Of a DNA stretch of 64,000 bases, positions 1 through 64,000 are shown piece by piece (position 1 is the first letter of the stretch; every line of letters starts with the position of its first letter). The position numbers were made by a program, and so were the translations under genes. The stretch lies in contig NZ_JAUSUZ010000001.1 in the NCBI RefSeq assembly GCF_030813715.1, positions 8,600,501-8,664,500 on the forward strand, written 5' to 3'. The notes below the pieces were generated by a model. That model had not been told where the DNA came from and did not search any database. It worked only from the letters and a program-made list of their open reading frames with translations. This DNA is from Catenuloplanes indicus (lineage in GTDB: Bacteria > Actinomycetota > Actinomycetes > Mycobacteriales > Micromonosporaceae).

Positions 1-435
1 GTCGAAGATGATGTACATGATCCCCAGCCGCCGCGCGTTCGCGTGCTGGTTGCCGTGCGCGTCGGTGGCGAGCAGCCAGGCCAGCAGCTCGTCCGCGCGG
101 GCGTGGTCCGCGCTGTTGTTCGCGTTGATCGTCCAGTCCCAGGCCCGGCCCTCCTTATGCTCGGTGACCTCGGCGGCGCTGCACGCGCGGACGATGCCCG
201 AGTCGCCGGTGGCCGGGTAGGTCCGCAGCGCCAGCTCGCGGAAGCCGAGCGTGCCCGGCTTGGCCACCGGGTCGCAGGTGGTCTGCGGGTCGTAGGCCGC
301 GTGAGCGTCGATCGCGGCGCCGAACACCGGCGTGGTGGGCGGCACCGCGGCGGCCGGGACCGCCGCGACCAGCACGGCCAGCGTGGCCGCGGCGGCCGTG
401 ACCGCGCCGCGGCGAAGGACGGGGACGAGTCGCAT
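1..435 (-). CDS. Secreted protein of unknown function, 3' end outside window
   Basis: A minus-strand reading frame starts with ATG at 435 and stays open to base 1, so only the first 145 residues are present. GGAGG lies about 7 nt before the ATG. The N-terminus (MRLVPVLRRG, then an Ala-rich stretch ending AVPAAAV) is a Sec signal peptide. The mature part has two Cys residues and ends in GNQHANARRLGIMYIIF. That conserved end is familiar to me from secreted actinobacterial proteins of unknown role. It looks extracellular, but I cannot assign an activity. The other strand also carries open frames here, but they lack a signal peptide and resemble no family. Confidence 0.7.
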   Translation of the reverse strand, partial: MRLVPVLRRGAVTAAAATLAVLVAAVPAAAVPPTTPVFGAAIDAHAAYDPQTTCDPVAKPGTLGFRELALRTYPATGDSGIVRACSAAEVTEHKEGRAWDWTINANNSADHARADELLAWLLATDAHGNQHANARRLGIMYIIFD

Positions 436-736
436 CGGATCTCCTCCGGCTCAGGTCGGCGAGCGTGGCACGACGGAGTCCGGGCAGCGCGCACGGGACA
501 TTCACGCATGACCTCCCCCGTCATGCGGCAGACCATACACCCGCCTACGCCATGTAGATTTGTGCGATTCGATGGCAATAGTGCAGATAATTCGGCGCTA
601 TTGCCCGCTTTTGGGTAGCCGGGAATTCGGTGCGCGCGGAACTGCGCATGACGATTTGGTGTCGTCCGTCGCGCATTCCCGGACGGCCGGTTCTACTCAT
701 CACCGCACGACGTGTGACGAGACGGGGGAGAGCGGG

Positions 737-1717
737 ATGGGAGTGTCGGAGAAGTCCGCGGAGGACCCGCTGGCCGGCATGTTCGCCGAGCTGGCCGGGC
801 ATCTGGACGAGCGACAGCGCCGGCTGGTGATGGGCGCGCAGGCGCGGCGGCTGGGCCGGGGCGGCATCGCCGTGGTGGCCCGCGCGGCCGGGGTCAACCG
901 CAAGACCGTGGCCCGGGGCGTGGACGAGCTGGACGGCCGGGCCGAGCCGCCGGGCCGGGTCCGCGCCCCCGGCGCCGGGCGGCGTACCGCGGTCGAGGCC
1001 GACGACGGTCTGGAACGCGCGCTGTGGGACCTGATGGAGCCGCGGGACGCCGCGCGGTCGCCGTTGCGGTGGACGACCCGGTCGGTGCGCTGGCTGGCGG
1101 ACGCGCTCCGGGCCGCCGGGCATCCGGTCTCGACCTGGACGGTGCGCCGGTTGCTCGAGGCCGGCGGATTCCGCCGTCCGGCCGCGCCGAGCCGCGGCGG
1201 CCACGGCGGCTGGCCGGACGGGGAGCGCGAGCGCCGCTTCCGCCGCCTGGACGACCAGGCCGCGGCCTTCGTCGACGCCGGTGAGCCGGTGGTCAGCCTG
1301 GTCGCGTGGCGCGGCGGCATCCCGGAGGCCACCGGTGCGGACGGTGCGACGGTGGGCCTCGCCGACCGGCGGCACCGGGTGCCGGTCGGCGGCGACCGGG
1401 AGACGGCCGGGTTCGCCGTGTCGAGCCTGCGCCGCTGGTGGGCGATGGCCGGTGCGGGCGAGCATCCCGGTGCGCGGCGCATGCTGGTCGTGGCGGACAG
1501 CGTGCACGCCACCGAGCACCGCCACCCGTGGCTGCGCACCGGGCTGGCCGGGTTCGGCGGGGAGGCGGGGCTGGCCGTGGTGGCCGGCGATCTGCCGCCC
1601 GGCATCAGCCGGTGGAACCAGCTCGCACACCGGATGTCCGACCAGGTGGTGCTCCGGCCGCGGGGCGGGCCGACGGCCGGCTACCTGGTGGCGATCGGCG
1701 TCGTCGGCCCGGAATGA
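737..1717 (+). CDS. ISAzo13-like transposase-related protein with degraded catalytic triad
   Basis: The 326-residue protein follows the ISAzo13 transposase plan (Rhodopirellula-type DDE, PF07592). It has an N-terminal DERQRRL segment, an HTH around residues 44-64 (IAVVARAAGVNRKTVARGV), a linker with SPLRWTTRS, and an RNase H-like region. The usual catalytic motifs are altered. The first Asp (family PVISVDTKKKE) is Val189 in PVVSLVAWRGG. The second Asp is kept (D254, LVVADS). The Glu of SKWNKIEHR is Ala297 in SRWNQLAHR. The reading frame is nonetheless intact. No terminal inverted repeats or partner IS genes were seen. An upstream in-frame ATG at 560 is possible, but homology starts near 737. 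It is probably non-transposing, either a relic or a domesticated DNA-binding protein. Confidence 0.75.
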   Translation: MGVSEKSAEDPLAGMFAELAGHLDERQRRLVMGAQARRLGRGGIAVVARAAGVNRKTVARGVDELDGRAEPPGRVRAPGAGRRTAVEADDGLERALWDLMEPRDAARSPLRWTTRSVRWLADALRAAGHPVSTWTVRRLLEAGGFRRPAAPSRGGHGGWPDGERERRFRRLDDQAAAFVDAGEPVVSLVAWRGGIPEATGADGATVGLADRRHRVPVGGDRETAGFAVSSLRRWWAMAGAGEHPGARRMLVVADSVHATEHRHPWLRTGLAGFGGEAGLAVVAGDLPPGISRWNQLAHRMSDQVVLRPRGGPTAGYLVAIGVVGPE

Positions 1718-1864
1718 GCGCCGGTTGACCAAGTAATTTTCTCGCACGAACATAAGTGCGGCCGGCGGTGTTGGCAACGACGGCGTGCCGATCATTCACG
1801 GTACGGATATTTCCGTCGTATGCGCCGATCGACATTGACGCTCGTCCGCTCCCTCGACACTGTG

Positions 1865-1901
1865 GTGGCTCGCGGCCCGCACCGCGGGCCACCGGAGCCA
1901 C
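1865..1901 (+). promoter_or_regulatory. Strong 5'-leader hairpin abutting the Shine-Dalgarno
   Basis: GTGGCTC (1865-1871) pairs with GAGCCAC (1895-1901), and GGCCCGC (1874-1880) pairs with GCGGGCC (1884-1890) around an ACC loop. The structure ends right at the GGGGAG ribosome-binding site of the M15 peptidase gene. It could affect translation initiation or act as an attenuator. No U-run follows it. Confidence 0.45.
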
Positions 1902-1915
1902 GGGGAGTAGTCCGG

Positions 1916-2665
1916 ATGACGAGACAGAAGGTGTTCCGCCTGTTCATGGCGCTGTTCATGATGGTCTCCGCGACCGCCACGGTGAACGTGATGCTGGCGG
2001 GTCCGGCCCAGGCCGACGGGTGCTACACCTGGAGCCGCACGCTGCGCGAGGGCATGACCGGCGACGACGTCACGCAACTGCAGATACGCGTCGCGGGCTG
2101 GACCGACTCCGGCGAGGTGCTGTCCATCGACGGCGACTTCGGCCCGCGGACCACGGCCGCGGTGCGCAAGTTCCAGGCCGCGTACGGCCTGGGTGCCGAC
2201 GGCGTCGCCGGCCCGCAGACCGTCAACCAGATCTACGCCCTGCAGGACGACGACTGCAGCCCGATCCACTTCACGTTCGCCGAGGTCACGCAGTCGTCGA
2301 CGTGCGGCAGCCAGGCCAGCCTGCAGGGCGGTGCGGTGCCGGCCGCGCAGGTGCGGGAGAACCTGATCAGGTCGATGTGGCGGGCCGAGGCGCTGCGGCG
2401 CCAGCTCGACGACGCGCCGCTGGTCGTCACGTCCGGGTTCCGCAGCGTGGACTGCAACCGGCGGGTGGGCGGTGCCACCGGCAGCCGGCACACGTACGGT
2501 GACGCGCTCGACTTCACCGGCACGCCGAGCCTGTGCACCATCGCGCGGCAGGCCCGGACCGCGGGCTTCGCCGAGATCATCGGCCCCGGCGCCGCCGGCC
2601 ACGACGACCACACCCACCTGGCCGCGAAGCCGACCCGCAGCTGGTCCGCGCCGGACTGCTTCTGA
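1916..2665 (+). CDS. Secreted peptidoglycan-binding M15 family metallopeptidase
   Basis: This 249-residue protein probably trims cell-wall peptides (D-Ala-D-Ala carboxypeptidase or endopeptidase type). It has a signal peptide (about 1-33, ending AGPAQA), one PG_binding_1 domain (about 40-108, with the VLSIDGDFGPRT repeat motif), and a C-terminal M15/YcbK-like peptidase domain. The zinc ligands are visible: H192 and D199 in SRHTYGDALDF, and the terminal DDHTHL with H232/H234. Six Cys residues suggest disulfides outside the cell. The start is ATG 1916, 9 nt after GGGGAG; longer in-frame starts upstream would bury the signal peptide. It is followed 62 bp later by a second wall peptidase, so the two are likely co-expressed. 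Confidence 0.9.
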   Translation: MTRQKVFRLFMALFMMVSATATVNVMLAGPAQADGCYTWSRTLREGMTGDDVTQLQIRVAGWTDSGEVLSIDGDFGPRTTAAVRKFQAAYGLGADGVAGPQTVNQIYALQDDDCSPIHFTFAEVTQSSTCGSQASLQGGAVPAAQVRENLIRSMWRAEALRRQLDDAPLVVTSGFRSVDCNRRVGGATGSRHTYGDALDFTGTPSLCTIARQARTAGFAEIIGPGAAGHDDHTHLAAKPTRSWSAPDCF

Positions 2666-2727
2666 TCCCGCACCACCGCAACGATCGGGACCGCGCCGTC
2701 GCGGGGTCCCGGCGAGGAGGTCACCAC

Positions 2728-3681
2728 GTGCACACCCGGACATCGACCGGATCCCTGCTGCTCCGCCTGGCCGTCGCGGTCACCGTGGCGCTCGGCGGCG
2801 TCGTGCTCGCCGGCCCGGCGCAGCGGGCCGAGGCGTTCCCCGGCGCGTTCTTCCACACCCAGCGCCAGGGCAACCGTGGCGTCGACACCCAGGCCGTGCA
2901 GTACCTGCTGACGGCGCGCGGCCACGCGACCGACACCGACGGCGTCTTCGGCGCCGGCACGACCACCGCCGTGCGCGCGTTCCAGAGCGCGCGTGGGCTG
3001 ACCGCCGACGGCATCGTCGGCCCGCAGACCTGGGGCGCGCTCGTCGTCACTGTCCGCCAGGGCGACAACGGCCCGGCGGTCCGCGCGGTGCAGACGCTGC
3101 TGAACAAGAAGCGGCGGCTGTCGCTCACGGTCGACGGTGACTTCGGCTCCGGCACCCACGCGGCCGTGGTCGCGTTCCAGAACCACGCCGGCATCGCCGC
3201 CGACGGCATCGTCGGGCCGGCCACCTGGCAGAACCTGGTCTGGCACTACGCCTACCCGTCGCTGGCCGACATGTGCGACAAGGACCCGGACGGCAACGGC
3301 ACCGCGAACTGGGGGACCGGCGCCGCGATCGGCTCGCTGGAGGCGGCCGCCGCGTCGTTCGCCGGCAGCGGCAACGGGCAGCTGCCGCTGGGCGACGTCA
3401 GTTTCGAGCACGGCGGCGACATCCCCGGTCACAGCACGCACGAGACCGGGCTGGACGTCGACGTGTGGCCGATCCGCACTGACTCGGCACAGTGCACGGC
3501 CGGGCGGATCACCTGGCAGTCGTCCACCTACGACCGGGCGGCCACCCGGCTGCTGGTGCAGCGGATCCGGGCCACCGGGCGGATCGAGAGCATCTACTTC
3601 AACGACCCGACCCTGATCAGCGAGGGTCTGACCATCGACTACCCGAACCACGACAACCACCTGCACATCAACTACCTCTGA
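2728..3681 (+). CDS. Secreted murein endopeptidase (M74/MepA-like) with two peptidoglycan-binding domains
   Basis: The 317-residue product begins at GTG 2728, 7 nt after AGGAGG. It has a signal peptide (about 1-36), two tandem PG_binding_1 repeats (about 45-105 and 108-170, each ending DGIVGP.TW), and a C-terminal domain with the penicillin-insensitive murein endopeptidase signature. GHSTHETGLDVDVW supplies H238 and D245, and HDNHLHI supplies the final His. MepA enzymes of the LAS superfamily cut D-Ala-meso-DAP crosslinks. Fusion to two wall-binding modules suits a Gram-positive surface. Together with the upstream M15 enzyme it forms a wall-hydrolase pair, closed by a strong terminator at 3693. 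Confidence 0.88.
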   Translation: MHTRTSTGSLLLRLAVAVTVALGGVVLAGPAQRAEAFPGAFFHTQRQGNRGVDTQAVQYLLTARGHATDTDGVFGAGTTTAVRAFQSARGLTADGIVGPQTWGALVVTVRQGDNGPAVRAVQTLLNKKRRLSLTVDGDFGSGTHAAVVAFQNHAGIAADGIVGPATWQNLVWHYAYPSLADMCDKDPDGNGTANWGTGAAIGSLEAAAASFAGSGNGQLPLGDVSFEHGGDIPGHSTHETGLDVDVWPIRTDSAQCTAGRITWQSSTYDRAATRLLVQRIRATGRIESIYFNDPTLISEGLTIDYPNHDNHLHINYL

Positions 3682-3692
3682 CCGGTACGCGA

Positions 3693-3727
3693 CGCCAGGG
3701 GCCCGGCGATCCGCCGGGCCCCTGGCG
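3693..3727. terminator. Perfect 16-bp stem terminator
   Basis: CGCCAGGGGCCCGGCG (3693-3708) and its exact reverse complement (3712-3727) enclose a 3-nt loop, 11 bp after the M74 peptidase stop. There is no U-tract, as is usual for actinobacterial terminators. Confidence 0.75.
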
Positions 3728-3832
3728 TACCCCCCGTGGCCGTGGTCCCTGCCGTGTTCCGGCAATTCGCGGGACGTGACTCGGCCGGGTTCGTGCCTGG
3801 AACACCGCGGCGCCCGCCGCGAGGATGTGGGC

Positions 3833-4759
3833 ATGACGACCGACATCGCGATCCGCGCGGAGGGACTGACCAAGTTCTACGGCGGCGATCGCGGCATCGA
3901 GGACCTCGACCTGGAGGTCCGGGCCGGTGAGGTGCTGGGTTTCCTCGGGCCGAACGGGGCCGGGAAGACCACCTCCATCCGGTTGCTGCTGGACTATCTG
4001 CGCCCGACCCGGGGGCGCGTCACCGTGCTCGGGCTCGACCCGCGCCGGGACCGGGCCGCGCTGTACCGCCGCGTCGGATATCTCCCCGGCGAGCTGGCCT
4101 TCCCCGGGCGCGGGCGGGCCGACGAACTCCTCCGGTTCTTCGCCGCGGCCCGCGGCGGCGTCGCCTGGTCCCGGGTGACCGAGCTGGCCGACCGGCTCGA
4201 GCTGGACGTGTCCCGCCCGGTGCACGCGATGAGCAAGGGCAACAAGCAGAAGGTCGGTTTGGTGCAGGCGTTCATGCACCGGCCCGCGCTGCTGATCCTG
4301 GACGAGCCGACCAGCGGGCTCGACCCGCTGATGCAGCAGGAGTTCCTGGCGCTGGTACGCGACGCGCGCACCGACGGGCAGACCGTGCTGATGTCCTCGC
4401 ACGTGCTGGCCGAGGTGCAGCACGCGGCGGACCGGGTGGCGATCGTGCGCGCCGGGCGGCTGGCCGCGGTCGAGCGGGTCGAGTCGCTGGGCCGGCGCGC
4501 GGTCCGCACCGTCGAGATCCATTTCGCGGATCCGGTGGACGCGGCCGAGTTCGCCGCGCTGCCCGGCGTCACCGACGTGCTGGTGTCCGGCCCGGTGCTG
4601 ACCTGCACCGTGGACGGCCGGCTGGACCCGCTGATCAAGGCGGCAGCCCGGCACGACGTGGTCGACCTGCTGTCGGCGGAGCCGGACCTCGAGGAGACGT
4701 TCCTGTCGTACTACTACCACTCCGAAGGAGCCGGCGATGCTGCCCGCACTGGTGCGTAA
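3833..4759 (+). CDS. ABC transporter ATP-binding protein
   Basis: A 308-residue ATPase of the ABC-2/drug-exporter type. Walker A is GPNGAGKTTS, the signature is a variant (MSKGNKQKVGL), Walker B is LLILDEPTSGLDP, and the switch His is in MSSHVLAE. The MSKGNKQKV signature is common in this exporter subfamily. A roughly 80-residue C-terminal extension follows the NBD. ATG 3833 is chosen because the conserved N-terminus (IRAEGLTKFYGG) starts shortly after it. The last 23 bp overlap the next gene, a membrane permease, so the two are translationally coupled and form one transporter. The substrate is unknown. Confidence 0.9.
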   Translation: MTTDIAIRAEGLTKFYGGDRGIEDLDLEVRAGEVLGFLGPNGAGKTTSIRLLLDYLRPTRGRVTVLGLDPRRDRAALYRRVGYLPGELAFPGRGRADELLRFFAAARGGVAWSRVTELADRLELDVSRPVHAMSKGNKQKVGLVQAFMHRPALLILDEPTSGLDPLMQQEFLALVRDARTDGQTVLMSSHVLAEVQHAADRVAIVRAGRLAAVERVESLGRRAVRTVEIHFADPVDAAEFAALPGVTDVLVSGPVLTCTVDGRLDPLIKAAARHDVVDLLSAEPDLEETFLSYYYHSEGAGDAARTGA

Positions 4760-5525
4760 GACCTGGCGGGACGACCGCCGCGCGGTGCTCGGCTGGGCCG
4801 CGGGCGTGGCCGTGTTCACCGCGGTCTACTCCGGCTTCTTCGCGAGCTTCCAGGGTACGGCCGAGTTCAAGCAGGACGCGCTGCCGCGGGAGGTGCTGGA
4901 GTTCCTCGGCGTCGCCGACCTGCTCTCCCCGGCCGGATATCTGCAGGCCAGCGTGTTCAGCCTGCTCGGGCCGCTGCTGGTGATCATGTGTGCGGTGACG
5001 TTGACCGTGCGGACGATCGCCGGGCCGGAGGAGGACGGCGGCATGGAGCTGCTGCTGGCCAACCCGGTGTCCCGGGTCGCGTTCGCCGTGCAGCGCCTGG
5101 CCGCGTCCACGGCCGCCGCCACGCTCGTCGCGGCGCTGCCCGGTCTGGTGCTGCTGGTCGTGGTGCCGGTGATCGGCATGGACATCCCGCTGTCCCACGT
5201 GGCCGCGGCCGGTGCCGGGCTGGTCGCGCTGGTGTGGTGCTTCACCGGGATCGCCTTCCTGGCCGGCGCGGTCACCGGCCGGCGCGGGCCGGTCCTCGCC
5301 GTCACCGGCGCGATCGCGGTCGCGACGTACATGGCGCACGCGCTCAGTGGCGTGATCGACGGGACGGCCTGGATGCGGTGGCTGTCGCCGTTCCACTACT
5401 TCATCGGCACCGACCCGCTGGGTACCGGCTGGCATGTGGCGGAACTGCTGGTGCTCGTGGCGGTCGGCGCGGTCACCGCCGCGGCCGGCGTGCTGCTGTT
5501 CGATCGCCGTGACGTCGGTGTCTGA
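4737..5525 (+). CDS. ABC transporter permease (ABC-2 type)
   Basis: The 262-residue membrane protein has about six hydrophobic segments and the motif EEDGGMELLLANPVSR between helices 2 and 3. That motif is typical of ABC-2 permeases of antibiotic or lipid exporters. GAAGGAG lies 6-7 nt before its ATG. It begins inside the preceding ATPase gene and is the evident membrane partner of that ATPase. The next gene, a PucR-type regulator, begins within its last codons, suggesting a three-gene operon. Confidence 0.87.
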   Translation: MLPALVRKTWRDDRRAVLGWAAGVAVFTAVYSGFFASFQGTAEFKQDALPREVLEFLGVADLLSPAGYLQASVFSLLGPLLVIMCAVTLTVRTIAGPEEDGGMELLLANPVSRVAFAVQRLAASTAAATLVAALPGLVLLVVVPVIGMDIPLSHVAAAGAGLVALVWCFTGIAFLAGAVTGRRGPVLAVTGAIAVATYMAHALSGVIDGTAWMRWLSPFHYFIGTDPLGTGWHVAELLVLVAVGAVTAAAGVLLFDRRDVGV

Positions 5526-6636
5526 CGACGACCGGCTCGCCTCGCCGCCCGCTACCGGAACGTCTCTGCCGGGACAGCCGGGGGACGGCGCGGACCGTCT
5601 CGCCGCGGGGTGCGCGGCGCTGCTGGCGATGCCGGCCGGTGTGGAACGGGACCGCGCGGCCGCATCGCTCGGTGCGCACGCCGCCGACGCCGGCCTGCGG
5701 CTGCCGCAGCTCGTCGACGGCGTGCTCCGCGCCGCCACACTGCACTGGCATCCGACCGCGGGCCTGGCGGCCGGCGCCGCACACGCGCGGGCCGGCACGC
5801 TGCTGGACACGATCCGGGTGCTGATCGCCGCGATCCTCGACGGATACACCGATCAGACCAGAGCCGAACTCAGCCGGTACGACCGGGACCGCACCGCGTT
5901 CGTCAACGACCTGCTCACCGGCCGTGCAGACCAGGGCGGGCTGGCCGAGCGGGCCGGCCGCTACGGCATCCGGCTCTCCGCCACGCACGTGGTCCTGATC
6001 GCCCGGTCACCCGGCATCGGTATCGACGTCGTGCACCGGATCGACGCCGCGCTCGCCGACCGGTTCGGTGAGGGCAACACGCTGACCACGCTGCGCGACG
6101 GCGACCTGGTCTGCATCAGTGCCGGCGGCCTGCGCGGCATCGCGGCCGAACTCGCCCACCAGCTCCTCGGCACGCTCGGTGCCGGCCGCTGGCAGATCGC
6201 GGTCGGCCGCGCCCACCGAGGCCTGACCGGGCTGGCCCGATCGCTGGACGAGGCCCGCGGCACGCTCGACCACGCGGCCGCGCTGGGCTTCACCGCGCCC
6301 GTGCTGCACGCGGCCGACCTACTCGTCTTCCCGGTGCTGCTGCGCGACCGGGACGCGATCACCGACCTGGTCGCCACGGTCCTCGGCCCACTGGAGACCG
6401 CGCGCGGCGGTGCCCGGCCGTACCTGGAGACGCTCTCCGTGCTCTTCGACAACCAGGGCAACCACGCGGCCACGGCACGGCAGATGCACCTGTCCGTGCG
6501 CGCGGTCACCTACCGCCTCGACCGCATCCGGGCGATCACCGGCTACCACCCGGGCGAACCCACCCAGCGCTTCACGCTGCACGCCGCCGTCCTCGGCGCC
6601 CGCCTGCTCGGCTGGCCACCGACGCCCTCCGACTGA
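5518..6636 (+). CDS. PucR-family transcriptional regulator (C-terminal HTH_30)
   Basis: A 372-residue regulator. The N-terminal about 120 residues are helical, the centre resembles the GGDEF-like CdaR/PucR domain, and the C-terminus has the PucR HTH. Its hallmark is LSVLFDNQGNHAATARQMHLSVRAVTYRLDRI, with a final KxTG-like helix (RAITGYHP). GTG 5518 is chosen as start; it overlaps the permease stop by 8 bp. The open frame extends further upstream but only inside the permease gene. Overlap with an exporter operon suggests it controls that transporter. The ligand is unknown. Confidence 0.85.
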   Translation: MSDDDRLASPPATGTSLPGQPGDGADRLAAGCAALLAMPAGVERDRAAASLGAHAADAGLRLPQLVDGVLRAATLHWHPTAGLAAGAAHARAGTLLDTIRVLIAAILDGYTDQTRAELSRYDRDRTAFVNDLLTGRADQGGLAERAGRYGIRLSATHVVLIARSPGIGIDVVHRIDAALADRFGEGNTLTTLRDGDLVCISAGGLRGIAAELAHQLLGTLGAGRWQIAVGRAHRGLTGLARSLDEARGTLDHAAALGFTAPVLHAADLLVFPVLLRDRDAITDLVATVLGPLETARGGARPYLETLSVLFDNQGNHAATARQMHLSVRAVTYRLDRIRAITGYHPGEPTQRFTLHAAVLGARLLGWPPTPSD

Positions 6637-6709
6637 CCGGAGCCGCCGCCGCAGTCCGGCCGGCGTGGTGTGCCGTCGGGCGTCGGGGAGGTCATGCCGT
6701 CCGGTCACC

Positions 6710-6755
6710 CGCTGAGGGCCGCGACCTCGGCGAGATCGCGGCCCGGCGCTCAGCG
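6710..6755. terminator. Bidirectional hairpin between convergent genes
   Basis: Two stacked arms, CGCTGAG/CTCAGCG outside and GGCCGCGA/TCGCGGCC inside, surround an 11-nt loop. The hairpin lies between the PucR gene stop (6636) and the stop of the convergent M4 peptidase gene (6767). Confidence 0.65.
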
Positions 6756-6766
6756 ATGCAACAGCG

Positions 6767-8806
6767 TCAGAATTGCAGCGACCAGGACGCGATCGAGCCG
6801 GTGTCCCGGGAACTCCTGTCGCGGACGCGGAGCTTCCAGACGCCGTTCGGTTGCTTCGACGACACGTCCAGGACGTACGTCTTGTCGATGCTGTCGTAGT
6901 ATCCGTACCCGCGATTATGGACGTTGTAGACCGTGCCGTCCGGGGCGATCACGTCCACGACCAGGTCGCGCGGCTCGCCGTGGTAGATCAGGACCTTGAC
7001 CTTCAGATCGCGAGGCGACGTCGGCTGATCGGTGACGGTGATCGGCGACTCGGCCTCGCCGATCGGGCCGTCGGGGATGACGATGCGGTTCGTGTTCGAG
7101 AAGTAGTTGCTCTCCACCGGCGGCAGCTCTCCCGGCGGCGGATCGCCCGGACCGGTGCACACGGCGTCGGAGCCGGAGACGTTCACCGCGGACCAGGCGG
7201 CCTGCACGGCCCGGTACTCGTCGTTGCACGTGCCGTACAGGTCCGCAGCGGCCTTGAGCGTGTCCTGCCGGGCCTTGCGGTACGACTCGGTGCTGGTGAA
7301 GTGCGCGTCGAGGGCACGGAACCAGATCCTCGCCGCCCGTTCCCGGCCGATGCCGGTGACGGTGGAGCCGTCGCAGGTCGGGCTCGGCTTCGGTCCGCCG
7401 GACGAGCCCTCCGCGAGCAGGTAGAAGAAGTGGTTTCCCGGACCCGAGGTGTAATGCGGATCGTAGTCCGGCCAGGGGAACTGGTAACAGTCGAAGGATC
7501 GGCCGTCCAGGCTGGGCTGGTACATGTAACGCAACGGCCGGCCGTCGCCGAACAGGTTGATCTCCTCGCCGATGTCGTAGTCACCGGGGTCGTTGACGTT
7601 GTTGGCGGCGAACTCGACCATCGAGCCGAAGATGTCACTGGTCGCCTCGTTGAGGCCGCCCGCGTCGTCGTTGTACTCCAGGCCGGCGAGCGAATCGGTC
7701 AGCCCGTGGCTGAGTTCGTGGGCGACCACGTCGAGCGCCACCAACGGGTTGGCGTTGTCCCGGCCGTCGCCGAACGTCACGTTCGTCCCGTCCCAGAAGG
7801 CATTGGTGTAGTTCCAGCCGTAGTGGACTCGCGCCCGGACGCCCTTGCCGTCGCCACGGATGCCGGTGCGTCGGTGGACGGTCCTGAAGTAGTCCCAGGT
7901 CTGTGCGGCACCGTAGTGCGCATCGACACCGGCCGAGTTGCGGTCCGACTGCGTCCCGTTGCCCCAGGCGTTGTCGGCGTCCCACAGGGTGCTGCACAGG
8001 TTGGTGTTGTTGCCGAACGTGCAGGTGTCGTTGTCGCCCCGGGACGGATCCGTCAGCGCGAAGCTGCCCCCCGAACCCGGCTTGGTGTCGAGCGGTACGG
8101 CTCCGTTGAAGATGCCGAGGCCGGAACCCTTTGCCGGCACGCCGGCGGCTGCGCGCGCCACCGGCCCCGGTGCCGCCGCCGCTGCCGTGAGCTGCTCGGA
8201 CGGGATGAACACGCGTACGTCATCCCAGCGCTGGAGCACGGCGCCCGTGTGGGCGTCGACGATGACGTTCTCCTTGCTCGGGGTCTGGCCGTCCGCACGT
8301 GTTCCGGACAGCCGCACCTGCCAGGCGAGCCGCGGAGTCGGTACGGCGTCCACGATCAGCGTGCTGCCGAGCACCCCCGTCAGGGTGCCCTCGAACCCCT
8401 GCTTGGCCGCGTCGGCGGCCTGCCCTGCGGTCTTCTTCGGAGTGATGGACGGCAACGAGATCGCATCCGGCTGCGCCACGTCCGCTCCGGCGAACCGCCC
8501 GGCCGCGTCGCTGTGCACGACGAAGTCACCGCCCCGCACCGGCAGGCCCCGATACGTCCGCTGATAGCGGGTATGGGAGGCGCCCGAGGCGTCGATGATG
8601 ACCCGCCCGGCAATGTACTTCTCGCCGTCTACGCCCTTGATCGCCGCTCGGTGCGCCGACACGGCTTGTTCGGCCCGGGCCAGCGCGGCGGCGCGGTCGG
8701 GCACCCGATCGCCTCCGGACGGCGCGCCCTGCGCGGCCGTCGGCACTCCGGCCGCCAATCCCAGCACCACAGCGATGATGCCGGTCGAGGCAAGCATGCT
8801 CCTCAC
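6767..8806 (-). CDS. Secreted M4 (thermolysin-family) zinc metallopeptidase with P-domain
   Basis: A 679-residue preproenzyme. It has a signal peptide (about 1-27), an FTP/PepSY-type propeptide (about 35-200), and an M4 catalytic domain with HELSH at 363-367, the third zinc ligand E387 in GGLNEATSD, and catalytic H459 in GPGNHFF. After a Pro-rich linker (about 553-565) comes a C-terminal proprotein-convertase P-domain (about 566-679, ending SIASWSLQF). These enzymes are secreted as zymogens that cleave themselves. The start is GTG 8806, preceded by GGGAGGAG. The gene is transcribed alone and ends at the bidirectional hairpin. Confidence 0.95.
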   Translation of the reverse strand: MRSMLASTGIIAVVLGLAAGVPTAAQGAPSGGDRVPDRAAALARAEQAVSAHRAAIKGVDGEKYIAGRVIIDASGASHTRYQRTYRGLPVRGGDFVVHSDAAGRFAGADVAQPDAISLPSITPKKTAGQAADAAKQGFEGTLTGVLGSTLIVDAVPTPRLAWQVRLSGTRADGQTPSKENVIVDAHTGAVLQRWDDVRVFIPSEQLTAAAAAPGPVARAAAGVPAKGSGLGIFNGAVPLDTKPGSGGSFALTDPSRGDNDTCTFGNNTNLCSTLWDADNAWGNGTQSDRNSAGVDAHYGAAQTWDYFRTVHRRTGIRGDGKGVRARVHYGWNYTNAFWDGTNVTFGDGRDNANPLVALDVVAHELSHGLTDSLAGLEYNDDAGGLNEATSDIFGSMVEFAANNVNDPGDYDIGEEINLFGDGRPLRYMYQPSLDGRSFDCYQFPWPDYDPHYTSGPGNHFFYLLAEGSSGGPKPSPTCDGSTVTGIGRERAARIWFRALDAHFTSTESYRKARQDTLKAAADLYGTCNDEYRAVQAAWSAVNVSGSDAVCTGPGDPPPGELPPVESNYFSNTNRIVIPDGPIGEAESPITVTDQPTSPRDLKVKVLIYHGEPRDLVVDVIAPDGTVYNVHNRGYGYYDSIDKTYVLDVSSKQPNGVWKLRVRDRSSRDTGSIASWSLQF

Positions 8807-9220
8807 CGATACTCCTCCCGTTGGCTGCGTAACCGATCGTCACGCACGGAAAACTTATCGACGTCCGTCGTTTGTTGTTAGCTGTGGGAGCCACCGGTAA
8901 GAGCGCGGTAATAAATGAAACCGCCGCGGCCGGGAAACCTGGCCGCCGGAAGGCGTCGGCGTCGACCCGTGTGCCAGTGCGCCGCGGTGGGTCTTCATGT
9001 GGAGGTTCAGTTGACGCCCGTACCCGCCTCGCCCTTACCTCCGTGGGCGGCCGTGGTCCTCGTGCCTGAACCAGGCTCGATCGGCGGTAGATCCGCGCAC
9101 GTGACCCTGGCGTCAAAGGCCACGAAAAGTACGTTGCGAAGGATGTCGAGAACGGCCTGACGGCTCCGTCTCGGAGGTGGATTCGACCACCGTGGCCGCA
9201 CGACACCAAGGAGGCCCAGC
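8807..9220. other. Intergenic region without a supported gene
   Basis: About 410 bp. It holds the upstream region of the M4 peptidase (comparatively A/T-rich near 8850-8885) and then low-information sequence up to the AAGGAGG (9208-9214) of the truncated VOC gene. Short ORFs on both strands have no signal peptide, domain or convincing RBS. One minus-strand frame is open across 9007-9315, but I cannot support it. Confidence 0.4.
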
Positions 9221-9328
9221 ATGACGATCCAGCGGATGGACAACGTCCTCGTCGTCGTCGACGACCTTGACGCTGTCATATCGTTCCTGGCCGAACTCGG
9301 CATGGGATCGTGCACAGAGTTCCGCTGA
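9221..9328 (+). pseudogene. Truncated glyoxalase/VOC-family gene (N-terminal fragment)
   Basis: AAGGAGG (9208-9214) precedes an ATG encoding only 35 residues (MTIQRMDNVLVVVDDLDA...) before a stop. The sequence matches the first beta-strand and helix of VOC-fold proteins, which usually start MTIQRMDHVxIVVDDLxAAxxFF and run to about 130-150 residues. The rest of the fold is absent downstream. It is best read as a gene truncated by deletion, still carrying its start signals. Confidence 0.6.
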
Positions 9329-9431
9329 GCGAGTGCCGTATCAGCGCATCAGCGTGAGCGCGCACCCGCTGCTGAGACATCCTCGACGTCACGCCGCGCA
9401 CGAACGGCGGCAGAAGAGTGCGCCACTCTCA

Positions 9432-9752
9432 TTAGCCGGGCGGTAGTTCGCCCGAGGAGTCAAGGACCGACACCGTCATATCAAGCAGTCTCTGAAAGTA
9501 GGCGGCCTCATCGCCCGACAGCTCCGGCACAACCCGCTCGAGATCTCGCTCGCGCGCCGCGAGGACATCCCACCACCGGTCGTCGATGTTGCCACCATCG
9601 TTCAGCCAGGTGCTGATGCAGCCAGCGACGTCCGCATCGAGCATCACCATCTCGATACCCGCTATGTCCACGGACCGCAACCGGTCAGGGAAGGCAGCAT
9701 CGCGATGTGCCGTCCACAGCCGCGCCATACCCGTCATTCGATCGTTTTTCAT
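9432..9752 (-). CDS. Conserved hypothetical protein
   Basis: A 106-residue soluble, acidic protein with no signal peptide. Internal motifs are AGCISTWLNDGGNIDDRWW and LERVVPELSGDEAAYFQRLLDM. It resembles small actinobacterial proteins of unknown function, and codon bias supports coding on this strand. The listed start gives MKNDRMTGMARLW; an internal Met (start at about 9731) would also be acceptable. No neighbour suggests a role: the truncated VOC fragment is on one side and the Kup transporter gene ends on the other. Confidence 0.6.
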   Translation of the reverse strand: MKNDRMTGMARLWTAHRDAAFPDRLRSVDIAGIEMVMLDADVAGCISTWLNDGGNIDDRWWDVLAARERDLERVVPELSGDEAAYFQRLLDMTVSVLDSSGELPPG

Positions 9753-9847
9753 GCCGGGCGACGCTCCACTCGTCGACTACGGCACACTGTGCCAGAGGTG
9801 CGGACCCACCTGCCAGGCGGGAGGAGGCTTCATCGCGGACGGAGACC

Positions 9848-11746
9848 TCACACCTCGATCCGGGAACCCATGATCACCGTACGGTGGCGGGGGAGGCCGA
9901 AGTACTCGGCCGCGTCCGCGGTGATGTGGGCGGTGGCGATGAACAGGCGTTTGCGCCACGCGGCCATGGTGTGCGCCGGGCCGCGGACCAGTTCGATCTT
10001 CGACAGGAAGTACGACGCGTCGTCGACCTCGGTCCGGTCCGCCGTGATCAGCCGCAGCACCGCGGGCACGTCCGGCTTCTCGATGTAGCCGAAGCGCACG
10101 TTCACGTGCGTGATCCCCTCTCCGACGGCGCCGAGGTCGTCGATCTCGATGCGCTCGGCGTCCGGCACCCGCGGCACCGGCAGCGTCTGGATCGACAGGA
10201 TCACCACCTTCTCGTGCAGCACCCGGTTGTGCTCCACGTTCGCGCGTAACGCCAGCGGCGCGGTCTGCTTGCCGCGGTTCAGGAACACCGCGGTGCCGGG
10301 CACCCGGACCGGCCGGCGCGCGTGCAGCTCCGCGACGAACTCGCGCAGCGGCCCCTCGGCCCGGTCGCGTTCCGCGGTGACGATCTGCCGGCCGCGCTGC
10401 CAGGTGGTCATCACCGTGAACGCGATCAGCCCGATGATCAGCGGCAGCCACGCGCCGTGCACCAGCTTGGTCAGGTTCGCGCCGACGAACAGCAGGTCCA
10501 CCGCGATCAGCAGCGTCGCGCCGGTCGCGGCCAGCCAGGCGGGCACGCCCCAGCGGGTGTGTGCGAGGTAGAAGAACAGCAGCGTGGTGATGGTGATCGT
10601 GCCGACGACGGCCATGCCGAACGCGTACGCCAGCGCGGCCGAACTGCGGAACGCGAACACCAGCGTCAGCACCGAGACCATCAGGACCCAATTGATCCAC
10701 GGTACGTAGATCTGGCCCATCGTCGACTCCGACGTGTGCGCCACCCGCAGTCGCGGCAGGTAGCCGAGCTGCCCGGCCTGGTTCGCCACCGAGTACGCCC
10801 CGGTGATCACCGCCTGGGCCGCGATCACCGTGGCCGCGGTCGCCAGCAGCACCATCGGCAGCCGCCCCCACCCCGGCACGAGCAGGAAGAACGGGCTGGA
10901 CAGCGTGCCCGGATCGGCGAGCAGCAGCGCACCCTGCCCGAGGTAGCTGAGCGTGCTGGCCGGCAGCACCAGCCCGAGCCACCCGAACGCGATCGCGCGC
11001 CGCCCGAAGTGCCCCATGTCCGCGTACAGCGCCTCCGCGCCGGTGACCGCGAGCACGATCGCGGCGAGCGCGAAGAACGCGATGTGGAAGTGCCCGGCCA
11101 GGAACCCGATCGCGTACGTGGGGGAGAGCGCCCGGAGGATGTCCGGTCGCTGCGCGATCCCGCCGAGCCCGCAGATGCCGATCGCCAGGAACCAGGAGAT
11201 CGTGATCGGCCCGAACAGCCGCCCGACCGCGTTCGTGCCGAACCGCTGCACCGCGAACAACACCACGATGATCACCGCGGTGATCGGGATGATCAGCTCC
11301 TCCAGCCCCGGCGAGACGACCTTCACCCCTTCGACCGCGGACAGCACCGAGATGGCCGGCGTGATCATGCTGTCCCCGAAGAACAGCGCGGCCCCGAACA
11401 GCCCCAGCACGGCCAGCGCCACCGCGGTCTTCCGCCCCCGGGCCGCCTCACCGCGCCGCAACAGCGTGATCAGGGCCATGATGCCGCCCTCACCGTCGTT
11501 GTTGATCCGCATGACGAGCGTGACGTAGGTCAGCGTCACGATCAGCATCACCGACCAGAAGATCGTCGACACCACGCCGAACAGGTTCTCCTCCGTCAGC
11601 GGCACCGGATGCGGGTCCGCCGGATTGAACACCGTCTGCAGCGTGTAGATCGGGCTGGTCCCGATGTCCCCGAACACCACCCCGAGCGCCCCCACCACCC
11701 CAGCCACGCTCAACTTGTCCCGCTTCGCCCCCATGCGCCCGATCAT
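9848..11746 (-). CDS. kup: KUP/HAK/KT-family potassium uptake transporter
   Basis: A 632-residue membrane protein, normal length for Kup. The N-terminal diagnostic segment GVVFGDIGTSPIYTLQTVFN is present, followed by twelve predicted transmembrane helices and a cytoplasmic C-terminal domain (about 430-632) ending RTVIMGSRIEV. Kup proteins import K+ driven by the proton gradient. The family GAxxAIPxIxV-like helices appear as MITPAISVLSAVEGV. M1 or M5 (MGAKRDK) could be the start. A GTGATT/AATCAC dyad sits just upstream. It is a single gene, downstream of and in the same direction as the siderophore-interacting protein gene. Confidence 0.95.
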   Translation of the reverse strand: MIGRMGAKRDKLSVAGVVGALGVVFGDIGTSPIYTLQTVFNPADPHPVPLTEENLFGVVSTIFWSVMLIVTLTYVTLVMRINNDGEGGIMALITLLRRGEAARGRKTAVALAVLGLFGAALFFGDSMITPAISVLSAVEGVKVVSPGLEELIIPITAVIIVVLFAVQRFGTNAVGRLFGPITISWFLAIGICGLGGIAQRPDILRALSPTYAIGFLAGHFHIAFFALAAIVLAVTGAEALYADMGHFGRRAIAFGWLGLVLPASTLSYLGQGALLLADPGTLSSPFFLLVPGWGRLPMVLLATAATVIAAQAVITGAYSVANQAGQLGYLPRLRVAHTSESTMGQIYVPWINWVLMVSVLTLVFAFRSSAALAYAFGMAVVGTITITTLLFFYLAHTRWGVPAWLAATGATLLIAVDLLFVGANLTKLVHGAWLPLIIGLIAFTVMTTWQRGRQIVTAERDRAEGPLREFVAELHARRPVRVPGTAVFLNRGKQTAPLALRANVEHNRVLHEKVVILSIQTLPVPRVPDAERIEIDDLGAVGEGITHVNVRFGYIEKPDVPAVLRLITADRTEVDDASYFLSKIELVRGPAHTMAAWRKRLFIATAHITADAAEYFGLPRHRTVIMGSRIEV

Positions 11747-11771
11747 CCCGCACGCCCACGGCCCCGGCGAC

Positions 11772-11796
11772 GTGATTCATCGTTTGACGTAATCAC
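11772..11796. promoter_or_regulatory. Inverted repeat upstream of kup
   Basis: GTGATT (11772-11777) and AATCAC (11791-11796) form a 6-13-6 dyad in the 97-bp gap between kup and the SIP gene. It could be an operator for kup. No known regulator consensus was recognised. Confidence 0.3.
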
Positions 11797-11843
11797 TGCG
11801 TGCCGCTGATGGCTACCCCGCCCTACCCGAACGACTGACCGGG

Positions 11844-12617
11844 TCAGGCGGAGGTGCGGCGCCAGTAGCCGCAGAAGTAGACCCGGCTCTTGGCGATGGC
11901 GAGGTCGGTGCAGAGGTGGCGGCGGACCGTGGTGACCATGGTCGATTCGCCGGCGATGAAGGCGTAGGGATTGCCCGGCGGCAGTTCCAGCGCGCGCAGC
12001 GTGTCGATGATCACGCTGCTGGTGCCCGGCTCGTCGCCGTTGCGGTGCAGCCAGTGGACGGTGACGCCGGGCGGTGCGGCGATCGGGATCTCGCAGGGTG
12101 TGCCGCCGCATTCGATTAGCGCCAGGCCGGTCGCGTCGTGCGGAAGGGACTCGATCGCGGCGGCGATCGCGGGGAGCGCGGTCTCGTCGCCGGCGAACAG
12201 CTGCCAGTCGGTGTCCGCGGGCGGCGCGTACTCCGCGCCGTCGCTGAGCACGCCGATCCGGTCGCCGGGCGCGGCCTTGTGCGCCCAGGCGGAGGCCGGG
12301 CCGCCGTCGCCGTGCAGGACGAAGTCGATGTCGAGTTCGCGGCGGTCGGCGTCGAAGCGGCGGACCGTGTAGTTGCGCACGACCGGGCGTACCTCCTCGG
12401 GCATCGCCTTGAGCGCGGGCCACCACCCGTCCGGCGAGTCCGGCAGCGTGAGCGGCACGTCCGGGGCCGGGGCCAGGAAGATGCGGACCAGGTGGTCGGG
12501 GCCGTCGTAACCGAAGCCGTGCAGGTCCGGCCCGGTGACGGTGATCCTGGTCAGGTGCGGGGTCAGGCGGCGGTTCGCGACCACCTCCGCGGACAGCGCA
12601 CGGCTCGTCACGGTCAT
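11844..12617 (-). CDS. Siderophore-interacting protein (FAD-dependent ferric-siderophore reductase)
   Basis: A 257-residue SIP-family flavoprotein. It has an N-terminal FAD-binding barrel with VVRNYTVRRFD (the RxYTxR motif that contacts FAD), then a SIP C-terminal NAD(P)H-binding half (FAGDETALPAIAAAIE and AGESTMVTTVRRHL), ending VYFCGYWR. Such enzymes reduce Fe(III) in imported siderophores in the cytoplasm, freeing Fe(II). It is divergent from the FecCD permease operon, with an IdeR/DmdR-like box between them, so iron repression of both sides is expected. Length and motifs are complete. Confidence 0.93.
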   Translation of the reverse strand: MTVTSRALSAEVVANRRLTPHLTRITVTGPDLHGFGYDGPDHLVRIFLAPAPDVPLTLPDSPDGWWPALKAMPEEVRPVVRNYTVRRFDADRRELDIDFVLHGDGGPASAWAHKAAPGDRIGVLSDGAEYAPPADTDWQLFAGDETALPAIAAAIESLPHDATGLALIECGGTPCEIPIAAPPGVTVHWLHRNGDEPGTSSVIIDTLRALELPPGNPYAFIAGESTMVTTVRRHLCTDLAIAKSRVYFCGYWRRTSA

Positions 12618-12659
12618 GGCGAGGCTCCTCTGTGGGGGGTTCTTCCGACCCGAGTGAGG

Positions 12660-12678
12660 TTAGGTTAGCCTGTCCTGA
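12660..12678. promoter_or_regulatory. IdeR/DmdR-type iron box in the divergent promoter
   Basis: TTAGGTTAGCCTGTCCTGA matches the DtxR/IdeR consensus TTAGGTTAGSCTAACCTWA at 16 of 19 positions; the left half is perfect. It lies 42 bp before the SIP start and 29 bp before the FecCD GTG, so one Fe(II)-bound repressor dimer pair could silence both transcripts. Confidence 0.8.
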
Positions 12679-12707
12679 GTTTTGATCTCACTACTGAGGG
12701 GCGGGAA

Positions 12708-13736
12708 GTGACAGCGGTCGGTACGACCCGGGTCCGTCCCGCGGCACTCCTGCTTCCCGGCCTGCTCGGCGCACTCGGGCTGCTCGCGCTGGCCACCGTG
12801 CTCAGCGTGGCGGTCGGCGCGAAGTCGATCCCGCCGCAGGTCCTGATCGACGCGCTGCTGCACTACCGGCCGGACGACCCGGACCATCTGGTGATCCACA
12901 CGCTCCGGTTGCCGCGTACCGCGGCCGGGCTGCTGGTCGGCGCCGCGCTCGGCGTGGCCGGTGCGGTCATGCAGGGCCTGACCCGCAACGCGCTCGCCGA
13001 CCCGGGACTGCTCGGCATCAACGCGGGCGCGGCGCTGCTGCTGGTCATCGGCATCAGCGTGTTCGGGATAACCGGCCTGACCGGGTACGTGTGGTTCGGC
13101 TTCGCCGGCGCCACGCTCACGGCACTGATCGTCTACGGCATCGGCGCGCTCGGCCGGGACCGCGCCACGCCGGTCAAGCTTGCGCTCTCCGGCGCCGCGG
13201 TCAGCGCCGCGCTCGCCTCGGTCACCACCGCGATCGTGCTCACCGACTCGGACGCGTTCGACCGCATGCGCCTCTGGCAGGTCGGCTCGCTGGCCGGCCG
13301 GGACGCCGCACTGATCGGCCAGGCGCTGCCGTTCCTGATCGCCGGCGCGGTCGTCGCGATCCCGTGCGGCCGGCTGCTGAACGCGCTCGCGCTCGGCGAC
13401 GACGTGGCCCGCGCGCTCGGCCAGCGGATCGGCGCCGCCCGCGCGATCGGCGCGCTGTGCGTGGTGGTGCTGTGCGGCACCGCGACCGCACTGGCCGGGC
13501 CGGTCGCGTTCGTCGGCCTGACCGTGCCGCACGTCGCGCGCATGCTGACCGGTCCGGACTACCGGTGGATCCTGCCCTACTCGGCCGTGCTCGCGCCCGC
13601 GCTGCTGCTGGCCGCGGACGTGCTCGGCCGGGTCGTCGCGCGCCCCGGCGAGATCCAGGTCGGCATCGTCACCGCCGTGATCGGCGCGCCGGTCTTCGTC
13701 GCGCTCGTCCGCCGCCGAGACCTGGCGCAGCTATGA
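12708..13736 (+). CDS. FecCD-family iron-siderophore ABC permease (subunit 1)
   Basis: A 342-residue permease with about nine to ten transmembrane helices. FecCD hallmarks are LRLPRTAAGLLVGAALGVAGAVMQ near residue 70 and GPVAFVGLTVPHVAR in the ATPase-coupling region. It begins at GTG 12708 just after the iron box. It pairs with the next gene to form the membrane channel of a ferric-siderophore importer. Its stop overlaps the next ATG (ATGA), showing tight translational coupling. Confidence 0.93.
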   Translation: MTAVGTTRVRPAALLLPGLLGALGLLALATVLSVAVGAKSIPPQVLIDALLHYRPDDPDHLVIHTLRLPRTAAGLLVGAALGVAGAVMQGLTRNALADPGLLGINAGAALLLVIGISVFGITGLTGYVWFGFAGATLTALIVYGIGALGRDRATPVKLALSGAAVSAALASVTTAIVLTDSDAFDRMRLWQVGSLAGRDAALIGQALPFLIAGAVVAIPCGRLLNALALGDDVARALGQRIGAARAIGALCVVVLCGTATALAGPVAFVGLTVPHVARMLTGPDYRWILPYSAVLAPALLLAADVLGRVVARPGEIQVGIVTAVIGAPVFVALVRRRDLAQL

Positions 13737-14779
13737 CCAGCACGCTGCACCGGACCAAGATCCAGATCACGAGGGTACGGCGACGAGGCGCCACCCGTAC
13801 CGTGGCGGTGTCGTTGATCCTGGCGGCGTCAGCCGTGGTGTTGTTCTGTCTCGCGCTGTCGACGGGTGCGTTCCGGATCCCGGTCACCGGCGTGCTCGAC
13901 ACGCTGACCGGTCAGGGCACGCGGCGGGACACGTTCGTCATCATGGACGTGCGCCTGCCGCGCGTGCTGGTGGCGCTGCTCGCCGGTGCCGCGTTCGGGT
14001 TGTCCGGCGCGCTCTTCCAGACCCTGGTGCACAATCCGCTGGCCAGCCCGGACGTCATCGGCGTCACGATGGGCGCCAGCGCCGCCGCGGTCACCTGCAC
14101 GGTGGTCCTCGGCGTGGTCGGCGCCGCGGTCTCGGCCAGTGCCTTTGCCGGGGCACTGGCCACCGCGGCGCTGATCTACCTGCTCGCCTGGCGGCGCGGC
14201 GTCAGCGGCTACCGGCTGGTGCTGGTCGGCATCGGCGTCGGCGCGGTGCTCAGCAGCGCCGTCTCCTATGTGATGTCGCGCGCGGACGTGACCAGCGCCC
14301 AGCAGGCCCTGGTGTGGCTGACCGGCAGCCTGAACGCCCGCTCCTACGAGCACGTCTGGCCGCTGCTGGCCGGCGTCGCGGTGCTGCTGCCGGTCGCGCT
14401 GGCACTGGCCCGTGGACTGCGCGTGCTCGGCTTCGGCGACGAGACCGCGCGCGGGCTCGGCGCGCGCGTGGAGACGCTGCGACTGTCCGTGCTGGTCACC
14501 GGCGTGGCGCTGGCCGCGTTCGCGACCGCGGCGGCTGGGCCGGTGCCGTTCGTGGCGTTCGTGGCCGGGCCGATCGCGCGCCGGCTGGTCGGCGAGCGCA
14601 CGCTCGCGCTGGTCCCGGCCGCGCTGGTCGGGGCGGTGGTCATGGTCGCGTCCGACCTGGTCGCGCAGCGCCTGCTCGGCGACCGCGCGCTGCCGGTCGG
14701 CGTGGTCACCGGCGCGGTCGGCGCGCCGTTCCTGCTCTGGCAGCTGGCCAGCGCGAACCGGGAGGGCCGGGGTGGCTGA
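13733..14779 (+). CDS. FecCD-family iron-siderophore ABC permease (subunit 2)
   Basis: A 348-residue partner permease with the same architecture. It has RLPRVLVALLAGAAFGLSGALFQ and NPLASPDVIGVTMGAS near the N-terminus, GPVPFVAFVAGPIARR in the coupling region, and an ending typical of FecD-like subunits. The ATG at 13733 overlaps the upstream stop by 4 bp, and its own end overlaps the ATPase start. With subunit 1 it forms a heterodimeric importer channel. The N-terminal 20 residues are basic and cytoplasmic. Confidence 0.92.
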   Translation: MTSTLHRTKIQITRVRRRGATRTVAVSLILAASAVVLFCLALSTGAFRIPVTGVLDTLTGQGTRRDTFVIMDVRLPRVLVALLAGAAFGLSGALFQTLVHNPLASPDVIGVTMGASAAAVTCTVVLGVVGAAVSASAFAGALATAALIYLLAWRRGVSGYRLVLVGIGVGAVLSSAVSYVMSRADVTSAQQALVWLTGSLNARSYEHVWPLLAGVAVLLPVALALARGLRVLGFGDETARGLGARVETLRLSVLVTGVALAAFATAAAGPVPFVAFVAGPIARRLVGERTLALVPAALVGAVVMVASDLVAQRLLGDRALPVGVVTGAVGAPFLLWQLASANREGRGG

Positions 14780-15614
14780 AGGCTTGCACGCCCACGAGGT
14801 GACGCTCGGCTACGGGGACCGCGCGGTCGTCCGGACGCTGTCCGTGCGCGTCCCGCCGGGACAGATCACCGTCATCGTCGGCCCGAACGCGTGCGGCAAG
14901 TCCACGCTGCTGCGCGGCCTGGCCCGGCTGCTGCACCCGTCGCACGGCCGGGTCGTGCTGGACGGCCACGACGTCCACCGGATGTCCACCCGCGCGGTCG
15001 CGCTGCGCCTCGGCATCCTGCCGCAGCAGCCGGTCGCGCCGGACGGCATGCGCGTCGCCGACCTGGTCGGCCGCGGACGCTACCCGCACCACCGCTTCTT
15101 CGACCGGTGGAGCGACTCCGACGACGAGGCGGTCGCGGCCGCGCTGCTCGCCACCGGCACGGCCGAGCTGGCCGACCGCGCGGTCGACGAACTCTCCGGC
15201 GGGCAGCGGCAGCGGGTCTGGATCGCGATGGCGCTCGCCCAGCGCACCGGCATCCTGCTGCTGGACGAGCCGACCACGTTCCTCGACGTCACCCACCAGG
15301 TCGAGGTGCTCGACCTGCTCACCGACCTGAACCGCCGGGACGGGGTGACGCTCGTGCTCGTCCTGCACGACCTGAACCTCGCCGCACGGTACGCGCACCA
15401 CCTGATCGTCATGAAGGGCGGCGACCTGGTCGCGGAGGGCGTGCCGGCGGACGTGATCACCGAGAGCACGGTAGCCGACGTCTTCGGCCTGGCCAGCCGC
15501 GTCGTCCCCGACCCGGTCTCCGGCACACCCATGGTCGTGCCGATCGGCCGCTACCACGGCGGCCTGCCCCCGATCGAAACACCGCCCACGCCGCTGCGCG
15601 TGAAGAAAGGTTGA
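14772..15614 (+). CDS. Iron-siderophore ABC transporter ATP-binding protein (FepC/FecE-like)
   Basis: A 280-residue ATPase. Walker A is GPNACGKSTLL (the Ala-Cys variant is usual in FepC-type proteins), the Q-loop is in LGILPQQP, the signature is LSGGQRQRVWIA, Walker B is LLLDEPTTFLD and the switch His is in VLHDLNLAARYA. GTG 14772 overlaps the permease stop by 8 bp. It powers the FecCD pair. The last about 25 residues are a Pro-rich tail. The binding-protein gene follows after 3 bp. Confidence 0.93.
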   Translation: MAEGLHAHEVTLGYGDRAVVRTLSVRVPPGQITVIVGPNACGKSTLLRGLARLLHPSHGRVVLDGHDVHRMSTRAVALRLGILPQQPVAPDGMRVADLVGRGRYPHHRFFDRWSDSDDEAVAAALLATGTAELADRAVDELSGGQRQRVWIAMALAQRTGILLLDEPTTFLDVTHQVEVLDLLTDLNRRDGVTLVLVLHDLNLAARYAHHLIVMKGGDLVAEGVPADVITESTVADVFGLASRVVPDPVSGTPMVVPIGRYHGGLPPIETPPTPLRVKKG

Positions 15615-15617
15615 CCC

Positions 15618-16574
15618 ATGGCCATCAACAGGCGTCTCTTCCTGACCGGCAGTGTGGGCGTCGCCGGCGGCGCGCTGCTCGCGGCGTGCGGTTCCGGTTC
15701 CTCCCCGGAGGAGCCGGCCGCGTCCGCCGCCGAGCGCGAGGTGCAGACGGACAAGGGCCCGGTCACGGTGCCGGCCGCGCCCGCGAAGGTGGTCTGCGCC
15801 GACTACTACGGCGCGTTCGCGGTCGTCGACCTCGGGCTGATCCCGGTCGGTGTGGGCGGCGGCGGGTACGAGGGCACCGGCGCGTTCTACGGCGACAAGC
15901 TCAAGGCCGTGCCGGTCACCGGCGACTACACCGAGCCGGACGTGGAGAAGATCGCCGCGGCCGGCCCGGACCTGATCCTGCGCACCATCGACACGCCGGA
16001 CGCGCTCTACCAGCAGCTGTCCACGATCGCGCCGACCGTGGTCATCTCGTTCCAGCAGCTGTCCCTGCTCGACGTGGCGAACCGGCTCGGCGACGTGCTC
16101 GGCCGCGGCACCGAGGCGAAGGCGCTGCTCACCCAATACGAGCAGAAGACCGCCGCGGTCAAGACCAAGCACGCGGACACGCTGGCCAAGTACACGTTCT
16201 CGTTCGTGCAGGTGGCCACGGAGACCGCGTTCTGGACGCTCGGCCCGGCCTGGACCGACACCACCGTGCTGCTCGCCTGCGGCGTCCAGCTGGCGGAGCC
16301 GTCCAAGTCGCAGACCGAGCAGACCCAGGAGCACTCGTTCGAGCAGATCAACATCCTGGAGCCGAGCGGCGCGCTGCTCATCCCGGCCGGTCCGGACGGC
16401 GTCACGGCCTCCCCGGATAATGCGGCCATGACTGATCTTGACCTGTGGAAGAACCTGTCCGCCGTGAAGGCCGGCCGGGTCTACCCGATCGTCTCCGGCG
16501 CCTCCTCGCTCGGCACCGGCATCCAGCTCGCCGACCGCATGGACACGGTCCTGACCGAGCTCGCGGGCTCCTGA
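15618..16574 (+). CDS. Iron-siderophore ABC transporter substrate-binding lipoprotein
   Basis: A 318-residue lipoprotein. The N-terminus MAINRRLFLTG carries twin Arg, and the lipobox LLAAC places the lipidated Cys at residue 24, so it may leave by Tat or Sec. A Ser/Ala-rich linker leads into a helical-backbone Fhu-type binding fold (VTVPAAPAKVVCADYYGA and AAGPDLILRTI motifs). It captures ferric siderophore outside and hands it to the FecCD pair. The stop overlaps the next ATG, so the following exporter-fold ABC genes belong to the same operon. Confidence 0.92.
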   Translation: MAINRRLFLTGSVGVAGGALLAACGSGSSPEEPAASAAEREVQTDKGPVTVPAAPAKVVCADYYGAFAVVDLGLIPVGVGGGGYEGTGAFYGDKLKAVPVTGDYTEPDVEKIAAAGPDLILRTIDTPDALYQQLSTIAPTVVISFQQLSLLDVANRLGDVLGRGTEAKALLTQYEQKTAAVKTKHADTLAKYTFSFVQVATETAFWTLGPAWTDTTVLLACGVQLAEPSKSQTEQTQEHSFEQINILEPSGALLIPAGPDGVTASPDNAAMTDLDLWKNLSAVKAGRVYPIVSGASSLGTGIQLADRMDTVLTELAGS

Positions 16575-18280
16575 TGGCGGCGGCCGGCGAGTTCACCGCC
16601 AGCGCGGTCCAGCGGCGGATCCTGCGCCGCCAGCGGGCCCGGGTCGGCGTGAGCGTGGTGTTCCTGTGCTCCCATCAGGCCGCCGAGGCGCTCGTACCGG
16701 TGATGATCGGCGTGGTCATCGACCGGGCCATCCGCACCTCCGACACCCGCGCGCTGCTGCTGTCGCTCGCCGGCCTCGCCCTGCTCTTCACGGTCCTCAC
16801 GTTCTCCTACTTCTTCGGTGCCCGCCTCGGGTACGCCGCGGTCGAGCACGAGTCGCACACCACCCGCGTCGAGATCGCGCGGCGCGCGCTCGACCCGCGC
16901 GGCCAGCGGTCCGGACTGCGCGACGGCGAGCTGCTGTCCGTCACCGCGTCCGACGCGGAGATCTCCACGCTGGTGCTGCGCGCGGCCGGGATCGCCGCGG
17001 CCGCCACCACGGCGCTCGTCGTCTCCGCGATCGCGCTGCTGGTCGTGGACGTGCCGCTCGGGCTGGGCGTGCTGCTCGGCGTACCGCTGGTGGTCCTCGC
17101 GCTGCAACGCCTCGCGCCACTGCTCACCCGCCGCAGCGAGGCCCAGCAGGAGGCGCTGGCCGGCACCACCGCGCTCGCCGTCGACCTGGTCTCCGGCCTG
17201 CGCGTGCTGCGCGGCATCGGCGCCCAGGACCACGCGGCCCGCCGGTACGCGGCCGCCAGCGCGCACGCGCTCGGCGTCACGCTGCGCGCCGCCAACAGCA
17301 AGGGCCTGCACCAGGGCCTGACCACCGCGGTCAACGGCCTGTTCCTCGCGGCCGTGGCCGGCACCGCCGGCTGGCTCGCGCTGCGCGGCCGCCTCACGCT
17401 CGGGGAACTGGCCACGGTGGTGCTCCTCGCCCAGTTCATCGCGGAGCCGGTCGGGACGCTCGGCTGGTGCGTGCAGCTGTTCGCGACCGCCAAGGCGTCC
17501 GCGACCCGGGTCGGCCGGGTCCTCGGCGCGCAGCCGCTGGTCACACCCGGTACCGCGGGCCTGCCCGGCCCGTCGGACACCCGGCTGGCGCTGGACGGCG
17601 TCGGCTACGGCAACCTCGGCGACGTCACGCTGCGGGTCCGCGCGGGCGAGGTCGTCGGCGTGGTCGCCTACGACCCGCGGGACGCGGACGCGCTGGTCAC
17701 GCTGCTGTCCGGGCGGGTGCCCCGGGACGGCTACCGCGGCACCGTGCGCATCGACGGCGTACCGGCGGAGACGCTGACGCTGGACGCGGTGCGCGGCACG
17801 CTGCTGGTCGAGCAGCACGACGTGGCGTTGTTCGAGGGCACGCTGCGGACGAACCTGGCCACCCGTACGGCCGGCGACGACCACCTGCTCACCGCGCTGC
17901 GCCACGCCGGTGCCACCGACGTCATCGAGACGCACCCGGACGGGCTCGACCGTGAGCTCACCGAGCGCGGCGCGAACCTCTCCGGCGGTCAGCGGCAGCG
18001 CATCGGCCTGGCCCGCGCGCTCGCCGCCGACCCGCCGGTCCTGATCCTGCACGAACCCACCACGTCCGTCGACGCGGTCACCGAGGGCCTGGTCGCGGAC
18101 GGCCTGACCGCCGCGCGCGGCACCGGCGCGCGCGGCACGCTGGTCATCACCAGCAGTCCCGCGCTGCTGCGCGCCGCCGACCGGGTCGCCGTGCTGGACG
18201 GCGGCCGTGTGGTCGCCGAGGGTACCCACGACGCGCTGGCCGCGGCCGACGCCCGATACCGCGAGGCAGTCATCCGATGA
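16574..18280 (+). CDS. Exporter-fold ABC half-transporter with degenerate Walker A (subunit A)
   Basis: A 568-residue TMD-NBD fusion with six helices (about 1-300) and an NBD (about 335-568). The signature LSGGQRQRIGLARAL (469 on) is intact. The Walker A region reads VVAYDPRDADALVT (363-376), with no GxxGxGK[ST]. Walker B is LILHEPTTS, with His493 in place of Asp. The switch His is replaced by Ser (ITSSPALL). This is the mirror image of its neighbour's lesions, so the two probably form a heterodimer with one working ATP site. It begins in the stop codon of the binding protein. It may act with siderophore uptake (compare IrtAB and YbtPQ) or export; the sequence does not decide direction. Confidence 0.88.
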   Translation: MAAAGEFTASAVQRRILRRQRARVGVSVVFLCSHQAAEALVPVMIGVVIDRAIRTSDTRALLLSLAGLALLFTVLTFSYFFGARLGYAAVEHESHTTRVEIARRALDPRGQRSGLRDGELLSVTASDAEISTLVLRAAGIAAAATTALVVSAIALLVVDVPLGLGVLLGVPLVVLALQRLAPLLTRRSEAQQEALAGTTALAVDLVSGLRVLRGIGAQDHAARRYAAASAHALGVTLRAANSKGLHQGLTTAVNGLFLAAVAGTAGWLALRGRLTLGELATVVLLAQFIAEPVGTLGWCVQLFATAKASATRVGRVLGAQPLVTPGTAGLPGPSDTRLALDGVGYGNLGDVTLRVRAGEVVGVVAYDPRDADALVTLLSGRVPRDGYRGTVRIDGVPAETLTLDAVRGTLLVEQHDVALFEGTLRTNLATRTAGDDHLLTALRHAGATDVIETHPDGLDRELTERGANLSGGQRQRIGLARALAADPPVLILHEPTTSVDAVTEGLVADGLTAARGTGARGTLVITSSPALLRAADRVAVLDGGRVVAEGTHDALAAADARYREAVIR

Positions 18281-20043
18281 GCGAGGGATCGCGTACCACC
18301 CAGCTGCTGCCCACCGCGACCGCCCGGCAGACCTGGACCGCGCTCGCCGCGGAGTTCCGGCGCCTGCCCGGCCTGACCGCCGCCGCCGGTGCGCTGCTCG
18401 TCGCCGCGTCCGCGTCCGGGCTGGTCGCGCCGTGGGTGCTCGGCCGGCTCGTGGACGACGTCAAGGCCGGGGCCGACACCGGCCGGATCGTCATGTGGGC
18501 CGGCGTGATCGCGGCTGCGGCCGTGGTCGCCGGTGTGCTCACCGCGGCCGGCGCGGCCGTCGCCGCGCGGCTCGGCGAGACGGTCCTGGCCCGGCTCCGC
18601 GAACGCGTGCTCGACCGCGCGCTGCACCTGCCGTCCAGCACGCTCGAGCGGGCCGGCACCGGCGACCTGGTCGCGCGCGCCGGTGACGACGTCGCGGTGG
18701 TCACCAACGCGATCACCGGCATCGGGCCGCTGATGGTCGGCGCGGTGCTCACCATCGTGCTCACCGCCGGCGGGCTGTTCACGCTGAACCCGTGGCTCGG
18801 CCTGGCCGGCCTGGTCGCCGCGCCGGCCTATGCGCTGGCGCTGCGCTGGTACCTGCCGAAGTCGGTGCCGTTCTACGCCCAGGAGCGGATCGCCACCGGC
18901 GAACGGTCCCAGGCGATGGCCGGTGCGCTGCACGGCGCCGCCACGGTCCGCGCGTACGGCATCGAGGAAGTGCACGTCGCCCGGATCGCGGACCGGTCCG
19001 CGGCCGCCCGCGACCTCGGGCTGACCGTGTTCGGCATCTTCACCCGCTTCGGGCTGCGGATCAACCGGGCCGAGCTGATCGGGCTGAGCAGCGTGCTGAT
19101 CGCCGGATTCCTGCTGGTCCGCGCGGGGCAGACCACGGTCGGCGCGGCCACCGCGGCCGCGCTGTACTTCCACCGCCTGTTCAACCCGATCGGCCTGATC
19201 CTGATGGAGTTCGACGCGGTCATGCAGGCCGGGGCCAGCCTGGCCCGGCTGATCGGCGTCGCGTCGCTGCCCGGGCAGCCCGCCGTGGCCGGCCGCGAGC
19301 CGGTCGACCACGACGCGGCGCTGAGCGTGACCGTGCGCCGGCACCACTACGAGGACGGGCCCACCGTCCTGGAGGACGTCACGCTGACGCTCGCGCCGGG
19401 GGAGCGGGTCGCGCTGGTCGGGGCCAGCGGCGCCGGGAAGAGCACGCTCGCCGGCATCGCGGCCGGGATCATCCCCGCGTCCGACGGCGACGCGCGCCTC
19501 CGCGGCGTACCCCTGCAAGATCTAGGCGAGATCCGGGTCCGCAAGGAGATCGCGCTGGTCAGCCAGGAGGTGCACGTGTTCGCCGGCCCGCTCGCCGACG
19601 ACCTGCGGCTGGCCCGCCCGGACGCGGACGACGCCGAGGTCGAGAAGGCGCTCGACCGGGTCGGCGCGACCGGCTGGCTGCGCACGCTACCGGACGGCCT
19701 CGCCACGCACGTCGGCGAGGGCGGCCACCGCCTGACCGCGGCCCAGGCCCAGCAGCTCGCGCTGGCCCGGCTGATCCTCGCCGACCCGGCCGTCGCCGTG
19801 CTCGACGAGGCCACCGCGGAAGCCGGCAGCGCGGGCGCCCGCGACCTGGACCGCGCCGCGGCCGCCGCCACCGACGGCCGCACCACGCTGATCGTCGCGC
19901 ACCGACTGGTCCAGGCCGCGGACGCGGACCGGATCATCGTGCTCGACCACGGCCGGATCGTCGAACAGGGCACGCACGACGCACTGCTCGCGGCCGGTGG
20001 ACGGTACGCGCACCTGTGGCAGTCCTGGGGAGGACCACGATGA
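18277..20043 (+). CDS. Exporter-fold ABC half-transporter with intact Walker A/B but degenerate signature (subunit B)
   Basis: A 588-residue TMD-NBD fusion. Walker A GASGAGKST (382-390), Walker B VAVLDEAT (506-513) and switch H542 (VAHRL) are canonical. The ABC signature is LTAAQAQQLALARL (486 on) instead of LSGGQ. The functional composite site would therefore use this subunit's Walker motifs and the LSGGQ of subunit A. The opposite site is dead on both faces. It starts 4 bp inside the previous gene (ATGA), and the methyltransferase starts inside its last codon. Six transmembrane helices occupy about 30-310. Confidence 0.9.
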   Translation: MSEGSRTTQLLPTATARQTWTALAAEFRRLPGLTAAAGALLVAASASGLVAPWVLGRLVDDVKAGADTGRIVMWAGVIAAAAVVAGVLTAAGAAVAARLGETVLARLRERVLDRALHLPSSTLERAGTGDLVARAGDDVAVVTNAITGIGPLMVGAVLTIVLTAGGLFTLNPWLGLAGLVAAPAYALALRWYLPKSVPFYAQERIATGERSQAMAGALHGAATVRAYGIEEVHVARIADRSAAARDLGLTVFGIFTRFGLRINRAELIGLSSVLIAGFLLVRAGQTTVGAATAAALYFHRLFNPIGLILMEFDAVMQAGASLARLIGVASLPGQPAVAGREPVDHDAALSVTVRRHHYEDGPTVLEDVTLTLAPGERVALVGASGAGKSTLAGIAAGIIPASDGDARLRGVPLQDLGEIRVRKEIALVSQEVHVFAGPLADDLRLARPDADDAEVEKALDRVGATGWLRTLPDGLATHVGEGGHRLTAAQAQQLALARLILADPAVAVLDEATAEAGSAGARDLDRAAAAATDGRTTLIVAHRLVQAADADRIIVLDHGRIVEQGTHDALLAAGGRYAHLWQSWGGPR

Positions 20044-20780
20044 GCTCGGAAACCGCGGAACGCCGATACGCGGACTTCTACCGCTACCAGGCATCCAGCC
20101 CGACCCTGCGGCAGATCTACGTCGACGTGTACGGCGACGACTACCCGGACGAGCTGCAGCCGTTCGGCTTCGTCACCCGCACCGACCTGTCCCGCATCGC
20201 CACGCTCGTCGGCCCGCTCGACGGCGGCCTGCTCGTCGACGTCGGCTGCGGCCGCGGCGGCCCCGGCACATCCGTCGCACTCACCTGCGGCGCCCGCCTC
20301 CTCGGCCTGGACGTGGTCCCGGCCGCGGTCGAGGGCGCCCCCGCGCTCGCCGCCTCCCTCGGCCTGCCCACCGCCGAGTTCCGGACGGGCAGCTTCACCG
20401 GGACCGGCGTCCCGTCCGGCGCCGCCGACGCGGTGATGAGCATCGACGCGCTCTGGATGGTGTGGAACAAACCGGCCGCACTCACCGAGATCCACCGCAT
20501 CCTCCGCCCCGGCGGCCGTTTCGTCTTCACCACCTGGGAGCCGTCCTATCTGGACCACGCGAGATTGCTGGCGAAAGCCGGTTTCGAGGTCTCGGTGCGC
20601 GAGGAGACCCCGGACTGGCTCGACCGCCAGGGCGCGGTCTACGCCCGCGTACTCGCCGCCACCGAGACCCTGGAACGCGAGCTGGGCCCCGGCGCCGAGG
20701 TCATCTTCGCCGAGGCCCGCGACACCCCCGCCGTCCTCGGCGGCACCCCACGCCTGCTGATCGCGGCGCACAAACCCTGA
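20040..20780 (+). CDS. SAM-dependent methyltransferase (class I)
   Basis: A 246-residue enzyme with Rossmann motif I LLVDVGCGRGGPGT (about 63-76), an acidic residue ending beta-2 (LLGLDVVP), post-motif I SIDALWMVWNKPAAL, and LRPGGRFVFTTWEP. It is cytoplasmic. The acceptor is unknown; the family includes small-molecule and natural-product methyltransferases. The ATG lies in the stop of ABC subunit B after GGGGAGG, so it is the last gene of the iron operon. A role in modifying a siderophore or the ABC cargo is plausible but unproven. A terminator follows at 20829. Confidence 0.85.
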   Translation: MSSETAERRYADFYRYQASSPTLRQIYVDVYGDDYPDELQPFGFVTRTDLSRIATLVGPLDGGLLVDVGCGRGGPGTSVALTCGARLLGLDVVPAAVEGAPALAASLGLPTAEFRTGSFTGTGVPSGAADAVMSIDALWMVWNKPAALTEIHRILRPGGRFVFTTWEPSYLDHARLLAKAGFEVSVREETPDWLDRQGAVYARVLAATETLERELGPGAEVIFAEARDTPAVLGGTPRLLIAAHKP

Positions 20781-20828
20781 TGGACGAAGGCCGTCTTCCC
20801 GCTTCCGGCGTGGTCCGGCCCGCATGCC

Positions 20829-20852
20829 CGAGGGCGGCCCGGCCCGCCCTCG
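20829..20852 (+). terminator. Hairpin terminator after the iron operon
   Basis: CGAGGGCGG (20829-20837) and CCGCCCTCG (20844-20852) form a perfect 9-bp stem with a 6-nt loop, 48 bp after the methyltransferase stop. Confidence 0.65.
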
Positions 20853-21258
20853 CCAGGAACTCGCCCAGACTTCGAAACACATTTGATAGAGATCGGCATC
20901 GGTTGGACCGTTCTTACTCCTGTCGGTCCTAACGGCAATCGAGGCAATTAGGACACGAGGCTCCGCGTGCCCGGTCCACCGGTGACTTTTCGCCGCCCCC
21001 GGCCCCATTATGGGTGGCAATGGACGGTCCGCGCCGTGCGTACCGTTCTCCAACGGGCGGTTAACCACAGCGAAACGCGCATCGACTATCTGGGATCTAG
21101 CGACGTCGCCCGCGCACCGATATCCTGTCCGGAATTACGACAGAATCGCGAATCATCGTTTTCCTTCTTCAGTCGAGCAATGTTGAGCAAGGTCGCCCGC
21201 GAGCACGTGCGGGTGCTTTCCCGTGATGCGCAGCTCCCCGGAAAGGGGTGACTCATCT
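20853..21258. other. Long upstream region of the exopolysaccharide locus
   Basis: About 400 bp without a supported gene. It is distinctly more A/T-rich than its surroundings (for example 20880-20955 and 21120-21180), as expected for promoter and leader sequence. The ORFs here lack coding character. It ends in GGAAAGGGG, the ribosome-binding site of the beta-propeller gene. No riboswitch fold was recognised with confidence. Confidence 0.45.
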
Positions 21259-23211
21259 TTGTCTGCCTTCATGCGTGCGTGGCGACGCCGGGCGGTCATT
21301 CTGGTGCTGGCCGGTGTGGTCGCCGGGACCGCGGGGCTGGCATCGCCGGGTGCCGCGACGGCCGCGGTCGTTCCGCCGCCGGCTCCGGGCCGGGTCGTCT
21401 CGGCCAACCCGGACGACCGCACCCCGCATGCCCGTAACGGTGAAGTGCGGGCATTCGCCCAGATCGGCGACGCCGTCTACGTCGGCGGCACGTTCACCCA
21501 GCTGCGGACGGCGGCCAACGCCACCTGGATCAGCCGGTCCTATCTGTTCGCCTACGACCGGACCACCGGCGCGCTCCACACCACCTTCCTCCCCGTCCTG
21601 GACGGCGCGGTCAACTCGCTGGCCGTCAATCCCGAGGGCGACCTGGTGGTGGGCGGCGCCTTCCGCAACGTCAACGGTGTCGAGCGACGCAATCTGGTCG
21701 CCGTCGACCCGCAGACCGGCGCGACGGTGGGTGACTGGGTGGGACGGTCGGACGGCGGCGTGGTGCGGACCATGAAGCTGCTCGGTGACGACCTCTACGT
21801 CGGCGGGGCCTTCAACTGGCTCAACGGCGTGGAGCGGCACGGCCTGGCCCGGATCGACGCGTCCAGCGGGGCGATCGACACCGGCTTCGTGGTCCATGCG
21901 ACCGGCGGGCGCAACAACGCCGCGCCGTACGTGTGGACGGTGGACGTCACCCCGAACGGCGCAACGCTGATCATGGGCGGCAACTTCACCCTGGTCAACG
22001 GGCTCTCCCGGAACCAGATCGCGCTCATCGAGATGGACGCCGCGGGTACGCCGACGGTCGCGAACTGGTCGACCACTCGCTACGTGCCGCCGTGCGCCGC
22101 ACCGAACACGTTCATCCACTACGTGCAGGACGTCGACTTCTCCGATGACGGCAGCTACTTCATCGTCGGCAGCAACGGCGGCGGCGGCTGGCCCGCGGCC
22201 TATTGCGACGCGCTGGTCCGGTTCGAGACGAGCATCCGGGGCACCGGCCTGGAGGCCACCTGGATCGACTGGACCGGCAACGACACGATCACCTCGGTCG
22301 AGGCCACCGACGAGGTCGTCTATCTCGGCGGGCATTTCCGCTGGCTGAACAACCCCAACGCGAGCGACCAGGCCGGACCCGGCGCGATCGACCGGCTCGG
22401 GGTCGCCGCGGCCGATCCGAACAACGGGATGCCGATCAACTGGAACCCGCGACGCAGCGGCGCGCCGAGCGGGACCACCGCGTGGGGCTCGACGGTGCCG
22501 GTCATCTGGCGCGGCGACGACGGAATCTACATCGGGCAGAACTCCGACGGACTCGGCAACGAGTACCACGGCCGGTTCGCGATGTTCCCGATCGCGTCCG
22601 GTCGCGACATCCCGGTGGTCGAGGCCCCGGCCGGCACGACCGGCTTCCTCTACTCGGGAGACACCGACGGGCAGCTCACCCGCACGCCGTACGCCGCCGG
22701 TGGACTCGGCACGGCCACCGTGGTGAGCCAGCCGAACCTGGTGGGGGCGGGTGCGGCGATGCGGGCCGGCGACAAGCTCTACTGGGACGTCGGCGGCGCT
22801 TTCGGCATCTCCCAGGTCAGCAACACGGGTGTGGTGGGCGTGCCGTGGCACATCGGCTTCAACGACTGGTTCGACTCGTCCGTGATGACCGGCGCCTTCT
22901 TCCTGAGCGGGCGGATGTATTACACGAGGTCCACCGGGAACGGCCTCTACTATCGCTACCTCGAACCGGACGGTCACTACGTGGGCGCGACCGAGTTCAC
23001 CGCGCCGACCACCGGGGTCACCTGGTCGGCCACGCGCGGGCTGGCCTACGCCGGCGGCACCGTGGTCTTCGGCTCGACGGACGGCAAGCTGCGGTCGGTG
23101 CCGTTCGACCCCACCGCGGCACCGAGCCTGGTGGTGGACGGCGCCGCGGTCACCGTGATCGACCCGGGCACCACCTGGACGAGCCCCACGCTCTTCTTCG
23201 CCGCGTCGTGA
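21259..23211 (+). CDS. Secreted beta-propeller (delta-60/DUF5122-like) protein of the EPS locus
   Basis: About 650 residues. A basic N-terminus and hydrophobic helix form a signal peptide ending about GAATAAV. The mature protein carries repeating units of the form VGGxFxxxNGxxRxxLxxxDxxxGA (VGGTFTQL, VGGAFRNVNGVERR, VGGAFNWLNGVERH, MGGNFTLVNGLSRN, LGGHFRWLNNP), the blade pattern of a beta-propeller. The start is ambiguous. TTG 21259 is 10 nt after GGAAAGGGG; ATG 21271 and an upstream ATG at 21223 are also in frame. As first gene of the Wzx/Wzy cluster it may bind or organise the polymer outside the cell. The function itself is not established. Confidence 0.8.
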   Translation: MSAFMRAWRRRAVILVLAGVVAGTAGLASPGAATAAVVPPPAPGRVVSANPDDRTPHARNGEVRAFAQIGDAVYVGGTFTQLRTAANATWISRSYLFAYDRTTGALHTTFLPVLDGAVNSLAVNPEGDLVVGGAFRNVNGVERRNLVAVDPQTGATVGDWVGRSDGGVVRTMKLLGDDLYVGGAFNWLNGVERHGLARIDASSGAIDTGFVVHATGGRNNAAPYVWTVDVTPNGATLIMGGNFTLVNGLSRNQIALIEMDAAGTPTVANWSTTRYVPPCAAPNTFIHYVQDVDFSDDGSYFIVGSNGGGGWPAAYCDALVRFETSIRGTGLEATWIDWTGNDTITSVEATDEVVYLGGHFRWLNNPNASDQAGPGAIDRLGVAAADPNNGMPINWNPRRSGAPSGTTAWGSTVPVIWRGDDGIYIGQNSDGLGNEYHGRFAMFPIASGRDIPVVEAPAGTTGFLYSGDTDGQLTRTPYAAGGLGTATVVSQPNLVGAGAAMRAGDKLYWDVGGAFGISQVSNTGVVGVPWHIGFNDWFDSSVMTGAFFLSGRMYYTRSTGNGLYYRYLEPDGHYVGATEFTAPTTGVTWSATRGLAYAGGTVVFGSTDGKLRSVPFDPTAAPSLVVDGAAVTVIDPGTTWTSPTLFFAAS

Positions 23212-23224
23212 TCGGAGCCGCGTC

Positions 23225-23818
23225 GTGATCGGGAGCCGCGTCATGGCCGGGGACAGCGCACCGGTGGACACCGAGCGCGCGCCGGCCCCCGTCGGCGTCC
23301 TGGTCCGGCAGGTGTTCCGGCTCAAGCGTGCGTGGTACCGGCTGCGCTACCCCCGGCTGACCCTGGGCAGGGACGTGCAGATCCGCGGCCGGATCCGGCT
23401 TCGGCGGGGCGTGACGGTCGTCATCGGCGACCGGTGCCGGCTGAACAAACTGGTCCGGTTCGCCGGCCCTGGCGTGGTCCGCATCGGACCGGACACCCTG
23501 CTCAACGGTTCCTGGGTGGGCTGCTGGACGACCGTCACGGTCGGTGCCGGCAGCTTGCTGTCGGACTGCGAACTGGTCGACAACACCTTCCACAACCTCG
23601 ACCCGGCCCGGCGCCACGCGGCGCCCTCGCCCAGCACCCGGGCGCCGATCACCGTCGGCGAGAACGTGTGGATCGGTGCCGGCGCCCTGGTCATGAAGGG
23701 CGTCACGATCGGCCGGGACTCGGTGGTCGGCGCGGCCACGGTGGTCCGCACCGACGTGCCGGCCCGGGTGGTCGTGATCGGAAATCCGCAGCAGATCGCC
23801 AAGAGGTTCGATGACTGA
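23225..23818 (+). CDS. Hexapeptide-repeat (LbH) acyltransferase
   Basis: A 197-residue sugar or EPS O-acyltransferase of the left-handed beta-helix family. Hexad repeats run through VRIGPDTLLNGSWVG, ITVGENVWIGAGALVMKGVTIGRDSVVGAATVV and end at VVVIGNPQQIAKRF. The candidate catalytic His is in DNTFHNLD. The start GTG 23225 sits in a short repeated stretch; ATG 23243 is an alternative. It overlaps the following Wzz-like gene by 8 bp. It probably acetylates a sugar precursor or the repeat unit, using an acyl-CoA donor. Confidence 0.87.
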   Translation: MIGSRVMAGDSAPVDTERAPAPVGVLVRQVFRLKRAWYRLRYPRLTLGRDVQIRGRIRLRRGVTVVIGDRCRLNKLVRFAGPGVVRIGPDTLLNGSWVGCWTTVTVGAGSLLSDCELVDNTFHNLDPARRHAAPSPSTRAPITVGENVWIGAGALVMKGVTIGRDSVVGAATVVRTDVPARVVVIGNPQQIAKRFDD

Positions 23819-25295
23819 CACCACCGATGTCGCGCCCCGCAGCCGCACCGTCAGCCCTCTCGACCTGCTCCGCCCGCCCGTCCGGCGGTGGCGCACGACC
23901 CTCGCCGGGGTGCTGCTCGGCCTGCTCGGTGCGGTCGGCTACCTCGCCACCGCGGGCGGCTTCGAGGCCACCGCCGTGGTCGCGGTCCGGCCGGTCGTCA
24001 CCGACCCGTTCACCTATCCGGGCCCGGGCTCCGACCGGGTGGTCAACATGACGGTGGAGAACGGCCTCGCCACCGGCACCGAGGTGGTCACGGCGGTCGC
24101 GGCGGCCACCGGGCAGGGCGAGGAGGCGGCCCGCGCGTCGCTGACCGTCGAGCTGCCGGACGGATCGCAGGTGCTCCGGTTCCGCTACGCCGCGCCGACC
24201 GCGGACGCGGCCGTCGCCGGGGCCAACGCCGCAGCCAACACTTACCTGGACGTGCGTCGCCGCCTCTACCAGACCCAGCGGGACGCGAGGATCGCCTCGT
24301 ACGACCAGAGCATCGCCGCACTCGCCGCCGAACGCGACAAGGTCCGCGCCGCGCTGCCGTCCGGCGCCGGCTCGGTCGCCGCCACCGCCGCACTGGACCG
24401 GCTGCGGAGCCTCAATGACCAGCTCGGCGAGCTGGCCACCCGGCGTGCCGACGCCGCCGCGGTCGACGTCACGCCCGGTACGGTCACCCGGATCGCCACC
24501 CCACCCGCCGCCCCCGGACGGATGCCGCTGCCGATAGTGCTGATCGCGGCGCTGGCCGGCGGTCTGCTCGCCGGCGCGGTGCTCGCCACCGCGGTGGAGG
24601 CGCTGAGCCGCCGAGTCCGGACCGGGTACGACGCGGCCACGATCTCCGGGCTACCGCTGCTCGCCGAGCTGCGCGGCCGGCGGTTCGGCCAGGGTCGCAG
24701 CCAGCTCACGGCGGATCTGCGGTACCTGGTGCCGGCGATCCTCGGCCGGCTGGGCCCGGCCACCCGCCGCATCGTGCTGCTCGCCCCGGGCTCCGGTGAA
24801 CTGCCCACCGGCGTCGCCGCCGGCCTGGCCGTGGCGCTCGCCGACGGCGGCAACGAGGTGCACTGGCAGGACCTGACGCCCGAGGCGCCGCTGAGCCGGT
24901 CACGGGTGCTGGCCTCCGCCACCGGCCCGATCACCGAGCGGCCGCGGCCCACCGACACGACCGAGCCGCTGACCCGGCCGCGCCCGTCGCCGGTGCTGGT
25001 CGAGCAGCGCGAACGGGACCGGACCAGCGCGTCCGTCACCCGGTCCGTACCGATCGGCCGGGGCCGGGTGTGGTTGATCGCGCCCGCCGACCCGGACGAA
25101 AAACTGATCACACTGGTCAGAGCCGTCCCGGCCGACTGGGACGCGCTCGGCGTGCGGTCCGTGCAGCAGGCCGCCGTGGTCCTGGTGGCACGCCGGGATC
25201 ACACCCGCGCCGCCGACCTGGACCGGCTCGCCACCACCCTTCGCCTCAGCGGGGTCCGGACCCTCGGCATCGTTCTGGTGAGCGGGCATGACTGA
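23811..25295 (+). CDS. Wzz/chain-length-type EPS protein with vestigial BY-kinase domain
   Basis: A 494-residue protein with TM1 (about 33-50), a periplasmic-type Wzz domain with coiled-coil segments (about 50-235), TM2 (about 238-260), then a cytoplasmic domain. That domain aligns with bacterial tyrosine kinases, but the P-loop GEGKST is replaced by GELPTG (329-334). The Walker A' Asp motif (LLVDADLR) reads VHWQDLTP, and no Tyr cluster is present at the C-terminus. It probably controls polymer length as a structural co-polymerase without kinase activity. It overlaps the acyltransferase and the Wzy gene, consistent with one transcript. Confidence 0.83.
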   Translation: MTDTTDVAPRSRTVSPLDLLRPPVRRWRTTLAGVLLGLLGAVGYLATAGGFEATAVVAVRPVVTDPFTYPGPGSDRVVNMTVENGLATGTEVVTAVAAATGQGEEAARASLTVELPDGSQVLRFRYAAPTADAAVAGANAAANTYLDVRRRLYQTQRDARIASYDQSIAALAAERDKVRAALPSGAGSVAATAALDRLRSLNDQLGELATRRADAAAVDVTPGTVTRIATPPAAPGRMPLPIVLIAALAGGLLAGAVLATAVEALSRRVRTGYDAATISGLPLLAELRGRRFGQGRSQLTADLRYLVPAILGRLGPATRRIVLLAPGSGELPTGVAAGLAVALADGGNEVHWQDLTPEAPLSRSRVLASATGPITERPRPTDTTEPLTRPRPSPVLVEQRERDRTSASVTRSVPIGRGRVWLIAPADPDEKLITLVRAVPADWDALGVRSVQQAAVVLVARRDHTRAADLDRLATTLRLSGVRTLGIVLVSGHD

Positions 25296-26622
25296 CCGGA
25301 TCACGGACGGTGAGCTGCCGCTCTGGCCGCTGGCCGCGATGTTCGGCGCGGTGCCACTGCTCTGGCTGTCCGGCGGGTTCTACCTCGGATGGCCGCTGCT
25401 CGGCGGGCTGCTCGGGCTGGTCCTGCTGGCCCGCCGCAGCCGGGTCGAGTTACCCACCGGCAGTGGTCTCTGGCTGGTCTTCTGCGTCCTGGTACTGATC
25501 TCCGCGATCCGGCTGGACGCCGGCGGGCTGGTCGTGGCGGCGCTACGGTTCGGGTTCTACGTCGCGGCGTTCCTGCTGCTGCTCTACGCCTACACGGCGC
25601 TGCGCGACGGGCAGGGCTGGGAGCGGGTCTTCCGGCCGCTCTGCCTGTTCTGGCTGTCGATGGTCGCGCTCGGCTGGCTGGGCGTGCTGCTGCCGACGTT
25701 CGCCGCGGTCAGCCCGATCGAGTTGCTGCTGCCGGCCGGCCTGCGTGCGAACCCGTTCCTCAGCGACCTCGTCCACCTGCGCAGCAGTGAGTACAGCACG
25801 AACGCGACGGCGCCGATCTACCGTCCGTCGGCGCCGTTCGCGTACACGAACACCTGGGGCAGCGCCTGGGCGCTCCTCGTCCCGTGTGTGATCGCCTACG
25901 TCCTGTCGGTGCGGCGCGGCCCGTTGCGGCGGGCGCTGCTGATCTCCCTGCCGCTCTCCCTGCCGCCGGCCTTCCTGACCCTGAACCGCGGCATGTTCGT
26001 CAGTCTCGGCGCGGGCCTGCTGTTGCTGGCCGCGCGTGGGATCGGCAGACGGCAGACCACGGTCGTGGTCTCGGTGGTGGCCGCGACGCTGTTGGCGGGG
26101 GCCGTCTGGCTGGTCATCCCGGTGGACGAACTGATCTCGGCCCGGACCAGCAGCAGCGACACCACCACCGACCGGATCGACCTGTACCGGCAGGCCCTGC
26201 TGCTCGCGGAGCGTTCGCCCGTGATCGGGTACGGCGCCCCGGTCACCGTCGACACCACTACGGCGCAGGCACCGGTCGGCACCCAGGGCCAGATCTGGCA
26301 GGTCCTGGTCTCGCACGGCGTTCCCGCGCTGCTCTGCTTCCTCGCCTTCTTCGTGGTCACCGCCCGGCGGTCGGGCCGTGCGGTGTCCCCCGCCGGTCAG
26401 TGGCTGGCCACGGTGCCGGTGATCGGCGCGGTGCAGCTGCCGTACTACGGACTGACCTTCCACAACCTGACGGTGCTCTGCTACGCGATCGGGCTGTCGA
26501 TGGCGGCGGTGGACGGTCCGGTCCGCCGGGCGGCGCCGCTACCGCCGGCGGGAGCGGCGCCGGCGCGCGGATCCGGCAGCCCTGCGCCGGACCGGGGCGG
26601 CACGGCGGAGCAGACCGCATGA
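25288..26622 (+). CDS. O-antigen ligase/Wzy-like polysaccharide polymerase
   Basis: A 444-residue membrane protein with about eleven to twelve hydrophobic helices and a large extracytoplasmic loop (about 140-200, AYTNTWGSAWALL region). LTLNRGMFVSLGAGLLLL and a second loop with DRIDLYRQALLLAERSPVIGYG are characteristic of the Wzy_C/O-antigen ligase family. It would polymerise flipped repeat units outside the membrane. It starts 8 bp inside the Wzz-like gene and ends with ATGA overlap into the flippase gene. The C-terminal about 35 residues are Pro/Ala-rich and cytoplasmic. Confidence 0.88.
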   Translation: MTDRITDGELPLWPLAAMFGAVPLLWLSGGFYLGWPLLGGLLGLVLLARRSRVELPTGSGLWLVFCVLVLISAIRLDAGGLVVAALRFGFYVAAFLLLLYAYTALRDGQGWERVFRPLCLFWLSMVALGWLGVLLPTFAAVSPIELLLPAGLRANPFLSDLVHLRSSEYSTNATAPIYRPSAPFAYTNTWGSAWALLVPCVIAYVLSVRRGPLRRALLISLPLSLPPAFLTLNRGMFVSLGAGLLLLAARGIGRRQTTVVVSVVAATLLAGAVWLVIPVDELISARTSSSDTTTDRIDLYRQALLLAERSPVIGYGAPVTVDTTTAQAPVGTQGQIWQVLVSHGVPALLCFLAFFVVTARRSGRAVSPAGQWLATVPVIGAVQLPYYGLTFHNLTVLCYAIGLSMAAVDGPVRRAAPLPPAGAAPARGSGSPAPDRGGTAEQTA

Positions 26623-28136
26623 GCGTCACCACCGCCCGGCGCACCGGTGCCCGAAGCAGCGCGGTCGGTCTGGCCGGGGCCGCGGTCAGCGGCCTGTTCG
26701 GGTTCCTGCTCGCCGTGGTCCTGGCCCGTGGTTTCGGGTCGGCCGGGGCGGGTGCGATCTTCGCCGCGGTCGGCCTGCTCACCGTGGCCTGCGCGGTCTG
26801 CTGCCTGGGGGCCGACACCGGCCTGGTCTGGGCCCTGCCCCGGCGGGCCCTCGCCACCGCGGCCCCGCTGCTCACCGTCGCCCTGGCACCGCCGCTGGCG
26901 CTGGGGTTGCTGGTGGCGGCGGGCGGGTTGCTCCTGGCCGGGCCACTGGCCGGGGTGCTCCTGCCCGACGCCGGACCGTCCGGTGTCCGCCTGCTGTCGG
27001 TGGCCTCGGCGGCGTTGCCGCTGGTCGTCGCGATGACCGTGCTGCTGTCGGCGGTGCGCGCCTCGCGGCCGATCACCGCGTACGCCGCCGTCCAGTTCGG
27101 GCTGCTGCCGGTGGGCCGCCCGGTGGCGGTCGGCGCGGTCGCTCTGGCTGCCGGTGGCGTCGTCGCGGCGCTGATCGGGTGGGTGCTGCCGGTGCTGCTC
27201 GCCCTGGTCGCCTGCGTGGCGCTGCTGTACCGGCCGCTCGGTGTCGACGGTATGTCCGCGCTGCGTCCGGTGTCTGCCGAGTGGCGCCCGTTCTGGTCGT
27301 TCGCGCTGCCCCGAGCGGTGTCCGCGGCGATCGACAGCGGCAGCATGTGGGTGGGTGTCCTGCTCACCTCCGCCCTGGCCACGGCCACCGACGCGGGCGT
27401 CTTCGGTGGCGTCGGCCGGTACGTGCTGGCCGGCCAGCTCGCGCTGCAGGGTCTTCGGGTCGCGGTGGCGCCGCAGCTGTCCCGGCTGCTCGGGGCGGGC
27501 CGGATCGCCGACGCCGCGGCCGTGCACCGGCAGACCACCGTCCTCGCCATCGCCCTGTCCTGGCCGGTCTACCTGCTCCTGGCGTTGTTCGCCCCGGCCT
27601 TCCTGGCGCTGTTCGGCGGCGACTTCGGTGCGGGCGGCACGGCGATGGCGGTGCTGAGCGCGGCCATGCTGGTGAACGTCGGGCTCGGCACGGTGCAGAC
27701 GGTGCTGCTGATGAGCGGCCACAGCCGTCGCCACCTGGCCGCCACCTCGGCCGGCCTGGCCTGCACGGTGGGCTTCGGCCTCTGGTGGATACCGGCCGGC
27801 GGCGTGCTCGGGGCCGCCGCCGCGTGGGCGGTCGGGATCGTCGTCGAGAACGTCGCCGCGGCGATCGGCGCTCGGCAGGTGATCGGCGGTGCGGTGGTGA
27901 GCCGGAGCGCGCTGCTGTCGGCGGCGGGATCCGTCGTCGCCGTGGTCCCGATCGGGTTGTGCGCGGCCGCGGTCGCCGGCCGGGGCCTACCGGGACTGCT
28001 GCTGGCCTGCGTGTCGCTGATGTGCGGGCTGGCCGCCGCGGTGTCGGTCCGGCGGGTGCGGGAGCTGATCCGGGGCGGGGTGGCGCTGCTGCGCGATGCC
28101 CGGTCCGGGTCCGGTACTGGGGAGGACGACACGTGA
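26619..28136 (+). CDS. Wzx-like polysaccharide flippase (MOP superfamily)
   Basis: A 505-residue protein with about fourteen hydrophobic segments and no large soluble domain. The N-terminal SAVGLAGAAVSGLFGFLLAVVLARGFG resembles the first helix of oligosaccharide flippases. It is predicted to move lipid-linked repeat units across the membrane for polymerisation by the preceding Wzy-like protein. It overlaps Wzy upstream (ATGA) and the sulfotransferase gene downstream (GTGA). MurJ-like and teichoic-acid flippases are alternatives within the superfamily, but the neighbours favour EPS. Confidence 0.87.
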   Translation: MSVTTARRTGARSSAVGLAGAAVSGLFGFLLAVVLARGFGSAGAGAIFAAVGLLTVACAVCCLGADTGLVWALPRRALATAAPLLTVALAPPLALGLLVAAGGLLLAGPLAGVLLPDAGPSGVRLLSVASAALPLVVAMTVLLSAVRASRPITAYAAVQFGLLPVGRPVAVGAVALAAGGVVAALIGWVLPVLLALVACVALLYRPLGVDGMSALRPVSAEWRPFWSFALPRAVSAAIDSGSMWVGVLLTSALATATDAGVFGGVGRYVLAGQLALQGLRVAVAPQLSRLLGAGRIADAAAVHRQTTVLAIALSWPVYLLLALFAPAFLALFGGDFGAGGTAMAVLSAAMLVNVGLGTVQTVLLMSGHSRRHLAATSAGLACTVGFGLWWIPAGGVLGAAAAWAVGIVVENVAAAIGARQVIGGAVVSRSALLSAAGSVVAVVPIGLCAAAVAGRGLPGLLLACVSLMCGLAAAVSVRRVRELIRGGVALLRDARSGSGTGEDDT

Positions 28137-29035
28137 CGACCATGAGGGACCGAGCCAAGCGGATGGCGCCACCGGGACTGCGGGAACGGGCGCGGGAGGG
28201 CCTGGTCCGCTACGGCGAGCGCACCAGCGACCGTCGCCCGCTACCCGACTTCCTGATCATCGGTACCAAGCGCGGCGGCACCACCTCGCTGTGGAACTAC
28301 CTGATCCAGCATCCGCTGGTGCCCCGCCTCTTTCCGGCCTGGAACACCAAGACGTCGCACTACTTCGAGGAGAACTGGCATCGGGGCGAGGCCTGGTACC
28401 GATCGCACTTCCCGACCGAACGACACCGGCGGCGGCTTGAGCGGCGGTTCGGCGCGGCGCCGAAGGTGGGCGAGGCGGCTCCGCTCTACATGTTCCATCC
28501 GCTCGTCCCGGCCCGGGTGCAGACGCTGATGCCGTCCGTCCGGCTGATCGTGCTGCTGCGCGACCCGGTGGAGCGGGCCTGGTCGCACTGGAAGGAGCGA
28601 CGGACCGAGGGTCACGAGCCGTTGGGCTTCGCCGAGGCGCTGGCCGCGGAGCCGGAGCGGACGGCCGGCGAACGTGAGCGGTTGATCGCCGACCCGAACC
28701 TGTTCAGCGAGCCGTTCGACTGGTGGACGTACCGGGCCCGGGGCCGGTATCTGGAGCACCTCGAGCCCTGGCTCGTGCGCTTTCCCCGGGAACAGCTGCT
28801 GGTGCTGCCGAGCGAGGCGCTCTATCGCGACCCGGCCGCGACCTATGCACGGGTGCTGGAGTTCGTCGGCCTGCCCGCGCACGAGCTCGGTAGCTACGAG
28901 GTGTTCAACGGTCGTCGTTCGGCGCCGATGGACCCGGCGATCCGGGCGGAGCTGACGGCGTACTTCCGGCCCTGCAACCAGGCGCTCGCCCGGCGGCTGG
29001 GGATGTCCTTCGACTGGGCGGGCGGGGAGGGTTGA
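28133..29035 (+). CDS. PAPS-dependent sulfotransferase in EPS cluster
   Basis: A 300-residue cytoplasmic sulfotransferase (Sulfotransfer_1, heparan-sulfate-type). The 5'-phosphosulfate loop is GTKRGGTTS (44-52), and the 3'-phosphate-binding motif is RDPVERAWSHW (143-153). The C-terminal ELTAYFRPCNQALARRLG segment is typical of the glycan-sulfating subgroup. The start GTG 28133 overlaps the flippase stop after GGAGG; ATG 28142 is in frame. It would transfer sulfate from PAPS to a sugar hydroxyl or amine of the repeat unit, or to a lipid-linked precursor. No PAPS synthesis genes lie in this window. Confidence 0.9.
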   Translation: MTTMRDRAKRMAPPGLRERAREGLVRYGERTSDRRPLPDFLIIGTKRGGTTSLWNYLIQHPLVPRLFPAWNTKTSHYFEENWHRGEAWYRSHFPTERHRRRLERRFGAAPKVGEAAPLYMFHPLVPARVQTLMPSVRLIVLLRDPVERAWSHWKERRTEGHEPLGFAEALAAEPERTAGERERLIADPNLFSEPFDWWTYRARGRYLEHLEPWLVRFPREQLLVLPSEALYRDPAATYARVLEFVGLPAHELGSYEVFNGRRSAPMDPAIRAELTAYFRPCNQALARRLGMSFDWAGGEG

Positions 29036-30297
29036 CCGGCTCCGGGGCGCGGGCGGTCCTTCCACATGATCCGCGGGACCGCGACGACGGCCTGGGCTGG
29101 GTGGCCCGCGCGGTCTTCCCGGACGAGCGGCTGCGGGTGACGGTCGGCCGGCGCCGGTGGGGCCCCGGTGTGACCAGCTGGGCGGTGGTGCCCTCGGTGT
29201 CGCGTGCCCGGTTCCTGGTGCCGCTCGGGGATCCCCGGGTCGCGGCCGGTTCCGTGCTGGCCTTCAACTCGCTGCGGTCCGGCGCCACCCGGGCGGTGCG
29301 CACGACGCTGGGTGGTCTGGCCCGCGTGGGTGCCGCCGAGGCGTTGCCGTTCCCGGTGCTCTCCGCCGACGGCCCGGCCGGGGCGGCGGCGGCCTCGTCG
29401 CTGATCGCGCACCTGGCCGAGGTGCTGGGCGAGCCGGGCCTGCGCGCGGCGATCGGGGTCCGGCCGCCGGACCCGAACCGCAAGCCCACCCTGCAGTTGT
29501 TCGACGGACGGGGAAAGCCACGCGGGTACGCGAAGATCGGCTGGAACGAGGCCACCCGGGCGCTGGTCCGGGCGGAATCGGCGGCCCTGCGCGTCCTGCC
29601 GGATCGCCCTCACGACGGCTATCCGGTCGTACCTCGCCTGCTGCACAGCGGCGACTGGGCCGGGCGGGCGGTGTCGGTCACCGCTCCGCTGCCCGAGACG
29701 GTGCGCCGGCTGCCGGAGCCGAGCCGTCCTCGCCTGGCCGGGCTGCTGGCTGTCGCGCGCCGCGGTGGGCCGCCGGGCCCGCTCCGGACGACGGCCGAGG
29801 CGGGTCTGCTGGACCGGTTCCGCCGGGAGTCGGCGACGGTGCCGGGCGCGGCCGGCGAGACGATCCGGCGGCTGGTCGTGCGACTGGCCGAGACCGTGGG
29901 TGGTCTGCGGATGGAGTTCGGCGACTGGCACGGGGACTGGGTGCCGTGGAATCTGGGCGAGGTCGCCGAGCGCCCGGGTGTGGCCCGCCTGGTGGCCTGG
30001 GACTGGGAGCACAGCGGCTCCGGTATGCCGGTCGGCGTCGATCTCGTCCATCAGGTGTTCAACACCGCGCTGGTGGTGGCCCGGCGCCCCGCGTCCCGGG
30101 CGGTGGACGCCGCACGCGCGACGTTGTGGGCCCGGATGCCCGATCTGGGGATCAGTCCGGACGCCGTCGAATCAGTCGTCGACATATACCTGGTCGAAAT
30201 GTGGCTGCGCACTTTTCGACTCGCCGCGGGCGGCGCCGGGTGGAATGCCGACCTGCACCCGTCTCTATTGGAGGTGCTGACCAGAAGAATGATGTGA
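29032..30297 (+). CDS. Protein-kinase-like fold phosphotransferase of the EPS locus
   Basis: A 421-residue soluble protein. The C-terminal half has the aminoglycoside-phosphotransferase/kinase-fold catalytic motif HGDWVPWN (H300, D302, N307) and the metal-binding DWE (D324). An upstream VRAESAALRVL resembles the alphaC region, and RGYAKIGW looks like a beta3 strand with Lys. The N-terminal about 130 residues match nothing I recognise. The start is TTG 29032, directly after GGGGAGG and overlapping the sulfotransferase stop; the first ATG is far inside the fold. It probably phosphorylates a sugar or precursor, but the substrate is unknown. Confidence 0.75.
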   Translation: MTGSGARAVLPHDPRDRDDGLGWVARAVFPDERLRVTVGRRRWGPGVTSWAVVPSVSRARFLVPLGDPRVAAGSVLAFNSLRSGATRAVRTTLGGLARVGAAEALPFPVLSADGPAGAAAASSLIAHLAEVLGEPGLRAAIGVRPPDPNRKPTLQLFDGRGKPRGYAKIGWNEATRALVRAESAALRVLPDRPHDGYPVVPRLLHSGDWAGRAVSVTAPLPETVRRLPEPSRPRLAGLLAVARRGGPPGPLRTTAEAGLLDRFRRESATVPGAAGETIRRLVVRLAETVGGLRMEFGDWHGDWVPWNLGEVAERPGVARLVAWDWEHSGSGMPVGVDLVHQVFNTALVVARRPASRAVDAARATLWARMPDLGISPDAVESVVDIYLVEMWLRTFRLAAGGAGWNADLHPSLLEVLTRRMM

Positions 30298-30548
30298 GGC
30301 GGTCGACGAGATACGTTCTTCTCTGCGGATCAAATCATATTAAACCTATAGGTCGGCGAGGAAAGCGGGATCCGTCTTAAGCCGGAATTCCGGAAGGTTC
30401 CAAGAACTCCTTATGTGCATCATCTGACATTCGGAAAGGCGTATGAATGCCGACACCCACGCGAAAGTGAACGCGAATGAAACGCGCCGCCTATAAATTG
30501 TTTCCGTCGTTGAAAGCGGGGCCGCCAAAGATCGTTTAGGAGGAATGC
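30298..30548. other. A/T-rich promoter region inside the EPS locus
   Basis: About 250 bp, much more A/T-rich than average (30320-30350 and 30480-30545 notably), ending in TTTAGGAGGAAT before the Alg14-like gene. It probably carries a second promoter of the locus. No ORF here is convincing. Confidence 0.5.
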
Positions 30549-31031
30549 ATGGGTCACGTGCCGGGCGACGGGTCGGGCAGCCCGCCGCTTCTGCTGGTCG
30601 CCTCCAGCGGAGGACATCTCGCGCAGCTTCTCGCGCTCGAACCGTGGTACCGGGAGCGGAACCGCCGGTGGGTCAGCTTCGACACGCCGGACGCGGTCTC
30701 CCTGCTGCGCGACGAGACGGTCACCTGGGCGCATCACCCGACCACCCGCAACCTGCGGAACCTCCTGCGAAACCTGCGCCTCGCCGCCGCTCTGGTCCGC
30801 CCCGCCCGGGCCGGTGCGGTGATCACCACCGGAGCGGGCGTCGCCTTCCCGTTCGTGTTGCTGGCCTGGCTCCAGCGGATCCCCACCGTCTACATCGAGG
30901 TCTACGACCGGATAGACACGCCGACACTCACCGCGCGCCTGTGCCGGCCGTTCCTGTCCGCGATGCTCGTCCAGTGGGAGGAGCAGCGCAGGCTCTATCC
31001 CGAGGCCACCGTCGTGGGGCAGCTGATATGA
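30549..31031 (+). CDS. Alg14/PssD-like glycosyltransferase subunit
   Basis: A 160-residue protein with LLLVASSGGHLAQLLAL at the N-terminus, the nucleotide-sugar/membrane-anchor motif of Alg14 and its bacterial PssD/EpsE equivalents. Later it has VITTGAGVAFPFVLLAWL and YIEVYDRIDTPTLT. These proteins recruit the catalytic Alg13-like subunit to the membrane, and the pair adds a sugar to a lipid-linked acceptor. The start ATG 30549 follows AGGAGG. Its last codons overlap the Alg13-like gene by 4 bp, so the two subunits should be made together. Confidence 0.87.
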   Translation: MGHVPGDGSGSPPLLLVASSGGHLAQLLALEPWYRERNRRWVSFDTPDAVSLLRDETVTWAHHPTTRNLRNLLRNLRLAAALVRPARAGAVITTGAGVAFPFVLLAWLQRIPTVYIEVYDRIDTPTLTARLCRPFLSAMLVQWEEQRRLYPEATVVGQLI

Positions 31032-31579
31032 CCGAGGCGAGCACTCCGTCGGTGCTGGTCGTGGTCGGCACCGACGTGCACCGCTTCGACCGGTTGATGG
31101 GATGGCTGGAGCAGTGGCACACGACCCGCCGCGACGGTCTCGCCATGTTGATCCAGCACGGCAGCAGCCGGCGCCCGGAGATTCCCGGCGCCACCGCCTT
31201 TCTGGCCCATGAGGCACTGGCCGAGGCGATGACCAGGGTTCGGGCCGTGGTCAGCCACGGCGGCCCGGCCACCATCACCGAGGCCCGGCGCAACGGGCAC
31301 ACCCCGATCGTGGTCGCCCGCGATCCCGCGCACGGCGAACACGTCGACGACCATCAGATGCTGTTCGCCGGCCGGCTGGCCGGGTACGGCCTGATCCGGC
31401 TCTGCGCCTCCGCCACGGAGTTGCACACCGCGCTCGACGAGGCGATGTCCGGTGTCCCCGGTGCCCCGGCCAGGATACCGGCCCAGACGGACCGGTCGGC
31501 GGCGGTACGGCGGGTGGGCCGCATCGTCGACGACCTCCTGGCCGTCCGGCACCAGGGCCGGCGTGGGGGAGGGCGATGA
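31028..31579 (+). CDS. Alg13/PssE-like glycosyltransferase subunit (GT28 C-terminal type)
   Basis: A 183-residue protein. The N-terminus is VLVVVGTDVHRFDRLMGWLEQW, and the donor-binding segment is RVRAVVSHGGPATITEARRNGHTPIVVARDPAHGEHVDDHQ, a compact version of the MurG/Alg13 C-terminal domain. The SHGG and the acidic/Gln residues that bind UDP-sugar are present. It works with the preceding Alg14-like subunit, overlapping it by 4 bp. The C-terminal 20 residues are basic. It overlaps the GT2 gene by 4 bp. Confidence 0.87.
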   Translation: MTEASTPSVLVVVGTDVHRFDRLMGWLEQWHTTRRDGLAMLIQHGSSRRPEIPGATAFLAHEALAEAMTRVRAVVSHGGPATITEARRNGHTPIVVARDPAHGEHVDDHQMLFAGRLAGYGLIRLCASATELHTALDEAMSGVPGAPARIPAQTDRSAAVRRVGRIVDDLLAVRHQGRRGGGR

Positions 31580-32496
31580 GCCCGGCGATCTCCGTGATCG
31601 TGCCGACCGTCGACCGGCCCGAGCTGATGCGCCGGGCCGTGGACGCGGCCACCGGTCAGGAACACCCAGGCATGATCGAGGTGATCGTCGTCTTCGACCG
31701 TAACCCGCCGGACGAGTCCCTCCAGCGCGCCTGGCGCGACCCCTCCGGTGCGGAACGGGTGGTCCGGGTGATCCCCAACCGGCGGCGTCCCGGTCTCGCC
31801 GGCGCCCGCAACAGCGGGATCGACGCCGCGACCGGCGACCTGATCGCGTTCTGCGACGACGACGACGAATGGCTGCCCGGCAAGCTCGCCGCACAGCTTC
31901 CGGCACTGGATGCCGGGGCGGACTTCGTCTGCTCGGGCATCCGGGTGACCACCGGGGAGTCCGAACACGAGCGGGTGCTCCACCGCACCCGGGTGTCGCT
32001 CGCCGACCTGCTGCGCGACCGGATCACCGAGCTGCACCCGTCGACGTTCCTCATCCGGGCCGCGGCCCTGCGCGATCACATCGGCCTGGTCGACGAGGAC
32101 ATCCCCGGCAGTTACGCGGAGGACTACGAGTTCCTGCTCCGGGCCGCGCGACGCGGGCCGCTGGCCAACGTGCCGAGTCCCGGGGTGCTGGTCCGCTGGT
32201 ATCGCCGCTCGCACTTCACCGAGCGCTGGGAGACCATCTCCGAGGCGCTGCGCTGGTTGCTGGAGCGCTATCCGGAGTTCGCCGGCGAGCCGGCCGGCCT
32301 CGCCCGGGTCTGCGGTCAGATCGCCTTCGCCGAGGCGGCGCTGGGCAACGGCCGGTCGGCGGCCCGGTGGGCCGGCCGGACACTGGCCGGGAACGCCCGC
32401 GAACCCCGGGCGTACCTCGCGCTGGCCGTCGCCGGCGGGCTCCTCAGCCCGGACACCGTGGTGCGCACGCTGCGCCGGCGCGGTCGCGGCATCTGA
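31576..32496 (+). CDS. Family 2 glycosyltransferase
   Basis: A 306-residue GT-A enzyme. The N-terminus is ISVIVPTVDRPELMRRAVDAA, ARNSGIDAATGDLIAFCDDDDEWLPGKL contains the DxD-like metal site, and a later EDYEFLLRAA holds the likely catalytic acid. There is no membrane helix. It adds a sugar to the lipid-linked repeat unit. It overlaps the Alg13-like gene and is the last plus-strand gene of the EPS cluster before a strong bidirectional terminator. Confidence 0.9.
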   Translation: MSPAISVIVPTVDRPELMRRAVDAATGQEHPGMIEVIVVFDRNPPDESLQRAWRDPSGAERVVRVIPNRRRPGLAGARNSGIDAATGDLIAFCDDDDEWLPGKLAAQLPALDAGADFVCSGIRVTTGESEHERVLHRTRVSLADLLRDRITELHPSTFLIRAAALRDHIGLVDEDIPGSYAEDYEFLLRAARRGPLANVPSPGVLVRWYRRSHFTERWETISEALRWLLERYPEFAGEPAGLARVCGQIAFAEAALGNGRSAARWAGRTLAGNAREPRAYLALAVAGGLLSPDTVVRTLRRRGRGI

Positions 32497-32501
32497 CCGA
32501 T

Positions 32502-32530
32502 CCTCCGGGCCGGTTCTGCCGGCCCGGAGG
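32502..32530. terminator. Bidirectional terminator between convergent EPS transcripts
   Basis: CCTCCGGGCCGG (32502-32513) and CCGGCCCGGAGG (32519-32530) form a perfect 12-bp stem with a 5-nt loop. It lies between the GT2 stop (32496) and the sugar-transferase stop (32540). Confidence 0.75.
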
Positions 32531-32539
32531 GGTCCGCCG

Positions 32540-34009
32540 TCAGTAGGCGCCGCTGGACCGGGCCACTGCGGTCACCGTGCGAGCGAGGATGATCAGGTCC
32601 AGGGTGAGAGTCCAGTTCTCCACGTACCGCAGGTCGAGCCGAATCGCTTCCTCCCACGGCAGGTCGCCCCGTCCGGAGACCTGCCACAGCCCGGTCATGC
32701 CGGGCTTGACCACCAGCCTCCGGCGCATGTCCTCCGGGTACGCGGCCACCTCCGCCGGAAGCGGCGGCCGAGGTCCGACCAGCGACATCTCGCCGCGCAC
32801 CACATTCACCAGCTGCGGCAACTCGTCGAGGGAGTACCGTCGCAGAAATCGGCCCACCCGGCTGATCCGCGGATCCTCGCGTAGCTTGAACAGCACCCCG
32901 TCGTGGTCGTTGAGGTGGCGCAGCGCGGCCAGTTGCGCCTCGGCGCCGAGCCGCATGGTGCGAAACTTCAGCATGGTGAAGGGCCGCTCATGCCGCCCCA
33001 CCCGGGTCTGCCGAAACAGCACCGGGCCGGGTGCGCTCCGGTCCAGCCGGACGGCGAGCGCGCACGCCGCCAACAGCGGAGCGAGCACGATCAGGGCAAG
33101 AGCCGCGGCGGTACGGTCGAAAAGGTTCTTGACCAGGCGTCCCGGGCCGGTGAGCCGTGGATGCTCGACATGCAGCATCGGCAGTCCGTCCACCGGCCGG
33201 ATGGTCGTACGCCCGTCGGTGACCTCCACCAGCGCGCTGGACAGCACCAGGTCGATGTCCTGGCCCTCCAGCCGCCATGCGAGCCGGCGCACGGCCGGCC
33301 CGTCCAGTTCCGGGCAGGGCAGGATCATCACGGTGTCGGCCTGCGCGGTCAGCGCGACCGTGGCGATCGACTCGAATCCCTCGATCACCGGGACGGTCCG
33401 TAGCTGCGGCGGCAGATCATCCCGCCGGGGCACACAGGCCGCCACCACCTCAAGCCCGTGGTACCGCTCGTGACGCAGCTGCCCGGTCAGCGCGGCGACC
33501 GAGCCGGCGTGCCCGGCCACCACCACCCGGCGCAGGCAGCGCCGACGGGACCAGGCCCGGTGCAGTGCCATCCGGTTCAGGCGCCGGGCGGCGAGCCCGA
33601 GCGCGGTGAGCGCCGGCATCGCCACGGTCACGTAGCCACGGGCGACCTCCGCCTCGGACACGTACGACAGAAAGGCGATCGTCGCGGTGAGCGCCAGCGC
33701 CGCCCGCAGCACCCGCTGGTACTCCTCGTTGCCGCTGAACAGGTACCGGTCGTCGTAGGCGTGATTGAGCAGCAGTGCGATCAGCCAGCCCGCCGACAGC
33801 AGCACGCTGATCAGCGCATACGACCATCCCTCGGTCGTCAGGTCGCCCCCGAAGCGGACTTGCATGGCGATCAGGACCGCGGCCACCACGGCCAGGGTGT
33901 CGCTGACGATCAAGGTGAGGACGTAACGCCGTTGCCACGCGGGGCGGGCCGAGGCCTGAGTCCGTGGCGCGGGGACGGTGACGGCCGCAAGGGTGTCTGA
34001 TGACATCAT
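32540..34009 (-). CDS. Polyprenyl-phosphate glycosyl-1-phosphate transferase (WbaP/EpsE-type initiator)
   Basis: A 489-residue enzyme with four N-terminal helices (about 25-125), a CoA-binding-like middle (about 140-260), a further helix (about 295-320) and the bacterial sugar transferase domain. That domain has FRQTRVGRHERPFTMLKFRTMR, RYSLDELPQLVNVVRGEMSLVGPRPPLP and KPGMTGLWQVSGRGDLPWEEA. It starts repeat-unit assembly by moving a sugar-1-phosphate to undecaprenyl phosphate. It is on the opposite strand to the rest of the locus, in line with the GH16 gene. A GGTAAC-N6-GTTACC palindrome lies in its upstream region. Confidence 0.92.
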   Translation of the reverse strand: MMSSDTLAAVTVPAPRTQASARPAWQRRYVLTLIVSDTLAVVAAVLIAMQVRFGGDLTTEGWSYALISVLLSAGWLIALLLNHAYDDRYLFSGNEEYQRVLRAALALTATIAFLSYVSEAEVARGYVTVAMPALTALGLAARRLNRMALHRAWSRRRCLRRVVVAGHAGSVAALTGQLRHERYHGLEVVAACVPRRDDLPPQLRTVPVIEGFESIATVALTAQADTVMILPCPELDGPAVRRLAWRLEGQDIDLVLSSALVEVTDGRTTIRPVDGLPMLHVEHPRLTGPGRLVKNLFDRTAAALALIVLAPLLAACALAVRLDRSAPGPVLFRQTRVGRHERPFTMLKFRTMRLGAEAQLAALRHLNDHDGVLFKLREDPRISRVGRFLRRYSLDELPQLVNVVRGEMSLVGPRPPLPAEVAAYPEDMRRRLVVKPGMTGLWQVSGRGDLPWEEAIRLDLRYVENWTLTLDLIILARTVTAVARSSGAY

Positions 34010-34104
34010 CGGCTGGTGCCCTTCCGATGGGTAGCACGACAGACCGGGGGTCCCGCCCGGTCGGGTGCCGTCGAAGGAGAGGCCGCCAAGCCACTTCGAA
34101 CAGA

Positions 34105-34140
34105 GTTAACGTAACAACCTTTGGTAACGTTTCAGTTACC
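34105..34140. promoter_or_regulatory. Clustered GTTAC-type palindromes upstream of the initiating transferase
   Basis: A perfect GGTAAC-N6-GTTACC palindrome spans 34123-34140, and GTTAACGTAAC lies at 34105-34115. The spacing (TAAC-N6-GTTA) is one base off the BldD arrangement I recall, so I do not assign a regulator. The site sits 96-131 bp before the transferase start and just after the GH16 stop. Confidence 0.5.
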
Positions 34141-34147
34141 GTGAGTT

Positions 34148-35599
34148 TCAGCTCCGTTCCCACACCCGGACGTAGTCGACGCGGAAGTCCGCCGGGAACG
34201 TCGTGGCCGCGTTCGGATCGCCGAGCCAGCCACCGACCTGGAAGTTGATCCGCAGGTGGAAGGGCCGGCTGAACGCCTCGGTGAACCAGGGCGTCGTGGA
34301 CCGGTTCCGCTTCCAGACCTCGGTGCCGTCGATGTACCACCGCAGTTCGTCGCGGTCCCACTCGGTGACGTAGGTGTGGTAGCCGTCGGCCGGATAGCCG
34401 ACCGGGAAGTCGTAGCGGTTGTCCTGCTTGACCGGCGTGTAGTCATAGAAGATCGACTGAGTGGCCGCGTGGTAGTAGTCCTCGCCGCCGGGCAGCTCCA
34501 CCACGTCGATCTCACCCACCCCGCCGTCGTCCGGCCGCAACCAGAACGCGGGCCACAGGCCGGTGGAGTTGCCCGGGCCGGTGGGCGTCTTCGCCCGGAT
34601 CTCGAACCGGCCGTACGTGAACGACTTCTTCCCCTGTGTCGTCAGGTACGCCGTGGTGTATTTGCGGCTCTCGGACCCGCAGGTGGCGCTCTCCCGCTGA
34701 GCCGTGATCACCATCGTGTCGTCGCCCACCGAGACGTTGTCGTCGGTGATGCAGGCCAGGTCGTAGTCGACCATCGTGTCGTCCTTCGCCACCCACTTGG
34801 TGGTGTCCAGCCTCCCGGTGTCGAACTCGTCGGACCAGGTCAGCTTCCAGCCGGCCGGCGCCTGCGGCCCGGCCGCGACGGGCGGGGTGCTGGCCGGTGT
34901 CCGGGAGGGTGGCGGCGGCGGGGCGGTGCTCGGCGCGCTGCCGATCCCCGCGTCGGAGGTGGCCGACGGGGACGGCGACGTGGGGCTGGGCGCCGGTGGC
35001 GCGCTGGTGGCGCCGCTCGGCCCGCCACGATAGGTGAGGGTCAGCTGTGGACGGATGCCCGTGTCGCGGTTCTCCCTCGAGGCCCAGTAGACACGGGTGC
35101 CGAGCTGCTCCTGCCGCACCGTGAACGTGTACCGCCCGTTACCGGCCACGGCGCCGGAGACGTCCCACTCGTTGTAGCCCGACCGCACCGACGTGGCCCG
35201 GTCCAGCCCGGCACCGACGGCGGCACGCCGGGTCACCACGCCGGTGCCGGTGACCGAGCCGCCCAGGTGCACGCTGGTCATCGCGCCGAACGCCTGCCAG
35301 GAATAGAGCCGCAGTACGGCCCGGACATCGACGGCGCCGGCCGGGATGTCGGCCACGTCGAAGCTGATCACCGCGTCCCGCCAGCCTCGTGGGTTCCGGT
35401 CGCAGGTCGACGGGCACGTGGCCAGGGTGCTCTTGACGCTGTTGTCGCCGTCCTGCGGAACGGTCGTGCTGGTGGTGTCGGCAACCGCCGCGACGGTCAG
35501 ATCACCGTGGTCGTCCGCGAGCAGCGGCACGGTGGTCAGCAGCGCCGCCGCCGCGGCCACGCCGACCACCAGCAGGAGTCTGGTCCGTCGCACCGGCAT
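34148..35599 (-). CDS. Secreted GH16 family glycoside hydrolase with N-terminal DNRLRE-like domain
   Basis: A 483-residue secreted protein. It has a signal peptide (about 1-29), a beta-rich domain of the DNRLRE/CBM96 type (about 33-192, DTTSTTVPQDGDN to RPQLTLTYRG), a Ser/Pro/Thr linker (about 193-247), and a GH16 beta-jellyroll (about 250-483). The catalytic motif ExDxxE is present as EIDVVE, with E363 as nucleophile, D365, and E368 as acid/base. GH16 enzymes cut beta-1,3/1,4-glucans or galactans. Its place beside the EPS genes suggests trimming or release of the polymer made here. Confidence 0.93.
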   Translation of the reverse strand: MPVRRTRLLLVVGVAAAAALLTTVPLLADDHGDLTVAAVADTTSTTVPQDGDNSVKSTLATCPSTCDRNPRGWRDAVISFDVADIPAGAVDVRAVLRLYSWQAFGAMTSVHLGGSVTGTGVVTRRAAVGAGLDRATSVRSGYNEWDVSGAVAGNGRYTFTVRQEQLGTRVYWASRENRDTGIRPQLTLTYRGGPSGATSAPPAPSPTSPSPSATSDAGIGSAPSTAPPPPPSRTPASTPPVAAGPQAPAGWKLTWSDEFDTGRLDTTKWVAKDDTMVDYDLACITDDNVSVGDDTMVITAQRESATCGSESRKYTTAYLTTQGKKSFTYGRFEIRAKTPTGPGNSTGLWPAFWLRPDDGGVGEIDVVELPGGEDYYHAATQSIFYDYTPVKQDNRYDFPVGYPADGYHTYVTEWDRDELRWYIDGTEVWKRNRSTTPWFTEAFSRPFHLRINFQVGGWLGDPNAATTFPADFRVDYVRVWERS

Positions 35600-35682
35600 T
35601 CTCCCCTCACGATGAAGCTCTGGGGCACACTACCGATACGAGCGCCTTGATCACTCTCCGCATGCGCGAACAAGGCATCAAC

Positions 35683-36288
35683 CTAAGCCGAATTTAAGGA
35701 AAGGTGCCACCGCGAGGGGTTGCGGTAGGCATGCGTCCCCGGGGCAGGCCGGGGCGTCGCCGGCCGTGATCCGTGGGTGGTGGAGCGACGAGACCGTCGA
35801 CGACGACTGACCGGGCCGCGTCGGTCGAAGCGCCGGAGAAACCCCGCACGACCGCGGTCGCGCCCAAGATCTACAGCGCGGCCCAAGCCCCGCGGCGCGT
35901 CCATTGCCGGCACGCCCCGCTGGACGACGGCGGAACCGGGCACGCGACCCGCTGTCAGCAGCGCGTCCAGTTCGCCGAGCAGCACCTTGAGGTCGTCCGG
36001 CCCGGTCAGGTCGTAGTGCTTACTGACCGCGTGCTCATCAGAGATACGGAGGGCGTCAAGCTCCGCTTCCCGGCTGATCCGGATCAGCAGGCTGCCCAGC
36101 CAGGCCGCCGACTCGAACTCGCTGACGACCACCGGCTTGCCGTGGTCGGGCCGTGCTCTGCCTATGGCACCCACGTCAGCCGAACCGGGCGAACGGCAGA
36201 TCTCCGAGTCGAGCCGAACGACGGTAGGCGACATCATGCCGCTCATCCGCTGTGAGCGCGCGCAGGTCGCGATCACTGAGCGATTCAT
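35683..36288 (-). CDS. Hypothetical protein, probably C-terminally truncated
   Basis: The open frame encodes up to 201 residues. Only the middle has protein-like character: VVVSEFESAAWLGSLLIRISREAELDALRISDEH and HYDLTGPDDLKVLLGELDALLTAGRVPG (about 54-118). The last 75 residues are Arg-rich and run antisense to the 36-bp repeat remnant at 35779-35814, so they look like read-through of non-coding sequence. I infer a small cytoplasmic protein of unknown function that lost its natural 3' end. The true start is unclear; several in-frame starts exist. Confidence 0.35.
   Translation of the reverse strand: MNRSVIATCARSQRMSGMMSPTVVRLDSEICRSPGSADVGAIGRARPDHGKPVVVSEFESAAWLGSLLIRISREAELDALRISDEHAVSKHYDLTGPDDLKVLLGELDALLTAGRVPGSAVVQRGVPAMDAPRGLGRAVDLGRDRGRAGFLRRFDRRGPVSRRRRSRRSTTHGSRPATPRPAPGTHAYRNPSRWHLSLNSA
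35779..35814 (+). repeat. 36-bp direct repeat, copy A (orphan gene tail)
   Basis: It matches 37904-37939 at 33 of 36 bases. In frame it reads WSDETVDDD-stop, the C-terminus of the hypothetical gene at 37606-37935, but no homologous coding sequence precedes it. It is likely the remnant of a deleted paralogue or an insertion-generated duplication. Confidence 0.6.
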
Positions 36289-36341
36289 CCAGCTGCGATA
36301 TCATTGCCGTCATTGAATTATCGAGGCGATCGGGGGCGACG

Positions 36342-36968
36342 ATGTCCGCCAACCCAGGACGGGGAACGGGCCGAGCGTCCAACCAGTCGCCGTCCGCGGA
36401 ATCGTCTCCGGCCGACGGCCGTCGAGGCATCGTCGGCTGGTTGCTGGGACGCCCCTGGTGGCAGGGTGTCGGTGCAATAGTGGCCATTGTGGCCGTACTG
36501 ATACCGTTCATCGCAAACGGCGACGGCAAAGGGGCAAAGCCTGACGCCTCCAGCGCCGCAAGCAACAGCGGCCAGGCATCGACGATCCAGGCCAACTCCG
36601 GCGGCTGCAACGTGCAGGGTTCGGGCAACGTGGTGGCGTGCGGGCCCGGCTTGGAGCAGTCGTACGGGCAGATCTCCTTGGCCTACTACATCGACTCTTT
36701 CTACTACACCGGGACGGCTCAGGAGCTCCCCGCGCCCCCTGATTACCCAGCCGAGAACGCCAACGACCACTGTAAGGAATGGCAGTCCTGGATCGCGGGC
36801 AATCCGGCGATGTACAACACGTACCCGTACATCGACCTTGAGATGCTGTCCGGCAGCGCCGACCTGGTGGTGGTGAAGAGCGCCGAGGTGGCGATCTTCA
36901 AGCGAACCCCGAGCGCCGGCGGGACCGCCCTGACGTGCCGGCATACCGGAGGTGACATCCCGTCGTAG
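36342..36968 (+). CDS. Hypothetical membrane-anchored protein, N-terminal part of a frameshifted gene
   Basis: 208 residues from ATG 36342. There is a polar, Ser/Pro-rich cytoplasmic start, one transmembrane helix (about 45-63, GVGAIVAIVAVLIPFIA), and an extracytoplasmic domain with paired Cys (SGGCNVQGSGNVVACGPG, DHCKEWQSW, LTCRHTGG). The frame stops at 36966-36968. The +2 frame is open from 36965 and reads VVIEVDTVEGRTT into the next ORF, so HTGGDIP-VVIEVD is probably one continuous protein split by a 2-nt gain or 1-nt loss. No family was recognised. An in-frame upstream start at 36252 looks less natural. Confidence 0.55.
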   Translation: MSANPGRGTGRASNQSPSAESSPADGRRGIVGWLLGRPWWQGVGAIVAIVAVLIPFIANGDGKGAKPDASSAASNSGQASTIQANSGGCNVQGSGNVVACGPGLEQSYGQISLAYYIDSFYYTGTAQELPAPPDYPAENANDHCKEWQSWIAGNPAMYNTYPYIDLEMLSGSADLVVVKSAEVAIFKRTPSAGGTALTCRHTGGDIPS

Positions 36969-37003
36969 TCATCGAGGTCGATACGGTAGAAGGCCGGACC
37001 ACG

Positions 37004-37300
37004 ATGTCCACGTTCGACGGACCGGACCAGGTTGATGGTCCCGACGCCATGCCGCCGGCCTCGATTCAGCTGACCGAACGCGGTTACCGATACGCGAGGC
37101 TCCTCATCGAGTCGAAGGAAGGCTATCTCTACGAGGGCGCGTTGACCGTCCGGGCGGTCATCAACGGGACCGAGAAGACCTACCAGATCGGAAGCGCGCA
37201 GCATCCTCTCCGCTGGATCCGCACCCCCAGGGACGATTCGGGTCCCGTACCGCTGGATTGGAACCCCACCGCGCGGGAGTGGACCGACACCGCGTGGTGA
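37004..37300 (+). CDS. Hypothetical protein, C-terminal part of the frameshifted gene
   Basis: 98 residues from the first ATG (MSTFDGPDQVDG...). The reading frame is open back to 36965, where it joins the preceding ORF's end without loss of sense. The segment IQLTERGYRYARLLIESKEGYLYEGALTV and IGSAQHPLRWI is beta-rich and looks like the end of an extracytoplasmic domain. There is no ribosome-binding site of note before 37004. Independent translation cannot be excluded, but one split gene is the simpler reading. Confidence 0.45.
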   Translation: MSTFDGPDQVDGPDAMPPASIQLTERGYRYARLLIESKEGYLYEGALTVRAVINGTEKTYQIGSAQHPLRWIRTPRDDSGPVPLDWNPTAREWTDTAW

Positions 37301-37605
37301 ATCGCGAGGCACGGGGCCGTCGACCGGCCCGGATTGCCGCTGCGCGAAACACCGGGCCTGCTGCCGGCGTGCGCCGTGGCCGGACGCGCCGCTGATGAAC
37401 AACGCGCAGGCCTGGCGTGCACGCTCGTGCCGACGTGAGTGCGTCTTTTTGGATGGCCCTCAGGCGATGCGAAACCGCGAAGCCGGACCGCGCCATGGCG
37501 GATTTCTGTCATACCCGGGCGATACCGTTCGCGGGTGATGGACCCACAACACACGGCCGAGGCCGTCCGGGGTGCCGCGTCGGCCGGACGGCCCGCGTGA
37601 CCACC

Positions 37606-37935
37606 ATGATCGAGGGGGTCTGGTCCCTGCATCGGAGGCGCGGTGGCGAACTGCTTGCCTCGCTGGTCGTGACCGGCGGGGATTTCCCCTGGCTGCACGC
37701 GCGGGTGGAGCCGGCGGGCGGCCTGGAGGACGTGCGGCCGCTGTTCGTCGACGAGTTGCGGCTGCTGGAGCGGGTCGACGAGGACGTCGAGGCGTGGGAG
37801 CGGGCGTACGACGCGGTGCGCAACGTCGTTGTGCTGCGCTATCCGGACGGCCGCGACGTGCCGGAGTTCCTGCTGCACGTCGACGGCGACGAGGCCTGGT
37901 GGCGGTGGAGCGACCAGGCCTTCGACGACGACTGA
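37606..37935 (+). CDS. Small conserved hypothetical protein
   Basis: 109 residues, acidic, no membrane segment. Motifs are GVWSLHRRRGGELLASLVVTG, FPWLHARVEP, LRLLERVDEDVEAWERAYD, VVLRYPDGRDVPEFLLHVDG and a terminal DEAWWRWSDQAFDDD. I recognise this as a small family widespread in actinobacteria, without known function. The ATG at 37606 is preferred over GTG 37597 because family members start M-I-x-G-x-W. Its last codons form copy B of a 36-bp direct repeat whose copy A lies 2.1 kb upstream. Confidence 0.75.
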   Translation: MIEGVWSLHRRRGGELLASLVVTGGDFPWLHARVEPAGGLEDVRPLFVDELRLLERVDEDVEAWERAYDAVRNVVVLRYPDGRDVPEFLLHVDGDEAWWRWSDQAFDDD

Positions 37936-37939
37936 CCGG
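37904..37939 (+). repeat. 36-bp direct repeat, copy B (3' end of hypothetical gene)
   Basis: GGTGGAGCGAC through GACTGACCGG at the end of the 109-residue hypothetical gene. It is 33/36 identical to 35779-35814, in the same orientation. The pair brackets about 2.1 kb of small, partly broken genes. Confidence 0.6.
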
Positions 37940-37952
37940 ACGGCGCCGGTGG

Positions 37953-38408
37953 TCAGTGGTGGTGCGGGACGACCGCGTGGCCGCGGCCGCGGAAGATGAG
38001 CCAGCGGTTGATCGGGACGGTGAGGACGAACGCGACGGCCAGTGCGAACGCGAGCGAGGCCCAGAAGACGACGGTGAGCGGCCCGGCGTCCATCGCGCCG
38101 GGGACGAGCAGCATCACGGCGTTGTCGATGGTCTCCACGGCCGCGATCGAGATCGTGCGGCGGCCAGCGCGATGCTCAGCGCGGCACGCGGGCCGAGGTG
38201 CTGGGCGAGCAGCGGGCGCATGGTCAGCGCGTAGCCGAAGAGCAACGCGAGCGCGACGGAGAGTGCGCCGGTGCCGCCGACGCGCCGGCCGAGCGCGGGT
38301 GCCGATCATCATGCCGAGGATCTCGCCGATCGCGCAGCCGGTGAGACAGCGCGCCGTGGCCTGCACGGCCGGCCGCCAGGTCCCTGCCGGATGCGTCACG
38401 CCGACCAC
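37953..38408 (-). pseudogene. DUF4396-family membrane protein gene with two compensating frameshifts
   Basis: The N-terminus (WRPAVQATARCLTGCAIGEILGMMIGT) and C-terminus (TISIAAVETIDNAVMLLVPGAMDAG and PINRWLIFRGRGHAVV) are in one frame and match DUF4396 proteins. Between about 38297 and 38158 that frame gives Arg-rich nonsense, while a shifted frame reads GGTGALSVALALLFGYALTMRPLL, the expected family sequence. One extra C in a CCC run at about 38297-38299 and one missing base at 38157/38158 (GAC to GC) explain this. The intact protein would have about four transmembrane helices and a His-rich tail (AVVPHHH). It is either a pseudogene or two sequence errors. Confidence 0.75.
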
Positions 38409-38657
38409 AAACCCTCAGGGGGGTACGTGACGACAGTGCCGCCGGGCGGGCCGGACCCGGGCACCACGACGGCGCCGGCGTCGCGCTGAGCGACGCGGAA
38501 CAGGCGGTGACCGGGCGCCGGCGGCAGCGTCCCGGCCGGTCACGATCGCGCTGCCGCACTGCCGTAGCCCGCTGGAAGTCCTGCGCCACACCGCCCCTGC
38601 CGCCGCCCGGGAGATGCCCGGCTGCCCGCGCGTGCGGGCACCTGATAGAAACGCCGC

Positions 38658-39299
38658 GTGAGCGATCAGCCCCAGTACCCGCAGTACCCGTCGGCGCAGC
38701 CGGGCCCGCAGCCCGGTCAGTACCCGGCCTACCCGCAGTACCCCGCCGCCGCACAGTCCGGGCCGCAGCCGGTCCAGTACCCGCCGCACCCGCCCCAGCC
38801 GCCGGCCTGGACCGACCCGGTCGCACCGGACGGGCGCCCGGTGGCCGACGCGGGCCGCCGGCTCGCCGCCCGGCTCGTCGACAGCGTCATCTTCATGCTC
38901 GCGGCCGGCGTGCTGGCCGGTGCGATCGGCGGCGGCCTGGTCGCGCTGTTGGTCAACACGGCCGGCGACGAGTCCCCGCTCGTCCCGATCACCGGCGTAA
39001 CCGCGATCGTGCTGGTCATGCTCGGCGTTCAGTACGTCCACGAGGTCGAGATCCCGCTGCGCTGGCACGGCCAGACCCCGGGCAAGCGCATGCTGAAACT
39101 GGCCGTCGCCTCACTCGACCCGTACGCGCCGCTGACCCGCGGCCGCCTGACCTACCGATGGCTGGCCACGCTCGGCTTCTCCATCCTCTCCAACTGCTAC
39201 GTCGGCCTCATCGACCCGCTCTGGTGCCTCTGGGACAAGCCCTACCGCCAGTGCCTCCACGACAAGCCCGCCCGCACCCTCGTGGTCCGCGTCCAGTGA
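38658..39299 (+). CDS. RDD-family membrane protein
   Basis: 213 residues from GTG 38658. There is an N-terminal Pro/Gln/Tyr-rich, repeat-like cytoplasmic region (about 1-55, repeated QYPxYPQYP units), then the RDD domain. RRLAARLVDSVIFMLAAGVL contains the R-D signature, and HGQTPGKRMLKLAV carries the conserved GxTxGK. Two to three transmembrane helices are present, with DKPYRQCLHDKPARTLVV at the end. The role is unknown, perhaps transport or membrane stress. It is monocistronic and codes opposite to the DUF4396 gene. Confidence 0.88.
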   Translation: MSDQPQYPQYPSAQPGPQPGQYPAYPQYPAAAQSGPQPVQYPPHPPQPPAWTDPVAPDGRPVADAGRRLAARLVDSVIFMLAAGVLAGAIGGGLVALLVNTAGDESPLVPITGVTAIVLVMLGVQYVHEVEIPLRWHGQTPGKRMLKLAVASLDPYAPLTRGRLTYRWLATLGFSILSNCYVGLIDPLWCLWDKPYRQCLHDKPARTLVVRVQ

Positions 39300-39317
39300 T
39301 CGGAGGTCGATGACCGG

Positions 39318-39659
39318 ATGGCCCGGGAACGGGAGCGGCCGTCCCAGGGGGCCACGGAGGCGGCGGTCGTGCACCTGCTCCGGGACGCCATTCTCTCGAT
39401 CAGGTTCGAGGTCGCGCCGCTCCGCGACGACGTGCCGGAACGGGAACGTCTGCACCGTGCGTGGGTGCTCGCCGACCTCTGCCACAACCTTCCGGCATGG
39501 CTGGATCCCACCCACCGGGCGAGGATCCACGAGGGCGTGGAGTACCTGTGGCGCTCCGCGCCGGAGCCGAGACGCGCCTGGTTACGGAGCCGCTGGGACG
39601 AGATCGGCTATGACCACGCGTGGCTGGCCGATTCGCCGGCATCCGCTCGCGGTGAGTGA
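39318..39659 (+). CDS. Conserved hypothetical protein
   Basis: 113 residues, soluble, highly charged and mainly helical. Recognisable segments are IRFEVAPLRDDVPERERLHRAWVLADLCHNLPAWLDP and RAWLRSRWDEIGYDHAWL. It resembles short actinobacterial proteins of unknown function. GGAGG about 10 nt upstream of ATG 39318 supports this start. No neighbour gives a functional clue: an RDD membrane protein precedes it and an acetyltransferase follows. Confidence 0.6.
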   Translation: MARERERPSQGATEAAVVHLLRDAILSIRFEVAPLRDDVPERERLHRAWVLADLCHNLPAWLDPTHRARIHEGVEYLWRSAPEPRRAWLRSRWDEIGYDHAWLADSPASARGE

Positions 39660-39716
39660 TGTGGCGCCTCGCACGCCGCCCGGTGGCGGGAGCCGGTGGC
39701 GTGATTGGATGGCTGG

Positions 39717-40019
39717 GTGACGTACACGGTGACTGACCTGCCCGACCGCGAGCGCTTCGAGGCGCGTGATGCTTCCGGGGCGCTCGCCGGGGTGCTCACC
39801 TATCAGGTCACCGGGCCGATCATCGCCTGCACGCACACCGACATCGAGCCCGGCTTCGAGAACACCGGCGTCGACGCGGCGCTGGCCCGCGCGGTCATGG
39901 ACGACGCCCGCAGCCGCAACCGCACGGTCGTGCCGATCTGCCCGTTGCTGACCGCCTGGCTGGACAAGAACCGCCAGTACGAGAAGATCGTCGTCCGGTC
40001 CACCCGCCGGGTGAAGTAG
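39717..40019 (+). CDS. YjdJ-type GNAT N-acetyltransferase
   Basis: 100 residues from GTG 39717, the short GCN5-related fold of PF14542. It has FEARDASGALAGVLTYQV, the beta4 strand IIACTHTDIEPGFENTGVDAALARAVMDDARSRN (with the acetyl-CoA pyrophosphate loop degenerate, ENTGVD for xGxGxG/A), and the terminal VPICPLLTAWLDKN motif typical of this subfamily. TTG 39705 would add four residues. It would acetylate an amine using acetyl-CoA; the substrate is unknown. Confidence 0.85.
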   Translation: MTYTVTDLPDRERFEARDASGALAGVLTYQVTGPIIACTHTDIEPGFENTGVDAALARAVMDDARSRNRTVVPICPLLTAWLDKNRQYEKIVVRSTRRVK

Positions 40020-40103
40020 CGGCCGCACCGGTTCATGCCGGCGGGCACTCAGGCGATCGACGCTCGCCGCCGCTCCCGGAGCGCGGAGGCCCGGGGAGCG
40101 GGG

Positions 40104-40310
40104 TCAGCGGGTGCGGCGGATCTTGCGGAGCAGCGTGGACCAGACGCCGGCCGCAACGCCGAGGGAGCCGCCGGCTGCCGCGCCCGCGCCCGAGGCCAGG
40201 AAGAGGGCCCGGGCGCAGTCCGGGCAGACCTCGCGGCCGAGGATCGTCTCCTCGAAGGGTTCGCGGACCCGGCGTTCGCAGTCGGGGCATACGCGACCGG
40301 ACAGACCCAT
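40104..40310 (-). CDS. Small zinc-ribbon membrane protein
   Basis: 68 residues, preceded by AGGAGG about 7 nt before ATG. Two CxxC knuckles (VCPDCERR at 8-11 and VCPDCARA about 20 residues later) could bind one zinc. A Gly/Ala-rich hydrophobic helix follows (GAGAAAGGSLGVAAGVW), then a basic end (LLRKIRRTR). The layout, ribbon then helix then basic tail, suggests a membrane-attached small protein. Function unknown. Confidence 0.65.
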   Translation of the reverse strand: MGLSGRVCPDCERRVREPFEETILGREVCPDCARALFLASGAGAAAGGSLGVAAGVWSTLLRKIRRTR

Positions 40311-40372
40311 GCCGACCTCCTGATGCGGTCATCGTACCGGTGAATGCCGAGGTCTTCGGCCTTCAACAAGTA

Positions 40373-40402
40373 ACCTTTTGTGCAAACGAAGATTTGTATT
40401 AG
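40373..40402 (+). promoter_or_regulatory. A/T-rich promoter/operator of the ArsR operon
   Basis: A 30-bp A/T-rich island directly before the ArsR ATG (40412), with TGCAAA (40381-40386) facing TTTGTA (40393-40398) as an imperfect dyad and TATTAG as a possible -10. Transcription starting just after it would give a near-leaderless mRNA. Autoregulation by ArsR is an inference. Confidence 0.4.
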
Positions 40403-40411
40403 GGTCGAACC

Positions 40412-40759
40412 ATGACGACATCGCTCGCGCCGCCGGAGCCCGACCTCGATGCGGCGTTCGCCGCGTTGGCCGATCCGGTGCGGCGGGCGCTGGTGAGCCG
40501 GCTGGCGCGGGGGGAGGCCACGGTGAAGCAGCTGGCGGAGCCGTTCGCGCTCACCCAGCAGGCGATCTCGCACCACGTCGGTGTGCTGCGCCGCTGTGGG
40601 CTGGTGGAGCAGCGGCGGGACGGGACCAGCCGGCCGTGCCGGCTGCGGGCGGAGCGGCTGGAGCTGCTCAGCACGTGGATCGACGACCAGCGGCGGGCCT
40701 GGGGTGACCGGCTCGACGCGCTCGAACGGCACCTCGGCGACGACGGGACGGCGCGGTGA
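40412..40759 (+). CDS. ArsR-family winged-helix regulator
   Basis: 115 residues. The winged helix covers about 10-90, with LADPVRRALVSRLARGEATVKQLAEPFALTQQAISHHVGVLRRCGLVEQRRDGTSRPC, the pattern of the ArsR subgroup that pairs with SRPBCC/AHSA1 genes. No metal-binding Cys pair is seen in the recognition region, so it is probably not a metal sensor. It overlaps the AHSA1 gene by 4 bp and very likely controls its own three-gene operon. Confidence 0.92.
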   Translation: MTTSLAPPEPDLDAAFAALADPVRRALVSRLARGEATVKQLAEPFALTQQAISHHVGVLRRCGLVEQRRDGTSRPCRLRAERLELLSTWIDDQRRAWGDRLDALERHLGDDGTAR

Positions 40760-41187
40760 GCGGTGACGAGCTGATCGCGCGGCGGCGGCTGGCGGCGAGC
40801 CCGGAGCGGGTGTGGACCGCGTTCACCACGCCGGCCGGCATCGCGGCGTTCTGGGGTGGCGCGCACGCCACCGTACCGCCGGGGTCCGTGGTCGTCGATT
40901 GCCGGCCGGGCGGGGAGTTCGCGCTCGACACGCGCGCGCCCGGCGGTGCGGCGGGCCGGCTCCGGTTCGTCTACGTCAGTGTCGCGGCGCCGCACGAGCT
41001 GGTCTTCGACGAGCCGGTCACCGGGATCCGCACCACCGTCACGATCCGCCCGGACGGCGACGGCGTGGAGCTGACCGTCCATCAGCGCCGGCTCCCGCCG
41101 GAGCTGCGCACCGCCCGGGCCGCCGACGGCCTCGCCTCGATCCTCGAGGCGCTCGACCTTCACCTGCGGCAAGGAGCAGACCGGTGA
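40756..41187 (+). CDS. SRPBCC/AHSA1-family protein
   Basis: 143 residues from GTG 40756. The Bet v1-like START fold is marked by IARRRLAASPERVWTAFTTPAGIAAFWGG at the N-terminus, GGEFALDTRAP in the centre, and the C-terminal helix GLASILEALDLHL. These proteins bind hydrophobic ligands in a central cavity, and the ArsR-AHSA1 pairing is a common bacterial unit of unclear substrate. Four-bp overlaps link it to ArsR upstream and to the SnoaL-like gene downstream. Confidence 0.9.
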   Translation: MSGDELIARRRLAASPERVWTAFTTPAGIAAFWGGAHATVPPGSVVVDCRPGGEFALDTRAPGGAAGRLRFVYVSVAAPHELVFDEPVTGIRTTVTIRPDGDGVELTVHQRRLPPELRTARAADGLASILEALDLHLRQGADR

Positions 41188-41540
41188 ACCAGCGTGACCT
41201 CGTGGCGCGGTACTTCGACGGCTTCCGGGCCGGCGACCACGCGAAGATCCTGGCCACGCTGCACGACGACGTCGAGTGGGTGATCCACGGGCACCGCACC
41301 ACGCGCGGGAAGGCCGAGTTCGACGGGGAGATCGAGAACCCCGGGTTCAGCGGCGTGCCGACGCTGGACGTGCAGCGGGTGCACGAGGACGGTCCGGTGG
41401 TGTTCGCGCTCGGTGAGGGCCGTGGGGTGAGCGTCGCGCACGGGCCGTTCCGGTTCGCGTTCAACGACGTCTTCACGTTCCGCGGCGGGCTGATCGCGCG
41501 CGTCGACTCCTACGTGGTGCCGCTGCCCGACGGGCGTTGA
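41184..41540 (+). CDS. SnoaL-like/NTF2-fold protein
   Basis: 118 residues from GTG 41184. It has the cone-shaped NTF2-like fold of ketosteroid isomerase relatives: LVARYFDGFRAGDHAKILATLHDDVEWVIHG, then RTTRGKAEFDGEI and the terminal strands FRFAFNDVFTFRGGLIARVDSYVV. The pocket His/Asp (EWVIHGH, D) may be catalytic, or it may simply bind a ligand. It is the last gene of the ArsR operon (4-bp overlap), so it should be induced by the same signal as the AHSA1 protein. Confidence 0.87.
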   Translation: MNQRDLVARYFDGFRAGDHAKILATLHDDVEWVIHGHRTTRGKAEFDGEIENPGFSGVPTLDVQRVHEDGPVVFALGEGRGVSVAHGPFRFAFNDVFTFRGGLIARVDSYVVPLPDGR

Positions 41541-41572
41541 CGTGCTGAACGGCCACCGAGCACCCCGCTGTC

Positions 41573-41974
41573 TCAGGGTGCGAAGCGGTCGACCTGCTCC
41601 TGGATCTGACCGGCGAAGCCCTCTGCCATCGCCAGCTGGTCGCGCAGCGCCTGTACGCGCCCCTGCGCGGCCTCGTGGAACGTGTGCAGCCGGTCCATCA
41701 GCGCGGCCCGCTCGCCGCCGGCGGGCGCGGGGGCGGCGGCCAGCGAGTCGAGGATGTCCAGCAGGTCGCGCATCTCCTCGAGCGTGAAACCGAGCGGCTT
41801 CATCCGCTTGACCACGGCGAGGCGGGCCAGGTCGGGCTCGCTGTACAGCCGGAACCCGCCCTCGCTGCGCGCGCTCGGGGTGACGAGGCCGGCCTGCTCG
41901 TAGTGCCGGATGGTGCGGATGCTCAACCCGACCCGCTCGGCCGCCTCGCCGATCTGCATGTGCCGTCCCGTCAT
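41573..41974 (-). CDS. MerR-family transcriptional regulator
   Basis: 133 residues. The N-terminal winged HTH is MQIGEAAERVGLSIRTIRHYEQAGLVTPSARSEGGFRLYSEPDLARL, followed by the MerR dimerisation coiled coil (about 80-125). No Cys residues are seen, so metal or redox sensing is unlikely; an organic or anion ligand is possible. It lies 5 bp after the SulP transporter stop, in the same transcript. A MerR-type dyad precedes that operon, suggesting autoregulation. Confidence 0.92.
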   Translation of the reverse strand: MTGRHMQIGEAAERVGLSIRTIRHYEQAGLVTPSARSEGGFRLYSEPDLARLAVVKRMKPLGFTLEEMRDLLDILDSLAAAPAPAGGERAALMDRLHTFHEAAQGRVQALRDQLAMAEGFAGQIQEQVDRFAP

Positions 41975-41979
41975 GGTGA

Positions 41980-43485
41980 TCAGTGCGCGGCGGTGAGCTT
42001 ACCCGCTAGATTCTCGTGCATCAGCGCGCTCTCCTCGTTCAGCCCGGTGATCTCCACGTGCTTGCCGCGCGCCGCGTACTTCGTGGTGATCGCGTCCAAC
42101 GCGGCGACCGAGGACGCGTCCCAGATGTGCGCCTTCGACAGGTCGATGACCACGCGGTCCGGGTCGCCGGCGTAGTCGAACTGGTAGACCAGGTCGTTGC
42201 TGGACGCGAAGAACAGCTCGCCGTGCACAGCGTAGACGCGGGTGCCCCCGTCCGGGCCGAGCACGCTCGTGACCGTGGTGACGTGCGCGACCCGCCGGGC
42301 GAAGATGACCATGGCGGCCAGCACGCCGAGCACGACGCCGATCGCGAGGTTGTGCGTGGCCAGCGTCGCGGCCACGGTCACGCCCATCACGACCAGCTCC
42401 CCCCACGGCATGCGCCGGAGCGTGGCCGGTGCGACGCTGTGCCAGTCGAACGTCGCCACCGACACGATGATCATCACGGCGACCAGCGCGGCCATCGGGA
42501 TCACCGCGACCACGTCACCCAGTGCCACCACCAGCACCAGCAGGAACGCGCCGGCCAGGAATGTGGACAGCCGGGTCCGGGCGCCGGACGCCTTCACGTT
42601 GATCATCGTCTGGCCGATCATGGCGCAGCCGCCCATGCCACCGAAGAAGCCGGTCACGATGTTCGCCACGCCCTGTCCCCACGACTCGCGGGTCTTGTCC
42701 GAGTGCGTGTCCGTCACGTCGTCGACCAGCTTCGCGGTCATCAGCGACTCCATCAGGCCGACCAGGGCCAGCGCCAGCGCGTACGGTGCGATGATTGTCA
42801 GCGTTTCCCAGGTGTACGGGACGTCCGGCAGCGCCAGGACCGGCAGGCTGTCCGGCAGTGCACCCTCGTCGCCGACGGTGGGGACCTTCACGCCGGCGAT
42901 CACGGTGAACGCGGTCAGCGCCACGATCGCGATCAACGGCGCCGGCACCACGGTGGTCAGCCGTGGCAGCAACACGATGATCGCCAAGGCGATCGCCACC
43001 AGTGCATAGACCAGCCATGGTACGCCGAACAGGTGCGGAAGCTGCGCCGTGAAGATCAGGATCGCGAGCGCGTTGACGAAGCCGACCATGACGGACCGCG
43101 GGATGAACCGCATCAGCCTCGCCACGCCCAGCAGCGCCAGCACGATCTGGATCAAGCCGCCGACGATCACGGCCGCGATCAGATGCCCGAGCCCGTGATC
43201 CTTCACCAGGGGCGCGATGACCAGCGCGATCGCGCCGGTCGCCGCGGAGATCATTGCTGGCCGCCCGCCGGTGAACGCGATCGTCACCGCCATGGTGAAC
43301 GACGCGAACAGCCCGACCCGCGGATCCACGCCGGCCAGGACGGAGAACGAGATCGCCTCCGGGATCAGCGCGAGCGCGACCACCAGCCCCGCCAGCACCT
43401 CGGTACGCAGCACCGCGCCCGAGGACAGCCAGGCCGGCCGGGACAGGCGCGGCCCACGCGCCGCCGTCATCTGGGACGAAGACAT
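41980..43485 (-). CDS. SulP-family inorganic anion transporter with STAS domain
   Basis: 501 residues. About twelve to fourteen membrane segments form a UraA-like core, with SFSVLAGVDPRVGLFASFTMAVTIAFTGGRPAMISAATGA near the start and FFGGMGGCAMIGQTMINVKASGARTRLS in the transport core. A C-terminal STAS domain (about 410-500) contains VVIDLSKAHIWDASSVAALD. SulP proteins carry sulfate, bicarbonate or other anions; the sequence does not fix which. It is co-transcribed with a MerR regulator. Confidence 0.93.
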   Translation of the reverse strand: MSSSQMTAARGPRLSRPAWLSSGAVLRTEVLAGLVVALALIPEAISFSVLAGVDPRVGLFASFTMAVTIAFTGGRPAMISAATGAIALVIAPLVKDHGLGHLIAAVIVGGLIQIVLALLGVARLMRFIPRSVMVGFVNALAILIFTAQLPHLFGVPWLVYALVAIALAIIVLLPRLTTVVPAPLIAIVALTAFTVIAGVKVPTVGDEGALPDSLPVLALPDVPYTWETLTIIAPYALALALVGLMESLMTAKLVDDVTDTHSDKTRESWGQGVANIVTGFFGGMGGCAMIGQTMINVKASGARTRLSTFLAGAFLLVLVVALGDVVAVIPMAALVAVMIIVSVATFDWHSVAPATLRRMPWGELVVMGVTVAATLATHNLAIGVVLGVLAAMVIFARRVAHVTTVTSVLGPDGGTRVYAVHGELFFASSNDLVYQFDYAGDPDRVVIDLSKAHIWDASSVAALDAITTKYAARGKHVEITGLNEESALMHENLAGKLTAAH

Positions 43486-43636
43486 CTAACTCATCTCTTT
43501 CCGGACAGGCCTCCGCGTGTGGGAGTGCCGGTCGTGCAACGGTGACCGGCGCCCCTCCGGTCACCGGCGGCGAGCCTTCCGCCCGCATGGCCTGATCGCG
43601 CCGAGGGGCCACCGGCCACACCTCGATCGCGTCCGG

Positions 43637-43664
43637 AACTCTACTCTCCGGAGAGGGGAGAGTT
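43637..43664 (-). promoter_or_regulatory. MerR-type operator/promoter of the SulP-MerR operon
   Basis: A perfect 12-bp palindrome CTCTCCGGAGAG (43644-43655) lies inside an outer AACTCT/AGAGTT dyad (43637-43642, 43659-43664). Read on the minus strand, TAGAGT can serve as a -10, with the dyad in the spacer, as MerR regulators require. It lies about 150 bp upstream of the SulP start. Confidence 0.55.
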
Positions 43665-43718
43665 GTGCGCCTCCCGGAGGTGTCGATGATCACGGCGTCC
43701 CGGGTGCCGTGACGGACG

Positions 43719-44201
43719 TCAGGGCCGGGTGCCGAGGGGCAGGCCGCAGATGAGGGCGGTGGCGAGCAGCGTGGGCAGCAGGCAGAGGGCGATCTTCAGC
43801 GGAGCGGGAAGGCCGCTGCGGACGATCACGAGGTTGACGTAGACCAGGGCCGGGCCGATCAGCAACGCCGGGAAAAAGATCAGGAACAGGTTGCACAGCA
43901 GGATCGGCAGGAAGACGAGGGCGCGCAGCAGGGGTGGGGTCGGCGGGCCGACGTGGTGGTCGACGTCGCGGATCGTGAGCGTCGGGTACGCCTCCAGCAG
44001 GCCGGCGGTCGCGCGGACGACGACCGGATGGCCCGACGCGCCGGGCAGCCGGAACGTGAGGCCGTCGTTCTCCGCCACGCCCTGCCCGGCGATCCCGACC
44101 CGGGCCCGCCCGGTGAACGGCTCCACCGATGCCTCGACCGGCTGGTCCACGCCGTAGATGTTGATGATCATTTTTGCCACGGGCGCCGATGCTATTGCCA
44201 T
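43719..44201 (-). CDS. Hypothetical membrane protein
   Basis: 160 residues (Met11 is an alternative start). The N-terminal about 90 residues are beta-rich and soluble (KMIINIYGVDQPVEASVEPF, GLTFRLPGASGHPVVVRATAG). Then come two hydrophobic helices, LLRALVFLPILLCNLFLIFFPALLIGPALVYVN and LKIALCLLPTLLATALICGLPLG. No family was recognised. It is divergent from a sulfotransferase gene with about 70 bp between starts. Function unknown. Confidence 0.6.
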   Translation of the reverse strand: MAIASAPVAKMIINIYGVDQPVEASVEPFTGRARVGIAGQGVAENDGLTFRLPGASGHPVVVRATAGLLEAYPTLTIRDVDHHVGPPTPPLLRALVFLPILLCNLFLIFFPALLIGPALVYVNLVIVRSGLPAPLKIALCLLPTLLATALICGLPLGTRP

Positions 44202-44269
44202 GGTCCACTGAGGGCAACGGAATACCCGGTGGTGTCGGCCGCCGACCGGACCATGCCGAGGAGACGAAC

Positions 44270-45493
44270 ATGACGTATCCCGCCGCGGACGGGCCGCGTG
44301 CGGCCTCCTGGCTGCGACCGTTGAACGCGGTGCTGCGGCCGGTCGTCCCGTACGCCTCGATCGAGGCCGCGCAGAAGGCGGCGAGCCGGCGCACCGGCCT
44401 GCCTGCCCGCGCGGACGACGAGGCGTTCGCCGAGGACATGCGGGTCCTGTGCGACGCGATCCGGGACGCCCCGGCGCTGAGCCCGGTCGGGCGGCTGGGC
44501 ACCCAGGAGGAGCTCACCCGCCGGCTGGAGGCCCGGCTGCGGATGCGGCACCTGCTCGATCAGGATCCCGGTGTCGCCGATCGGGCGATCGCGCGGCCGA
44601 TCCTCGTCACCGGGCTGCCGCGGACCGGCACGACGCTGCTGCACCGCATGCTCGGCGTGCACCCCGCGGCCCGCGCGCCGAAACTGTGGGAGCTTCTGGG
44701 CCCGGCGTCGCTCGGCCGGGAGGACGAGAAGCTGATCAAGGCGGCCCGGCGGATGTCCTCCATGTACCACCGCAGCATGCCCGAGATGCGGACGGTGCAC
44801 CCGCTCGATCCGTTCGGTCCCGAGGAGTGCGTGTTCCTGCTGCCGCACAGCGACCAGTTCGACGGCGTCGTGCCCGTGCCCGCCTACCGCTCCTGGTACG
44901 CGCAGCGGGACGCCCGGCCCGACTACGCCTACTACCGGCTCCAGCTGCAGGCGATGCGGGAGCGCGACAACCCGGCGCGGTGGGTCCTGAAGTCGCCCTA
45001 TCACCTCAACCACCTCGACGTGTTCCTCGAGACGTTCCCGGACGCCATGATCGTCATGACTCACCGCGACCCGGCGGCGGCGATGCTCTCCTGGTGCTAC
45101 TTCATGGAGGGAAGCCGCCGGCTGTACAACACCGTGGTCGACCCGCACGAGATCGGCGCCACCTGGTTCGAGATCTGGAGCCGGGCGACCGAGCGGGCGC
45201 GGCGCGTCCGGCAAGCGCGCCCGGAGCGTTTCGTCGACGTCGACTATGCCGCCCTGTCCGCCACCCCCGTCCCGGTCGCGGTGGAGGTGGCGGCCCGGCT
45301 CGGGCTGGCCGGCTCCGCGGACTGGCAGCGGCTTGCGGCCGTGGAGGCGGGCCGCGGCGGCGACCGGGGGCGGCCGGCGCCCGTTCGGCCGTCGCTGGCC
45401 CGGTACGGTCTCGACGCGGCCGGCGTGCGGCGCGACCTGGCCCTGCCCGCGGTCACCACCGGGAACGACGGTGCCGCGGGGGTCAGGCGGTGA
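44270..45493 (+). CDS. Sulfotransferase-family protein
   Basis: 407 residues from ATG 44270, preceded by GAGGAG. The PAPS 5'-phosphosulfate loop is PILVTGLPRTGTTLLHRML (about 108-126), and a later WVLKSPYHLNHLDVFLETFPDAMIVMTHRDPAAAMLSW carries the 3'-phosphate site (RDP). This is the Sulfotransfer_3 subgroup common in actinobacteria and mycobacteria, often acting on lipids or small molecules. The acceptor is unknown. Its 3' end overlaps the convergent SDR gene by 11 bp. Confidence 0.88.
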   Translation: MTYPAADGPRAASWLRPLNAVLRPVVPYASIEAAQKAASRRTGLPARADDEAFAEDMRVLCDAIRDAPALSPVGRLGTQEELTRRLEARLRMRHLLDQDPGVADRAIARPILVTGLPRTGTTLLHRMLGVHPAARAPKLWELLGPASLGREDEKLIKAARRMSSMYHRSMPEMRTVHPLDPFGPEECVFLLPHSDQFDGVVPVPAYRSWYAQRDARPDYAYYRLQLQAMRERDNPARWVLKSPYHLNHLDVFLETFPDAMIVMTHRDPAAAMLSWCYFMEGSRRLYNTVVDPHEIGATWFEIWSRATERARRVRQARPERFVDVDYAALSATPVPVAVEVAARLGLAGSADWQRLAAVEAGRGGDRGRPAPVRPSLARYGLDAAGVRRDLALPAVTTGNDGAAGVRR

Positions 45494-46355
45494 GCAGTGC
45501 GGCGGTGGCGTCCCAGAGGCGGCGTTCCCGGGTGCGGTCGTGGGCGAACGGCTTCGGCTCGATGAGGTGGTCGCGGAGTACGAACGCGCCGTCGCGCAGG
45601 TGCGACCAGCGGTCGTCGAGCGCGACCGAGGCCAGCGCCGGGCCGGAACGCTCCGGCGTGGAGACGCCGGGGATGCGGGACAGCGCGAGGCCGATCGCCC
45701 GGACCGCCGGCGGTGCGTCGCGGCCGAGCGCGGTGCCGGGCATCCAGCCGGGCTCGAACACGGTCACGCCGATGCCGGGCGCGACGTGCCGCTGCAGCTC
45801 GTGGGCGTAGTAGAGGATGGCGAGCTTCGCGTTCGAGTACGCGACGCCGGGCGGGTCGCCGGACGGCCGGGCCAGCTCCAGCGGGTCGCGCCAGCGCGCC
45901 TCCGGCACGCCGAGGAGCCGGCGCCAGACGTTCTGGTAGTACGTGTTCGAGCCGAGCAGCACGATCCGGGCCGGTGCGGTGAGCGTGCCGTGCAGGTCCG
46001 CGACGAGCTGCGCGTGCGCCAGGTAGTTGACCGCGAACGTCAGCTCGTGGCCGTCCGCGGAGACGCGCCGGGTGTCGCCGGACATCAGGCCGGCGTTGCC
46101 GATCAGCGCGCGCAGCGGACGTACCGTGCCGGTGTCGATCAGGTTCTTCGCGGCGGCGGCCGCGGCACGCACGTCGGCGAGCCGGGACAGGTCGGCGGTG
46201 ATCTCGTGCACCCGGGCGCCGCGGTCGCGGGCCTCGGCCGCGACCGCGGACAGGTTGCGGCCGACGAGCAGCAGGTCGGCGCCGCGGGCGGCGAGCGCGA
46301 GCGTGGTGCTCCGGCCGAGGTTGCGGGACGGGCCGGTGATCAGTACGGAGGTCAT
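45483..46355 (-). CDS. Short-chain dehydrogenase/reductase
   Basis: 290 residues. The N-terminal cofactor loop is VLITGPSRNLGRSTTLAL (a TGxxxGxG variant), with LIGNAGL (the NAG motif), Ser in IVLLGSN and the catalytic YSNAK. GR-N after beta2 (LVGRN) favours NADP(H). The length and DPLELARPSGDPPGVAYSNAKLA segment resemble retinol-dehydrogenase-like SDRs of actinobacteria. It is divergent from an MmyB-type XRE regulator with an inverted repeat between them, the usual arrangement for this regulator class, which probably represses this gene. Confidence 0.92.
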   Translation of the reverse strand: MTSVLITGPSRNLGRSTTLALAARGADLLLVGRNLSAVAAEARDRGARVHEITADLSRLADVRAAAAAAKNLIDTGTVRPLRALIGNAGLMSGDTRRVSADGHELTFAVNYLAHAQLVADLHGTLTAPARIVLLGSNTYYQNVWRRLLGVPEARWRDPLELARPSGDPPGVAYSNAKLAILYYAHELQRHVAPGIGVTVFEPGWMPGTALGRDAPPAVRAIGLALSRIPGVSTPERSGPALASVALDDRWSHLRDGAFVLRDHLIEPKPFAHDRTRERRLWDATAALLTA

Positions 46356-46399
46356 GCTCCGAGCCTGGGCCGCGGGACGGCCGGTAGGCAGCCGTCCCG

Positions 46400-46428
46400 T
46401 TGTCGTAGGACTGCTGGGTCCAGGACAA
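46400..46428. promoter_or_regulatory. Inverted repeat between the SDR and XRE regulator genes
   Basis: TTGTCGTAGGAC and GTCCAGGACAA form an imperfect dyad (arms TTGTC..GGAC / GTCC..GACAA) in the 102-bp divergent promoter region. Candidate operator of the MmyB-like regulator. Confidence 0.45.
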
Positions 46429-46457
46429 CCGGCGGCCGGGCGCGCAGACTGGGTCGC

Positions 46458-47291
46458 ATGGAGTCGTGGGGGTTCGGCGCGACGGTGCGGCGCTGGCGGG
46501 ATCGGGTCGCGCCGGAGGCGGTCGGCGTGCCGGTGGGCCGGCGGCGGCGCGCGGCCGGTCTGCGCCGGGAGGAGCTGGCCGCGCTGGCCGGTATCTCGGC
46601 GGATTACCTGACCCGGCTGGAGCAGGGCCGGGCGACCGCGCCGTCCGCGCAGGTGGTGGAGGCGCTGGCCCGCGCGCTGCGGATCAACGACGCCGAGCGC
46701 GACCTGCTCTACCGGCTGGCCGGGCATGCGGCGCCGGGCCGGGACGTGGTGCCGTCCCGGGTGCCGCCGAGCGTGCAGCGGCTGCTGGACCGGCTGGCGC
46801 ACACGCCGGTCGTGGTGTGGGACGCGAGCTGGACGCTGGTGCTGGCGAACGCGCCGTACGACGCGTTGATGGGTGCGACGACGGCCTGGCACGGGCTGGA
46901 GCGGAATGCGATCTGGCGCAATCTGACCGGCCGTAACGGCCGGGTGGTGCACACGCCCGAGGAGCGGGCCGGCCTGGAGGCGGGGCTGGTCGCGGACCTG
47001 CGGCTGACGGTGTCGCGGTATCCGGCGGACCGTGGGCTGGCGAGACTGGTCGGCGAGTTGCGGGGCTGCCCGCGGTTCCCGGAGCTCTGGGAGGCCGCGC
47101 CGCCGGCGCAGGGGCCGGCCCGTCGGAAGATCATCGATCATCCGGCGGTCGGCCGGATCACGCTGGACTGCGACACACTGGTGGTGGCGCAGGACGATCT
47201 GCGGATCATGGCCTACACGGCCGAGCCGGGCACCGAGGACGCGGAGCGGCTGGCGCTGGCGATCGTCCTCGGCACGCAGAGCCTCGTGTGA
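46458..47291 (+). CDS. XRE-family regulator with MmyB-like ligand-binding domain
   Basis: 277 residues. The N-terminal HTH is VPVGRRRRAAGLRREELAALAGISADYLTRLEQGRATAPSAQVVEALARALRI, followed by the MmyB-type PAS-like domain (about 105-275), with VVVWDASWTLVLANAPYDALMG, NAIWRNL and ITLDCDTLVVAQDDLRIMAYTAEPGTEDAERL. This domain binds fatty acids in characterised relatives. It sits divergent from an SDR gene, its probable target. ATG 46458 fits the family length. Confidence 0.93.
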   Translation: MESWGFGATVRRWRDRVAPEAVGVPVGRRRRAAGLRREELAALAGISADYLTRLEQGRATAPSAQVVEALARALRINDAERDLLYRLAGHAAPGRDVVPSRVPPSVQRLLDRLAHTPVVVWDASWTLVLANAPYDALMGATTAWHGLERNAIWRNLTGRNGRVVHTPEERAGLEAGLVADLRLTVSRYPADRGLARLVGELRGCPRFPELWEAAPPAQGPARRKIIDHPAVGRITLDCDTLVVAQDDLRIMAYTAEPGTEDAERLALAIVLGTQSLV

Positions 47292-47449
47292 GATATCCGC
47301 CGGCTCGCGTTTACGCAGGCAGGCCGCTGACCGGTCACCGTGCGTATCGGTACCGTTCGGCGCGATCGCAAGCCGGATAGGCGACAGAAATCGATATTTC
47401 AGACTTCGCTGGAGCCGGTCTCCAGTGAACCGACCTAGACTCGCGCGTT

Positions 47450-48082
47450 ATGAGCACCACCCAGGCGGGACCGGTGCGGCGCAGTCGCCGTGCCGGGTAC
47501 ACGGCCGCGACCCACCGCTCCATCCTCGAGGCCGCCCGCCGCCTGTTCCGCGAGCGGGGCTACTTCGCGGTGAAGGTGGAGGAGGTGGCGCGCGCCGCCC
47601 GCGTCTCGCCCGCGACCGTCTACGCCGTGGCCGGTGGCAAGGGTGGTCTGCTGCGCTCGCTGATGCGGTTCTGCGCGGCCGCGCCCGCGGTCACCGCGAA
47701 CCTGGACCTGATCGACCGCGCCGACGACCCGGGCCGGATCCTGGACCTGGTCGCGGACACCACGCTCGACATGCGCCGTGAGTGGGGCGACGTGCTGCGC
47801 GTCATCATGGCGACCGCGCCGCACGAGCCGGACGCGGCCGCGGCGCTGGCCGAGGCGACCGACCGGTACCGCTCCGGCCTCCTGCTGGCCGCGAAGCGCC
47901 TGTCCCGGCTCGGCGCGCTGCGCACCGGCGTCGACGTGCCGCACGCGGACGCGCTGCTGTGGTTCTACTTCGGCTACTCCTCGTTGTTCACGCTCGTCGA
48001 CGACCTGCACTGGAGCGACGGCGACGCGGTGGCGTGGCTGCGCACCGCGGCCGCGGACGCGCTGCTGGAGCCGGGTGCCTGA
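47450..48082 (+). CDS. TetR-family transcriptional regulator
   Basis: 210 residues. The HTH is in TAATHRSILEAARRLFRERGYFAVKVEEVARAARVSPATVYAVAGGKGGLLRSLM (about 18-70); the C-terminal ligand-binding domain is helical. It is followed after 1 bp by a large SARP regulator, so TetR and the SARP pair are probably one transcript. That makes TetR a likely ligand-responsive switch for the SARP genes. The YAVAGGKGGLL stretch replaces the more common YxHFxxKxxL motif. Confidence 0.9.
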   Translation: MSTTQAGPVRRSRRAGYTAATHRSILEAARRLFRERGYFAVKVEEVARAARVSPATVYAVAGGKGGLLRSLMRFCAAAPAVTANLDLIDRADDPGRILDLVADTTLDMRREWGDVLRVIMATAPHEPDAAAALAEATDRYRSGLLLAAKRLSRLGALRTGVDVPHADALLWFYFGYSSLFTLVDDLHWSDGDAVAWLRTAAADALLEPGA

Positions 48083-48083
48083 G

Positions 48084-50924
48084 ATGTGGTTGCAGGTGCT
48101 CGGCCCGGTGCGGGGCCGCCGGGACGACGTGGAGCTGGAACTCGGCCCGCCGCAGCAGCGCACACTGCTCGCGGTGCTGCTGGCCGCGGCCGGTGAGCCG
48201 GTCGGCATGGCCACGATCCTCGACGTGCTCTGGGGTGACGCGCCGCCCGCCGCCGCGGCCGCCACGGTCCAGCAGTACGTCAGCCGGCTCCGCCGGATCA
48301 TCGAACCGGACCGGCCGGCCCGCGACACCGGCGGGCTGCTCCGGCGTACCGCCGGTGGCTACCAGCTGGCCGCGGACGACGACCAGGTCGACCTGCTGCG
48401 CTGGCGGGCGCTGATCCGCGACGCCCGCGCGCTCTACGGCGCGGACAAGGCCGCGGCCGGTGCGATGTTCCGGGAGGCGTTCGCGCTCTGGACCGGCCCG
48501 GCCGCGGCGAACCTGCCGCCGGAGGCGCGCGGCCACCCGGTCTTCGCCGGCCTGGACCGCGAGCACGTCACCACGCTGGTCGAGGCCGCCGACGACGCGC
48601 TGTCCTGCGGGTTCGGCGCCGCGCTGGTCCCGGCGCTGGACCGGGCCGCGGTCTGGCACCCGTTCGACGAGGGCGTGCACGCCCGGCTGCTGCGCGCGCT
48701 GGCCGCGGCCGGCCGCCGCGCCGACGGGCTGCGCCGCTACCGCGAGGTCCGCGACCGGCTCGTCGGCGAGCTGGGCATCGAGCCCGGGCCGCTGCTCCAG
48801 GCCGCCCACCGTGAGCTGCTGGCCGAGGCCGCCCCGGCGCCCGAGGACCGGCCCCGGGACGAACCCCGGGCGGTACGGCCGGCGCAGCTGCCCGCGGACC
48901 TCGGCTCGTTCTCCGGCCGCGACGTCGAACTGGACCGCCTCGACTCGCTCGCCGAGGGCGCGATGCCGCTGGTCGTGGTCGGTGGGCTGGGCGGTGTCGG
49001 CAAGACCGCGCTCGCGCTGCGCTGGGCACACCGGGTGATGTCCGACTACCCGGACGGCCAGCTATACGTGGACCTGCGCGGCTTCGCGCCGCGCAACCCG
49101 CCGCTGTCCCCGGTCGAGGCGCTGCACGGCTTCCTGGAGGCGCTCGGCGTGCCCCGGTCCAACCAGCCGGCCACGCTGGACGGTCTGTCCGCGCTGTACC
49201 GCAGCGTGCTGGCCGGCCGGAAGGTCCTGGTGGTGCTGGACAACGCGCGCGACGACGAGCAGGTCCGCCCGCTGCTGCCCGGTACGGCCGGGTGCGCGGT
49301 CGTGGTGACCAGCCGCAGCTATCTCGGCGGGCTCGCGGTAGACGAGGGCGCCCGGTCGGTCGGGCTGGACGTGTTCAGCGACGCGGACGCGTACCGCTAT
49401 CTGCGGTCCCGGCTCGGCAAGGAACGGGTGGACGCGGAACCGGAGGCGGCCGCCGAGATCATCGAGGTGTGCGGCGGGCTGCCGCTGGCCCTGGCGATCT
49501 GTGCGGCGTGGACCGAGCGCAGCCCGGCGTTCACGCTCGGCACGGTCGCGGCGGAGATCCGGCGGCGGGCCGGGCTGGACGCGTTCGCCGGCGTCGCCAC
49601 CGGCCGGGACGTGCGCGCGGTCTTCTCCTGGTCGTACCGGCGGCTCTCGCCCGGTGCCGCGGAGCTGTTCCGGCGGCTCGGCCTGCACCCCGGCGGCGAC
49701 GTCGCGCTCGGCACCGTGGCCAGCATCGCCGGCCGCGGCACGCCGGAGACGCTCACGCTGCTGGCCGAGCTGGCCGACGCGCACCTGATCTCCGAGCTGC
49801 GGCCCGGCCGGTACGGCGCGCACGACCTGGTCCGGGCGTACGCGGCCGAGCTGGGCGAGCCGGCCGAGCGGCAGGAGACGCTGCGCCGCACGCTCGACCA
49901 CTACCTGCACTCGCTGCTGGCCGGTGCGCAACTGGTCAACCCGCTGCGCACGCCGATCGACACCGGCGGGATCGCGGACCGGGTGCGGCCGTTCACGCCG
50001 CGCGACACCGACGAGGCGCTGGCCTGGTTCGGCGAGGAGCGGGAGAACATCTCGGCCGCGATGGACGCGGCCGAGCAGCACGGGCTCGACCCGTACCTGT
50101 GGTATTTCGCCTGGGGGCTGAACGGCTACCTGATGGACCAGCTCGGCCGGTGGGACGAGGTGATCCCGGCGGCCCGCCGCGCGCTGGCCGCGGCCGAGCG
50201 GCAGAACTCGCTGTGGTGGCGCGGCTACCTGCACAACGCGCTCGGCATCTGCCACCACCGGTTCGGTGACTACGCGGAGGCGTACCGGCAGTGGTCGCTC
50301 GCGGTGGAGGTGGGCCGGGCGGCGGACGACCCGGTCCGCACCGGCATCGGCCTGGCCGGCATGGCCAGCACGCTCACCGACAACGGCCGCTGGCCGACCG
50401 GCGACGAGATCGAGCGGGCCGCCGCGTTCGCGGACGAGGCGGTCGCGCTCTGCGGGCACCTGGACCGGGACGCGCCGCCCGGCCGGCCTGACCCGTACAC
50501 GGTGCGTGCCCGGGAACTGCTCGGCATCTGCGCGGAGTTCTTCGCGCTGCGCATCCTGCACCGCACCGGCGACGTCGAGGCGGCCGCGGCCGAGCTGCGC
50601 CGCGGCATCGACATGCATCGCGGCGTCGGCAACTGGGCGCGCGAGGGCTGGGGCTGGGAGCTGCTCGGCCGCATCTACCAGCACGTCGGCCAGGACGCAG
50701 AGGCGATCGAGGCGTACGAGCGCGGCCTGGCGCTGATGCAGCGCTGGCAGTGGAGCGGCACCGAGGTGCTGGTCTCGCTCGCGGCCTGCCACGCCCGGCT
50801 CGGCGACAGGGCGGCCGCGGCCCGGCTGCGCGCCCGCGCCCGGCGGCTCGCCGACGGCGTCTACCACGCCTACGCCGACCAGCTGCGCGCCCGGCTGGAC
50901 GCCTACGAGACGGCCGAGGGCTGA
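48084..50924 (+). CDS. AfsR/SARP-family regulator with NB-ARC and TPR domains (copy 1)
   Basis: 946 residues. An OmpR-type winged HTH (about 1-95) is followed by the bacterial transcriptional activation domain (about 100-250). The NB-ARC ATPase has P-loop GGLGGVGKT (about 299-307), kinase-2 VLVVLDNARD, an RNBS-like VVVTSRS and GGLPLALAI. The C-terminal TPR solenoid spans about 600-940. AfsR-type proteins activate secondary-metabolite genes through direct repeats near the -35 region, gated by ATP binding. It is immediately followed by a close paralogue, so the two form a tandem duplication. No biosynthetic genes lie within the window. Confidence 0.94.
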   Translation: MWLQVLGPVRGRRDDVELELGPPQQRTLLAVLLAAAGEPVGMATILDVLWGDAPPAAAAATVQQYVSRLRRIIEPDRPARDTGGLLRRTAGGYQLAADDDQVDLLRWRALIRDARALYGADKAAAGAMFREAFALWTGPAAANLPPEARGHPVFAGLDREHVTTLVEAADDALSCGFGAALVPALDRAAVWHPFDEGVHARLLRALAAAGRRADGLRRYREVRDRLVGELGIEPGPLLQAAHRELLAEAAPAPEDRPRDEPRAVRPAQLPADLGSFSGRDVELDRLDSLAEGAMPLVVVGGLGGVGKTALALRWAHRVMSDYPDGQLYVDLRGFAPRNPPLSPVEALHGFLEALGVPRSNQPATLDGLSALYRSVLAGRKVLVVLDNARDDEQVRPLLPGTAGCAVVVTSRSYLGGLAVDEGARSVGLDVFSDADAYRYLRSRLGKERVDAEPEAAAEIIEVCGGLPLALAICAAWTERSPAFTLGTVAAEIRRRAGLDAFAGVATGRDVRAVFSWSYRRLSPGAAELFRRLGLHPGGDVALGTVASIAGRGTPETLTLLAELADAHLISELRPGRYGAHDLVRAYAAELGEPAERQETLRRTLDHYLHSLLAGAQLVNPLRTPIDTGGIADRVRPFTPRDTDEALAWFGEERENISAAMDAAEQHGLDPYLWYFAWGLNGYLMDQLGRWDEVIPAARRALAAAERQNSLWWRGYLHNALGICHHRFGDYAEAYRQWSLAVEVGRAADDPVRTGIGLAGMASTLTDNGRWPTGDEIERAAAFADEAVALCGHLDRDAPPGRPDPYTVRARELLGICAEFFALRILHRTGDVEAAAAELRRGIDMHRGVGNWAREGWGWELLGRIYQHVGQDAEAIEAYERGLALMQRWQWSGTEVLVSLAACHARLGDRAAAARLRARARRLADGVYHAYADQLRARLDAYETAEG

Positions 50925-50930
50925 CCCGGC

Positions 50931-53666
50931 GTGCCGATGTGGTTCGAGGTACTGGGCCCGGTCCGCGGCCGGCGCGACGGCGTGGAGCTGCCGCTCGGCT
51001 CGCCGCAGCAGCGCGTGCTGCTGGCCGTGCTGCTCGCGGCCGCGGGTGAACCGGTCGCCACCGGCGTGCTCTCCGACGTGCTGTGGGCCGGTGAGCCGCC
51101 GCCGGCCGCGGCCGCGACCGTGCAGCAGTACGTCAGCCGCCTGCGCCGGGTCGCCGGTCCGATCGGCCGGACCGCGGCCGGGTACCGCCTCGACGTCGAC
51201 TCCGACCTGCGCCGCTACCGCACGTTCCTGGACCAGGCCCGCGAGCTGGCCGGGGCCGGGCGCACCGAGGCGGCGGTGGACGCGTACGCGGCCGGGCTCG
51301 GCCTGTGGACCGCACCGGCCGGCACCGGACTGCCGGCCCACCCGGTCTTCGCCGACCTCAACCGCGAGCACGCGGCCGTGCTGGCCGAGGCCGCGGACGC
51401 CGCGCTGGAGTCCGGGCGCGGCGCCGTGCTCGCCCCGGTGCTGGACCGTGCGGCCGGCTGGCACCCGTACGACGAGGGTCTGCAGGCCCGGCTGCTGCGC
51501 ACGCTCGCCGCGGCCGGCCGCACCACGGACGCGCTCGGCCACTACCGCGCCGCACGCGAACGGCTCGTCGGCGAGCTGGGCATCGAACCGGGCCCGCTGC
51601 TGCGCGACGCGCACCGGGACGTGACCGCGCCCGCGTACGTCCGGCCCGCGCAACTGCCCGCGCCACCGGCCACGTTCACCGGCCGGACCGCGGAGCTGGC
51701 CCGGATCGACGCGATCGCCGGGCCCCGGCCGCTGGTGCTGGTCGGCGGTCTCGGCGGCGTCGGCAAGACCAGCCTGGCGCTGCACTGGGCGCACCGGGCC
51801 GCGCCGCGCTACCCGGACGGGCAGCTCTACGTGGACCTGCGCGGGTTCGCGCCGAGCGGCGTGCCGCTGTCCCCGGTGGAGGCGCTGCACGGCTTCCTCG
51901 AGGCGCTCGGCGTGCCCCGGGCCAACCAGCCGGCCACACTCGACGGCCTGGCCGCGCTCTACCGCACCGTGCTGTCCGGCCGCCGGGTACTGGTGCTGCT
52001 GGACAACGCGCGCGACGACGACCAGGTGCGCCCGCTGCTGCCCGGCACGGCCGGCTGCGCGGTGCTGGTCACCAGCCGCAGCTACCTCGGCGGGCTGTCC
52101 GTCGACGAGGACGCGCGCTCGGTCGGGCTGGACGTGTTCCGGGACGCCGACGCGCTCGGCTACCTGCGCTCCCGGCTCGGCGCCGCGCGGGTGGACGCGG
52201 AGCCGCACGCGGCCGCCGAGATCGTCCGGGTGTGCGGCGGGTTGCCGCTGGCGCTGGCCATCTGCGCGGCCTGGGCCGAGCGCAGCCCGGCGTACACGCT
52301 GGCCACGGTCGTGTCCGAGCTGCGCCGGCGGGACGGGCTGGACGCGTTCGCCACCGTCAACGTGGGCCGCGACGTGCGTACCGTCTTCTCCTGGTCCTAT
52401 CGGCGGCTCGGCGCGGACGCGGCCGAACTGTTCCGGCGGCTCGGCCGGCACCCCGGCCCGGACGTGGCGCTCGCGACCGCGATCAGCGCGGCCGGCCGCA
52501 CCTCCTCGGAGACGCTCGGCCTGCTCGGCGAGCTCACCGACGCGCAGCTGCTCAGCGAATTCAGGCCCGGCCGGTACGCGGCGCACGACCTGGTCCGGGC
52601 GTACGCGCTGGAGATCTCCTCGGCCGGGGAGGAGCCGCTGGCCCGGATCCTCGACCACTACCTGCACTCGGTGATCGCGGGCGCGCGGCTGGCGAACCCG
52701 TACCGGCGGCAGCGTGAGCCCGGCCCGCCCGCGGCCGGTGTCGTGCCGTACACGCCGGTGGACGTGCCGGACGCGGTCGCCTGGTTCGACGCGGAGCGGG
52801 AGAACCTGGGCGCCGCGCTGTACGCGGCCGACCGGGCCGGGCTCGACGAGTACGTGTGGCTGCTCTGCTGGGGCATGAACGGTTTCCTGCTCGACCACCT
52901 AGGCCGGTGGGACGAGGCGATACCGTACGCCCGGACCGCGCTGGCCTCGGCCCGCCGGCGCGGCGACGTGTGGTGGCGCGGCTACCTGCACAACGTGCTC
53001 GGCAACTGCTACCACCGCGGCGGCGACCACGAGCGCGCACACCGGGAGTGGTCGCTGACCGCGGCGGTCGGCCGGGAGGCGGGCGACCCGATCCGGATCG
53101 CGATCGGGCTCGGCGGCATGGCCACCACGCTCACCGAACGCGACGAGTGGCCGGACGGCGACAGCATCGAGCGGGCCGCCGGGTACGCGGACGAGATGCG
53201 CGCGCTGCTCGCCGGCATCGACCGGGCCGGGCCGCCCGGCCGCGCGGACGGCCGCACCACGCACGCGCGCGACCTGATCGGGTTCACCTACCGGCTGACC
53301 GCGCTGCGCGTGCTGCACCGCACCGGCGACGTGGCGGCCGCGGCCGCGGAACGGGCGGCCGGCATCGCGGTGCACGAGAGCATCGAGAACTGGCTGCAGG
53401 TGCGCAACGGCTGGCAGCAGATCGGCCGGATGCGCGAGCACGCCGGTGACCTGGACGGCGCGGTCGAGGCGTTCGAGAAGGCGCTGCCGCTGGGCCGCAC
53501 CGACGAGTGGATCACCGTGGAGCTGCTGACCCGGCTGGCCGGCTGCCACGCGCGCCTCGGCCACTCCGGCGCGGCCGCGCACTGCCGGGCCCGCGCGCTG
53601 GAACGCCTGGGCGGCGTCTACCACCCGGCCGCGGACCGGCTGCGCGCTATGCTGCCGCCCGCGTGA
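50931..53666 (+). CDS. AfsR/SARP-family regulator with NB-ARC and TPR domains (copy 2)
   Basis: 911 residues with the same domain order as copy 1. Many runs are identical between the copies (VEALHGFLEALGVPR, LLPGTAGCAV, VCGGLPLALAICAAW, SRSYLGGL). The P-loop is GGLGGVGKT at about 271-279. Compared with copy 1, the region between the HTH and the BTAD is shorter by about 15 residues, and the BTAD-NB-ARC linker by about 20. GTG 50931 or ATG 50937 may be used. It starts 6 bp after copy 1 stops. Its 3' end overlaps the convergent adenylation gene by 20 bp. Confidence 0.93.
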   Translation: MPMWFEVLGPVRGRRDGVELPLGSPQQRVLLAVLLAAAGEPVATGVLSDVLWAGEPPPAAAATVQQYVSRLRRVAGPIGRTAAGYRLDVDSDLRRYRTFLDQARELAGAGRTEAAVDAYAAGLGLWTAPAGTGLPAHPVFADLNREHAAVLAEAADAALESGRGAVLAPVLDRAAGWHPYDEGLQARLLRTLAAAGRTTDALGHYRAARERLVGELGIEPGPLLRDAHRDVTAPAYVRPAQLPAPPATFTGRTAELARIDAIAGPRPLVLVGGLGGVGKTSLALHWAHRAAPRYPDGQLYVDLRGFAPSGVPLSPVEALHGFLEALGVPRANQPATLDGLAALYRTVLSGRRVLVLLDNARDDDQVRPLLPGTAGCAVLVTSRSYLGGLSVDEDARSVGLDVFRDADALGYLRSRLGAARVDAEPHAAAEIVRVCGGLPLALAICAAWAERSPAYTLATVVSELRRRDGLDAFATVNVGRDVRTVFSWSYRRLGADAAELFRRLGRHPGPDVALATAISAAGRTSSETLGLLGELTDAQLLSEFRPGRYAAHDLVRAYALEISSAGEEPLARILDHYLHSVIAGARLANPYRRQREPGPPAAGVVPYTPVDVPDAVAWFDAERENLGAALYAADRAGLDEYVWLLCWGMNGFLLDHLGRWDEAIPYARTALASARRRGDVWWRGYLHNVLGNCYHRGGDHERAHREWSLTAAVGREAGDPIRIAIGLGGMATTLTERDEWPDGDSIERAAGYADEMRALLAGIDRAGPPGRADGRTTHARDLIGFTYRLTALRVLHRTGDVAAAAAERAAGIAVHESIENWLQVRNGWQQIGRMREHAGDLDGAVEAFEKALPLGRTDEWITVELLTRLAGCHARLGHSGAAAHCRARALERLGGVYHPAADRLRAMLPPA

Positions 53667-54882
53667 CCCGGCCGACCAGGTAGAGGTATCCGTCCGCGTC
53701 CAGGTAGCCCGAGTCGCCGGTGCGCAGCCAGCCGTCCGGCGTCCGCACCGCGGCCGTCTCCTCCGGCTGCCGCCAGTACGCGGTCATCGCGCGCGGCGTC
53801 GACACCTGCACCTCGCCGACCATGCCGTCGGGGATGCCGTCGCCGGACTCCGGGTCGCTGATCCGCAACCGCACGCCCGGCAGCGGCCGGCCCGCGGACG
53901 CGACCCGCACGTCGTCCGCGTGGTCGGCGGCCGGCAGCACGGTCGTCGCACCGGCCGCCTCGGTCACGCCGTACACCTGGAGCAGGTTCGTACGCAGCAC
54001 CGAACCGACCGCGCGGATCATCGACGGCGGCATCGGCGCGGCGCCGTACGCCAGGTTGACCACGCTGCTCAGGTCCCGCCCGGCCGCGCCCGGCTCCGCG
54101 GCCATCGCGGCCAGCAGCGTCGGCGGCACGAACGTGTGCGTCACCCGCCGGGCCTCGATCGCGTCCAGCACCGCGGGCGCGCTCACCTCCGGCATGATGA
54201 CGGTCTCGGCGCCGTGCCGGACCGCCATCAGCGCCTGGGACAGCGCGGCCACCCGGGACATCGGCGTCACCACCAGGCTCACGCCGGACGGTGTCAGCCC
54301 GATCGCGTCCGCGAGCGCGTCACAGACCGAGGCCATCGCCGCGTGGGTGAGCACCGCGCCGCGCGGGAAACCGTCCCGGCCGGCCGCGTACAGCTGGCAG
54401 AACGGGGCGTCGCCGGTCACCTCGACCCGGCGGGTCGTCGTCGGCGCCTCCGCGAGCAGCAGTTCGTAGCTGCGCTCCATGTCGACCAGCTCGCGCAAAT
54501 GCGGCATCAGCACCCGGACCCGGGACATCCGCTCCGCCCGCCCCTCACCGGCCAGCAGCACCGGCGCGGACGCGTCGTCCACGATGTACGCGGCCTGGCC
54601 CTCGGTGGCCCGCCCGTTGATCGGCACGTACACCGCGCCGATCCAGGCGCACGCCAGCGCGATCTCCAGCGTGGCCGGGTCGTTGCCGGCCAGGTGCGCC
54701 ACCCGGTCGCCGGGCAGTACGCCCAGCCCGTCCAGCATGCCGGCGGCGGCCCGGACCCGCGCCGTGAACGCGCGCCACGTCCAGCTGCGATCGCCGTGCC
54801 TGAGGGCCACGGCGTGCGAATCGTTGGCGAGGACTGCCGACAGGACGTCGGCGGGGCGGACCGGAGCGGCCGGGATGGTCAT
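53647..54882 (-). CDS. Truncated ANL-superfamily adenylation protein (probable pseudo-enzyme)
   Basis: 411 residues. The N-terminal ANL domain is clear (LAGNDPATLEIALACAWIGAVYVPIN, LTHAAMASVCDAL, QVYGVTEAAG, DGWLRTGDSGYLDADGYLYLVGR). The protein stops right after the YLVGR of motif A7, so the hinge and the C-terminal about 100-residue lid with the catalytic Lys are missing. The A3 phosphate loop TSGTTGxPKG reads AAGRDGFPRG (166-175), losing the Ser/Thr residues and Lys. Acyl-adenylate formation is therefore unlikely. ATG 54882 is chosen; an upstream GTG/TTG would add a few residues. It lies between SARP genes. Confidence 0.8.
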   Translation of the reverse strand: MTIPAAPVRPADVLSAVLANDSHAVALRHGDRSWTWRAFTARVRAAAGMLDGLGVLPGDRVAHLAGNDPATLEIALACAWIGAVYVPINGRATEGQAAYIVDDASAPVLLAGEGRAERMSRVRVLMPHLRELVDMERSYELLLAEAPTTTRRVEVTGDAPFCQLYAAGRDGFPRGAVLTHAAMASVCDALADAIGLTPSGVSLVVTPMSRVAALSQALMAVRHGAETVIMPEVSAPAVLDAIEARRVTHTFVPPTLLAAMAAEPGAAGRDLSSVVNLAYGAAPMPPSMIRAVGSVLRTNLLQVYGVTEAAGATTVLPAADHADDVRVASAGRPLPGVRLRISDPESGDGIPDGMVGEVQVSTPRAMTAYWRQPEETAAVRTPDGWLRTGDSGYLDADGYLYLVGRVTRAAA

Positions 54883-55077
54883 GACCCTCAAACCACCACC
54901 GCCCGATCGACGATCGCATGACGACCCCATGATCGGGCCGCTGACCGGCGCGTTCAGTTTTTGCTCAGTGGTTGACCTGTACATCCCCCTACCGTTCATA
55001 TCGTCCACCGGACTACCGGTGGACGCCGGCTTTTCGGGGGCGCCGGCCGTGCCGAACGGTGTGGGGGAAGCAGGGAC

Positions 55078-55962
55078 ATGATGTCCGGGGGGATACGTTT
55101 CGCGTTGCTCGGCCCGGTGCGGGCCTGGGACGGCGCCACCGAGCTGCCGCTCGGGTCACCGCAGCAGCGCACGGTGCTGGCCGCGCTGCTGCTGCGCGAG
55201 GGCTCCATGGTCACCGTCGACGAGCTCGTCGCGGCCGTCTGGGGGGACGAGCCGCCGCGCAGCGCGATCAACACGGTGCGCACGTACCTGTCGCGGCTGC
55301 GCACGCTGCTGCGCGACGCCGCCACGATCGTCTCCATCGGTGGCGGTTACGCGCTCCCGGTCGACCGCGCGGCCACCGATGTAACCGTTTTCCTCGACCA
55401 CGTGGCGGACGCCCGGGAGGCCCGCCGGCACGGTGACGTGGCCGCGGCCGCCACGTCGCTGCGGGCCGCCGTCGCGCTGCACCGCGGCCGCCCGCTGGCC
55501 GGTGCCTCCGGGCCGTACGCGGACGCCCAGCGCACCCGCCTGGAGCAGCAGATGCTGGCCGCCCGGATCGACCTGCTCGCCGCCGACGTCGAACTCGGCC
55601 ACGGCGACGAGGCGATCCCGGAACTGATGGGACTCGCCGACGAGCACCCGCTGCGCGAGCGCGTGCACGAGCTGCTGATGCTCGCGCTCTACCAGGCCGG
55701 GCGGCAGGCCGACGCGCTCGCGGTCTACCAGGACGTGCGCCTGCTGCTCGCGGACGAGCTCGGCATCGACCCGGGCGCCGCGCTCCAGGCCGCGCACCGC
55801 CGGATCCTGGCCGCGGACCCGGGCCTGGTCCTGCCGGCGGTGCTCCCGGCCGCGGCCGCGGGTACGCCACGCACGCCGGCGCAGCGCACCGGCGGTCAGC
55901 GTCCGGGCGGCGTGGCCGCGCCGCTCCGGCCCCGCCGGCACCGGCGGCGCACCGGCCTGTAG
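55078..55962 (+). CDS. Short SARP-family regulator (HTH-BTAD)
   Basis: About 294 residues. The OmpR-type winged HTH is ALLGPVRAWDGATELPLGSPQQRTVLAALLLREG, then WGDEPPRSAINTVRTYLSRLR. The BTAD (about 100-250) ends DELGIDPGAALQAAHRRIL. The Ala/Pro/Arg-rich tail of about 40 residues is probably disordered. There is no NB-ARC or TPR, so this is a small ActII-ORF4-type SARP. The frame has ATG codons at 55078 and 55081; GGGGGAAGCAGGG lies just upstream. It is divergent from the truncated adenylation gene. Confidence 0.92.
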   Translation: MMSGGIRFALLGPVRAWDGATELPLGSPQQRTVLAALLLREGSMVTVDELVAAVWGDEPPRSAINTVRTYLSRLRTLLRDAATIVSIGGGYALPVDRAATDVTVFLDHVADAREARRHGDVAAAATSLRAAVALHRGRPLAGASGPYADAQRTRLEQQMLAARIDLLAADVELGHGDEAIPELMGLADEHPLRERVHELLMLALYQAGRQADALAVYQDVRLLLADELGIDPGAALQAAHRRILAADPGLVLPAVLPAAAAGTPRTPAQRTGGQRPGGVAAPLRPRRHRRRTGL

Positions 55963-55976
55963 CACTCGCTCCTCAG

Positions 55977-56017
55977 CCGGTCCAGGCGTCCCCGTGCGGG
56001 TGGGACGCCTGGACCGG
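55977..56017 (+). terminator. Perfect 16-bp stem terminator after the short SARP
   Basis: CCGGTCCAGGCGTCCC (55977-55992) and GGGACGCCTGGACCGG (56002-56017) with a 9-nt loop, 15 bp after the SARP stop. Confidence 0.75.
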
Positions 56018-56270
56018 TGTCCGTGCTGATCCGCACCAGTTCCGGGAGCAGCGCGCGCAGCATCGCCTCGTCGACCGGCGAGGACGGCGCGCAGCTCGCC
56101 ACCGTCAGGCCGGCGAAGGTGCCGGGCGAGCCGTATGCCGCGCACGTCGCAGCGGCGTCCGGGCCGCCGGGCAGGCCGGCCGCCGTGTCGTGCCGTGGAA
56201 CGGCGCCGGCCGCGGACGCCGCGCGATATATCGATACCCGCGCCGGCAGCGGCCGGACTACGCTCACCGC
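56018..56270. other. Gap before the racemase gene
   Basis: About 250 bp after the SARP terminator. Weak open frames exist on both strands (one minus-strand frame spans about 55896-56309), but no domain or start signal supports them. The last 50 bp (ATATATCGATA region) are A/T-richer and probably hold the racemase promoter. Confidence 0.4.
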
Positions 56271-56963
56271 ATGCGCGTGATCGGACTCATCGGCGGGATG
56301 AGCTGGCAATCAACGGCCGAGTTCTACCGGCTGATCAACGAGATGACCGCGGAGCGGCTCGGCGGGCTGCACTCCGCGCGGTGCCTGCTGTACTCGGTGG
56401 ACTTCGCGCCGATCGAGCGCATGCAGGCGGACGGCCGGTGGGACGACGCCGCCGCCGAGCTGGGCCGCGCCGCCCGGTCGCTGGAGGCCGGCGGCGCGGA
56501 GACGCTGGTGCTGTGCACCAACACGATGCACAAGGTCGCCGCGGAGATCCAGGCGCAGGTGAACATCCCACTGCTGCACATCGCGGACGCGACCGCCACC
56601 GCCGCGCTCGCCGCCGGCGTCACCACGGTCGGCCTGCTCGGCACCCGGTTCACCATGGCGGAGCCGTTCCTGGCCGACCGGCTGGCCGCGCACGGCCTGC
56701 GCGTGCTGGTGCCGAACGCGCAGGACCAGCGCCTGGTCAACGACATCATCTACGGCGAGCTGTGCCTGGGCGTGGTCCGCCCGGAGTCCCGGGACGCGTA
56801 CCGTGGCGTGATCCGGCGCCTGGTGAACGCGGGCGCGGACGGCGTCATCTACGGCTGCACCGAGATCGAGCTGCTGGTCGACCAGTCCGACAGCGACGTC
56901 CCGGTCTTCGCCACCACCCGCCTGCACGCCGCCGCCGCGGTCGACGCGGCCCTGAGCTCCTGA
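56271..56963 (+). CDS. Aspartate/glutamate racemase-family protein
   Basis: 230 residues. The family start IGLIGGMSWQSTAEFYRLIN is typical of YgeA-type amino-acid racemases. The two catalytic Cys are present: C82 in LVLCTNTMHK and C196 in VIYGCTEIE. LLGTRFTM and the DYVE-like DAYRGVIRRL also match. It interconverts D- and L-amino acids by a cofactor-free two-base mechanism. ATG 56271 gives the normal length. It is not obviously linked to its neighbours. Confidence 0.93.
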   Translation: MRVIGLIGGMSWQSTAEFYRLINEMTAERLGGLHSARCLLYSVDFAPIERMQADGRWDDAAAELGRAARSLEAGGAETLVLCTNTMHKVAAEIQAQVNIPLLHIADATATAALAAGVTTVGLLGTRFTMAEPFLADRLAAHGLRVLVPNAQDQRLVNDIIYGELCLGVVRPESRDAYRGVIRRLVNAGADGVIYGCTEIELLVDQSDSDVPVFATTRLHAAAAVDAALSS

Positions 56964-57052
56964 CGTGCGGCGCATCGAGTCCACGACCGCGCGGACGGCT
57001 TCGATCAAGCCGGTCCGCGCGAACCGGCCGGGCCGGTAGAACCGCCGGACGG

Positions 57053-57447
57053 TCAGTCCTCGTCGTCGAGATCGTCCTCGTCGAGGCCGCTCTCCTCCAT
57101 CACAGCCCGGGCGTCGTCCGCGCGGCCCGTGACCAGTAGCGCGCCGACCGGCAGCTGCAACGCTTGCCACTCGATGCCGTCGCCGTCCCGCTCCCGCACC
57201 GCCGGCGCCCGGGCCAGCGCCTCCTCGGCCCGGCCGGCCGCGAGGAGCAGGCGCCCGCGCAGGGTCAGCGCTTCGGAAAGGTGGTCCGGCTCGTCGGCGA
57301 GCGTGGACACCACCAGCGCGGCGCGCGACAGCGCCTCCGCCCCTGGGCGGTCTCGGCCGCGGCCGTGTGCAGCCGTCCCACATCGGCCCGGGGCAGCGGG
57401 TCACCGGCCGGATGCGGCGCGGCGCCGATCTCGTGCAACACGACCAC
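57053..57447 (-). pseudogene. Small TPR-like protein gene interrupted by a frameshift
   Basis: One minus-strand frame starts MVVLHEIGAAPHPAGDPLPRADVGRLHTAAAETAQ (57447 down), then degenerates. A shifted frame continues GAEALSRAALVVSTLADEPDHLSEALTLRGRLLLAAGRAEEALARAP to an acidic end EDDLDDED at 57053. The two join at a C4 run (57340-57343 on the plus strand); one missing base restores a single protein of about 131 residues. The helical A-x-x-L-x-x-x-G-R repeat pattern is TPR-like. It is either a pseudogene or a sequencing error in a homopolymer. Confidence 0.55.
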
Positions 57448-57619
57448 CGGTCTCGATCAAGGCGACAGCACGATCCCCCGCCGGCCCGGCCGCGCGGCCC
57501 CATGTACTGGTACCGGAGTACCAGTGGCCCCGCCGAGGTGTCGCCCGCGGTACCACGATCGTCGCCCGGCCCGCTCATAGCGTGATTCCCATGGGGAACG
57601 CCACGCGAGGAGAAGAGCC

Positions 57620-58525
57620 GTGATCGAGGTACGCGAGGTCACGAAACGCTACGGGGCCAGGACCGCGGTGGACCGGTTGAGCTTCACGGCGAAGCCGGGG
57701 CAGGTGACCGGTTTCCTGGGGCCGAACGGGGCCGGGAAGTCGACCACCATGCGCATGATCATCGGCCTGGACAAGCCCACCGCCGGTACGGTCACCGTCA
57801 ACGGCCGCCGCTACCGGGAGCACGCGGCGCCGCTGCGGGAGATCGGGGCGCTGCTGGAGGCGCGGTCGGTGCACCCGGGCCGCAGCGCGCGCAGTCACCT
57901 GCTCGGCCTGGCCCGCACGCACGGCATCCCGCGGTCCCGGGTCGACGAGGTGCTGGAGGTGGCCGGGCTGACCGCGGTCGCGGGGAAGCGGGCCGGTGCG
58001 TTCTCGCTCGGCATGGGGCAGCGGCTCGGGATCGCGGCCGCGCTGCTCGGCGACCCGGCCGTGGTGATGCTGGACGAACCGGTCAACGGGCTGGACCCGG
58101 AGGGTGTGCTGTGGGTGCGCGGCCTGCTCGCCGGGCTCGCGGCCGAGGGCCGTACCGTGCTGCTGTCCTCGCACCTGATGGCGGAGACCGCGCTGATCGC
58201 GGACCACCTGGTCGTGGTGGGCAAGGGGCGCCTGCTCGCCGACACGAGCGTGCAAGATCTGATCAACAGCGCCGGTACCGGGGTACGGGTCGGCAGCGAC
58301 GAATCGGACCGGCTGCGCGGCCTGCTGGCCCGGCCGGGCGTGAGCGTGTCCTCCGCGAACGACGGCGAACTGGACGTGACCGGCATGGACGCGCGCGAGA
58401 TCGGCGCGATCGCCAGCGCGCACGGCGTGCCGCTGCACCAGCTGACCACGCGTACCGCCTCGCTGGAGGACGCGTTCATGGACCTGACCCGCGGCAGCGT
58501 CGAGTACGGGAGTGTGCCGGCATGA
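57620..58525 (+). CDS. ABC transporter ATP-binding protein
   Basis: 301 residues. Walker A is GPNGAGKSTTMRMI, the signature-like segment is FSLGMGQRLGIAAALL, Walker B is VVMLDEPVNGLDPEG and the switch His is in LLSSHLMAE. It has the long C-terminal domain of the daunorubicin/bacitracin-type exporters. GGAGAAGAG precedes the GTG/ATG region at 57620. It overlaps the permease gene by 4 bp, and a two-component system follows. ABC plus histidine kinase plus regulator is typical for export or sensing of cell-envelope-active compounds. Confidence 0.93.
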   Translation: MIEVREVTKRYGARTAVDRLSFTAKPGQVTGFLGPNGAGKSTTMRMIIGLDKPTAGTVTVNGRRYREHAAPLREIGALLEARSVHPGRSARSHLLGLARTHGIPRSRVDEVLEVAGLTAVAGKRAGAFSLGMGQRLGIAAALLGDPAVVMLDEPVNGLDPEGVLWVRGLLAGLAAEGRTVLLSSHLMAETALIADHLVVVGKGRLLADTSVQDLINSAGTGVRVGSDESDRLRGLLARPGVSVSSANDGELDVTGMDAREIGAIASAHGVPLHQLTTRTASLEDAFMDLTRGSVEYGSVPA

Positions 58526-59301
58526 GACTCACCTATCGGGGCGTGCTCGCGGGGGAGTGGACCAAGTTCTGGTCGCTGCGCTCGTCGTGGATCACGCTCG
58601 GCGTCTCGCTCCTGCTCATCGGCGCGCTCGGCGCGATCGCGGCGCTCGCCTACTCGCCGGCGACCGGCGGCGAGGTCGGCCCGCCCGGACCGCTCGGGCC
58701 GTACGGCGCGGACGCGGTGTCGATCGCGATCTCCGGCACCACGTTCGCGTCGCTGGCGCTGGGCGTGCTCGGCGTGCTGGTCAGCGCCGGCGAGTACACC
58801 ACCGGCCTGATCCGGGCCACGCTCACGGCCGTACCGTCGCGTCTTCCGGTCCTGTGGGCGAAAGCCCTGGTGTACGGCCCGATCGCGCTGCTGGCCGGCA
58901 CGGCGGGCGCGTTCGCGGCGTTCGCGATCGGCGTGCCGGTCCTGGACGGCGAGACCGTGTCGATGGCGCTGTCCGACGACGGCGTGCTGCGCAGCCTGGT
59001 CGGCGCCGGTCTCTACCTGGGCCTGGTGGGCGTGCTGGGCGTGGCGCTGGGCGTGCTGGTCCGGTCCAGCGCGGGCGGCATCGCGATCCTCGCCGGTGGC
59101 CTGCTGATCCTGCCCGGCCTGGCGATGCTGCTGCCGTCGGACTGGTACGACGCGATCGACGGCTACCTGCCGTCCACCGCGGGCGCCGAGATCATGTCGA
59201 CCACCTCGGACCGCCCGTGGACCGGACTGGCGATCTTCGCGGGCTGGGTGGCCGTGACACTCGCGGCGGCCGCGTACCGCCTGGTGAAGTCGGACGCATA
59301 G
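58522..59301 (+). CDS. ABC-2 type permease
   Basis: 259 residues, about six membrane helices. The N-terminal LAGEWTKFWSLRSSWITL motif and VSAGEYTTGLIRATLTAVPSR between helices 2 and 3 are characteristic of actinobacterial ABC-2 permeases that pair with BcrA-like ATPases. It overlaps the ATPase gene by 4 bp (ATGA) and precedes the histidine-kinase gene by 6 bp. Together they form one exporter. Confidence 0.9.
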   Translation: MRLTYRGVLAGEWTKFWSLRSSWITLGVSLLLIGALGAIAALAYSPATGGEVGPPGPLGPYGADAVSIAISGTTFASLALGVLGVLVSAGEYTTGLIRATLTAVPSRLPVLWAKALVYGPIALLAGTAGAFAAFAIGVPVLDGETVSMALSDDGVLRSLVGAGLYLGLVGVLGVALGVLVRSSAGGIAILAGGLLILPGLAMLLPSDWYDAIDGYLPSTAGAEIMSTTSDRPWTGLAIFAGWVAVTLAAAAYRLVKSDA

Positions 59302-59307
59302 GCGAGA

Positions 59308-60552
59308 ATGGGCGCGATGAGCGACACCTGGCTGCTGCGGGCGCAGCAGAGGCTGGCCGCCGCCGGACGGCGGCGGCCATGGGTGCTGGACCTGCTCGTG
59401 ACGGTCCCGGTGATCCTGTCCGGGCTGCGCGACATCTTCGGCGGCGAGAAACCGGGGCACGGCGGCCCGTTCGGTGACCAGGAGTTCGGCACGCTGCCGC
59501 CCGCGGTCACGGCCGCGCTGGTCGCGGTGATGGTGGTGGCGCTCTGGTGGCGCCGCCGCGCCCCGGCCGTGGTGCTCGCGGTCGTGCTGGCCGTGGTGCT
59601 CGGGTCGTGGCTGGCCGGCGCCTGGATCCAGTCCGGCATGGCGATGCTGCTCGCGCTGTACGCGCTGGCCCGGCACGGCAACCTGCGCACGCTCGCCTGG
59701 GCCTGCGCCGGCACCGCCGTGATGGTGGTCGCCGGGCTGTTCTTCCTGCTGTCCGTGGAGCACCCGTGGACCAGCGCGTTCTTCATGATCGGTACGGGGA
59801 CCGCCGCGGTCGCGCTCGCGCTCACGGTCCGCACCCGCGCCGCCTACCTGGCCGCGCTCGAGGACCGCGCCCGCCGCCTGGAGGTGGAGCGGGACCAGCG
59901 GGAACGCCTGACCGCCGCGGCCGAGCGGTCCCGGGTCGCGCGGGAGATGCACGACATCGTCGGCCACAACCTGTCCGTGATGATCGGCCTCGCGGACGGC
60001 GGCGCGGTGCTGGCCGCCAGCCGCGGCGAGTCGACCGCGGAACCGCTGCGGCTGATCGGCGAGACCGGCCGGCAGGCGCTCGGCGAGCTGCGCCGCGTGC
60101 TCGGCGTGCTGCGCGACGGCACCACCGACGCCCGGCTCAGCCCGCAACCCGGCGTGGCCGACCTCGACGACCTGGTCCGGCGGGTGCGCGCAGCCGGGCT
60201 CACGGTCGAGTACCGCACGGACGGCGACGTGCGCACGCTCGGCGGCGGGCTGCAGCTGACCGTCTACCGCATCGTGCAGGAGGCGCTGACCAACACGCTC
60301 AAACACGCGGGCGCCGGGTCCCGGGCCACCGTCACCGTGCACGCCGAGGACGACACGGTACGGGTGACGGTCCGCGACACCGGCCCGTCCGGCGGTTTCA
60401 CGGCGCCGGACGGCGACGAGCCCGGTCACGGCCTGGCCGGGATCCGGGAGCGGGCCGGGCTCTACGGCGGCGAGGTGATCGCCGGGCCGGACGCGGCCGG
60501 TGGCTGGCAGGTGGAGGCGTTGCTCAACGACCGCCCGGTGACGGTGGCATGA
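59308..60552 (+). CDS. Sensor histidine kinase (HisKA_3 type)
   Basis: 414 residues (Met4 also possible). Four to five membrane helices span about 20-165 with little extracellular sequence. Then a coiled coil, the phosphorylation motif REMHDIVGHNLSVMIGLADGG, and HATPase motifs VYRIVQEALTNTLKHA and GHGLAGIRERAGLYGG. This is the NarX/DesK-type family, often sensing membrane or envelope state. The response-regulator gene overlaps its end by 4 bp. The adjacent ABC exporter is the probable regulated target. Confidence 0.94.
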   Translation: MGAMSDTWLLRAQQRLAAAGRRRPWVLDLLVTVPVILSGLRDIFGGEKPGHGGPFGDQEFGTLPPAVTAALVAVMVVALWWRRRAPAVVLAVVLAVVLGSWLAGAWIQSGMAMLLALYALARHGNLRTLAWACAGTAVMVVAGLFFLLSVEHPWTSAFFMIGTGTAAVALALTVRTRAAYLAALEDRARRLEVERDQRERLTAAAERSRVAREMHDIVGHNLSVMIGLADGGAVLAASRGESTAEPLRLIGETGRQALGELRRVLGVLRDGTTDARLSPQPGVADLDDLVRRVRAAGLTVEYRTDGDVRTLGGGLQLTVYRIVQEALTNTLKHAGAGSRATVTVHAEDDTVRVTVRDTGPSGGFTAPDGDEPGHGLAGIRERAGLYGGEVIAGPDAAGGWQVEALLNDRPVTVA

Positions 60553-61205
60553 CCACGGTCCTGATCGCCGACGACCAGCCGCTGCAACGGCTCGGCTTCC
60601 GCATGCTGCTCGAGGGCACGCCCGGGATGTCCGCGGTCGGCGAGGCCGAGCACGGCGCCGAGGCGGTGCGGATGGCCGCCGACCTGCGGCCGGACGTGGT
60701 GCTGATGGACGTGCGCATGCCCGGCATGGACGGTATCGAGGCCACCCGCCGGATCATCGCGGCCGGTGGCCGTACCCGGGTGCTGATCCTGACCACGTTC
60801 GACCTGGACGAGTACGTCTACGCCGGGTTGCGGGCCGGGGCCGGCGGCTTCCTGCTCAAGGACGCCCGGCCGGAGGAGCTGATCGCCGGGATCCGCGCGG
60901 TCGACGCCGGTGACGCCGTGGTCGCGCCGCGGCTGACCCGGCGGCTGATGGAGGCGTACACCCGGGACCAGGCCCCGGCCGCCGGTGACGATCCGCGGCT
61001 GGCCGCGCTGAGCGAGCGGGAGCACGAGGTACTGGTCGCGATCGGCCAGGGCTGGACCAACACGGAGATCGCCGAGCGGCTGGTGCTGACCGAGTCGACC
61101 GTGAAGAAGCACGTCGGCCGGGTGCTCGCGAAGGTGGGCGCGCGGGACCGGGTGCAGGCGGTGATCGTCGCCTACGACACCGGGCTGGTGCGCCCCGGAC
61201 GGTGA
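60549..61205 (+). CDS. NarL/FixJ-family response regulator
   Basis: 218 residues. The receiver domain has the acidic pair in LIADDQPLQ, phospho-acceptor Asp in VVLMDVRMPGMDG, Thr in LILTTFDLDEYV and Lys in GFLLKDARPEEL. The C-terminal LuxR HTH is LSEREHEVLVAIGQGWTNTEIAERLVLTESTVKKHVGRVLAKVGARDRVQAV. It overlaps the kinase gene (ATGA). It is the last gene of the four-gene ABC/two-component operon, closed by a hairpin at 61217. Confidence 0.95.
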   Translation: MTTVLIADDQPLQRLGFRMLLEGTPGMSAVGEAEHGAEAVRMAADLRPDVVLMDVRMPGMDGIEATRRIIAAGGRTRVLILTTFDLDEYVYAGLRAGAGGFLLKDARPEELIAGIRAVDAGDAVVAPRLTRRLMEAYTRDQAPAAGDDPRLAALSEREHEVLVAIGQGWTNTEIAERLVLTESTVKKHVGRVLAKVGARDRVQAVIVAYDTGLVRPGR

Positions 61206-61216
61206 CGCGCCGGGTA

Positions 61217-61244
61217 CCCGCCGATCCCCGGAGGGATCGGCGGG
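61217..61244. terminator. Bidirectional 12-bp hairpin terminator
   Basis: CCCGCCGATCCC (61217-61228) and GGGATCGGCGGG (61233-61244) enclose a 4-nt loop, between the response-regulator stop and the convergent SGNH pseudogene end. Confidence 0.75.
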
Positions 61245-61250
61245 CGTGCC

Positions 61251-61708
61251 TCAGAGTTTGCTGATCTCCGCGGAGAGCATGTACGTGTAGACGACGGCGT
61301 GGCCGTACCGCTTCGGGTGGAAGGTCTGGTAGGCGAGGCCGAGGTCGGAGCTGACGCCGTGGATCCACTCGGTGGCGACGGGCGTGCAGGCCTCGTGACC
61401 GATGAACGGCAGCCGCATCTCGACGAACCGCACACCGGCCCGGCCGGCCGCGTCCGCGATGCCCGCGGCCAGGTGGTCGGCGTTGTGCGTGATCTGCTTG
61501 CGCTTCAGGGCGCTGAGGCCGATCGCGCCGCAGCTGCCGGCGCCCTCGTCGACCAGCCGCGGGTAACCGAGCACCAGCACCTGCGCCCGCGGCGCAGCGC
61601 CACGTACTCGCCGGGCGTCACGCCCGCCGCGTGCGCGGGTGCCGCGGCCGTCAGCGTGGCCGTGACCGCGAGTATGCCGGTGACCAGCACCGACCGGATC
61701 TTCTGCAT
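61251..61708 (-). pseudogene. Secreted SGNH/GDSL hydrolase gene with large internal deletion
   Basis: A complete signal peptide (MQKIRSVLVTGILAVTATL to PAHAAG) starts at 61708 and leads into GEYVAL at 61595. Here a normal SGNH hydrolase would continue with the GDS catalytic block. Instead the sequence jumps, out of frame, to VLVLGYPRLVDEG, the C-terminal third of the family, running to FHPKRYGHAVVYTYML with the catalytic His. The blocks with the nucleophile Ser and the oxyanion residues are missing. The junction lies at about 61590-61595. The product cannot be a working esterase. Confidence 0.75.
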
Positions 61709-61760
61709 GTACCGGTACACCTCCGCTGCCGCCGGACCGGCCACGCATCGGCATCCGCTG

Positions 61761-61788
61761 CCTAGACCCACCCGCCGGGCGGGGTAGG
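61761..61788. terminator. Possible hairpin at the lldP 3' end
   Basis: CCTA/TAGG outer arms with a CCCG/CGGG-rich core, just after the lactate permease stop. The geometry is less clean than the other terminators. Confidence 0.3.
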
Positions 61789-61797
61789 CATCCGTCG

Positions 61798-63450
61798 TCA
61801 GGGCACCATCCAGCTCAGCACCGGCGTGGCCTGCAAGCCGACCAGCAGCGCCATCGCGCAGATCAACACCACGCTCCAGCCGGCCGTACGACGGAACAGG
61901 TCGCCCTCGCGCCCGCTCAGCCCCACCGCGCCCGCCGCGATCGTCAGGTTCTGCAACGAGATCATCTTGCCGACCACGCCACCGGACGCGTTGGCCGCGG
62001 CGAGCAGCACCGGGTCCAGGCCGGCCGACCGGGCGGCGGTGACCTGGAGCCCGCCGAACAGCGAGTTGGACGAGGTGTCCGAGCCGGTGAGCGCCACCCC
62101 CAGCCAGCCGAGCACGGGCGAGAGCACGGCGAACACGCCACCGGCACCGGCCATCCAGCTGCCCAGCGTCGCGGTCTGCCCGCTGCCGTTCATCACGAAG
62201 GCCAGCGCCAGCAGCCCGCAGACCGTGACGATCGCCCCGCGCAGCGAGAGCAGCGTCCGCCCGTACGCCGCCGCCGCGGCTCGCGGTGTGATCCGCAGGA
62301 TCGCCATCGTCATCAGGCCGGCCAGGAACAGCAGCGTGCCGGTCGAGGAGAGCCAGTTGAACCGGAACACCGGCAGGGACGACTGCGCACCGGAGCCGGT
62401 CAGCAGGTGCAGGCCCGGCCACCGGAACGTCACGGTCACGGCGTTCAGCGCGTCCGCGATCACCGGCACCTGCGACAGGCCGAAGATCACCACGATCAAC
62501 AGGTACGGTGCGTACGCCCGCCATACCTCGGCCGCGGTGTCCGGTCTCGTGGGGGCCGCGAGGGTGACCGTGCCGCCCGCCCCGCCGGTCACGGCCGCCG
62601 GCCGCGAGCCCGCCGGTGCGCCGCCCCCACCGTCGCGCCGCGGCGGCCACACGCGGGCGGTCACCGCCACCACCACGGCGCTGACCAGCCCCGCCACGAT
62701 GTCGGCCAGCGCGACCGAGAGATAGTTCGAGGTGAGGAACTGCGCCACCGCGAACGACACGCCGCAGGCGGCCGCGACGTGCCACGTGCCGCGCACGCCG
62801 CGGCGGCCACCGACCAGACCGACCAGCAGCAGCGGTACGAACAGCGCGATCACCGGTACCTGGCGCCCGGCCATCGCGCCCAGGTCGCCCGCCGGCAGAT
62901 CGGTGACCCCCGCCAGCGTGGTGATCGGCAGGCCTAGCGGCCCGAACGCGGCCGGCACGGTGTTGGCCACCAGCGCGACCGTGGCCGCCCTCATCGGACC
63001 GAGCCCCAGCGCCAGCAGCATCACCGTGGTGATCGCGACCGGCGTACCCTGACCGGCCAGTCCCTCCAGCAGCGCGCCGAAGCAGAACGCGATCACCAGC
63101 GCCTGCACCTGCCGGTCGCCGCTGACCCGGGTGAACGCACGCCCGAGCACGTCGAAGTGCCCGCTCGTCACGGTCATCCGGTAGATCCAGATCGCGGTGC
63201 CGAACGTCCACACGAGCGGGAACAGCGCGAACGCCGCCCCCAGGCTCGCGGTGAGCAGCACCTGCCCGGCCGGCATCGCGTACGCCACGACGGACACCAG
63301 GGCGGCCACGGCGAGCGCACCGAGCGCGGCCAGCCACGCCCGCACCCGCGCGACCCCCAGCAACACGAACAACGTGATGATCGGCAGTCCGGCGACGACC
63401 GCGCTCCACACCAGCGAGCCGGCGAGCGGCGCCAGCATCGGTCGGTACAT
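61798..63450 (-). CDS. lldP: L-lactate permease (LctP/LldP family)
   Basis: 550 residues from ATG 63450, with about thirteen to fourteen membrane helices. Family motifs are FCFGALLEGLAGQGTPVAITTVML, VANTVPAAFGPLGLPITTLAG, LSPVLGWLGVALTGSDTSSNSLFGGLQVTAA and NASGGVVGKMISLQNLTIA. It imports L-lactate, and often glycolate, with protons. The open frame extends to 63564, but the extra N-terminus is Arg/Gly-rich and unlike the family. There are no lactate dehydrogenase genes beside it in this window. Confidence 0.93.
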   Translation of the reverse strand: MYRPMLAPLAGSLVWSAVVAGLPIITLFVLLGVARVRAWLAALGALAVAALVSVVAYAMPAGQVLLTASLGAAFALFPLVWTFGTAIWIYRMTVTSGHFDVLGRAFTRVSGDRQVQALVIAFCFGALLEGLAGQGTPVAITTVMLLALGLGPMRAATVALVANTVPAAFGPLGLPITTLAGVTDLPAGDLGAMAGRQVPVIALFVPLLLVGLVGGRRGVRGTWHVAAACGVSFAVAQFLTSNYLSVALADIVAGLVSAVVVAVTARVWPPRRDGGGGAPAGSRPAAVTGGAGGTVTLAAPTRPDTAAEVWRAYAPYLLIVVIFGLSQVPVIADALNAVTVTFRWPGLHLLTGSGAQSSLPVFRFNWLSSTGTLLFLAGLMTMAILRITPRAAAAAYGRTLLSLRGAIVTVCGLLALAFVMNGSGQTATLGSWMAGAGGVFAVLSPVLGWLGVALTGSDTSSNSLFGGLQVTAARSAGLDPVLLAAANASGGVVGKMISLQNLTIAAGAVGLSGREGDLFRRTAGWSVVLICAMALLVGLQATPVLSWMVP

Positions 63451-63576
63451 GCCCACCTCCGGCCACGCGGCACACCGCACGGGAACGCGCATAGTCTGCC
63501 CGCCCGCCCACGTCCCCCGTTCTCCGAGATTGCGCTCTGCCCCGCGACCCCGGCCGGCCGGCACCGTCCGGCGACG

Positions 63577-64000
63577 CTATGGACGTGCGGCCTCCGGGAG
63601 GTTCCGGCAGGTGCGGAACGTCGTCCGGATCTCCTCGGTGAGCAGGCCCGGCTGTTCGAGTGCGGCGAAGTGCCCGCCCCGGGGGAGCTGGGCGTAGTGC
63701 AGCAGGGACGGGTATCGGCGCTCGACCCATCGGCGCGACGCCTGCACGGCCTCGCCGGGAAAGATGCTGAAGCCGGCGGGTACCGGGTTCGGCTCGGCGG
63801 CGAACGTGGGGCGCTGCCGCTCCTCCCAGTAGAGGCGCGCGGCCGATGCGGCCGCGTTGGGCAGCCAGTAGAGCATGATGTCGTCGAGGATCTCGTCCCG
63901 GCCGACGGCCGTCTCCGGGTCGCCGTCGTGTTCGGCGACGTCCTGGAACAGCGTGTAGATCCAGGCGGCGAGCCCGGCCGGCGAGTCGGACAGCGCGTAT
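63577..64000 (-). CDS. Epoxide hydrolase-type alpha/beta hydrolase, 5' end outside window
   Basis: The C-terminal 140 residues of an alpha/beta hydrolase: the cap region YALSDSPAGLAAWIYTLFQD, DIMLYWLPNAAASAARLYWEER, FPGEAVQASRRWVERRYPSLLHYAQLPRGGHFAALEQPGLLTEEIRTTF. The catalytic His is in GGHFAALEQP. This matches the epoxide hydrolase N-terminal-domain family (EHN type), normally about 370-400 residues. The nucleophile Asp and the EHN domain lie beyond 64000. The substrate cannot be inferred. Confidence 0.85.
   Translation of the reverse strand, partial: YALSDSPAGLAAWIYTLFQDVAEHDGDPETAVGRDEILDDIMLYWLPNAAASAARLYWEERQRPTFAAEPNPVPAGFSIFPGEAVQASRRWVERRYPSLLHYAQLPRGGHFAALEQPGLLTEEIRTTFRTCRNLPEAARP

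Follow-up and report, generated by a model that had tools for sequence, protein, structure and literature searches.

Heterodimeric ABC transporters in which one ATP site is degenerate are already a well-studied kind (PMC7756269, PMC12038006, PMC10246721, PMC8421411). A composite site takes its Walker A, Walker B, Q-loop and switch residues from one subunit and its signature from the other (PMC7756269). MsRv1273c/72c, TM287/288, TmrAB and BmrCD are TMD-NBD heterodimers with one consensus and one degenerate site, and in the first two the degenerate site differs in few residues and takes nucleotide (PMC12038006). In human transporters, every degenerate site has an altered signature, and the Walker B Glu is the next most frequent position to differ (PMC7756269). 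The PDR subfamily has been called the most extreme asymmetric case; at the dead site of Pdr5, all conserved regions differ except the D-loop, and ATP has been seen bound there (PMC8421411).

Two siderophore systems are also relevant here. The mycobacterial siderophore transporter IrtAB is an exporter-fold heterodimer linked to siderophores and to a SIP/FAD reductase, with the SIP domain lying within the transporter, and it can bind nucleotide in both subunits (PMC10246721). CchGI is presumed to export coelichelin (PMC12161575), and its siderophore locus encodes one complete uptake system besides the exporter-type ABC genes; motif loss is not mentioned in the passages on CchG/CchI (PMC12161575, PMC3765725). 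Among the titles and abstract beginnings of the open-licence papers that our searches listed, we found no report of an ABC exporter family without Walker A.

The pair described here lies in a 64,000-nucleotide stretch of DNA (the window) from the 9.25-Mb genome of Catenuloplanes indicus. Its genes, A and B, are consecutive and overlap by ATGA at 18277-18280. PF00664 and PF00005 match both products above the cut-off, and the order of TMD then NBD in both subunits, together with one complete composite site, corresponds to the exporter-fold (ABCB-like) type. The closest named relative of A comes from Catenuloplanes japonicus (86%). The features of the pair are as follows.

16574..18280, plus strand: subunit A, an ABC half-transporter of 568 aa (TMD-NBD) that lacks a P-loop (PF00664 at 25-289, PF00005 at 351-497)
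17657..17695, plus strand: Walker A position of A, GVVAYDPRDADAL (aa 362-374), P-loop residues gone
17816..17818, plus strand: His415 of A, in the Q-loop Gln column of the profile alignment
17978..17992, plus strand: signature of A, LSGGQ, intact (LSGGQRQR, aa 469-476)
18050..18055, plus strand: Walker B of A (LILHEP), with His493 in place of Asp and the catalytic Glu494 present
18071..18073, plus strand: D-loop Asp500 of A, retained
18149..18160, plus strand: switch region of A, T-S-S-P, with Ser527 at the switch position and without His
18277..20043, plus strand: subunit B, an ABC half-transporter of 588 aa (TMD-NBD) whose Walker A, Walker B and switch residues are all present
19420..19446, plus strand: Walker A of B, GASGAGKST (aa 382-390), intact
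19732..19746, plus strand: signature of B, LTAAQ (aa 486-490), degenerate
19804..19809, plus strand: Walker B of B, Asp510-Glu511 (VAVLDE, aa 506-511), intact
19816..19830, plus strand: D-loop of B, AEAGS (aa 514-518) instead of SxLD
19900..19902, plus strand: switch His542 of B, intact

The sequence-only reading had described A as carrying LSGGQ without a Walker A, a Walker B Asp or a switch His, and B as carrying intact Walker A, Walker B and switch His with LTAAQ for a signature; motifs and coordinates were re-read and are correct for both subunits, which confirms that observation. GVVAYDPRDADAL matches none of the five P-loop positions (G, G, G, K, S/T), so the P-loop of A is indeed essentially gone. 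Two lesions had been missed, namely AEAG for SxLD in the D-loop of B and His415 in the Q-loop column of A. The D-loop of the signature-bearing subunit sits near the composite ATP site. What is left of the dead site in window A is Glu494 and possibly an A-loop Tyr, Tyr345, near the A-loop position. As each ATP site is built from both subunits (PMC7756269), complementary lesions are to be expected, and all the changes in A and B fall on one site.

Unlike IrtAB, the pair combines a Walker A with a signature at only one of its two ATP sites, and it has one dead site where IrtAB can bind nucleotide in both subunits (PMC10246721). It likewise departs from MsRv1273c/72c and TM287/288, in which few residues differ, by the loss of a P-loop and of the partner D-loop (PMC12038006). 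With Pdr5 it shares one site at which Walker A, Walker B, the switch His and the signature of the partner are all altered, but the Walker A change in Pdr5 is Lys to Cys (PMC8421411, PMC7756269), whereas in A the whole P-loop is lost; Pdr5 is moreover a full-length fungal protein with the NBD before the TMD, the reverse of the order in A. Judged by its motifs, the A/B family exceeds Pdr5 in two respects, the loss of the whole P-loop and of the partner D-loop, and the earlier view that the pair is more extreme than typical asymmetric ABC transporters is supported by these comparisons (PMC7756269, PMC8421411).

Relatives were chosen for their similarity to A, with no regard to motifs. A-like proteins are present in 106 of 393 genomes of the class (E <= 1e-60) and in 219 of 250 genomes of the family (E <= 1e-50), and 40 family and 60 class stretches were chosen by hand to span identity and genera. 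The 184 loci (L035-L218) yielded 148 neighbouring pairs of A type and B type, 141 of them with both NBDs complete, the seven others being dropped because B is cut by the locus end. The pairing rule returned no pair in 34 of the 80 loci of one set, including L063 with A in two ORFs, and in two of the 60 class stretches, L191 and L199, the latter having the B NBD in a short ORF that reads LTIVE and ATASAG. The candidate status of L191 as an orphan A without B was rejected, its partner lying about 11 kb upstream in two pieces. One locus (L188) has the same pair in the order B then A and was counted as P-loop-less. The counts leave out L001-L034, where B is cut, and five additional NBD pairs not matching A; the pairs split by about 11 kb and the loci L219, L220 and L275, all described below, are not among the 141.

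The P-loop Lys is missing from A in 128 of the 141 complete pairs, and A matches none of the five P-loop positions in 106 of these and one in the other 22. All 128 keep the signature and D-loop Asp of A together with the Walker A Lys, Q-loop Gln, Walker B DE and switch His of B. On the other site, the switch His of A is gone in 128 of 128 and its Walker B Asp in 118, Glu stands at the catalytic position of A in 38, and the B signature is broken in 127, the exception being VSPGQ (L140), which still fits S.G[QE]. In the remaining 13 pairs, A matches four or five of the five P-loop positions and the B signature reads S.G[QE] in 13 of 13, and the catalytic position of A is not Glu in 12. The claim of one intact composite site and a second one destroyed on both of its faces thus stands for the window pair and for the 128 P-loop-less homologous pairs, with the B signature of L140 as the sole exception. 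No pair inside the family lacks the complementary lesions, the 13 P-loop-bearing pairs being a separate outgroup.

In a quick tree for which 142 A rows were thinned to 114, the 101 P-loop-less rows fall on one side (branch value 100) in two sister clades, with long branches on three outgroup rows, and a tree from the TMDs only gives the same split (branch value 99). On the latter tree, the Lys of A and the signature of B each change once, the A His and the B D-loop twice each, the Walker B Asp of A six times and its catalytic Glu fourteen times. The single changes of the A Lys and the B signature indicate that both faces were lost together once and then maintained, and they rule out repeated covariation of the lesions. 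Because the family is one descent, the 128 agreeing pairs are not independent. The survey for covariation proposed in the sequence-only reading therefore bears out the co-occurrence of the lesions, but as one event on one branch. The D-loop Asp of B is lost in clade I (107 pairs, including the window pair) and kept in 20 of the 21 pairs of clade II.

Comparison with four relatives from the genus shows purifying selection on A, with dN/dS of 0.21-0.38 in the TMD and 0.28-0.41 in the NBD; this and the invariant live-site motifs rule out a pseudogene. A search of the same genome using B located 11 stretches that encode other exporter-type NBDs; two of them (L219 and L220) hold a like pair, and the other nine have a P-loop in every NBD read. 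Since these nine keep the P-loop, the lesions of A are not an artefact of composition or alignment, and chance or misalignment is ruled out because the orthologues read share the lesions and the other exporter loci of the genome align normally. The two further pairs of a P-loop-less A and a broken-signature B (G000:C1 4188000-4195500 for L219 and 1609000-1616500 for L220) are of the clade II type with the B D-loop Asp kept, and FecCD, SIP and binding-protein genes are absent from the stretch examined. In Paractinoplanes rishiriensis, A is spread over two ORFs (L063:9857-11418) with a family-normal B NBD, which reflects either a broken gene or a sequencing error.

The AlphaFold model of A retains the fold (mean pLDDT 87); the model of B is weak (pTM 0.54). 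Behind the strand that precedes the P-loop, A is modelled with a two-residue turn and a helix from residue 368, and B with a five-residue loop and a helix from residue 388, so that helix 1 begins about three residues earlier in A than in B and lies over the phosphate loop. MsRv1273c/72c, TM287/288, TmrAB and BmrCD are among the closest folds in Foldseek. The distance matrices of A and B correlate at r = 0.965 over the 128 pairs (maximum 0.141 in 200 permutations), which, together with the gene overlap and the linkage, suggests that A and B form a heterodimer.

The dead site is not drifting, and its new residues are near-invariant in both subunits. In the 108 clade I rows, B has A514 in 107, E or D at 515 in 108, A516 and G517 in 108 each and S518 in 107, and in its signature T487 in 96 and Q490 in 98. 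A has H415 in 107, P495 in 108, S528 in 107, P529 in 101 and L532 in 108. The old nucleotide contacts of A vary, with the A-loop Tyr in 36 of the 108 rows and, at the P-loop, D367 in 82, P368 in 79 and A371 in 86. The D-loop Asp500 of A, which would serve the live site, is present in 108 of 108. We take ABCB2 of the TAP transporter to correspond to A. In TAP, a D-loop mutation is tolerated in ABCB3 and abolishes ATPase activity in ABCB2 (PMC7756269), and by analogy the kept D-loop of A and the lost D-loop of B would fit these data. Among the 107 clade I pairs, A carries His in the Q-loop Gln column in 106, in the Walker B Asp column in 82 and in both columns in 81, the double His being found in none of the 21 sister-clade and none of the 13 outgroup pairs.

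The gene neighbourhood links the window pair to iron. Its operon runs FecC, FecD, FepC, binding protein, A, B and methyltransferase, and a SIP gene is divergent from it.

11844..12617, minus strand: siderophore-interacting protein (FAD_binding_9 and SIP), divergent from the operon
12708..13736, plus strand: FecCD permease 1
13835..14746, plus strand: FecCD permease 2 (coordinates are those of the Pfam match)
14781..15614, plus strand: FepC-like importer ATPase (start as used; ORF open from 14412)
15618..16574, plus strand: siderophore-type binding protein (Peripla_BP_2), its stop overlapping the start of A at 16572-16574
20040..20780, plus strand: SAM-dependent methyltransferase, its start overlapping the stop of B at 20040-20043

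Elsewhere in the window, two consecutive large regulators (1048 and 911 aa, at 47778-50924 and 50931-53666) have BTAD, NB-ARC and TPR matches, and a 494-aa ORF at 23811-25295 without a Pfam match adjoins an O-antigen-ligase-like (Wzy_C) gene. The whole genome has 13 FecCD matches.

Counting FecCD, SIP or binding-protein genes within 3 kb, we find them at 43 of 107 clade I loci (FecCD at 30, SIP at 17, a binding protein at 2), at none of 23 clade II loci (the 21 pairs plus L219 and L220) and at none of 22 control loci with intact P-loops, the flank being shorter than 3 kb at some loci, controls included. The difference between clade I and the controls (Fisher p 9e-5) serves as a guide only, given the relatedness of the loci and the limited flank at some of them. 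The listed iron genes are absent within 3 kb at the other 64 clade I loci, and an iron link across the whole family is not supported, as most clade I and all 23 clade II loci are without them at that distance. The five genes scanned beside a Micromonospora pair (L037) include no iron genes. A scan of 86 neighbours on the same strand gave only 7 FecCD genes, though this was the commonest family, along with 4 genes for this type of binding protein and 2 for SIP.

Some relatives are part of hydroxamate-siderophore clusters, and several resemble the coelichelin locus. Five genomes of one genus, which we take to be Streptomyces (L230-L234 with L252-L256), carry B and A about 11 kb apart on the same strand, and all five A and five B NBDs read have the family lesions. 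As at the coelichelin locus, B and A flank a large gene; in L230, the one genome scanned, it is an ORF of at least 2999 aa with condensation, AMP-binding and carrier domains and hence an NRPS. In one split-pair genome (G525), B is in two pieces. In the two of these genomes read beyond B (L272 and L273), B is preceded by a pair of FecCD-type permeases together with a FepC-type ATPase and a formyl transferase, to which L273 adds an ornithine oxygenase and a binding protein, again as in the coelichelin locus. Four plasmid records were matched, and in the one examined, from Streptomyces sp. NBC_01558 (L275), A and B carry the same lesions and are flanked by genes for a SidA-family monooxygenase and a binding protein, with an NRPS and iron permeases annotated nearby. 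Like CchG/CchI of Streptomyces coelicolor (SCO0491/SCO0493), the pair is linked to a FecCD uptake system, a likeness at the level of locus make-up. Unlike at the CchG/CchI locus, no NRPS was seen among the 20 window genes scanned.

We favour the reading, at a probability of about two in three, that A/B is an exporter-fold heterodimer working on a single ATP site, with the dead site as a nucleotide-free dock and a siderophore as cargo, most likely exported. A and B would form one ABC heterodimer driven by a site composed of the Walker A, Q-loop, Walker B and switch His of B and the signature and D-loop of A, where ATP binding and hydrolysis would close and open that side. The opposite site, from the Walker positions of A and the signature and D-loop of B, would hold no ATP; through its newly conserved residues it would act as a protein dock on which the other side would pivot. 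In clade I, the siderophore would most likely be sent out in its iron-free form, the FecCD/FepC/binding-protein system of the same operon would import the iron complex, and the siderophore-interacting reductase would free the iron. The likeness of the loci to the coelichelin locus with its presumed exporter CchGI favours export by analogy, the SIP-only loci leaving room for import.

The exporter fold might instead work inward, as in IrtAB, taking up a ferric siderophore from which the SIP reductase strips the iron. SIP genes within 3 kb at 17 of the 107 clade I loci, the SIP gene adjoining the operon in the window, and Foldseek matches of A to chains of YbtPQ (rank 8) and IrtAB (rank 10) speak for such an importer; in L053, L059 and L061, SIP lies within 40 bases after B and FecCD is absent within 3 kb, an arrangement equally compatible with an IrtAB-type importer and with an exporter. 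However, chains of TmrAB (chain B) and BmrCD rank first and second for A, and the window SIP is a separate gene, fused to neither A nor B, where IrtAB has the domain within the transporter (PMC10246721). The window operon and the L273 cluster, moreover, already have a FecCD importer with ATPase and binding protein, so that a second importer would be redundant and an exporter would be missing. On balance, we regard inward transport as possible but rather unlikely.

The other alternatives concern the dead site and A itself. A weakly bound ATP could serve there as ATP glue without a classical P-loop, given that nucleotide occupies, in certain states at least, the degenerate sites of MsRv1273c/72c, TM287/288 and Pdr5 (PMC12038006, PMC7756269, PMC8421411) and that window A retains Glu494 and the nearby Tyr345. 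This seems improbable, since the three glycines, Lys, Ser/Thr, Walker B Asp and switch His of A are all lost, the signature and D-loop Asp of the partner are lost as well, and the A model puts a helix over the phosphate loop; from these motifs and models, the weak site probably no longer binds ATP. More doubtful still is that the site was rebuilt, not lost, in clade I and that its paired His could hold a metal, perhaps iron, gating the pump by iron status; the Q-loop Gln is a magnesium ligand in a working site (PMC10246721). Lastly, A could be a decaying or regulatory relic, with B acting as a homodimer or with a different partner, and the more variable NBD of A (mean entropy 1.59 versus 1.21 bits in B) and its two ORFs in L063 might be read that way. 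We give this very little credence, because A is under purifying selection with its signature and D-loop Asp invariant across 108 rows, a B homodimer would have no complete site, its own signature and D-loop being broken, and five genomes retain both genes though they lie about 11 kb apart.

The A/B family, whose features are shared by relatives in other actinobacteria, looks like a set of natural one-ATP pumps in which to ask what the second site does. Its dead site seems unable to hold ATP and the D-loop of the partner is lost as well, which makes the family a natural experiment. Should such a pump prove to work on one ATP, ATP glue would not be needed in general. The iron link would make the family testable in Streptomyces through siderophore release.
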